From Paramacrobiotus metropolitanus (lineage: Eukaryota > Tardigrada > Eutardigrada > Parachela > Macrobiotidae): DNA of 64,000 nt. Shown here piece after piece: positions 1-64,000 of the stretch (the first letter of the stretch is position 1; each line of letters begins with the position of its first letter). The translations under genes were made by a program, and so were the position numbers. The notes under the pieces are model-generated. The model saw only the letters and a program-made list of their open reading frames with translations, was not told where the DNA came from and ran no database searches. Where the stretch lies: the NCBI RefSeq assembly GCF_019649055.1, contig NW_026570285.1, positions 310,001 to 374,000 on the forward strand, written 5' to 3'.

Positions 1-1734
1 AGAATTTAAATTACTGAGAAAAGATGTCTCACCGTGCAACAGGGCTCAATATGGTGCTCGGCTACCTGTCCGGCAAACACAGCTGCCAACCATCGCGACA
101 AATGCTGTTGTTCCTTGTCACTGGCTACCGGCAAACCACTCTCCAGCGCATCCCACATGGCGCAGCCCAGATCGTAGTCGCTGCTCCGCTGCAATCGTTC
201 CCTGGAGATCGTGATTTTAAGATGCGGTAGAGAGCCGCCGCGGGCTAGAGCAAGCCGCGTTGACAGATAGACAGCGGTCAGTTTCAGGTTGAATTTACAA
301 CCGATGAGTTGGAGAGAGTGACACGGGAGCTCCCGGCATGTCGCCGTGAAATCACGGAGGCTGACATGTCCAGCTTCCCGTGCCCCTTTTTTCCACGCTT
401 TATAAGCCGGATGCTGTTCACCGGTGTACTGGTTACCGCAGTCGGTTCTGACGCCCAGGAGGGACCCTTTAAGACCCAATAGAAAGATGGTGCTCAAGTG
501 TATCTTTTCCCGCTGTTGCGCAATATAGTGGATCATCTGGAACACCTTCAAGAAATCATCTCCCTCCAGCAGCAACTCGCGACAGTCGACGACGATATAT
601 CTTGTCGACACGCGCAGACACTTGAAGACTGGTGCCGTCAAAATGTAGTCGCTATACAGTTCATCCGTATCATCATCTTGCCCTCCTATGATAATGCAAG
701 TGGTCAGCTCCGTAATAATATAGTTCCATGCTGCGCAGACTTTGCGTAGTAAAATCTGCGTCACTGTACTCAGATGCGAGAAGATCTCCAGCAACACGTT
801 TGTTGTCAAAGCGCTAATGTCACCGTCATCCATTGTTTTATTGCCGGTTTCATCCGTAACGCTCTCCTTCATATCATGGTCTTCTGCGCTGAATGTGTAA
901 TCAGTTCCTTCATAATCTGTCTGGAAAGCAAAACCGGCAACATATTAGGGCACAACTGACGGTATAAAGTGTCCTGCAGTCCCAGACACTTACCCAGCAT
1001 TCGTCAAAACATGGCGCATCCGCATCTAGCTCATATTCGGAAGACCGCTTCTCTAAATAGAACAGTTGCCCATCTTTCGCTTCGATGACTAGGATGGGCC
1101 GGGAATCGTTATCCCAAAGGTATCTGAGTTCATTTAGTTTCCGCACTAGTTTTTGGGCGGCTGCTGGCGAAATAGAAGCCAAACGCGTGCAACGGCGCGC
1201 TGCCCTTTACAAAAGTCCATTTGCTCACGGGAACCCTGTTCTTCGCTCCAGCAGCTCCAACCTGCGACAAATCCGAGGACCAGACGCTCCGGCGAATTCG
1301 CTCAACAGGAACAATATCCGTGCAAGCTTCTTTATTGCACCAGCGAACCACGGCGACATCGTACGCCACGTGCTGCACACCGTGTGCCAGGTTAAACACT
1401 TCAGCCGGATACCAAATCCAGGGATCGGCGGGACTGTGGCGCATGCGAACATCCACCCGGGTCGTTATCTCCGCTGCTGCAAAAATCTGCGCCAGATCTT
1501 TTCCCGTCAAAGGCGGAGAAGCGGACCGGAACACGCTATCGAAAGGGACAAGTTCGCGGCGACGGCCTTCGCAGTACAAGTCGATAAAAGTCCATTGTCA
1601 GCCACATCGACCACGCTTCCGTAGCGGTACAAACCGTCGACGCCCAAAACATCAACACTGTTCATTGGCATTTCTGAAACGGAGAGGTACCGCTCCATGG
1701 TGACACAATTGTCAGACTGTTGTAGGTATGACAA
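1..1734 (-). pseudogene. FMRP-like/F-box family gene, copy A (frameshifted, runs off left edge)
   Basis: Fourth member of the tandem family, read right to left. Exon 1 runs from an ATG at 1734 or 1698 to a donor after 994; exon 2 is 920..33 with donor GTGAGA at 32; exon 3 must lie outside the window. Exon 2 is open and encodes the F-box (around ALTTNVLLEIFSHLS) and the family body. Exon 1 has two breaks relative to copies B-D: a 1-nt deletion near 1585, after VDVADNGL, and a 2-nt deletion near 1187, after KGSAPL. Between them the homologous protein continues in another frame; after the second break the original frame returns, so the net loss is 3 nt. Translation from the ATG would stop at about 1507. 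It is either a young pseudogene or, less likely, contains two assembly indels. Confidence 0.7.
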
Positions 1735-3178
1735 CTAACAAGGGAACAAAAGGTTGTGAAAATTTTGCAACTCCACATTCAGTTCTTAATTTCGCAACGA
1801 TTTGTCGGTAGCTAAATACGGTAATTTACAGAGCAAAATTAACAACCGAACCGCTTCACACTCCATAGCCAAAATCAGAAAATCTGATCATCACTCAGCA
1901 GCACCAAAAACTGAGAATCAGCGTGCATCCAGACTGTACATGCGGAAAAGCAAGCGAGCACGCAAAAACGATCCATCATCCATTCTCAGCTGTTTTGAAT
2001 TTCGAACTCCAGCTCGGTAGCCATGGCGATAAGTATTCCATAGTTGCAGTAAGTAAGTAATACCGGTAAAGACTCCAGTTATTACGGAAACGCATGCCGT
2101 GCCCAAAATTCAAATTACCGGTATTACTTGCCTTACTGGCGTACCGTCATTTCGGCATATGAACATTTCGACATACGGTCATTTCGGGCCGGCAGCAACC
2201 CTCTTAATCGCGAAATAAGTCGTAAATGTAAAAAGATTTGGCAAAGAACCGGCGAGGCACGAGCAGAGAAATATTCACACTCGTAAACGTCCTCGCCATA
2301 TACAGATAGGTGATACAATGTTATTCCTGTAAAATGTATGAAATGGATACCTACGAATTTCATATAACAAAGTAGTCGCTGCTACATGAGCAAAGGTCAA
2401 GAGGTTTATACGTATGTAAAGGTAAACAATGGCCTGTACCAACGTGATAGAGTTGCGTCTTAGGGCGTTATCGAGAATTTTGGCTCCAGGTGTAATTCGA
2501 TGTCAACCTTGGAAGAATCTCGGTTTGTACTTTTACAGTTTAAGAGCATTGCGGTTTTGCAGTCACAACGCAATTCATCTGTCGAAGTCTCGATAAAAGA
2601 AGTTTAACCGGCTGGTTTATTTACGTAATTATATTGCTTATGCGTAACTGAATTTTTCCTAGTTTTTATTGCAAAACCTGCTTCGAGAACACCGACCGAC
2701 AACCAGGAATCGTTCGTACTGCTTTTAACCCAAGAGCGCGGAGATATGACACGAAAATACATAACATATGTTTAACAAATGCAAAAAAAATATAACTAAG
2801 CTAACCGACGCAAAATTGCCTAGGAAACGACCGAGCAATATAACAGAAAAACGATCCAGCATACAGCATACAACAAATCCATCTTTACAAACATACATAA
2901 TTATGTACAAAGCAAACGATGAACGCTATTCGTACAATACCAACGTAGTTTACAGCAGCGATCATGCCCCGTCTGAATTGAGTGCAACTTCAAGTCAAAC
3001 ATCAAGCAACGATTCGGTGGATTTTTACCTGTACTTAACTTCTAGCAAAACGAGCAGCACAGAGAAACGTTGTCGCAGAACAGTGAACTGCTTCTGATAA
3101 CGCTCGAGAAAATTATAACTTCCGTTAATTCAGTACGGTTAAATGTATCTTTCTGCATTTCGCTTAAACGCTGCTAAT
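1735..3178. other. Intergenic, no gene recognised
   Basis: Spacer between copies A and B. A 109-codon plus-strand ORF at 2768-3097 is lysine/serine/threonine-rich and matches nothing I recognise; I do not call it a gene. No transposon ends were seen. Confidence 0.5.
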
Positions 3179-5116
3179 TCACACTCTTGGCGAGTAGAAC
3201 TGCACCATCTTAATTAAAGAAATCAGTGCAATGCGAGACAACTTTTCCCACCGCAAAACAGCCAGGCCGTCAGCGCACCACTTCTTCCCCCACCAGTGTG
3301 ATCGCGGACGCGAATCCATTGACTGCGTTCCGCACAGAACCTGAAGCAATAAAAACTGTTCAAAAACCTTCGAAATAGTGATGAAAATTGACAAAAACTC
3401 ACCGAGCAGCAGTATCTGATGTAGGCCTTGTCGATCTGACCGGCATGGACGGCTGCCAACCACCGCGACAGATGCTGCAACTCTTTGTCCCGGGCCGCCG
3501 GCAAACCACCGTCCAACGCATCCCACACCGCGCAACCCAAATCGTAGTCGCTGCTCCGCTGAAAGCGGGCCCTGGAGATTTTAATGTTAAGATACGGCAG
3601 AGTAGGGCCACGGCCGGTAGCAAGCCCCGTCGGCACAATGACGTCGGCTAACAGTTCCAGGCGGAATTTACAGGTACGGAACAGGAGAGCGTTGCATGGA
3701 AGATCTCGACACGCCCCCATGAAATCACGGAGACTGACCAGTCCGGCTACACGACACCCTGCTTTCCATAGTCTAAAAGCCGGGTGCTGTTTACCGGAGT
3801 ACTTCTTGCTGCAGTCAGTACTGGCGCCAAGGAGGGTCCCGCGAAGCCCCAGTAGAAAGACTGCGTTCAGGTGAATTTTGTCCCGGTGTTTCGCAACGTG
3901 GTTTATCATTTCGAACACTTTCAGAAAGTCATCTCCTTCCAGCCGCCATCGGCGACAATCCACCATGATGTACTTCGTCGATGCGCGCAGACACTTGAAG
4001 ATTGGTGTCAGCAAGAGATGGTCGCTTCGCTCATCATTCCACTGTAACCACAGTTTATCATCTTCATGTAGTCGCACGACAACGCAAGTGGTAAGGTCCA
4101 GAATATAGTTCCACGCGCTGCAGACTTTACGTAGCGAAGTTTGTATCATTGTACTGCGATGGGAGAAGATCTCCAGCAACACGTTTGTCGTCAAGATAGT
4201 GATATCACTCTCATCCGTTGTTCCCGGCCCATCCATAGCGCTCCACTCCATACGTCCGTGCTGCGGTAATTTTGGACGCCAACCCATGTCCATTCGGTTG
4301 AAACTTGCCTGGAAAGAAAAATGAGACACATATTGAAGCATAACCGGCAAACGGAAGAACCCGTGCCTCATTCCAGTAATATACCCAGCATTCGTCAAAA
4401 CAGACATCCACGTCCACCGTGTGTTCCGATGGGCGTTGCTCCAGGTAGACCAGGTGTCCGTCTTGCACATCGACGACAAGCTGTGGTTGGTAATCTTTGT
4501 TCCAAAAATATTTGCGAGACCGACAATTGAGTTCCTTCACCAGTTGTTCGGCAGCGGCGGGTGTTAACGAGGCAAACCGCTGCGGTAGCTGCACGCGGCC
4601 CTTTTTAAACGTCCACTTGTTCACGGGAACCCTAATGCCCGTCATAGTCACGTCGTCCTGGGATGAATCGGAAGACGGTACGCGCCGTCGAAGCCACTGC
4701 ACAGGAACAACATCCGTGCATTCTACGGTGTTCCACCAACGCACCACTGCCACATCGTACGTCACGTGTTGCACACCGCGTGTTAGATTGACCAGTTCAG
4801 CCGGAAACCAAACCCATGGATCGGCGGGACTCTGGCGCCAGCGGACATCCATCCGCGGGCCCGGCGGTGCAGCTGCATAGATTTTGGCCAGGTCTTTTCC
4901 GGACAGAGGGCGAGAGGTAGCAAGAAAAACGTTGTTAAAATGAACAAGTTCACGGCGACGATCTGCACAGTGGAAGTCAATTACAAGCCCATTGTCAGCC
5001 ACATCCACCACGTGCCCATAGCGCAACACACCGTCTTCTCCCAAAACATCAACGCTGTTTATTGGCAGCTCTGGAACGGATTGTTTGGGCCACATGTCGA
5101 TGTAGATTAAAGGCAC
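3179..5116 (-). CDS. FMRP-N-terminus-like/F-box protein, copy B
   Basis: Three exons on the minus strand: 5116..4385, 4308..3403, 3340..3179; both introns are phase 0 with GT/AG ends (76 and 62 bp) and the product is 599 residues. Residues about 20-65 (from NSVDVLGEDGVLRYG) and 90-145 (around DPWVWFPAEL to VVPVQWLRR) align with the two Agenet/Tudor modules of FMRP; residues about 165-225 (from KWTFKKGRVQLP, with the AAAEQLVKEL helix) resemble FMRP KH0. Exon 2 opens with a linker, then an F-box (ILTTNVLLEIFSH...VCSAWNYI), then a body without a recognised fold. Exon 3 is a conserved basic/Trp-rich tail (HWWGKKWCADGLAVLRWEKL). Inference: an SCF substrate adaptor whose substrate-recognition part derives from an FMRP-type module. 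Tandem with copies A, C and D on the same strand. Confidence 0.85.
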
Positions 5117-6115
5117 CTGAAATAAGTGACCTGAAATACCTAAGTGAACATTGTGAACATCATTAGTGCGTGTACCTTTATACGGTTAAAAATACTGTGT
5201 ACTGCATCATGGCACAAACACAGAACTGCTTTGTTCTGATGATGACAAATCGAATTATTAACTGGATTAATTTTTTTTATTCAAAAGCATCATTCCAGGA
5301 AACCTCAACGCTGCAAACAACAATGCTGTCTAAATTTGATCTTAATTACAATTTACAACAACGATCGGTAGCGGTTAGCGGGTTCATTCTCTTTATTTCC
5401 ATAACGCGATTAGCGGGTTAGGGTTCATAAAGCAACAGTGAACAGCAATTAAGATTGTTGATTCAGATTTCATCGTTTTTATCATCAAAGTTTGGCAGCA
5501 CGGACACTTACTCGGCCTAGAAATGTGGTTTGAGCTCCAGAATTATAGGAATCGGGATACTCCGACTCGTATGATCGAGTTATGCAGCTACTGTATCAGC
5601 AGTCCTCAGCGTACCAAACGAATTCAAAAGCCATGGCCATGGTGTGCAAGAAATGTGAACAGCGTCGCCCAGCGTGTATGCAATGTCATGTACAGTATGT
5701 AGGTTTACGTTACGGCAACACGCTGTTTGCAAAAACGTTTTTAAATGAAACAAGCAAAAAATGACGCGAAATCAGTACACGCTGTACCGTAATCTGTGTT
5801 TGCCGAAGATTCCATTCATGGGAATGCAGAGATACACCGTGATCAGGCGTGATGCTGCCATTTCGAATTTTGCCACCCGGTAACAAAGGCGAGTATTCCA
5901 TAGTTACCGGTTCGAACTTTGAATACTACGACGCCGGATGTGACCGCGCTAATTATTATTAACTTGATTTAACCGCCGAACCGAAACTGCTCGGCGCTAC
6001 CTCGCACGAATATGTCATCACCTAGCCACAATTACGATGGAAGAACCCCGATGTAGCGCAACTAGCTGACAATATGTACCGTAAAGTTACACCAGTGTTA
6101 TACCACCGACCAACA
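5117..6115. other. Intergenic, nothing recognised
   Basis: Upstream of copy B. No coding potential or element ends identified before the target duplication at 6116. Confidence 0.5.
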
Positions 6116-6124
6116 GCGTAATCT
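6116..6124 (+). repeat. Target site duplication, left copy
   Basis: GCGTAATCT, identical to 7885-7893, directly abutting the left end of the 6125-7884 element. Confidence 0.85.
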
Positions 6125-7884
6125 GGCAGGGAGTAAAAGGTGGCAGTGGCACCTGCCACTGGCAGTTGCCACCGGCAGTGGCATGTGGCATTTCGCGACT
6201 GGCAAGCGTAAAACATGGCAATGTTTCAAAGTGCAGAAATAACTAAAAATTTGCCTGCCACCAAGAAAAGTGAAAGATAAAACGGAATCGATGCGTTGTT
6301 TTTTATTTTCTATGCGTTGTTTTTTATTTCATGAAACGCCATTACACCAAAGATATATGTATGTGAAAGAAACAGTTTATCACATTTCTGTTAAATCATC
6401 TTTTTCTACTTTGCGGCCAGCCAATGCTCTATACCCGCCTACCAAAGCAATAAGCGCTAAATATTTATGTAGCAAAAGTTTCTTAAAATTTTAAAATTTC
6501 TTAGGTTTCTTGCGTTATTCTTAGGTCTTTCAGTTTTCTTAGGTTATTCTTAAGTACGATCACCTAAGAAAAACCTAAGAATCCTTAGGATTCCTAGGTT
6601 TTTTAGGTTATTCTTAAGTTTCTTAAGCTATTCTTAGGTTTCTTTGGGATTTCAGGTTTCTTAGGTTACTTACGTTATTGTTGGGTAATTTTTCTGATTG
6701 TCAGGATATTTTTTGAAATCCTGAGAAAACTTAAATAACGTAAGTGACCTTAGTCACGTTGTTATAACCAAAGAATTACAATACAACCGAAGAACCTAAG
6801 AAATTTGTTGTAAACCTTAGAAACCTAAGACTGACCTAACAACTTAAGGTTAACCTAACAACCTAAGAAATTTAAGAACATACGAAACACAGTGTAAACC
6901 TAAGAAAGTTTTTAGTGGTTTGAGTGTTGCGGTCAGAGCCAAACTTTGAAGGCCAGAGGTTGAGTTGTCAGAATCATGCCTTGTGCATGACGTAGCTTTG
7001 TGCCCGTATTAGCCTACAGCAGTTCTGTGACGTGTTGCTTCTCTAGCGTGCGTATTACTGGTGTTTAACGAGTTGTGGTGACTTGACTAGCCTTAGCATA
7101 TTTGATGTTCTCAACGGATAAGGATATGTGAGAGTGCCCGTTTACGGGCTTGGCTACTCGAAATTAAATCAATCAATCAATCAGACTTTGGACAGTCAGA
7201 GTCAGAGTTTGAGCGGTCAGAGTCAGAGCTTCAGCGCGGGCCGTTTGTTTCTGTTTCGCCTCCCGACTTTTAGTACAACGACATATCAATGAATAACCCA
7301 ACCCACAGACCGACAGAATACTGATCGTCAATTCGCGTTTCCACAATTTTGTTGCCCGATGTGTTCGAAAAACTGTTTTGTCGAACTACAGTTTGCTTTT
7401 CCGTCTGAGAAAACCAAATAAAAATTAAGAAACCAAGAAGCAGACCGTTTGAAGTTAAAAAGTACAGAAGACCGACCGACCGTGTTACAGAGAAGGGAAA
7501 ATCAAAAATAAGAAAACATAAAACCTAATAAAACATAAAAAAAAACAAAAACACCTCACAAAACATAAGAAAACATAAAAAATTTAAGAACAAAAATTTT
7601 AAGACATGTGTGTGCTACCCGCAAATTTATTTTGCGGCATTGTAGCGCTCATTGCGTTGGTAGGCGCGATACAGATAGTAAGCTGGCCGCTGAGTATAGA
7701 AAGATCAATTATATAGAAATTAATATTGTTTTATAAATTTTTTTTTATAACAGGCAAATTTTTAGTTATTTCTGCACTTTGAAAAATTGCCAGGTTTTAC
7801 CGCTTGCCAGTCGCAAAATGGCACATGCCATTGCCGGTGGCAACTGCCAGTGGCAGGTGCCACTGCCACCTTTTACACCCTGCC
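6125..7884. mobile_element. 1.76 kb TIR transposon, non-autonomous (Mutator-like by TSD and TIR length)
   Basis: The ends begin GGCAGGGAGTAAAAGG and close with the near-inverse (CCTTTTACACCCTGCC). The terminal inverted repeats are about 130 bp and diverge slightly; they are made of repeated GGCAGTGGCA/TGCCACTG words that can fold on themselves. The element is flanked by a perfect 9-bp direct repeat, GCGTAATCT, at 6116-6124 and 7885-7893. The interior (6480-6905) is rich in CCTAAGAAA-type words in both orientations, and at 7167-7183 there is an (AATC)n run that looks like the 3' tail of a nested retroposon. No transposase was found. A second copy of the family is at 58448-60167. Long TIRs with a 9-bp duplication fit Mutator-like elements; the superfamily is an inference. 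Confidence 0.8.
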
Positions 7885-7893
7885 GCGTAATCT
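7885..7893 (+). repeat. Target site duplication, right copy
   Basis: GCGTAATCT, identical to 6116-6124, directly abutting the right end of the element. Confidence 0.85.
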
Positions 7894-8302
7894 CCAAGAT
7901 TCTTCCAGCAGCGCAGTTGGATAGTAGTATGTAGCCGTGTATATTATATATGTTGTACTAAATGATATAAGTATTGGTTCATCTTCTGTGTACAGCGGAA
8001 GCCGCAGCATCGGCTGACGAGTTTACAATGTTACTTCTGCTTAAACTTCTAACTGAAAATCAAACCTCGACGAAGAATGCTCGAAGAAACCCACAAATAA
8101 ATCCAGTGTTACAAAAAAAATTAACAGGATGCAGACAGAAAGCGTACCGCATAAATTTAACAGTAAGACATTATTAGAGCGAAGCTATTCGGATTTGCAA
8201 CTCTTTGTACTTGGTGATTTAGTCGGGGTTGCATTTGTGACGATTGCAGGTATCTCCAGTCCAAATACATCATTTTCCGTTCGATGAAATTGAATATTTC
8301 AC

Positions 8303-10218
8303 TCATACCACGGGCGAGAAACAGCCCGCCAGCTTCACCAAGGAAAGCAACGCAATGCGCGATAAGTTTCCCAACCGTAGATCAGCCAGACCGTCAGCGC
8401 ACCACTTCTTCTCATACCAGCGTGATCCTGGTCGTGGGTCACCTGATTGCGTTGCACACAGAACCTGCAACGACAAATAAAGATACAGTAACGTTTTGCG
8501 CTAATGAATGAAAAAGCGCTCACCGAGTAGAACCATTGGATATAATGTTCGGGTACCTGCCCGGCGTGGATCGCTGCACATCGCTGAGACAGACGCTGCA
8601 ATTGATCCTCAGTGGCCACTGGCAAACCAGCCTCCAGCGCATCCCAAATGCAGCATCCCAAATCGTAGTCTCTTCGCCGCTGCATTCGCGCCCTGGAGAT
8701 TTTACTTTCGATAGACGGCACAGAGAAACTGCGGTCTATGGAAAACCACATCGCCGTATAGACCCTTGATAATTGCAGACGGAATTCACAATCGAGGAAG
8801 AGGAGGGCGTTGCATGGAAGATCCCGACAGGCCACCGTGAAATCATGGAGACAGACATGGCCAGCTGCCTGTGCATTTTCCTTCCCCGCATGGAACGATG
8901 ATGGCTCAACCTCCTGCCGTTGACCAGTGTGATGGGTGTCGCAGGCCGTACTGACGCCAAGCATGCTGCCTTTGAGACCCACCAGAACGATTGTATTCAG
9001 AAAAATGCTTCCATGGTGCTGCGCAACGTAGTGTATCATCTCGAACACCTTGAGGAAAACGTCTCCGCCCATCTCCCATTTGCGGCAGTCCACGACGATG
9101 AACTTGGTTGACGCGCGCAGACACTTAAAGATTGGCGCCGTCAGAAAGTAGTCGTGGTGAACAGAGCTGTGCGCTTGGTCAAATTTGTGTGGTCGCATAG
9201 AAATGCAAGTGATCAAATCCATGATATAGTCCCATGCTGTACAGACCCTGCGTAGTGAATTTTGTACTATAGCAGTCAGATGTGAGAAGATCTCCAGCAA
9301 CACGTTTGTCGTCAAAGCACCAATATCCCCCTCATCCGTTGTCCAAGTGCCCGGTCCATCCGTCACGCTTTCCTCCATATCTTTGTCGTCCGCATCGAAG
9401 GTGCAATCCGTTCCAAAATGTGTCTACAAAGCAAAACCGACAACATATTAGGCAACAATTACCTGCTACAAGTGACAGTCCTAGGCATATACCCAACAAT
9501 CGTCAAAACACGGTCCCTCCGCAGCCCGCTCCTTTTCGGAAGACCGCTGCTCTAAATAGAACAGCTGTCCATCTTTCACTTCGACGACAAGCACGGACCG
9601 GAATTGGTCGGCCCAAAGATGTTTCAGACAATTCAGTTCTTTGACCAGGTTTTCGGCCGCTGCTGGCGCAAGAGAGATATAACGCGGCGGTAATGGCGCG
9701 CTGCCCTTGACAAAGGTCCGTGGGCTCACGGGAACTCGTTTCGTTGCATTCGAAAATCCACCCGTCGACGAATCAGAAGATATGACGCTCCGGCGAATTC
9801 GCTCAACCGGGACAATATCCGTGCATGCGACGGTGTTCCACCAACGAACCACTGCAGCATCGTACGTCACGTGCTGCACACCGCGTGTAAGATTGACCAA
9901 TTCAGCCGGAAACCAAATCCAGGGATCGGCGAGGCTGTGGCGCCAGCGGACATCTACAGAGAGGACTGTCTCTGGCGCTGCATATATTTTGGCCAGTTCG
10001 TTGCCATTTAAAGGGCGATAAGTGGTCAGGAAAACCTTGTCAAAAGGGACAAGCTCACGGCGACGACCTGCACAACAGAAATCGACGAACAGTCCATTGT
10101 CAGCCACATCCACCACGCGTCCATAGCGGAACAGACCGTCTTCGCCCAGAACATCGACACTGTGCACTGGCATTTTCGGAGCGGGTTTGAATCGCCTTGG
10201 CAGGTTGGTTACCGGCAT
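8303..10218 (-). CDS. FMRP-N-terminus-like/F-box protein, copy C
   Basis: Three exons, all phase 0: 10218..9493, 9423..8524, 8464..8303; 595 residues. The order is as in copy B: Agenet-like 1 (PVHSVDVLGEDGLFRYG...VPFDKVF), Agenet-like 2 (SVDVRWRHSLADPWIWFP...IVPVERIRR), KH0-like stretch from about residue 165 (RTFVKGSAPLPPRY), a cysteine/tryptophan motif CFDDCW at the end of exon 1, F-box in exon 2 (ALTTNVLLEIFSHLT...VCTAWDYI), family body, and the tail exon starting VLCATQ. Start chosen at 10218; an internal Met at about residue 16 is next to the conserved block and is an alternative. No disruption seen. Function is inferred only from architecture: SKP1 binding through the F-box, partner choice through the N-terminal module. 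Confidence 0.85.
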
Positions 10219-11715
10219 TGTGGTACTTAACTTGTTTATGATTATGTCGTGAATTTGACCATCATAAATGCACGCAAACGGTAAATATTTACCAACTACT
10301 CAGTTACTACTGCATGGTAGTTGTTTAGCGAAGACACCAAATAATGCTTAATCCAACTTCGAATTTTTCAATTCAATTAGTTAAAATAAAAAGCACAAAA
10401 AATGCAACATCGACGGAAAACTACAAGTTGCGACCAACGTAAACTATAATATACTCGTACGCTGGCGCTTTTATACTCAAATTTTTTACAGTAAAAAAAC
10501 TTACTTTACCGTGTAATGTGGTTCTGACTTTTGAGTGATAGAAATCGCAAATTTGAAGGAATTGTAGGATCGAGTAATGTAGCTTCCGCAAAATAGCAAA
10601 TGAATCAAATATCCCAGGTTCGTGCCTAGCTACAACGTGCGCATAATTTACACGGTGCGTTATTTAGCACGGCGTTCTTGACCTCGTCAATGCAGATTTC
10701 TCTGAGTGCAGCAATTCGCCGAACTGGGTAACTATGGCAGCATAGCATATAGTGCTCCTTAGTTACCGATTTACTTTTTTAGTATCACGATGCCGCAGCT
10801 GGCGGCTCGAATCATAGAATCATAGTGCTCGTGTTAACATCGTTCAATCAATCCAGTCGTAACACACTGCAATGCAAGCCTGCCCAAAATATTACCGCTG
10901 CTTTACCCGGGCCACTGGGTATAACCTTCACAAATTCTGCAAGCAGTGCAGCTGGGTTGGTTGACCCGGAAAAAGCAAGGGAGAGCACATGGTGCACAAC
11001 GAAAAGACAAACGAATAGCTTCTAGGTATAAAGGTTGGCGGTGAAATTACCTGTAGCGCAAAGCTGTCACAACGTGAGACATAAGCAGGATCGTTAGATA
11101 AAAGAGCTTTTATCGTTAGATAAAAGAGCTCATTGAGCTTTTACTACATGCAGGGATATTCAGTATTCTTCCGTGAACATATGGTCACAGCTCGGATCAT
11201 ACAGAAAGTGGCGCGATTAAGTACCTTCGCTTTTGCTCTTCGTCTGCATCCACAATTATGTAAAACAGTTTCCTTACATAGGAAAGCCTTAAAGTAAAGT
11301 GCGCAATCACAAATATAACTCCTCCTTCGTGTACCGTACTGTAGGTGAAGGTAGTCGGTATTCGCGTTAGCATTTTTGCGAAACTTGTTTTACGAGCAAA
11401 GCGAGAGCGGCCAGCTGCCGATTTTCGTTCTGCCGTTGTTTTTACTCGTATACGTACAACGTGAAGGGGATACAAACAACGAAAACCAAAACAAAGTACA
11501 ACAGGTCGAAACAAACTGAAGCAGCATTCTCCACGCGAAACCGAGCTTCGTAAACCATATATTCCCCGTAAAAGCAATTGCTTTATAAGCGGAACAACAA
11601 CGACTTTGCACAAATTATGACAACGCTCATGCAACGCAAGACCACAAAAGTGCAACATAAAGTAATCTCAAATGGGTTTATTCTTCTGCTTAATGCTAGC
11701 GTGTTTCAGTTCCCC
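10219..11715. other. Intergenic between copies C and D
   Basis: No convincing gene. A short imperfect tandem duplication of a 23-bp word (ATCGTTAGATAAAAGAGCT) lies at about 11090-11135. A 153-codon minus ORF at 11197-11658 lacks any domain or compositional support and is not called. Confidence 0.45.
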
Positions 11716-13876
11716 TCATACAGGGCGCAAGGCCATGGCAAGTTCCACAACCTTGATCAAGGAGAGCAGTGCCATTCGGGACAAGTTCTCCCACCGCAGT
11801 TCAGCCAAACCGTCGCGGCACCATCTTTTTCCACGCCAGTGTGCTCCCGCTCGCGGATCGACGGTCTGCGTCGAGCATAAAACCTGTAACGATACACAAT
11901 GAGTAAACAGCTGTTCCATTGAGTACTTACTTACGGTTACCACGTATACAGAACTGAGACAACAACGTTGTAGTCTTACCGAGCAGCAGGGCGTTAGAAG
12001 GTACCGGTCGATTTGGCCCGCAGCAGCGGATGTCAGCCACTGGGATAATCCCTGCAACTGGTCGTTACTGGGTGCCGGCAAAACCGCCTCCAACGCACCC
12101 CACAGCGCACAGTCCAAATCGAAATCCCCTCGTCGCTGCAGCCGCGCCCTGTGGACATCCATAAACAAAGGATGACCATTACGATATGAGACGGAAAAGC
12201 CCAGATGGAAGCTACAGCCGATCAACTGGACGGCATCGCACGGAAGATCACGACACGCCACGGTGAAATCACGCAGGCTGACGTGTGCCGCTTGCAGTGA
12301 CCTTTCTCGCGGTGCCAGGAACTGTTTCGTGTTGTGAACATTACAGTAAAAACTGCTGCCTACAAGCCGTCCTTGAATACCGATCAGAAAAATGGTGTCC
12401 AGCCGAATCCGTTCATGTTGTGCGGCGCAGAGTATCATGTCCAACACTTTCAGGAATTCGCCTCCCTGTTGCATTGGTCGCCGACAGTCCGCGACAAGAC
12501 GCTTTGTGGTCGCGCGCAGGCATTTGAAGATTGGCGCCGTCAGCAAGTAGTCGCTGCGGTCAGATTCGTATAGCTTATCGTATCCATGAATTTTTACGAT
12601 AACATTGGCGTATATTCCTGGCAAATCCATGATGTAGTTCCACGATGCACACACATTACGTAAAGAAGTCTGCTTCAAAGTGCTCAGGCAGGAAAAGATC
12701 TCCATTAGTACGTTTTCCGACAACGCACTAATACCACTGTTATCAGTTGTGTCGGGATCAGCAAGGATCCGCACCAGACGGGGAGGTCCCTTAGATTCGT
12801 GGACAACATGATCCAGAGTTGTCTGGAAAACAGTCCGACAACGTCAGAACATTCATTTTATCGAAATCAAAAAAGTAGTCAATCGAGTAAACAAAATTCC
12901 GCAGTACGGCACTACTTAATAGTCAACAAATTAAAGCGCTGAAAAAACACGCAAAATCTCAGTCTTCGCGCGAATGAAGAAACGGTAAGGTGAATTTGTA
13001 CTCAACACCGGCAGACTGGCGGCAGTAGTGGTGTAATCTTTTATAACCGCCAAATTAAAATGCTGAACGAGAAAAGCAGACAAACGTGTCAGCTAGTTTC
13101 CTAACTTTTTGGACCAGTTAGACTGCAGATTCCCTAAATATCTGTAATGGTGTGCTGCAAATTAATTTTACCCAAAATTTGTCAAAACATGTTGTCTGTA
13201 CATCCGGTTGATACTTCGAGAACCGCTGCTCGATGTAAAACAGCTGTTCCTTTTCCCCGTGAACGATCATCACTGGTCGCTGACTGTAGCTGTCAAACAG
13301 AGATTTACGACTGTTCAGCTCGTTCACCAGTTGCTCGAGAGCCGGCATCGTTAACGAGGCATAACGCAGCGGTAACTGCACACTGCCCTTCGCAAAGGTC
13401 CATTTGCCCACGGGGACCACATTCCGCAACACAGCCGCTTCAGCATTCGACGCATCAGAAGTCAACGCGCTCCGACGAATTCGCTGCGCTGGAACAACAT
13501 CCGTGCAAGCTACGGTGTTCCACCAGTGAACTATTGCCACATCGTATGACCCGTGCTGCACGCCGCGCCCCAGATTGGCTAATTCAGCGGGGAACCATGT
13601 CAGTGGTCCGGTGGGACTCTCGCGCATAAGGACGTCCACATGGCTGGTTAACTGCGGGGCGGGGTAGATTTGGGCCAGCTCTTTTCCATTCAGAGTAAAG
13701 GAGGAGATCGGGAAAACATTGTCAAAAGGGACGAGTTCGCGTTGACGACTGGCACAGTGGAAGTCGACGAATAATCCAGTGTCGTCCACATCCACCACGC
13801 TCCCACAGCGAAACAGTCCGTTTTCACCCAAAACCTCCACGCTGTTCGTGGGGGTATCCCCGATGGAAATGGTCAT
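11716..13876 (-). CDS. FMRP-N-terminus-like/F-box protein, copy D
   Basis: Three phase-0 exons: 13876..13172, 12822..11980, 11883..11716; 571 residues. Exon 1 carries the two Agenet-like modules (NSVEVLGENGLFRCG; VDVLMRESPTGPLTWFP...VVPAQRIRR), the KH0-like stretch and the terminal CFDKFW motif. Exon 2 carries a short divergent linker and the F-box (ALSENVLMEIFSCLS...VCASWNYI). Exon 3 is the conserved tail (VLCSTQTVDPRAGAHW). Intron 1 (349 bp) is the longest in the family. Most diverged of the four copies, particularly in the linker and the second Agenet-like module. It lies head to head with the eIF4E-like gene; the start codons are about 715 bp apart. Confidence 0.85.
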
Positions 13877-14245
13877 GGTGCTTGTTTAGAGCTATAAATC
13901 AGACAACTACTAAGACTATCTACTCGAGTAGGAGTTGAGAATAAATCAAACGACTGAAAACATTTAAAACAGGTAAGGTGAGGTTCAACATAAAGAAAGA
14001 CGGGGCAAGTTGATTGTGACAAGTTGACAACGTCAACAGTCACTGACAGTTCTCAGGGGGACATCAAGGCGCATGAACTGCAACTTGGGCGGTACTTCTT
14101 GGAGACGCTCTAAACTTGGGGCGTGCACCCCTTGGTTATGAGCTCCACGCGCTACGTAATCACGCACACTGCAGGCACACATGACAGTGAACGCGCTTGT
14201 ATTGGCTGTAGGTAGTTGACAGTTCGAACTAGGAAGTGTAGACTG

Positions 14246-14408
14246 AGGCCTCGTCCCGAATTCGAAGCGAACCTTGTTGCGATACAGCAACTCCACCTCG
14301 CGAGGTGGCTTCGCGTACCGTATCTGTAGGCGTGGCCACTGCATACAGCCACCTCGTGCGGTTGAGCAACGGTACCAAAGCTAGATTCGCTTCGAATTGG
14401 AGACGCAC
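14246..14408 (+). mobile_element. Palindromic MITE, copy 1
   Basis: A ~163 bp block whose ends are inverted repeats of CGTCYCRAATTCGAAGCGAA, with an internal near-palindrome around CCACCTCGCGAGGTGG. A homologous copy in inverse orientation lies at 26817-26987 inside a myosin intron. It sits 184 bp upstream of the eIF4E-like start codon, in the region shared with copy D. Confidence 0.7.
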
Positions 14409-14591
14409 CCTGAGTTTGCTGTCTTCTCTTCTGTAACTCTGTTAGACGTTACAGCGTTTGGCATTTCAGCTTTCTGTTTTACTTTGGAATGCTCATAATC
14501 TTGTGAGAGCCTGCTGGTTTTTCCTGCCTTGAGTGTTATTTTAACTAGCGTTGCTTTACACACTTCCATAAAGTCCACAAAACGTTGTAAA

Positions 14592-15946
14592 ATGGTATCG
14601 AATAAGCGTAGCAAGAACAAGCGTCGAAGGACCAAGAATGGCATGGCTAACAACGCCAGCAACCCACAGAAAGAAGCCAAAATGCCTGATTCTCCACCAG
14701 CAGACAAACCCAGCAACGCCTCATCACTATCAAACGGCCTCGACACAATCCATGAGAAATGTGAACCCACCTTCACGGTTTCCACAGAACCATCGGAGAC
14801 GACGAGCGAATCAGGCTCTACACCGTCACCGTCTCCTCCCGTCAATCCATTCGCTCCCGCATTCCAGGCCACTAATCCTTTCGCTCCTAAATTCCTGGCC
14901 GCCAATCCATTCGCTCCCAAATCATTCGTCCCGGAACGCGAAGTTGCGCAAGTGCAGCCAGCACCAGTCAGGAGTGAACAATCTCAGCCTACGAAGTTGC
15001 AGGACAATCAGGCACAACCACAGAACGGTCCCGCAGAGCAGCTGGTGAATGGGAACACGTCGCCAACCGCTGGCATGGAGTGGCATGGACTGGAGAATGC
15101 TTGGAAGTTTTACCAAATGAACTCGACAACCAAGGGGCTGAGCTATAGTGAAAGGATCCGCGAAGTCGGCGTCGTCGACACTGTGGAGGCTTTCTTCTAC
15201 GCGTTGAAGCGCATTCCACAACCCAGTGAGACCGCGCACTGGCAGGATTATATGTTCTTCCGTGGAGGCAAAGGACCACATCTGCAGACGCCAGTGATTA
15301 AGCCGGAATGGGAGGATGTCAGGAATGCACGCGGTAAGGACAACGTGGCATCCCTGTCACGGTTTTCAACGCTCTTGTGGTGTCAGCATTTATATTTATC
15401 GACTGTACCTTCTTGAGAGCAGTAGTTCAGTCGTACGCGTTGTTTGTTTTAAATTTTAATTCAGTCTGGATAATTTAATCACATCCGTGCATGCTGCGGA
15501 AGGAAAGTTTCCGAGATTGTGTGTATTTGGCTGATTAAGGCAGTTCCTGTTACGGTACTTTCTTAGGTGGGATGTGGAATTTTGTTTTTCCCCAGTCAGC
15601 CCAGTGTTTCATGAAAGCCCGTGATGTGGATGAGAAATGGAAGGAGCTTCTGATGGCCATGATCGGGGAGCAGTTTGGTCCGTACAACGACAACGTAAAC
15701 GGCGCCTACTGCTGCAATCGCAACGGGAACGGCAACGGCGAATACCGCTTGCAAGTGTGGTTGGGCGTCAACGATGCGGAGACCGTGAAGGGTGTAGGCG
15801 CGAAGCTCGTGGAAATTATGGGCTTGACGGAGTCGGATGGCATCTGTTTCCAGTACTGTTCGAACACGGCCGGCAAGAACAAACCGCTCTTTGATCGTCG
15901 GGATATTTATCGTGGACTGCCGCCCAAGAAGATCGTGGCGGCTTGA
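14592..15946 (+). CDS. eIF4E-family cap-binding protein, class III-like, with NPFAP repeats
   Basis: Two exons, 14592-15333 and 15567-15946, joined in phase 1 to give 373 residues. The ATG is in a good context (AAAATGG). The N-terminus begins with a basic run (NKRSKNKRRRTKNG) and contains three copies of a ten-residue NPFAP repeat at about residues 85-112; NPF is the core ligand of EH domains. The eIF4E fold spans about 165-355: the Trp of NAW matches eIF4E W43, a Tyr stands where W56 would be, the dorsal-surface Trp (W73) is Phe in TVEAFF, and the cap-binding W102 is present in PEWEDVRN, followed by RGGMW across the splice junction and KELLMAMIGEQF. Trp/Tyr at the W43/W56 positions and the WKELL...IGEQF match suggest class III (eIF4E3) rather than 4EHP. 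An extra insertion precedes IKPEWED. Family assignment is firm; class is less so. Confidence 0.88.
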
Positions 15947-18900
15947 AGAATGCCTGGACTCTCCGTTGCAGTGGGTTATTTCGTGATAGGTGAGTGTTGT
16001 CTTGTTTTTGAAACGGCTTGCGAGTCGGTAATATTTGCGGATTTCGTAGGGAAACACTTTGGTTGACTCATTTCCGCGGAAGATGCTCAGTGCCAGGATG
16101 AATAAAGCCCGAATGGAATGACGCCCTGTGCTATGATGGAAGTTCTTTCTTTATACGCAGCTAAGTTCCGTTCCTTTGGTTTGTTTTCTCAGTTACGATT
16201 GAACCGGGCTTGAGTTTTTGCATTTATTGCATTATTACCGTCTCAATCTTACGTTTGACATTTTGTACTGCTTTTTGTTGCTTCAGTTTCTTGGTCGGCA
16301 CCTTGGTCGGATTGTTTTACTCTTTAGTTGTGTTGTTGAATTGAATAAACTTTTGCATTGCGTTGGTCTGGGAGCGAGAGTGACTTCTACGGAGTATTTG
16401 TACTGGTAGCTACATAAAGTGTCTTCTAAACTGTCATCGATGCAAGTGCAATAAGCGTATAAGATGCTATCTAAAACCACGGAAGTCTCTTTAATCTAGA
16501 AGTACCTGCCCGTACAACGATATCCGAACCTTAAAGGTGCTCAGTGCGTTTTATTTTGGCAGTACGCTCAACGCGACCACCAGCCGGCGACGAATGCAGG
16601 TTTTGTACACAGCGTCAACGCGTATTGTTGTGGCAGCTGTTTACTCGTTATTCCTGAGTTTTTATAGGATGCAGCCGCTGGATGAAGGGTTGGAAGTTAA
16701 GCCCAAAAAATCGGAAAATTTTAAGCGGATACGACGCGGCAGGGATTTAGGAGCACACGGCCTCCTGTGCAGTTCTGGCATAACGGATATCGAGATAGGA
16801 TTAGGGGTGGTTTTTCGCATCGTTATACGGAAGGAAACGATGTGTGCAGCAGCAGTGCTAGGGGACCCTTCATTTTGTTAGCGTCATCTGGTAGCACTCT
16901 TTGCTGGCTCTTATTAAAAGTGGTACTTCTTCCTGTTTTTTTAGGTCATCCAGTCGGACGCGCTCCTTATGTGGATGATGGAGAACGGCGATTCTGCGCA
17001 GCGTATCCTGTTGTACGCAGAAAGCAGAACCGACATTCATCCTTCTGTAGCTGACACAAACAGGTAAGCATCCTCGTACATCTGCTAGTGCCATTAATTT
17101 TGTTGGTCTTACAAAGCAGTTAAAAATTTCTTTGAATCTGTAGTCTGTTTTGCATCAGGAATGTGAGTGGCGCTAGCGTTTGACAAAATTGCCGTTTAAT
17201 CGTCAGATAGCGTGTACATATCGTAACAGTCGCAGTACAATCAGTTTATCAGTAAACACATTTTTAATAGTTCGTGGGCGGATACCGATAGCGTCCGCGC
17301 GCATATAACAAAGAATCAGAAACCGAGTTATACGGTGCTGACGCTACCAGCGATACGTCGCTGTACCAGTGGCCGAAATGCACCTGTACGGTGTACAGTC
17401 AGTAGTGGCTTAATTGGAAGCCGGTTTGGAAATAAATGTCGCCTTATCTCAAGGTCGTAGTCTGATTCGGTGCGCGCTGCGTTTGCTCAGGTAAAATAGA
17501 GCTCGGTTAACTGCAGCGCGGATAGAGAGAAAAGAGAGCGGTTTGTCAATAAACTACCATACCTTGGCTACCGGTGCGTGTGTATGCGCAGTGTATTGTT
17601 AGTCGGACTAACGGTTTGTTTGATAATACACATATTTCCACTGCGACGGTGGCTGTGTACATAATTATTGTTATTAACCGAATATCACGAACGTTCTGCC
17701 TGGTGAAAAAAGAAGGGACGATGGAGATTTATTGCGGCTTGTGATTGAACGAGTAGAATTCGGTTTTGCGGCTGGCAGACGAGGGAAGCTATAATACCGT
17801 GAAGCATATTGGTGCCATAATCAATTGTCCGACTGTCAGAGTTTAACACGGTTAATCGCTGCTAATTTATTGTGCCATTGCGAACCGGGTGTTTATTGGT
17901 TCGTTTAACGCGGGGAATTCAGCATAATGTGATTCAGTCGGTGAGCGAATCAACATATTAATTGGTTTACATTTTGATCCTAAATAAATACATAAGTTTA
18001 ATTATGTAGCAATGAACTTGATTAATTTACGTAGCGGAAATTGGCATTTGTTGAATTTAATTGTAAACCTTGTAGATTTATTGATGAATATATTTTTAAT
18101 ATTAATTATTGCTTTTATAGCGCGAACTACGTTTTTTTTTAAATTCCGATTTATGGCGATTTATTTCTGATTTCATTGGGTTCAGTCGATGTGGCAGACG
18201 GTGCTCAAATTAATCGAGGGGTGGCTGTTCAGTCAGGCTAACTGCCCAGCTATGGACTAGATATGTAATGTAAACGTTTTCGTTTAATCAGCATAAAGTG
18301 CCGATTTCCGGCATCAGGATTTCTGTTGTTTCCATTATAAAAACGAGTTGTGACCAACCTGTCTGCTTTTCGATTGTGCCATGGTAGCCGGAAGTGCATC
18401 ATGACGGCAAGAGCGCAGAGATCAGGGGCTGGTACGGATCGTCATTGACCAGATTAGTAGACCCTGCTGCAATGGCTCCAAAAATCGTATGTTGAAAGTG
18501 TTTTAAGCAGTTTCTATTTCAGTTAAAAGACCGATATTAAACGATAGATTTTTTTAATTCTGTTTTGTATTTTTGAGACAATACTGTATACTACTGAATT
18601 CTCTGCAGGGGACTAAGAAGCGCAGGCAGTGGAAAACGATGCAGAATGAGAATTTAAGAGAAATTAAAATTAGGAATAATTTTATGTGGAGAAAACTGGG
18701 GAGAGGAAATTTTACCGTGATTTTTTCGATTGAATATGCAGAAATTTACGATCGTTTTAGTATCGTTTTAGTATGCAGAGAATTTTTAGAAGCTAATGTA
18801 ATCGGTGCTGATTTTTTTTGGAAATGTATTGACCTGGGAACTGTACATCGAAATAAAAACTGATACCTTATAAAAATATTAAAAGTCTTATAGAAATAAA

Positions 18901-21744
18901 GATCCTTATAGAAATTTCCTTATAGAAATAGGAAGTGTTAATAAAAATCTTGTAAGTCTTATAAGAATTCCTTTGTTAATCTGCCGGTGTATATTTTGAA
19001 TTTTATACAGTGAGTGAATTAATCTGAAATTTAAAAATCCCATTAATTCCGCAGTGTGGAAGACGGCTTGTTGGGTTGGTGTTTGCGTGGTCTGATTGAA
19101 CGGTCGGCTGGGCATAATTGTGTGTGCGTGATTAAGGTAGCGTAGAGAGTGCTGTTGGGCTGTTTATTGGCATGTGCAGGCCCAATGTGAAGTTATGTAT
19201 ATTTGCACTGTCCAGCAGTAATTAAGACCTTGTTGTTTCTGACCTTGACTGACAAGCTGTGACAATTCATACACAGCTACTAGCACAGTCTATATCATAA
19301 TGTACTGCGACGTGAGAACAGCACAAAATGCCCCACTTAGCGGCTGCTTTCCGACCTAACCGACCGACAAAATTATCACCGCCAAAATCGTTTTTATATT
19401 TGCACTCGCGTTCTCCCCTCAATGCATTTATAGTCCAGTGTTGTATTCTGTCATGATAAAGTGCTTAATTTATTTGTTTCTCTTAATTAAATACGGTAAC
19501 TCTTCCTACTTACGTTTTTGAATTTATTCTTAATTTTTTTGTAATAAAACATTTGCAAATAAAATTTTCACTCAAGTAAAATAACGAGGATAAAATTGGT
19601 GTTTTTACAAACCTATTTGTATAAAACCATGTACCGGAAGTAGTAATTATAGGAAATTTGATTATAAAATTATTTTTTTCCAGGCGAATATAAATCATGT
19701 ACCGGAAGTGCTTAATTGAGGAAATTTTCGACTGTTTTTTATAGAATAAATTGATGTATTGCAGGTGATAATAAAATAAATAATTTTTATTTTGGAAAGG
19801 CCGAAAATCAGAGTTATGGAAAATTGCTGGCATATAAAAAACTGGCGGCCCTTGAATAATGCAGTCGGTGCAGTGTACTGTGCAGCATGAATAGGAAATT
19901 AAAACTCAAGTGGTGTCGTTCAAGTGACATATGTCCTTCAGTTATTTTGACAGACAACACTGACCGCATAAACTGTTTATGCCGGCTATTTTCACTTTCC
20001 ACAATGTGATGCGCGACGCCAAGCATTTCCTTTTCAGACTGATTTATTTATAAAATATCCCACAATTTCTCGCCGAATTTGGATTAACTGAATAAATACG
20101 CGTATTAGCTGCGTTTGTTATACTGGAAAATTTAGAGCTGCTCCAAAAAATGGATCAGTAAAATAGAGAAATTAAATCAAAATTGGTGATAAAATTTCTG
20201 ATTAATATTTTCTCGTTTGATATGAAAAAATGTAATGATTTTGTACAGGTTGATGAATTGAAATCTCACCGTAGTGTGGCACAGCATGTGTTCTTGCATG
20301 ATTACAGCGGAACGGGTTGTTAAAATTGTGTAACGCATACCGATTCACTATCATCGCCGCTGCTGTTATTCACACTCATCCATCATGCGCAATCTTTTGT
20401 GTCACGATAATTGTGTATTTGTGGCAAGTGTGCTTCATTCATGTTTAACCGCTGGCTAATGCACCACCGGTAACCGGTGGTCTTGACAAGCGTTTTTTGC
20501 AACTGCCGGTCTAATTCGTTTGACAAAATTTTTATAGAAACCTTCAATAATTATTTTTCTTATATAAATCTCAGACTTATTCCGTGCATCAGTCGCGCTT
20601 TGATTTTAAAAAATATCTGGCCCAAATCAGTTCTAAGACAATCAAAAAAATATATGTAATAATCAGAATGAAGCCGATATTTATTCGATTATTTCTAATT
20701 AATTCTATGAATTTGTTTTTTTAATTGTTCTGCGAAGATTTTGGATTTTTGTGACTATTGCAGCTATCGCTAACGATTTGCTATCTAGTAATCAGTTGAA
20801 ATAATATTATACAGTAAAAGTATTGTGTAACAGTAAAATGATAATTTCTAAATTAATACGAAATTAATACAAAAACTAATGTGAAATTTCTAGCAGATTT
20901 TCTGTAGCTTTTTGCGCTGTAATTAGGCTAACATTTACGAGCGTGTAACATGGCCGGTTCGTGCTGGACCAGCGCAACAATTGCACGTTCTGTCGTAGCG
21001 TATTCGCAGTGTTCTGCCGGCGTTGTGATCCAGCGGAGCAATTTAATCGCACTTTAATTGAGACCGGCTTCCGGTGGCTGGTGAATATTTATGGCATTGT
21101 CCACTTGAACGGAACGTGCGAATTTTCCATATATACCGGCGTGAACAGCGGCTAATTCGCTGCTGGTCATTATGATCATTTACGCGGCATAATGGGCTAT
21201 CTCGACCGGAAACAGCAATTCACGAAACAACCACATGCAGGCTGCTTTTGTGTTCGTTATGCGTGCCATACGCGTCTGAAGTTTGAACGATATTTATATG
21301 TTACGTGGGCAGTTTGTTCCGTGTTACATGGTGATAAGATAAAGACGAAAGACTAAGATAAATTAACGAAAATGGTCATTGGACGATAAAAAGTGTCTAT
21401 ATGTAATGGATGTTATCCAAATGCGATCCAGTGAAAACTAAAAAATCAAGAGATTAATTTCTAAACAATTAAATTTAAAATTAGGAAATTAATACCTGGA
21501 AAAATAAGTTGATGTTAAGAAATTAATTTCTGAAAAATTAAATTCAAGAAATTATTGCCTGGAAAAATAAACTGTAAACTATATAAAAAGCTCGATGCAG
21601 ATATATATGTGTGGACGTTGCGTTATTATTTTTTTCGTTGGATGTCGTCAGGTATAGCTGCGGATGGTGAAGTGTGGACGGTCCTCTTTGATTGACCACT
21701 GCTGCAGCCTGTGATAAGTGGACATAATACGTTAAAACGGGAAA
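15947..21744. other. 3' region of the eIF4E-like gene and upstream region of myosin VIIa
   Basis: About 5.8 kb without a recognisable gene. The first ~400 bp probably hold the eIF4E 3' UTR. The rest is AT-rich with scattered short ORFs that lack similarity or codon structure. It must contain the myosin promoter and perhaps untranslated exons, but no motif I can defend marks them. Confidence 0.45.
16101..16106 (+). terminator. Candidate polyadenylation signal of the eIF4E-like gene
   Basis: AATAAA 155 nt after the stop codon; another AATAAA is at 16344-16349. Confidence 0.4.
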
Positions 21745-40305
<18,561 letters not shown>

Positions 40306-40466
40306 ACATGTGTTCGTCGTATGGCCCGGTTCTGTTGTGATTTTTCCTAGTGTTCTTCCTTGTATGCCGTTTTGAATTACGTTTTGTCGGTTAAAAACTG
40401 TGCTTCGTTAAATTATCGCGTTTTGATTGTGAAGTTTTGATCATTTAACACTCTGTACAAGTCGTT

Positions 40467-40472
40467 ATTAAA
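40467..40472 (+). terminator. Candidate polyadenylation signal of myosin VIIa
   Basis: ATTAAA about 160 nt after the stop; no AATAAA was seen nearby. Confidence 0.3.
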
Positions 40473-40810
40473 TGTGCAAGTCTATTCAAATAACGATAAA
40501 CCCAACTCATAAACCGAAGCGGAGTACAATGCGTGAGTGACCTTTTGTGTGATTTGGTGAATCCTTGAGAACTATAGTGACCTTTGCCGTACTGTAAGGT
40601 TGCCATTTCCAACAATGCTGCAGTTATTAGCCAATCAGTTTGCTACATTAGAAATTACCACAAGATTATTGTCATCAAGATTACGCCACAATTACTTACG
40701 GTAAATTACCTTATACTTATTACGCAGTGCACGTAGCTTTTATACCAATGTTAGCGAGATAAAAACGGTACGGTAAATTACTCGCTTTCTACTGCTAGTA
40801 GTCCTCTTAA

Positions 40811-41506
40811 AGGATTTGGCCCGGTACGTAGCGCCAAAATCGTGTACATCAGCGAGAACTTTCGCTGTCGCGCGCTCCCAAACACTTTGTATTGCTTTAA
40901 GACCTCTTGTAGTCAAAGGATTTGTATATATAGGCGTGAAACCCGTTTGCGCGCGCAACATCAGGCTGGAAAGTTATGGTTGAATCAAAATTTCTAAAAG
41001 TTCAAACGCATTCAGGTGTAGCAAAGGTCTGATTATAAACCGATCTTGTTCAACTTTTGACACGTAGATGCACCTTAGTTATTAGTATAAAGATCGATTT
41101 TACACCGAAACACAGCTGCACTTTTTTTTCAAATTTTAAAATGCATTTCAAAATTTAAAAATTCATTTTGAAATTCGAAAAAAATTGTGCAAATCTGTTT
41201 AGGTGTAAAAAACGATCTTTATACTATTGCGCATTTACGTGCAGAATTGTAGGAAGATCGGTTTATAATGAGACTTTTGGTAAACCTGAATGCGTTTAAA
41301 CTTTTTGGAATTTTGATTCACCCAAAACTTTTCCAACCGGATGTTGCGCGCGCAAACGGGTTTTACGCCTATATATACAAATCCTTTGGCTACGAGATGT
41401 CATAAATCAGTGCAATAAAAGTGTTTGAGAGTGCGCGACAGCGAAAGTTCCCATGGATGTACACGAAGCTGGGGCCGTCACTGCCATGTACCGGGCCAAA
41501 TCCCTT
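40811..41506. repeat. Large inverted repeat (foldback), ~700 bp
   Basis: The left arm from 40811 (AGGATTTGGCCCGGTAC) is mirrored by the right arm ending at about 41506 (GTACCGGGCCAAATCCCT). Matching blocks include the TGCGCGCGCAA words at ~40950 and ~41345, the TATATA..AAATCCTTTG words and the GCGACAGCGAAAGTTC words. The arms are diverged but collinear for roughly 330 bp around an AT-rich centre near 41150. It lies 500 bp downstream of myosin VIIa. Confidence 0.75.
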
Positions 41507-41927
41507 GATCATCTGGTTGTGTGATCAGCTGAACGCCCTTATTGTCAGATACGAACCGAAACCGAGAACGATGCAGCGCGAAATCCAACACAATTTCAGA
41601 TTGGAAATATAGATATTCGGGAATATTCATTGCAAGTATTCTTCAGTTTTTTACAAATCATGGCTTTGGTACGTATATAACTGAAATGAGCACACACATT
41701 TTCACTACCCTCATAATTTCCGCAACGCCCATTTCTTTGAACGCCCACAAAAAATATTACACATCCACCATCAGCGAGCTCGTAAACCTTTCAATGAATG
41801 GGAATTGTCTATGAGTATCTTCTGTTACTATGTACATGTCCAGTCACCCTGAATGTCTACAAGGTATAAGGGAAATGTTGCCTACACATGCCGAAAACCT
41901 ACAAATGCTTTGGCAGTTTTGCCATGT

Positions 41928-43095
41928 CTATCTTTGGGTGGTCGGAAGCGAATTTAAGGTTGACCAGAGCAGCTGCGCCATGTCTTTCATATTGTCATCC
42001 GTACACGCTACGAAAACTTTGGTCTTCTGATGGTACCACTCTTCGAGGATAGCCGACCCCAGGTTATTCACTTCCTTTTGGTAGAACCAGGCAACGGCGA
42101 AATTCATCATTTCCATGATCACCATCGGTATGAAGATTCGTTTATGCGCGTCCATAGAACGTTGACCGTCCAGCAGCTGCGATATAAATCCGACGAAAAC
42201 AAAAGAAGCGACGTAACCCATGTTGACAATCGGCACATACTTTCCCGAGCGAACTTCGTCATACATACTTTGACACGTCTTCCACCAATACGCTGTGGCT
42301 GTTGTATACGTTGACATACTGGGCATTCCAGCGTAATTTTGGCGAAAGTTTCGCAAGTGTACAAAGATGCGTATTATTTCGATCATTGCGCCGACGGGGT
42401 GCAAGAAATAGTGCCTCTGAATGATGATTGCTGGGATTTGTAAGACTATCCACACTTTCTTCCGGGAAGGTTCCGGCTGCAAACGACAGTTTAATTGAAC
42501 TTTAATTAGAGACTGTTAATTTAAATGCGCAATTACATACAACCCTTACGCAATAAACATGAAAGAGTGCTTTGCAAAATTAAAACGTTTATTATTGCAA
42601 TCCGCTATACGAGCACTAAAATTATTTTGCTAAGCTATTCGCAGTTGGTTAGCTCTTCGATTTTACTGTTCCTCAAGCACAATATAGGGCACTTTAACAG
42701 TTTTTCTGAATTGATATGAGTACGTATATCATAAAAATAAGGGAGAAGCCAGAGCGCTGCACGTAAATTTTTATGCTGTTTCACAAAATTAATTTTATTT
42801 TTAGTTGTAGAACTTACGTAATACTACGTATGTACAATATCGTATGCTAGCGACATACTATATCATTGAAGATAAAGTCTTCGCTGAAACCGGCAGTCGC
42901 ACCAAGTACAAAAAATCGCACCAGAGTAGTTAGGAGCGTAAATGTTGCGAGACACAGGGCGACCTTAACACACTTCCAGGTATTACGCGTAACCACACAT
43001 TTCACCATACAATGCCAAGGAATCCGTCGTCCACTTTCCTGTCCATCGGATAGGTCGGCACTGCATATACGCAGAACATGATTAGTCATATTCAA
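41928..43095 (-). CDS. Putative small multi-pass membrane protein, unknown family
   Basis: Two exons are proposed: 43095..42910 and 42476..41928, phase 0, donor GTACTT and acceptor TTTGCAG, giving 244 residues. Hydrophobic segments: residues ~45-62 (VALCLATFTLLTTLV), ~69-100 (WIVLQIPAIII and a second half), ~150-170 (GYVASFVFVGFISQLL) and ~182-200 (IFIPMVIMEMMNFAVAW). A cysteine-rich N-terminus (HCMVKC) precedes the first. No family recognised. Support is the conserved splice structure, the open 183-codon exon and the regular spacing of membrane segments; no homologue in the window. Confidence 0.4.
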
Positions 43096-43131
43096 AACTC
43101 GTAAAGGTACAAGTAATACTCCGCTTCCGAT

Positions 43132-44052
43132 TTGTTATCGTCATTGCTTCCTCACCTTCCGGTAGTTACCGCTTCTGTTGCGCTCGAGTTGTGGAAAACC
43201 AAAGCCCGTCAAACGGAATTACCAGAAGTTGGCTTCCGAAAGCTTCAAAAGACCTGGGACTTACCGCTCTGTAATGTGTCTACTTCTGTTTTATTGGACT
43301 TGTTCCGAGGCGACTGCATTAACACAGCCCGCTTTCTTGCACAGTCCCGTCCCGAAGCCGGTATTTGGCTGAATGCACTTCCTTCAGCACACATCGGCAA
43401 TCTCCTCGATGATGAGACGATAAAAATCTCAATCGGTCTGCGTCTTGGGGCGGACATCTGCGAGCCACATAATTGCACCAAATGTCAGAAGCAGGTAGAC
43501 AAGCTGGGACATCACGGCTTATCGTGCAGCTACTCGGCCGGTAGGCATGCGCGTCACGGAGGTTTAAATAGTATTGTATGTCGGGCTTGTGTTTCTGCCG
43601 GCGTCCCCGCTAAGCTGGAACCGCGCGGTACGTCCTCTACTTCAAATCGACGACCTGACGGATGCACGACATTCGCCTGGAAGAGAGGAATGTGCCTTGC
43701 CTGGGATGTGACGTGTGTTGACACAATGGCCCTCTCCCATATCCCGTCCACGTCGGTTACGGCAGGTGCTGCCGCAGCACAAGCGGAAGTGAGAAAGTCC
43801 CATTTGTACTCGTATCTGGAAGGGCGTTACATCTTTTCCCCGATCGCATTTGAGACGATGGGCCCTTGGGGTCCGGCGGCTATGGCTGTTGTAAAGGAAT
43901 TGGGCAAAAGACTGCAGCAGCACACAGGAGAGCGGCGTTCACATGAATTCCTGCGCCAACGACTATCGCTGGAGATTCAGCGCGGAAATGCTGCATCTAT
44001 CCTTGGGACGATGGATGGAGTGGATAGTTTGAATGAAGTTTTGCTGTTATAA
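43132..44052 (+). mobile_element. 3' end of a non-LTR retrotransposon ORF with CCHC knuckle and RLE-like domain
   Basis: Open frame of about 306 residues without an N-terminal reverse transcriptase, so 5'-truncated. It contains a C-x2-C-x8-H-x4-C knuckle (CTKCQKQVDKLGHHGLSC) followed by RPDG and WDVTC, consistent with the PD-(D/E)xK restriction-like endonuclease found downstream of the RT in R2-type elements, and a conserved tail (RQRLSLEIQRGNAASILG). The assignment rests on motif order and my memory of similar invertebrate retroelement tails. The frame is unbroken, indicating a fairly recent insertion or selection. Confidence 0.65.
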
Positions 44053-45011
44053 ATTGCATCGAGTGTTCCCTTTTCTTACCCGAAATGTGTGTTGGTTATT
44101 AATAAAAAGCAATTGGAATGAGTAATAGTTTAGGAAATAAGAAATACAAGTAATAAAAATCAGGAAAACCACAATGCATAGAAATACTACGGTAAGTGTC
44201 AAATATTTGACGTTATTTGATTCCTTACATTATACAGACACATACACAGTCCATGGCCTCTGGAAAGACGGTCGACAATCGTTTGAACGATCGATATTGG
44301 TTCATGGCAGTGATGCATTTTCCCTATACTTCTCGGGCGGCGGGCCTAATGTACGAGACATATTAATAATGTGTATGGCAGTGTGCGTCAGGCCGGTCAA
44401 CGGAATGAGCTGCAACAGAAAAGGCAGCCGTTGCAGCTCAAAAGGGAAAGCGTGGAATATAAAATGCGAAAGAAATGCAAACGGTTAACGCTCTTGTGTG
44501 GTTGTATCTACTGGCCTTGCGCCATTGCAGTAAATTAACACTCCCGACGGCTTACGGTAGAACCGTGAAACCAAGAACGAAAATAATTTTAAATTGGTTG
44601 TGGGATGCTTTATGTGTCACGAGAAGACTAGCTAGATGCAAATTTCTGTAGGTGCATTAGAATTGCGACTGCGTAATCGTTGTTTCCAGTGGGCGCTCTG
44701 GAGGTGATATTCCACGTACCGTAGCTTATCGCTTCTTCAGCTGCTCACCAAAGTTGCAAATGAAGCAGGGGTACAATATACAAGACTTGCAGAATTGCGG
44801 GAGCAGCAGGACACAGAGATCCCAGGGGCACTCATGGGGTTGCTGTTAGCTAATTATAGCGCTCCACAACTCTTACGTCTGAGGACCGTTGTTTGCTGTG
44901 ACTATGGGCTCACTCATGGATAACTGGATTGACTGATTGCCTTATAGTGTTATTTTGACGATTTTGTGTAAACTTCACGTAGAAATCTTTCATGAAAGTA
45001 TGTTATTTAAG
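44053..45011. other. Spacer upstream of Gr-like gene E
   Basis: The distal part follows the retroelement; the proximal part (from ~44640) belongs to the segmental duplication. A 104-codon ORF at 44174-44488 has no recognisable similarity. Confidence 0.4.
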
Positions 45012-47110
45012 ATGGACAAGCCAACCGTTCCGGTCGATGTTCTGTCGTATGTGTGCGGTTTTCAGAATCACTGGCTAAATTTCTTCGGCTTGCCATCATT
45101 CAGTGGAAAACCCAGATCTTGTCATCGTTGGCTGATTTGCTTAATCGTAGCGTTATACTCCACGTTCATCCTGATTCTTGATCTTGCCGGAATTTGTCGC
45201 ATGGGTTTCGATGCCAGAATCTTGACCGGCCGTGACACCTCCCTCGTGGAGATCGTCGCTCGCTTGCCGGATTCGGCTAGCGTCCTTCGTGCCTTGATTC
45301 CTTTTGTCATATGTATGACCCAGAGTCCGGCATTCAGCCGTTTACAGGAAGCGCTAAATCACCTTACTTATTTATCCAACAGTGACCAGAATCTCTTGGC
45401 GCAGACGTGTCGGAAGTGGCGGCGGTACGGTTTCATCTGGGGCGCAGCGTCGGTTGTGATGGCCGTTACCACGGACTACATTAACTGGCAGTTTTGGTAC
45501 AATATGCGCGACAGCATGCTGTCAGGGCTTACCAGTACATGGATGTTTACGCCGGTGGAAATGCCGGTTGCTGGATTGATTGCCTTCTATTCACTCGGCT
45601 TAACGCCATCTTCATTGTCTCCCAACAGATTCTGATAACTTGTATCATGATATCTATCATTCAGAAAGAAGCCTACAAAACTTTTATTGAACGCATTCGG
45701 AGCGCAGCTACGGGGTTTAACAGGAGACAGTGCCTCAGTTTCTTACGGCAAATTCACCAATTCCATGCGGCGGCATACACTGTCAGCGAATATGTTAATA
45801 GTGTATACGGATGGGGCGTTCTGGTCATGTACGGTCTCGATGTGATGACGGCGTGTGGATGCGTGGCGGGAGTGATATCGCTGATAATGAGCTCCCCGAT
45901 CGACATGATTAACGTTAGCGCGTGGTTGAATTTCGGGATGTGGTTCTGCTTCTACGTGTCGTACTGCACGGTGTTCTTAATTCCCATTTTCAAAGCCGGG
46001 GAACAGGTACAGTACCATTCACAGTACACAGCAAAAGTGGTGTAGATAATTACTTACTGCAAGCTGTTCTTTTTTATGTTCGCAGTGGGATGAAATTCAA
46101 GTTGCACTTTATAAATTCCTAGAAACAGCCAATACAATGTCACTTGAGATTGACCTATCGCCGAGTATCACCAATATCCAAGAGCGAATTGAGGCATTGC
46201 TTTTTATTCGACGTAACCGAACCGTGGTAATCCACGCTGGAGGGTTCTTTTTTGTGACACGCTCGCTTCTGGCGCGGGTGAGTCTAAACTGTAGCAAACC
46301 GCACAAAGAAAGCTTAGTTCGAAAATATACTTCGACTAACTAGAATGATTATTATGTATAATCTTGTAGGCGGTTACGTTAATAGTCTCCGCATCTCTGG
46401 TCTGCTACGGTCTGCTACAAATCGACCATGGAACCAACGAATATTTTGTAGGCCAAAGGATGGTTAATACTTCATACGATAGTTGGATGGTTTAGTTTGC
46501 CTACTTCAATAACCGTACCACTATGAAATGTTGTAACGAAAGATGAGTTAAATCAGTAGCACTCGGAAATCGCTAGGGTACTCGATTAGTAACTACAATA
46601 AGTCCTCAATTAGCGAATGCAGAAATCTTTTCTCACTGTCGGAAACAAAATTTCAGCCTGAAGGTATCAAAATAGGCCGGCATTTTCTCTTAATATTCGA
46701 CAAGTCGCAATGTCAAATAAATGTTTAAATGGTATATTCAGAAAAACGTTTCTAGGCTTATTGATTTACCTGCTTACAAATAAAAGAAAAGGGTACAGGC
46801 CAGAAATACATATCTTCGAAAGTGTGCAAAAAATGGTTAACAGGACATTTACGAATTCCCGTCCGGCGCAACTCTTTTGAGCCCATTGCATTTACTTGAA
46901 TGACAGCGTTAGATAGAATTACGCAGACCCATAAGCCTGATCGCCACAGAAAGTCGAGTGATCACGAAAGCGATTCAGCCAAAATTAGGCATTATCAGTG
47001 GTTCTTTATCCCTGGAAATGACAGGCGTTGTGGATTTTGTCCGAATTTTTCATCCGGCAGAGGGTATGGTATCTTCGGTTGCGCGTATTAGATACCAAGG
47101 AGTAACCGAA
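44640..47110 (+). repeat. Segmental duplication, copy 1 (with Gr-like gene E)
   Basis: Homologous along its length to about 61010-64000: the upstream block (GCAGAATTGCGGGAGCAGCAGGA), the whole receptor gene and the downstream block (TATCTTCGAAAGTGTGCAAAAA). Divergence is moderate with scattered indels. A third partial copy of the upstream block is at 51745-51960. Confidence 0.75.
45012..46495 (+). pseudogene. Gr-type (7tm_7) chemoreceptor-like gene E, one frameshift
   Basis: Three exons: 45012-46006, 46086-46277, 46370-46495. The protein is multi-pass, with the Gr signature region FLRQIHQFHAAAYTVSEYVN followed by YGWGVLVMYGLDV, and the C-terminal exon features GGFFFVTRSLLAR then a last membrane segment (AVTLIVSASLVCYGLLQ) typical of 7tm_7. 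Exon phases are all zero once a single missing C near 45609 (CCATC where copy F has CCCATC) is allowed for; exon 1 is 995 nt, one short of a whole frame. As written, translation stops at about 45635. No other break was seen, so a sequencing error is a live alternative. Gustatory receptors of this family are ligand-gated channels in insects; ligand here unknown. Confidence 0.75.
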
Positions 47111-47302
47111 AACGACGTGTTAAGATCTTTAATGGTCGTCCAACTGGTATTGCACGTAGAAGAAAACTGCCGCTGAGCTGTGGATCGAGATCCAGCCGCT
47201 CTTAACAAACATATTTAGTATTTACTCAGATTATGTCGAAAAGCAATAGTTACTCGCTCGAAAAGCAATAGCAGTCACCGCGGTTGCAAGTTAACAGCGA
47301 AA
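46496..47302. other. Downstream flank of gene E
   Basis: The first ~600 bp are part of the segmental duplication. No gene recognised. Confidence 0.4.
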
Positions 47303-48462
47303 ATGAATTTCGACTTTAACAGCGAAAATGTGTCAAAGAAATGCAACCGGAAAGTTAGCTATATTAATCATGTTTTTCGATACAGTGACTACGGTGCTCG
47401 AATACGACTTTTCGATTCTTTAGTCCTTTCAGTTATTGATTATTGCTGTTCCACCACGCATCCATTGCTAAAGAAATCGGCAAAAATCGTTGAACGTTGT
47501 CAGAGAAGGTTCACTAAAACCTTGCGCCTCGGCAGTAACGTGTTGAATTACGCAGAGCGTTTGAAAGAGCTCGAATGGGATGACCTAGCCACACGACGCT
47601 TAAAAAAAACGCTAATGTTCATGTACAAATTGGTTTTTCGGGTGGTTCCAATGGGTGACCTGATTGTATTGCCGCTAAAGTTTTCTGCTGCGGTGCTTGA
47701 GTCTGTTGCAGGTAACACCAGGATATCAGAACGTCTGATGAAGCATCCATGTCCAATCAAGCCGGCTCCGACAACAATTTGTGGTAGAACGGTGACCACC
47801 TCCCATGACTCGTATCTGAACCGCCTTGTGTCCGTCTGGAACGATCTTCCTTTCCAACCCGTTGCCTACGTTACTTTGAACGCGTTCACTGAAGCTCTGA
47901 AGAGAGTGAGCTTGAAGGATCTACCATCGGTTAAAGCTTTCAAAAAAAGTGCAGTGTAATTACCGTTGTTATTTTAATGTTCTCTTTATTGTTTTGTCTT
48001 GTTATACATGTGTTATGCCTACCATAGTAATTTCGGTTGCGAGTTAGTTGCAGAAGTTACCAAAAAGGCGATTACGTGCGTAAGTGTCGGTGCTTTCCTT
48101 TTTCCCACAGTTTTGTTTTGGAAATTTTTTTGAAAATGGTAATTTTACTAATATGTGTGGGTTTGGTTTTATGCATCGACCCCAGCGCGATCGCCTGCCC
48201 GCCCTTTTTCCACAATAAACGCAACTTATCGCAACCGTACCGACAACATGCAGTTTTAAGTACTTTTCATGTGCTGATGTTTGTTTTTGCATGTGTTGAT
48301 GTTTTTTCTGGTTTATACTTGTTTCCGCTGGCTTTCATGTTTTCGTGGTATCGCATTTTGATGTTATTTTAACATTCTGGTTTGTTCTCCGCTGTCTGAA
48401 GCTTAGAGGGCAGTCGCTTCGTTGCAAGGACAATAAACTTCATTACATTACATTACATTAAG
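47303..48462 (+). mobile_element. 5'-truncated LINE (CR1/Jockey-like) with (ATTAC)n tail
   Basis: ORF 47303-47959 encodes the region after the reverse transcriptase palm: DSLVLSVIDYCCSTTHPLL, VERCQRRFTKTLR, LKELEWDDLATRRLKKTL and SYLNRLVSVWNDLPFQ, a set seen at the C-terminus of CR1/L2/Jockey-type polymerases. About 480 bp of 3' UTR follow, ending in CATTACATTACATTACATTA at 48441-48460, the expected microsatellite tail. The 5' boundary is uncertain. Confidence 0.8.
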
Positions 48463-49179
48463 TGCTGGCATTCTCAATCGTGAAGCAGTTTTCCTTTTTT
48501 TTGAATGATCGGAGATGATGAGTTTCCCTTTTTTTCGGTGTTCCTTTTTTCTTCGTACTCATCCAAAAATGAATAAGTACTTACTTGTATCGCGAAGCTC
48601 TCACCTCTGTCGGCTTCTCGGTTGGTGGGGCCGCAGACAATTTGTTTATTGCTTAATTTTTGCATATGCGCGGGGCTTGGTATGTGCATGATATCCGATG
48701 ATTTCACGATGACTGCAAATCAGCTGTTGTCAATGGACGTTTAAGGTTATCAGGCAAGCTGAAATTCATGTGGTACCTACCACCTTTCGGCATGAAAATG
48801 CTTGGCCACCGTCTCACCGAGAACGCTTATCTAATCAGACCACATTACAGTTCTAGCTTGCGCCTTTCCACAAATGACATACCATGACAATTGTGGTATC
48901 TGATAATCTGCTTGCTAGTATGGTGTTTCTACAGGTAGGCGTAGTCTGGACATTTTCCAGATGCAAGTTTTGTTATGCTACCTGCAGAGACCTTTAGATA
49001 CCAAATTCGTATATAGGCATTAGTCTACCAATCATTCATATAAAATTAGTTTATCTTAAAGTTGCGACAGCTGCAGAAGTTGCAGCTGCAAGACTTGGCG
49101 TTGTTTTTAAAACTCATTATCTTACGGTTTCCTTTATCGTGCATAAATCTTTCTTAAAGTTTTCCAGAAGTATTTAAAC
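48463..49179. other. Upstream region of the DXO-like gene
   Basis: No gene or repeat recognised; contains a 12-bp palindromic CAGCTGCAGAAGTTGCAGCTG word at about 49068-49088. Confidence 0.4.
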
Positions 49180-50924
49180 ATGGCGCAGCAGCTATCAGTC
49201 GTTCGTTTCACCAAAGACTTCGTTCCTTGCCGAACATCCCCCGTCACCGAATTGGGCTGGTTCGGTTTGACCAATCAGCACGAAGACCCGGCTTGCAAGG
49301 ACTTCATTGACGATAAAGAAAAGCGATCGGTAAGACTTCTTTCGCAGCATTGGGATAGCATCCGAAATACTGATTTGGACGATCGATACCATCTATACGA
49401 AAGCAGAGCTGCAGAAAATCCAGTAAGTAACTGGCGACCTCTGGCCCATATGCAAACTTGGATAAAGAAGAACCCGGAAGTCTTTCACACGTTCAAGTAA
49501 GCAAATTGTAGAGTCAAAGCGGTGAGCCAACTGGAAGTATGAAAACCCACTTTCCAGTTCTCGACAACTTAACCGGAACTTTTAAGACTTCAGACTTCAA
49601 ATGACTTTCAAGGAAGATTGTTCAGATTAAAATTAATGTAGTGATTACTGATTACCAACGATGAATTATCTTGCATAGCGTAAATCAGACTTTAGTCTGA
49701 TGGATTTGTTTGATGAAATTTTTTTCCTGAAATGATTTTCCAATTAACAACAATTGTACAGAGTGTAAGTGGCTTAAATACGTGTGTTGATGCGTAGACC
49801 AGACATTGTCTGCTCCTCGCGGGCATTAAAACAAGCGCTGGACATTCCACACACTTACGGTTCGTTCAGTGAAACATTTCTGGCCTGCAAACGTCAAGGC
49901 ACAATTTATTTGACATGTAAGAAATTTGATGCTCTGGGTAACGCACTTCCAGTCAACCATCAAAAAGCATACCGGTACGTAATCAAAAAATTTTATGCCG
50001 TAGTTGTTAGCAGCTATCTACATAATTATATTACTGTGCTACAGCATGCGCCGATATGAGCAGTTAGTAGCCGGGACTTCTAACGATGGTCAATCAGATG
50101 ACTTCACCACATTTGATTATTTCTATTCCGTTATTGGTCGCACAATAGGAAGAACACGCTTGCTCTATCACCATAAAATCGACTGTATTGATCCGCAAGT
50201 GACTAGTTCGCCAGAGAACTACGTACAGCTTGTTGTTAATGAAGACAGGCCAGCGCAATCGCAAAGACAACGGTGCTCCCGGTAAGACAGATACTCGGCG
50301 AGTACGCTTCATGGTTTCGCTTTTTTACTTCAAGCACCCCTGATGGCAAGTCAATTCTGCAGGAAATATCAAAATGCCGTCAGAGGCACATGGAGCAAAT
50401 GCTTCCTCAACGGTTCGCCGCGGGCGTTAGTGGGAAGGAAGAAAGATAATATACTATTCGGCTGCGCGATGACCGTGGTCGCGCGGATTCCTGATAGTGC
50501 AAGTGTTTCTGTAAGTTTTTCACCACCGTCGCCAAATACTCCTCCTCAAATAAAGGTCATGAATTTTTAAAAATAAAGGTCGTTTTTGTATTTCGTACTA
50601 CAGTGTGAAAACAGGCGCTGCAAGCACTGGAATAAAGAGCGAAATATCAGCTTCCTCAATCAGTTCCTGGAATATGTGCGGAATACCGTTCAACAGGATT
50701 ACGAACAGTACGTGTACTATCAACAAAGTTTGTTTTGGTTAGAAACTTAAAATCGCAGTCGATGTTTTAGCACCGTTTATGGATTCGTCGTGGACTACAG
50801 CAACCAGGATATAGCGACCGTGCGGGCTACGGAATGGTGTGCCGGGTCGGCCAACTTCGAAGCCAATAATATTTTGCGCACATGGGATCAAGTTAGCGAC
50901 AACATCGGTTGCAGTTTAATTTAA
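49180..50924 (+). CDS. DXO/Rai1-family decapping-exonuclease homologue, catalytic residues lost
   Basis: Six exons: 49180-49496, 49798-49974, 50045-50281, 50363-50510, 50604-50707, 50771-50924; they join without a break to 378 residues, close to animal DXO (about 390-400). Family landmarks in order: ELGWFGL, the DRYHLYE/WIKKNPE block, GTIYLTCKKFD, RRYEQLV, HKIDCIDPQ, NYVQLVV, WSKCFLNGSPRALVG. DXO enzymes remove incomplete caps and degrade RNA using acidic residues in motifs G-x-x-x-E, E-x-D and E-x-K. Here E170 and D211 remain, but the motif III Glu is K209, and the motif IV Glu and Lys are Q226 and V228. The frame and splice sites are intact, so it looks like an expressed pseudoenzyme; Drosophila Cutoff is a known inactive relative that acts in the piRNA pathway. 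An AATAAA at 50990 follows the stop by 66 nt. Confidence 0.82.
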
Positions 50925-50989
50925 TCGTGTTCCTTTTAAAAGCGGCGTGCGAGCTTTGAGTTATATTATAACCTTTCAAAGTGCCGCTT

Positions 50990-50995
50990 AATAAA
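50990..50995 (+). terminator. Candidate polyadenylation signal of the DXO-like gene
   Basis: AATAAA 66 nt downstream of the stop codon. Confidence 0.5.
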
Positions 50996-51744
50996 AAAAA
51001 TGATTGCGTTGTCAGGATGGACCTCTCCGTCCACCTGACTTGCTGTTGCTTTTGCGCTTCGCATTTTCTGAGGAATACATCCTAGCATTGTCATGCTATT
51101 TCGGCGGATCTGCAGCACGGTTGCATTGGCTGAAGAATCCAGTTTTTGTTGGTTTTTTTTTCGTGGCGGTAACATAGCCAATAATGTCAATGCTTCCGGG
51201 TTGTTCCTTTGCGGATACGTGGACGCCCATAAGGTCCCACGTTATAATATACAGTCCAACAGTCATCGCTTAAAACTACTAACATTTCGAGAAAGGTACA
51301 ACGAATGAACGTAACACATGAAGACTTGTGACCGCGCACGGTTTTTCTGCCATAAGGCTGCAAACGCAGTTTTCTCTACGGGCCGATTGCAAAATCAGTG
51401 ATGCAGTTATAGTTTACTGATGGTAGAACAAGTGAAAAAACAGCACGCCCATTCAAGTCGGCCAAAAGCGAACGAACTAATTTGTGACCTTTTACAACGG
51501 TACTCCGTGCAACGGTACTTTGTACGACACGCGCTACAGTTGTCAGCCCATCACATAAGTCTCGAGGGGCGCTCCTGTGCAGCTCATGTACAGAAAGGAG
51601 TCATTTAAACTACCTTAAATGAGTATACAGCGAGCCAGAAGGAAGAGCCTATGAAAAATGTACAAAATATAATTGCCCCATAGGTTTTAGTGGTACAGGA
51701 AGTAGTACAAAAAGCCAGCAGAGGAGGTGCTGGCTTGTTTTTGA

Positions 51745-51960
51745 ACGTGGAGGAAATTCAAACGGTCGCTCTTTGAACGGAGCAGCAGGACATAGCCGAC
51801 AGCGATCCCAGTGGGCACTCATGTGCAGCTGTCAGCCAATTTTTGGCGATACGCAACAAATTTGTCTGTGGCACCTTGCAATGACTATGGTCTATGGACT
51901 ATAGACGTAGTCGTGTATAACTGGATTCTCATGAAAAGCAACGATTCTGCATAATTACTG
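51745..51960 (+). repeat. Third partial copy of the Gr upstream block
   Basis: Shares GCAGCAGGACA..GCGATCCCAGTGGGCACTCAT-type sequence and the following GCTAATTTT..CGATACGCAACAA stretch with 44800-44930 and 61150-61230. No receptor exons follow it; a solo fragment. Confidence 0.55.
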
Positions 51961-52214
51961 AATGGTCTCAGCGTATAAAAGCATTTATACAGCAGTTTAA
52001 CTTCTATTGCTAATGATTTTATTTATTTAGTTCGACGTCCATAATTTTGACGAAAACCCTTGTCATAAATTATGTTTACTGTAAATGATTTTCTTGCATA
52101 TGGCGCAAAATCGGCGTATGGGTCAAGGAAGGCAAACCAGTTATCACAGACATACATGTGTAACACGGAAAAATAATACAGTACAATGTTCGGTGATCGG
52201 TCGGCAGCCGGTCA

Positions 52215-55200
52215 TCACAAATCACTGGATAGCAGCCAAAACGTTTCGACCTTGCCTTTGCTCTGCAAAGTTCCAAAGCAATTAAGCCGAATATTAATGG
52301 TGAACTCGAACTTCAAATAGAGGTGCAGTGGCACGTTATAGAATTGCTTTGGACCCAGGGCAGTGTACCTTTATTTCAATGTATCCTCTGGCTTCCGTTT
52401 TATAACCAGCAATTTGGTGAAGAATTTGATGGCTGCTTTGACTGATGTGTATTTTTCCTCCTGCAGCATCGTGCTCGAAAAATTTCAAGTTATCATAAAC
52501 TTCTTCAAGGTTACTGAATTCGAGGCGTTTAGAAAAATACATCAGCACAGAAATCAGGGCCACCTCAGCGTTAATAAACACCACCTGTGTCAATTTTCAA
52601 GCCCAACCTTGTTCATTACTAGGTCAACACTGCCACAGCAGTACGTACCCTCTCCATGGCTCTCCATTCGACTGGCCGTATTGATGGTGTCTCCAAACCT
52701 GCATATTAACACACCGTAGAACATGTGGGGCTTGTGGGCACGCAGCACTGCCCACCAAGCAACTACTGTAGTATGGAAAGTTGGAAACTGCAAGCAGTAC
52801 TTACAAACAATACCGTGGCATTCGATTTCCAACAACCCCAGCTGCACAGGGACCTGCAGAGTGAGAAAGACTGCGGTGTGAATCGTGAATACCGGCTACC
52901 AACTGTTACCGGCACACAAGAAAGTGCAGAACTGCACAAGTGATTTTTACCAGAGTGCATTCCCAGTCTGAGCTGAAAGTCGACACCGGTCATTACCATC
53001 GAGGACATCGGCTGTACCGCAGCCAGCATCCGTAGAGCTAAGTTACCAATTTCTCCAGCATGGCGGAACGCACCGTTGCGCACGGGTACGCCACTGACAA
53101 CCTGTTACGCCACAGAATCAGCTCCTGCTGTTATGACATCTGAGAACTTATTGCTTTTGTCAAAGTACGTCATATGGAGCAATCAACACACGCAAATAAA
53201 AACACTGCGGAAAACAAAGAATATCATGCATGATGCAGCAGGACTATAATGGACATTTGTTACCGATCATAGTTCATACAGTAGTTCCAGCTTCGTACCA
53301 TATAGGAATCAGCTATAGTTTCCACTTTATACACATCGTGTTGTTCCACGAGTCCATCCAGCAAAGTGTAAATGCGATGCAGTAAGCGAATGATAAAAAG
53401 CGGCTGGGACTGGGAGCACACATGGGCAAATTCCGGAAAATGTGTAAACAGGTTGCCAGCGTCATCAAAATTTTCGGCTTCTATTGGAAGCTTGTTGCGC
53501 AGTTTGCGGACAATACTTCAACAAATATTATTTTATATTGCAACTAAAATACACTCTTTGATTTCCAGGCACTGGAGTGACTGAGCGGTAGCTCTTTGTT
53601 AATACTACATAATGCGGAATACACCACTTTGCTTACTCGGGTAACATATCCCGCAGCAGTTCGTTAACATTGTTCTCTTCCCTGACCAACTCCGCCGTGC
53701 GTTCGGCAATTCGTTTCTCCAGCTCTAATGAGTAACGTTCCAAGCGAGAAATAATACAATCCACAACGCTGGCCACAGTTCGTCCTAAACCTGACATCTT
53801 TCTGGTGTTTTTTCCATTTAGTACTTCAATTAGATCATGTATCGAAGGGCGACGATCGGAACTATCCAGAAAACAATCTCGGAGCAGTTTTTCACCGTAA
53901 GGCGGAATTTCTTGGGCAGTCACAGCAATGCGCTGCATATCCGGAGACTTTTTCAACATGTTCAAGCAGGCTACAAAAACACTTGGTCGGATAAGTAATG
54001 CAACTGTAAAGTGACCGGTGTTTATTTGCCAACATTTATGTGTAGGTTACGAATCATATAAATTATTTTATACTGTTAAAAAATACATCAGTCATGTTTC
54101 TCCTTGAGTACTCAAACATCACCTAGTGTACTTAGTTGATCATTGAGCGAGACATCTAACGGCATTCTTCTGGTAAATACTTCAGCCATTATCACACCGA
54201 AACTATAAATGTCTGATTCTCTGCATCCAGGGTGCTTTTCATCGGCGACATTTCCGGTGCCATCCATAATTGCAGACAGTCATTTGTGTCTCCTAAATGG
54301 GCACCAGTTAAGCCGGAGATCACGCTCGTCATCCCGTAATCGGCCAGCTTGATTCCGAAGCGATTATCAGCCATAACCGTCAGGCTAGAAAGAGCACCGT
54401 GGAAGCACAATGGGCTGGAGTGGATATATTTGAGTCCCTGTTAGAAATAATGGAAGTAATCGAACATGTAGTGAGTGGCGACTCCCGCAAGACCGGCAAT
54501 CGATTAAGCCAATGAAAGACTACCGGTAAATCAATCAACTATACTATAAGTAATAAGTGCATGAATTATCCGAATGAAATGCTCTGCTTGATGCAGATAA
54601 AAGTCCTTTCCAGTATGACTCAGAAAATAGTTCAGTCATTACCGAAGCCATTTCTCGAATCAGTGCCATTTGCAGGTCGATATCCATTGGAAAACTTCCA
54701 TCGTCGAGCAGCATGCGCAGGTTGCCTCTGGATCCATATTCATACAGAAGCGAGACGCTGGCTCCATCAGGGCTTACTCCATAAAATCGGGCAGTATTGG
54801 GATGTTGCAGGTTCCGCATCTATGGATCATGGGTCAAGAGCATCAGTACGTAACGGTAGGTTCAATCTCTTGTAAATTTGTTCTTAAATAAACGTTTATA
54901 CGAGTATTATGCCGAATTGCCATTATTCGCCAAGACTAACCTCTTCTGTTTTTGTTTAATCATATATATGCTTAACGTTCGTAATAGTTCTGGGTATGTG
55001 ACAGTAAAAACATGCACAAACCGAATCTAGCGTCTGTCGAGCCAATTTAACGTTGTAGATCTGTCTGGGTGAAAGCCGGCAGGGAAAACATTCGGCCCAT
55101 ACAATTTTGTTTTGGTATAGCGACAACTTCGATAGCCATGGCAAGGACTGGGTGCTATACTGCGCATCGTCCGGCGTATATTGGCTGAGTACTTGGTGAC

Positions 55201-58168
55201 CATGCAAATACCACCAAGGGTTATCTGATTCCTTCTTACGCAAATGCGATCTGAAATACAATCGTTCCATCTGAATGTCCTGGACCAGGACATATTATGG
55301 TTTGCATTATACACGGAGTGTGATGTTCTGTGTACGTTGTTGGCTCATGCTTTTGCAACAAATACCTGTAAAGAGCTACGACAAACATGACAACCAGCAA
55401 CACCACTCCAGTAACGACTCCGGCAGCTGTAATCCATGTTGAATCTATTTTACGACAACAGATACATCATACATGTAAGTTGATGTAACGTTATAGACAA
55501 TAAAGAGGGTTTACTCCCACGGCGATTACAACTCCAATTAGGTAACATAACTTTAGTACACAGGCCTTAAATATATATTTCTTGTATAATACACAGTATG
55601 GTTCTGCAATGCGGTTTTGCAAAGCAATAATCCTACCGGATTTATTGCAACGATTATCAAGGTATCCGCACAAGGGTTCGCAGAACAAAGAATTTGTGCA
55701 ATGCGGTTTTGCAAAGCAATAATCCTACCGGATTTATTGCAACGATTATCAAGGTATCCGCACAAGGGTTCGTTAAGTGGCGGTCCGAATGAACTGCGCC
55801 ATATGTCGGCCAATGGAGAAACTTTGGCCAAGCTTTTTGTCGCTGCGTAGAAGTGCCATGCTTCCTGTTCGAGAACATACGTAGAAATAAAAAAATTATC
55901 GTATTTTTGACAGTTTCCAAACTTTTTAATGGAATTAGCATGGTTTTTACCTCCATTTCTCCACTGGTTTGACTGATTCGGTAGAAGCAAACATCTCTCA
56001 AACGCATTCCATTGGAGCCAATGGTTACGTTACGCCAAGGAAAACTGAAGCTGCGGTTAAAAAATTGTTTGGCGAGTTCTCGCCCGCTAAGTGGCGAATT
56101 GTTATCGAAACAAGTAGTGTCTTTTGTTCTTTAGGCTTTACCATCGCCATCGCTGACATCATTTCGTAAGCCGACAAAGAAAAGTCATTCAGCTGAAAAT
56201 TGAAAACTGGTTAACAAATTGTGAATGTACATGTGCACCATTTACTAATCCAAATTGATTTAGTCAGTACTGCAAACAACGAGTTTATGTTTGAACTGCA
56301 GTTGCAGCAGAATGAAGCTGGTCAAGGTTGTTGAAATTAGGCACCCATAGAATGCAGTGTGTGTTATTGGGCGTCAGCTCACTATAATGCACCGGGTCAA
56401 TTGCCTAAACTGACCTTATCATCCATAGTGAAAGTCAGATTATATTCGTTCCTTGCATAAGTAGCAGCATCATCCAAAACGTCCATAATTTGATTCCACT
56501 GTGCACGTGGGTGTTCCCAGTAAATCAAGCTGCGGAAGGCTTCGAAGGCGATCTATATGCATTCACAAAAAGCTGTAATTTACTCGTCTGTAACCATATT
56601 ATTGTCGTTATGGAGGGGTTATCGTACGGGGTCGTTACTGTCGTTAAATTTCCATGTCTGTTTCCCTTCGCCTGGTACAGGTCGCATGCGAGAAGACAAG
56701 AAAACCTACATAATGTAATTAAAAGTCCAGGTGCCTGGCGCAGTATTTACAGCGTCGTACTTACGTAATCGCCATTTGTCATATTCAGACGATAAGCTGT
56801 TATCTAAAACACAAACTTGCAGTAACCTTTCGTGGCAGTTGTACGGAAATAGCGTCCGGTAAAGAAATGCTATCCTATCCATGCGCCGTACGAACAACCG
56901 AGTTTATGCTGATGTCACCATTATATGTTTAAAATTATAGATATCCAAGATATGACATAGTCATTGTTGACATTCAGTAATGATGAGTGATAATTTGTAT
57001 GTGCATAAGCACATTTCAAGGGATTAAAGATCAAATCTCACCATGATCTGTCTCACAATTTTTGGAATACTGAAAATGACGACCACTGCAACATACGAAC
57101 TATGTAAACATAACTCCGTGCAAATCCACGTCATTCTGTCGCTGTTCCATATTGATTTCAATACCTCTTGCCCGACTTTGCACATCGATTAGAATGCTTG
57201 TGAAGTCACTGAAAGCCGGTGTGTCGAAAGAATACATATAAATACTGAACTGGCCTAGCCTGGTTTCCAACAGCCTTTTAACGCTGCGGCAGGACAGGTA
57301 AAAGAAGGATCCCAAGCCTGGGTACTGATTTAAATCATCACAAAAGAACCCCACCGTCTGCCATTTGTAGCGTTGTAAAAACATTTGAGCGGCTAACGAA
57401 ATGGACGAAAGGTCTGGAGGCCCACACGTCACAACCGTCGGATACCGAGCTTTATTAGCTAAGGCTTGATCTCCAGCCGTGCTGCAAGTTGGCGTACAGA
57501 GTTAAAATGCATGCCCCATGGTTTCCTTGTTAATTTATTTAATTTTTGTCGTACCTCGACATGGTTAAAATGTTCCACTCTGTAAAACCAGATAACCTTT
57601 CAGAAACCGAACTCTATCACTGCCGATTTCCATGGTATTTCCATGGTCTGAAACAGTTCTCTCCCTACCTCTAACAAAGTCACCAAGGAACATCATTTCC
57701 TTACTGCAAGCTGAAAAGTATTGTCCGCTTTGAGCAGCGTGGTTTTAAAAAGAGTCAGAAGTTTTGTATTTTCTATTTGAAATTTTTCTTTAATGTACAG
57801 TATTTATTTAAGGATGTTACGATTAGATGGTAGTTACCCGGAGTTAATATTACAGTCACTCCTTTCAGTTCGGTGAGGATCTGGCCTACTTTTCCGGCAA
57901 GCGGAATCATGGCGTCAGCAGCAGCACACGTGAAGCTTCCCGGCAGATACATCGTATGCGTAGAAATATTTGAAAAGACATGCGGATAACGTTGTCGTAG
58001 ACGGTCAAACGCTACGATGTACATCGGGATCGTGGTCGTGTATCCGTATACGTAAGCCGGTGTTCGCCCAATAGCGACCAGTATAATATTTAGCTGATGA
58101 AACGCCTCTCCAAGTCCGATAAAGGTTATCACGGTGACGCTCCATATCAACACCTCCTTGACAAGCAT
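52215..58168 (-). pseudogene. Receptor guanylate cyclase-like gene, frameshifted and catalytically degenerate
   Basis: Full receptor cyclase order on the minus strand. Signal peptide and ligand-binding region from 58168 (MLVKEVLIWSVTV; exons at 58168-57838, ~57480-57100, ~56570-56415, ~56120-55950, ~55889-55775), membrane helix near 55430 (AAGVVTGVVLLVVMFV), kinase homology domain (~55270-55020, 54819-54643, 54437-54123), coiled-coil exon 53970-53637 (RLERYSLELEKRIAER, LLRDMLP), and cyclase exons 53515-53299, 53101-52951, 52853-52805, 52698-52649, 52460-52369, 52262-52215, all with consistent phases. A 1-nt deletion near 54240 (after WMAPEM, before HPGCRESDIYSFG) breaks the frame; the phase of exon 1 to exon 2 also fails to match. 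In the cyclase the FSDIVGF motif is FTHFPEF, so the first metal-binding Asp is His; the second (ETIADSYM) remains. Receptor guanylate cyclases make cGMP; this one probably cannot. Confidence 0.72.
55607..55772 (-). repeat. Tandem duplication of an exon end with its splice donor (period 92 bp)
   Basis: 74 bp at 55607-55680 recur identically at 55699-55772, separated by 18 bp. On the minus strand each copy holds the end of the CGYLDNRCNKS exon and its GTAGGA donor. In the second (3') copy the flanking frame differs, so only the first donor keeps the protein in frame. Confidence 0.85.
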
Positions 58169-58652
58169 AATACGCAGATCAGATCAACGTCTTCTGTCAT
58201 TAACAGAATTTTACTACCCCACTGCGATTCGTATCCGTTGTATCGAAAATTGCCGTATCCGGCGTATAACCAGTGAGACCGTTGTAGAAATTCGGCGCGG
58301 AAGTTGCTGATGTATCACTGTTTTTATAAAAGCTTCTATTTTGAATATTGCTAATTAATAATTATTATTAACCGCTCATGTATTCAACAGCATACTGCTC
58401 GCCAGTACTCAATGCGAAAAGCACTGGTCTACTGCATGCCAGTGTACGGCAGGGGATAAAAGGTGGCAGTGGCACCTGCCACTGGCAACTGCCACTGGCA
58501 GTGGCTGTTGCCACTACGCGTTCTGGCAAGCGATAAAACGTGGCAGATTGCCGGAATTTTTAAACGTGATGGCTCTGCCATCCAACGATAATTTTTTAAA
58601 AAATTACTTAAAAAAATGCAGAACGAAGTAATAACGCGTAAGTAGCAAGAGA

Positions 58653-58707
58653 ACGCGTAAGTAGCAAGAGGTTAATCTATACGATTAACCTCTTGCTACT
58701 TACGCGT
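58653..58707. repeat. Perfect 25-bp hairpin with 5-nt loop
   Basis: Arms 58653-58677 and 58683-58707 (ACGCGTAAGTAGCAAGAGG plus GTTAATC half) are exact inverses. An extra direct copy of the first 18 bp lies at 58633-58650. Confidence 0.85.
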
Positions 58708-59311
58708 GACATTGTGAGAGGCGTGCGTACTGCATACTGTACGCATCCAAATGCCGTAAGCGCAGGAAGGTTTAAATCCCAAGTGTCCCACAAATTTTTA
58801 CACAGTAAACAAGGGCGATCAACATGAATCGTATAATTAGGGAGAACCTAATCCATAAATGAATAATTAACTCTATCACTTCCAGTTCCAGATAAACACG
58901 GCTTGCACCAAATATGTTTATCAAACTATACGAGAACCCAACGAACTCGTGGTGTGCTTCGTTAAGTGCTTTTTTGCTCCAGTGCCAATGAAGTTGCCTC
59001 GAATGCGGATTGGCTCAAGCATATGAAATTGCTGATACATGCAACCACTCAAAAAAGCTTTTATATGTATGTTTTGAACAATTGTGTAAATATCCAGAAC
59101 TGGGATTAAGGATATTTAAAATCAAATGATCAAAGGCTCAATCACTGTTGCGGCGAACGCTGTGTGTACAGAAAATCAAGCGCTTATTGTTTACTTAGGA
59201 ATGGCACGGGACGCATGTGACGGCGGCGGCAACCGATTTAAAACAACGGCGGCCGCACTGATCTCGGCGGCGGCCGGCGCACTGCATTGGGCATCCAAGT
59301 TGGCACCCTAT

Positions 59312-59575
59312 CATTTTGGCCACCATTCATTTTGGCCACCACTGATTCTAGGTACCGCGATTCTAGGTAACACACCAAAAAACCGAGGGTAAGAAAACCT
59401 AATAAACCTAAGAATAGCCTAAGAATAACCTACAAAACGTAAGAATAACCAATAACCTAAGAAACCTAAGAAAACCTAAGAAACCTAAGAAAACTAAGAA
59501 AACCAAAGAAAAACTAAAAAAAAAAATCGAACGCGCCAAATCAGTGGGTGGCCGAAATGAATGGTGGCCAAAATG
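59312..59575. mobile_element. Nested 264-bp TIR element with CCTAAGAAA core
   Basis: Inverted ends of ~36 bp, each built from a doubled CATTTTGGCCACCATT word ending in CACTGATT. The centre is a run of CCTAAGAAA/CCTAAGAATA words. Lies inside the 58448-60167 transposon. Confidence 0.6.
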
Positions 59576-60167
59576 AATGGACACGTTCAAGTTTAATCTC
59601 CGCCCCATGCTAGGTAAAGCAAGACAATAAGTACTGCCGGGGAAAAAGAACTTTGGGAGTTTCTGTCAGACAACAAGCAGCTCATGCTCAGAACCAATAA
59701 CGTTCGCTAGCACCTTGTCGTGCTAGATGGTACGGTAGCCGGCGTGGCTGACAACATATACATTTTTCTGTCTTGTTTTCTATTGCATTTTCATCGTATA
59801 CGGAGATATAATGGATGAACAATCTGCAGGGACTGATATTCCGAGCGCTCTTAGTAATTGTTCATAGTGATTTTCCGAGCGCTCTTAAAGGCAAACGCGC
59901 ACGAGTATCAAACAATTTCGATGACTGGCGTAATTATGACGGAATCGCACCCGGACAACTTGGAGTGTGACATTTCGCCGCACACAAACTGCAGCCATCA
60001 GTGGAGTTGGAAATATAGTGGTAGCGATTCTCTTAGGTTTCTTAGTTTTACGATGCATAGCCATATCTAGGCAGTTACCGGTTTCCACGTTTTATCGCTT
60101 GCCAGAACGCGTAGTGGCACTTGCCACTGCCGGTGGCAGGTGCCACTGCCACCTTTTATCCCCTGCC

Positions 60168-61386
60168 TGTTAAGTTGCGCTAATAAGAGTAAAAGAAGAC
60201 TGATTTTGTCTGTCCATGGTTTTGTGAATTTCTCCATTCTCCATGCTTGTATACCTTATAGAATTATTGATTTACACTTGACGTACAGGCAATATTCCCC
60301 GGAAGAACAGTATTACTGCACTGTAAACACCAGCTCTCATCTTGGTCAAGTTAAATACAGTACAATGCCACCTAGTTCATGTATTCATGTCATTTCCGTT
60401 GAACAATGCCACCTAGTTCATGTATTCATGTCATGAAGTTTCCGTTGAACTCGAAGTATCACGCGTTCAACGGAAACTTCATGACTGAGCTGAGCGTATG
60501 TACGATCTCGATATCCTCGCAAGCTGCCGAGTATGTCGGTACGATGCGCTATTTTACTACATCCCGTTCCGGTGAAATTACGTCACTACTCGTACGCTAT
60601 TGTTTTGACTCCTGGGTCTTCTTATACTGCTAGTGTTAATGTACGGTAAAATGGACCATTAAAAATACGATAACGAACCAGGCGGAGGTGTCTATGAAGG
60701 GTGTTCAAAGAGTCTATTGCAGTCCTATAGATTGTAGCAGCACAGGAATTAGTACTGAAAAGCCTGTAGAGGACGGATGATTTGGCAGAATGCGGAAGAA
60801 ATGAAAACGGTCAACGCTAGCCTTAATTGTGCGGTTCTATCTACTTGTCCCGGGGGGCTTAACCCGGTGAAACAAAAAAAGCAGATGAGAAATCTCAAAA
60901 GAACGTCAAGCAAATCGGCTAGTACGAACTTTTATGCGTCATGGGAAAATAACTAGAAAGATATACTATACAACAAGCGCCAGAAGGGGTTAGCGTAATT
61001 TTTATTGATAATGGGCACTGGAAGTCATATTCTATGAGGTACGTATCGCGGTATCGTAGCTTATCGCTCTATAAACAACTCACTAAAGCTGCGCTGGTAC
61101 GAGTACAACACAAGCAATGGTACAATGTGCAGAACTTGCAGAACTGCGGAAGCAGCAGGACGCAGAGATCCCACGGGCGCTTTTGTGCCGCTAATAGCTA
61201 ATTTTTACCGATACACAACAAGCGCGTCTACTGCACGGTCGCTTGCAGTAAAGTGAATATGGACGTACTCGTTGATAACTGATTCCGAATTCTCATGTAC
61301 CGTATACTGACGATTTTATATAAACAACTTATCTGAATTCTGTAGTAACCTCTACGTATATAGAAATTTGTGTAATTATATTAAAG
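60168..61386. other. Upstream region of Gr-like gene F
   Basis: Contains the hairpin repeat at 60363-60483; from about 61010 onward it is homologous to the region upstream of gene E. No further gene seen. Confidence 0.4.
60363..60483. repeat. 41-bp tandem duplication and 19-bp perfect hairpin
   Basis: CAATGCCACCTAGTTCATG and following bases repeat at 60363 and 60404 (period 41). The second copy runs into a hairpin with arms 60432-60450 and 60465-60483 (CATGAAGTTTCCGTTGAAC) and a 14-nt loop. Confidence 0.7.
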
Positions 61387-63419
61387 ATGGACAAGCCAGC
61401 GCCGGAAGGCAATGGTCCCATCGATGTTCTGTCGTATGTGTGCATCTTTCAGAACCTCTTGTTAAATTTCTTCGGCTTGCCGTCATTAAGTGGAAAACCC
61501 AGATCTTGTCGTCGTTGGATGATTTGCTTAACCGTAGCGGTATACGCCACGTTCATCCTGATTCTCGATCTCGCCGGAATTTGTCGCATGGGTTTCGATG
61601 CCAGAATCGTACCCGTCCGTGACACTTCCCTCGTGGAGATCGTCGCCCGCTTACCGGATTCGACTAGCGTCCTGCGTGCCTTGATTCCTTTTGTGATATG
61701 TATGTTCGAGAGTCCGGCATTCAACCGTCTGCAGGAAGCGCTAAATTACTTTATCCATCTATCCAACTGTGACCGGAATCTCTTGGCGCAGAAGTGTCGC
61801 AAGTGGCGGCGGTGCGGTGTGATCTGGGGCTCGGTGTCGGTCGTAATGACCGTTACCACGGACTACTTACATAAACTGGCAGTTTTGGTACAATACGCGC
61901 GAGAACATGCAGACGGCGCACACAAGTACATGGATGTTTACACCGGTGGAAATGCCGGTGGCGGGACAGATTATCTTCTATTCACTCGGTTTAACGCCCA
62001 TCTTCATCGTCTCCCAACAGATTCTTATAACGTGTATTATGGTGTTCATCATCCAGAAGGACATTTACAGAAACCTCATCGAACAAACTGCAGATGTAGC
62101 GATGAAATTTAAAAAGAATGAGTTTACCACTTTTTTACGACAGATTAACAGACTCCACACGGTGTCCTGTGCCGTCAGCGAACATGTTAATATTGTTTAC
62201 GGATGGGGATTCTGGCCATGTATGGGCTAGATGTTATGACGGCGTGTGGATGCGTAGTGGGCGTGATATCGCTGTTAATGAGCTCTCCAGCCGATATGAT
62301 CAGTATCAGTGCTTGGCTGAATTTTGGGATGTGGTTCTGCTTCCACGTGTCGTACTGCACGGTGTTCTTGATTCCCCATTTCAAAGCCGGCGAACAAGTA
62401 CAGTACCACTCACCGTAGCAGCAACGTGGTTTAAATTATTTACTACACCTGTTCATTTTTGTGTTTGCAGTGGGATGAGATTCAAGCGGCGCTTTATAAA
62501 TTCCTACAAACAGCCAGTGCAGTGTCACTTGGTGATGACCTACCGTCGAGTTGTTGTTGTTTGTTTGTTTAATGGGCTGCGACGTCTGCGACGTCTGCGA
62601 CGATCAGGTATAACCTGCACGAGGTCGTAGACTAGTCATAACAGAAAAGACTTTCGCAGTAGCGAAAGACGTAAGACTTTCGCAGTAGCGAAAGTCTTAC
62701 GCAAAGAAAAACCGCAAAAATAAACAGTATAGTTCACAGTAAACAGAAATGATCTTTATGAATAAAACGTTTAGTCCACTTTAAATCCGTCCATTTAACA
62801 GCAACGAGGGCTGCATCGAAGCTGCTAACGCTTATATACGCTTCCTTCGGAAGTATAATCTTGTTCCAAAGACTGGCCATAAGGAATGCAAAACTTCGTT
62901 CGCTTAGGAGTTTTTGTCCATCCGAAGACACGGTTCCGACGGGATCCACTGCATAGGGATGATCATCCAGCGAAGTCATTTGACGTGTTCTAGCTGCAAC
63001 AGAATCAGAAGCAGCAGCAACTTCTTCACGGAATTTAAAGGACCTTTCACGGAATTTAAAGAAACTTTTTCACGGAATTTAAAGAAAATTTAAAGAACCG
63101 AGTGTTGACAACATCCAAGAGCGCACTGAGGCGCTGCTTTTTATTCGACGTAACCAGACCGTGGCAATCCACGCTGGAGAGTTCTTTTTCGTGACACGCT
63201 CCCTTCTGGCGCGGGTGAGTCAAACTGTAGCAACCCACACAGAGCTATGCTTCGGGAAATATAATGCGACTATCTCTATGCGTAATATTGTAGGCGGTTA
63301 CGTTAATAGTCTCCACATCAGTAGTCTGCTACGGCCTGCTACAAATCGATCATGGAATCAACGACAATTTTCCTGGACAAAGGATGGTTAATACTTCGTA
63401 TGACGCCTGGATGGTTTAG
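61387..63419 (+). pseudogene. Gr-type (7tm_7) chemoreceptor-like gene F, three disabling changes
   Basis: Paralogue of gene E (MDKP start, CRMGFDARI, GYG-type C-terminal half). Exon 1 61387-62397; exon 2 62471 to a donor after CTGGCGCGG near 63213, split by an insertion; exon 3 about 63294-63419. Breaks: a 4-nt gain near 61868-61872 (TTAC, just after TTDY), a 1-nt loss near 62210 (GGATGGGGATTC against GGATGGGGCGTTC), and a 552-bp LINE insertion between the CGAGT duplicates at 62547-62551 and 63099-63103. The exon 1 length of 1011 nt equals the expected 1008 plus 4 minus 1. With three independent lesions this copy is a pseudogene rather than an artefact. Confidence 0.82.
62552..63098 (-). mobile_element. 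5'-truncated LINE insertion in Gr-like exon 2
   Basis: Bounded by the direct repeat CGAGT (62547-62551, 63099-63103). On the minus strand, 62979-62734 encodes a retroelement C-terminal fragment (RSFAFLMASLWNKIILP), followed by ~180 bp of 3' UTR with a GACTTTCGC hairpin word (62648-62700) and an AAAC-rich tail read at 62570-62552. The 5' side has four CACGGAATTTAAAG-type repeats (63027-63090). Confidence 0.72.
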
Positions 63420-64000
63420 TTTAGTTATTCCAATATATGACCGTACTACTGTGAAATGTTGTTACAAGATATGAGATAGATCATGAGCATTCGGCAGTCG
63501 CTAGAGTAACTCGATTAGTAACATCAACAGATGCTTATAATTAGCGAATTCAGACACCTTTTCTCACGATCGGAAACAGAATTCCAGCCTGAAGGTATCA
63601 AAACAGACAGGCATTTTCTCCTAATAATCGACTAAAGCAGCAATACCAAATAAATTAATGTTTTATCCCCAAAAACTCTTCTAGGCTTTTTTATGTACTT
63701 GCTTACAAATAAAAAAGGGCACTGGCCAGAAATATCTTCGAAAGTGTGCAAAAATAACTAACAGGACGTTCACGACTTCCGGTGCGGCGTAACGCGTTTG
63801 CATCCATTACATTTACCTCAATAACAGCGTTAGATAAAATTACGCAGACCCATTAGCCTGATTGCTACAAAAAGTCGAGCGATTACGAAAGCGATTCAGC
63901 CAAAATTAGGCAGTATCAGTGCTTTTTTATCCCTGGAAGTAAGAGCCGTCGTAGGTTTAGTCCGAATTTTTCTTCCGGCAGAGAGTTTCTTCGGTTACGG

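Follow-up and report, generated by a model that had tools for sequence, protein, structure and literature searches.

Gene cluster and exon layout

A locus on contig NW_026570285.1 of the eutardigrade Paramacrobiotus metropolitanus raises the question of whether the N-terminal Tudor/Agenet modules of FMRP have been joined to an F-box and what such a protein would do. The window analysed here is a stretch of 64,000 nucleotides of this contig, and the locus occupies window positions 1-13876. As the first-pass annotation had proposed, four collinear genes (A to D) were found there, all on the minus strand and with one common layout: exon 1 encodes two FMRP-type Tudor/Agenet modules followed by a KH0-like stretch, exon 2 encodes an F-box, and a short exon 3 follows. 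In copy C, exon 1 (9493..10218, 242 aa) has an intact frame and was aligned to FMRP; exon 2 (8524..9423, 300 aa) contains the F-box and a variable region, and exon 3 (8303..8464), assigned by eye with a GT-AG, phase 0 junction, ends in a KKWCADGL tail and a stop codon. Copy B has the same parts in exon 1 (4385..5095, 237 aa), exon 2 (3403..4308, 302 aa, F-box and variable region) and exon 3 (3179..3340, tail and stop, read by eye). Copy D comprises exon 1 (13172..13876, 235 aa, both Tudors and the KH0-like stretch), exon 2 (11980..12822, 281 aa, F-box) and exon 3 (11716..11883, tail and stop, read by eye). In copy A, exon 2 (33..920, 296 aa, F-box) is intact and exon 3 lies beyond the window edge. 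Exon 1 of this copy (994..1698) is broken near 1590 and 1180; it was read in three frames, with Tudor profile matches in three pieces (L004), indicating either a pseudogene or a sequencing error.

The exon 1 frame is intact in copies B, C and D (63 and 53% identity of B and D to C) and exon 2 in all four (53, 47 and 54% identity of B, D and A to C). Seven introns, namely intron 1 of all four copies and intron 2 of B-D, were assigned by eye; all are of the GT-AG type and in phase 0. Intron 1, with a length of 69 nt in copy C and 76 nt in copy B, starts after the same Trp codon in each of the four copies. A family-wide conservation of a TGG/GT donor was considered and rejected, since it was found at only 5 of 47 loci, against 1.3 expected from codon shuffling, and four of the five belong to the window clade. 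Exon 3 encodes a tail of 53-55 aa with the motif K(K/R)WC.DGL, which is present in related form in B, C and D; the earlier description of this tail as Trp/Cys-rich was overstated.

The F-box, assigned to every copy in the first-pass annotation, exceeded the curated PF00646 cut-off of 20.5 bits in A (26.5 bits) and D (23.4 bits), but stayed below the cut-off in B (PF00646 E 0.016, PF12937 E=0.0043) and C (PF00646 E 0.0025, PF12937 E=0.003).

The Tudor pair and the F-box are joined in one polypeptide

Elsewhere in the genome, three loci (L057, L058 and L059) each contain the Tudors, the KH0-like stretch, the F-box and the tail in one unbroken frame, of 650, 559 and 567 aa, respectively, and each scores above at least one of two Pfam F-box cut-offs. 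Exon 2 of copy D has no ATG ahead of its F-box. Because of these three full-length frames and the missing start codon, we conclude from the reading frames that the Tudor pair and the F-box are joined in one polypeptide, as the fusion of FMRP-type tandem Tudors to an F-box proposed earlier had implied. After removal of duplicates, 52 distinct places were fetched, and an F-box exon was located 3' of the Tudor exon on the same strand in 47; one of the five exceptions is truncated where its stretch ends. Among the matches listed, 74 of 143 F-box places had a Tudor place within 3 kb on the 5' side of the same strand, compared with 13 having it on the 3' side and eight on the opposite strand, so that the pairing of listed F-box with listed Tudor places is partial, amounting to about half. 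The two exons could also be two adjoining genes that are duplicated together and make two proteins; in line with that, of the 47 distinct places having both parts, 41 have them in separate frames. This is most improbable, since three partial single-frame fusions exist besides the three full ones, the GT-AG junctions of the window copies are in phase 0 and fall at the same codon, and the F-box exon of copy D lacks a start codon of its own.

The Tudor pair is homologous to FMRP

For comparison with FMRP by hhalign, profiles of the family were built without FMRP for two divergent subfamilies, type 1 and type 2; seven exon 1 sequences of type 2 were found, and all but C31 went into the type-2 profile. 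The type-1 profile scored 72.9 against FMRP and the type-2 profile 51.5, whereas the maxima in 100 shuffles each were 23.3 and 18.7; the two profiles scored 176.7 against each other. Both subfamilies align collinearly with FMRP over both Tudors into the start of KH0. These profile alignments demonstrate that the Tudor pair is homologous to FMRP and bear out the two FMRP-like modules read from the window at first. Further, the genome's own FMRP outscored human FMRP and FXR1 with the type-1, the type-2 and a combined profile (a merger of the other two). The N-terminal half was probably derived from the tardigrade's own FMR1, including KH0 at least in its initial part.

PF18336 (Tudor_FRX1), one of the profiles suggested for checking the first reading, did match copy D (E=0.001, 19.4 bits), but this is below its cut-off of 25.9, as are all window copies. 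PF05641 (Agenet), likewise suggested, had no match in the genome at E<=0.001 and therefore does not discriminate. Exon 1 of copy C had no phmmer match among PDB sequences. Two AlphaFold models, made of window sequences only, were poor (pLDDT 41.7 and 30.5), and because of this the two Tudor barrels expected from the first reading were not directly visible. With the first of these poor models, Foldseek ranked FMRP N-terminal structures 1-6 of 350,542 chains, at E values (0.015-0.064) that lend weak support.

Could the N-terminal half be a generic tandem Tudor/Agenet pair instead, convergent or taken from another Royal-family protein than FMR1? The sub-threshold PF18336 scores of the window copies would fit, as would a KH0 that is not detectable past its start and a weak general Agenet match in one type-2 member (E 0.068); moreover, the tandem-Tudor profile comparison covered FMRP/FXR only. 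We regard this as unlikely, given that two divergent subfamilies are each collinear with FMRP through both Tudors into the start of KH0, that the organism's own FMRP outranks human FMRP and FXR1 with three profiles, the third combining the other two, and that the structure search, albeit at the E values given, placed FMRP on top.

KH0-like stretch and other FMRP domains

For the KH0 resemblance noted in the first-pass annotation, alignment above shuffles was limited to the start: the first ~27 columns score 18.3, and 200 shuffles gave at most 14.4. Past this start, KH0 was not significant by profile, local or forced alignment, and PF17904 (FMRP KH0), which matched the genome's own FMRP, had no hit among the family proteins scanned. 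The best part of the poor AlphaFold model is beta-alpha-beta-beta; a KH0 fold in the family is only suggested by sequence and model. The family shares with FMR1, FXR1 and FXR2 the order and spacing of two Tudor/Agenet modules, after which a KH0-like stretch starts, but differs in what comes next, which is an F-box. KH_1 (KH1, KH2) had no match in the window exons or the single-frame members scanned, whereas the positive control L013 gave 1.5e-20 over two stretches and the KH domains of the genome's own FMRP were clear. PF12235 (the C-terminal core of FMRP) had no match in the family proteins scanned; own FMRP, cut by the end of its locus, reached 20.7 bits, below the 29.6 cut-off. No RGG run was seen by eye in the family frames read.

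Putative ligand pocket

Pocket positions were analysed in 44 family sequences (41 effective), with the register taken from the alignment to FMRP. The position of W80, which we take to be a cage residue of FMRP, is occupied by F in only 51% and by L in 29%. In FMRP, F32 and Y96 are pocket residues and E7 and E66 are salt-bridge acids (PMC5430443). The family has F (67%) or L (26%) at the F32 position and W (73%) at the Y96 position; D (78%) is found at the E7 position and E (68%) or D (15%) at the E66 position. The genome's own FMRP aligns with an isoleucine at the Y96 position, making inheritance of a methyl pocket from this protein less likely. Since the pocket positions are mostly aromatic, partners of the FMRP family, methylated chromatin proteins or RNP proteins may nevertheless be targets, as the first-pass annotation suggested.

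Genome-wide expansion and selection

Three genome searches revealed at least 358 distinct Tudor-exon places on 77 contigs. The four copies reported first are real, but they are part of a genome-wide superfamily with hundreds of loci, a scale that had been missed. In 29 loci, mean pairwise identity was highest in Tudor1 (0.59) and second highest in the F-box (0.47); variation was greatest in the linker that separates the two Tudors and in the part downstream of the F-box. In eight close paralogue pairs, one of them probably allelic, dN/dS of the Tudor part was 0.08-0.40 and well below 1 in every pair, showing that close paralogue pairs are under purifying selection. The window copies keep their introns and hence are not simple retrocopies. 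A viral origin was rejected, since a search of viral contigs with the query used gave no relative. Two frame breaks in copy A and stops inside some genomic matches might suggest that the copies are mostly decaying duplicates of little function, spread by mobile DNA or tandem duplication. Most listed genomic matches are free of internal stops, and the low dN/dS in 8/8 pairs (including the probably allelic one) as well as the retained introns also make general decay very unlikely.

Discussion

The most probable reading is that these proteins serve as substrate receptors of SCF ligases, in which a conserved reader derived from FMRP is combined with a target arm that diversifies. In this reading, the N-terminal half represents the tandem Agenet modules at the front of FMRP, and the F-box stands between it and a variable region. 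The F-box would provide the contact to SKP1-CUL1, and through the conserved Tudor pair all members would be recruited to a single class of ligands, presumably RNP or chromatin proteins that are methylated or RG-rich, as in FMRP; the methyl-reader role of the FMRP front end is debated. The variable region after the F-box may select the individual target, which would then be degraded via the SCF ubiquitin ligase. Gene birth and death would have spread the family to hundreds of loci; the driving force would most likely be an arms race in which selfish or foreign proteins are the opponents, as has been proposed for nematode and plant F-box families.

SKP1 is encoded at four places in the genome and is not expanded, as opposed to the 20 and 23 skr genes given for nematodes in PMC12680543. 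Four SKP1 places facing hundreds of adaptors could mean that the F-box works without degradation, or that the copies are mainly decoys or dominant-negatives that titrate SKP1 or act as RNP scaffolds. This seems quite unlikely to us: contact with SKP1 predicts a conserved F-box, and the F-box is second in conservation only to Tudor1 in the 29 loci.

The Tudor/F-box architecture was considered undescribed from the start, and no description of it was found in the literature searches made. KDM2A/KDM2B (FBXL11/10) and UHRF1 likewise combine chromatin-reader modules with ubiquitin-ligase parts, but with other domains (JmjC/PHD; RING) and in few copies. The Caenorhabditis F-box families A1 and A2 have an F-box-FTH arrangement, A2 with an N-terminal Tc1 HTH, and, according to PMC12062965, are likewise lineage-specific, multi-hundred-member families under purifying selection that gained an N-terminal module by fusion. 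The tardigrade module is an FMRP-type tandem Tudor instead of a transposase HTH and belongs to another phylum; HTH, FTH and FBA2 had no Pfam match in the scanned tardigrade family proteins. The nematode KSS/KSL F-box antidotes are also clustered, fast-changing F-box proteins and adaptable SCF receptors, but the available part of PMC12680543 names no Tudor module for them, and SKP1 is expanded there and not in the tardigrade. In SCF-Fbxo4, too, an F-box ligase is connected to a member of the FMRP family; there, FXR1 is the substrate in trans (PMC5688124), whereas the FMRP-like module of the tardigrade is inside the F-box protein itself.

A more far-reaching version, which we put forward tentatively and consider rather doubtful as a whole, is that a repertoire of SCF receptors with a shared FMRP Agenet reader, numbering from several hundred up to about a thousand, forms an invertebrate innate defence that works by degradation and keeps watch over RNPs or chromatin. 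The Tudor pair would sit on methylated RG-rich or histone-like partners, and the variable arm would destroy a foreign or selfish protein that differs from member to member.

If the proposed function holds, the protein-binding front end of FMRP would have been put to new use as a ligase adaptor hundreds of times, and the family would offer a natural variant series for asking what an FMRP-type module binds. Tardigrades would also become a further lineage, besides nematodes and plants, in which the F-box repertoire has exploded, here with another N-terminal module, and convergent degradation-based immunity would become testable in a culturable animal.

Tandem Tudor/F-box genes in the window

Four collinear genes, A to D, were read as open frames on the minus strand (window 1-13876), and the tandem arrangement described by the first-pass annotation stands. 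B, C and D are complete within the window, with 235-242 codons in exon 1 (the Tudor exon), 281-302 in exon 2 (F-box and variable region) and 53-55 in exon 3 (a short KKW-type tail); in copy A the exon 1 frame is broken twice, and exon 3 lies beyond the window edge. In every copy intron 1 follows directly on one shared Trp codon; its length is 349 nt in D and 69-76 nt in the other three. Seven introns were assigned by eye, all of them phase 0 with GT-AG ends. The assembly containing the window comprises 169.8 Mb in 533 contigs, and a sequence of the tardigrade-specific CAHS protein found a match there (E 3e-69, 65% identity), which marks the animal as a eutardigrade.

On the plus strand, a gene read from its frames (14499-15946) adjoins the F-box cluster and resembles an eIF4E-type cap-binding protein. 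Further features were recognised by eye on the same strand: unconventional-myosin-like exons with IQ, MyTH4/FERM-like and SH3-like parts (25691-35456), two multi-pass membrane ORFs (44937-46045 and 61324-62112) that are alike, apparently through duplication, and recall gustatory-type receptors, and fragments similar to the terminal parts of retroelement proteins of the reverse-transcriptase type (43117-44052 and 47219-47959).

Tudor and F-box parts form one polypeptide

The FMRP-Tudor/F-box architecture is real and belongs to a single polypeptide. The fusion had been proposed from the window copies and is borne out by copy D, whose exon 2 has no ATG before the F-box, and by three loci fetched from the whole assembly, L057, L058 and L059, in each of which one open frame (650, 559 and 567 aa, respectively) contains the Tudors, KH0-like stretch, F-box exon and KKW tail; these loci were selected since genome match lists showed one long frame beneath Tudor and F-box matches. 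Parts of both exons also lie within one frame in L011, L023 and L029.

The F-box exon is found 3' on the same strand in 51 of 57 locus-strand entries with a Tudor part, and in 47 of 52 Tudor places after removal of four repeated places and L060, which belongs to another Tudor group. The five exceptions are L039, L050, L052, the minus strand of L053, and L054. Of these, L054 alone is truncated by the stretch end, while the other four show no F-box exon over approximately 1.9-2.7 kb. Among the genome matches listed, a Tudor place occurs 5' of 74 of 143 F-box places, on that strand and no more than 3 kb away; 3' placement (13) and opposite-strand placement (8) are rarer. Nine further F-box places were picked from list entries without a listed type-1 Tudor place nearby (type 1 being the subfamily of the window copies), and seven have an upstream same-strand Tudor exon. 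At the two unpaired places (C54 and C73) the sequence extends just 0.7 and 1.6 kb upstream, and the one on C54 (L062) encodes an F-box protein with a weak leucine-rich-repeat match (E 0.064). Upstream of a Tudor F-box gene on contig C150 lies a repetitive stretch of about 1.2 kb (L075), one strand of which has all its three frames open.

Relation to FMRP

A family profile built without FMRP matches the FMRP of this genome (hereafter own FMRP), with E 7.8e-4 when scaled to a million sequences. In profile-profile comparison, 44 family sequences scored 72.9 (probability 97) against own FMRP, human FMRP and FXR1, where the best of 100 column shuffles reached 23.3 and the reversed comparison 14.4; against human FMRP and FXR1 alone the score was 49.2. 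The modules are of the FMRP Agenet/Tudor type, as first annotated, though the Pfam Tudor_FRX1 matches (E 0.001 in D, 0.096 in B and 0.15 in C) were all under the cut-off. A second, divergent subfamily (type 2) scored 51.5 against FMRP (shuffle maximum 18.7 of 100) and 176.7 against type 1, its profile comprising six of seven sequences found, which were located by the type-1 profile and hence are not a blind choice. With each of three profiles (type 1, type 2 and the two combined), own FMRP scored above both human proteins, FMRP and FXR1; this lead would be consistent with capture within the lineage, and composition could explain part of it.

The alignment to FMRP spans Tudor1, Tudor2 and the start of KH0. 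AlphaFold gave a poor model of exon 1 (three sequences, mean pLDDT 41.7), with which Foldseek ranked N-terminal structures of FMRP first to sixth among 350,542 chains, at weak E-values of 0.015-0.064; the exon 2 model (pLDDT 30.5) was unusable. The annotated likeness to KH0 held for the start only, where 27 columns scored 18.3 (maximum 14.4 in 200 shuffles), and not for the Pfam domain, since PF17904 (KH0) matched own FMRP and none of the family proteins scanned. The best part of the exon 1 model is strand-helix-strand-strand, which we take to be the KH0 element order minus the last helix. Own FMRP (L013, contig C5:3433812) carries Tudors, KH0, KH1 and KH2 in one 630-codon open frame, 610 codons of which lie in L013, and in this resembles the family's single exon of Tudors and KH0-like stretch.

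In a library largely outside subscription journals and bioRxiv, no paper on this architecture was found by title or abstract opening. The terms F-box, FMR and Tudor are absent from the main text of a tardigrade genome paper (PMC5531438), and F-box from PMC11191345. The closest precedent is the Caenorhabditis A2 F-box genes (PMC12062965), which instead carry a transposase HTH.

Family size

FMRP-Tudor/F-box genes have undergone a very large lineage expansion. Exon 1 of copy C gave at least 153 genome matches (best 150 of 909 candidates scored), a second type-1 query at least 170 (best 150 of 911), of whose 150 listed places 64 are additional to the copy C list, and a type-2 query at least 153 (best 150 of 995), none of whose 150 listed places overlaps a listed type-1 place. 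The union holds at least 358 distinct Tudor-exon places on 77 contigs, with pieces at most 700 bases apart merged, one partial row of the copy C query omitted and the F-box partner examined in fetched loci only. Since only best-scored candidates entered this count, it probably falls short of the true number; some of the places, e.g. on C195/C35, are likely to be haplotig pairs. The F-box model alone gave 1080 candidates, of which the best 150 were scored.

C195 and C35 both carry near-identical family members, one pair having identical exon 1 and differing open-frame lengths, which probably reflects haplotigs or recent segmental duplication. SKP1-type places number only four (C6, C3, C12, C26), against hundreds of adaptors. 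Short Tudor1-type exons that exceed or come close to the PF18336 cut-off lie on C106 and C209 (L014, L015, L016) and at C54:123977; the fetched stretches of L014-L016 contain no F-box exon, which may point to a second Tudor group that lacks the F-box.

Conservation and putative ligand

Mean pairwise identity over 29 loci is 0.59 in Tudor1, 0.16 in the linker, 0.38 in Tudor2, 0.30 in the KH0-like stretch and 0.47 in the F-box, followed by 0.26, 0.21, 0.27 and 0.35 along the remainder of exon 2. In eight pairs above 62% identity, drawn from 45 loci with a full Tudor part, dN/dS of this part is 0.08-0.40; the lowest value belongs to L005/L006, probably an allelic pair. Where both parts were available, in three pairs, the F-box exon gave 0.33, 0.44 and 0.41 versus 0.22, 0.28 and 0.20 for the Tudor part. 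Thus, both exons are constrained in these close pairs, and the F-box exon, chiefly after the F-box, evolves faster.

He and Ge (PMC5430443) report that F32 and Y96 of FMRP, putatively part of a methyl pocket, are required to bind FUS and LSM14A; they cite E7 and E66 as salt-bridge residues and question a histone role for FMRP. In the register of the family-FMRP alignment (44 family sequences), the F32 position holds F in 67% and L in 26%, the Y96 position W in 73%, the E7 position D in 78% and the E66 position E in 68% and D in 15%; in own FMRP the F32 position is Y and the Y96 position is I. A methyl or RG-type ligand of the family Tudors is therefore possible. The predicted proteins likely have an SCF role, and the constrained Tudor part beside a faster F-box exon suggests a common Tudor ligand combined with a diversifying C-terminal arm.
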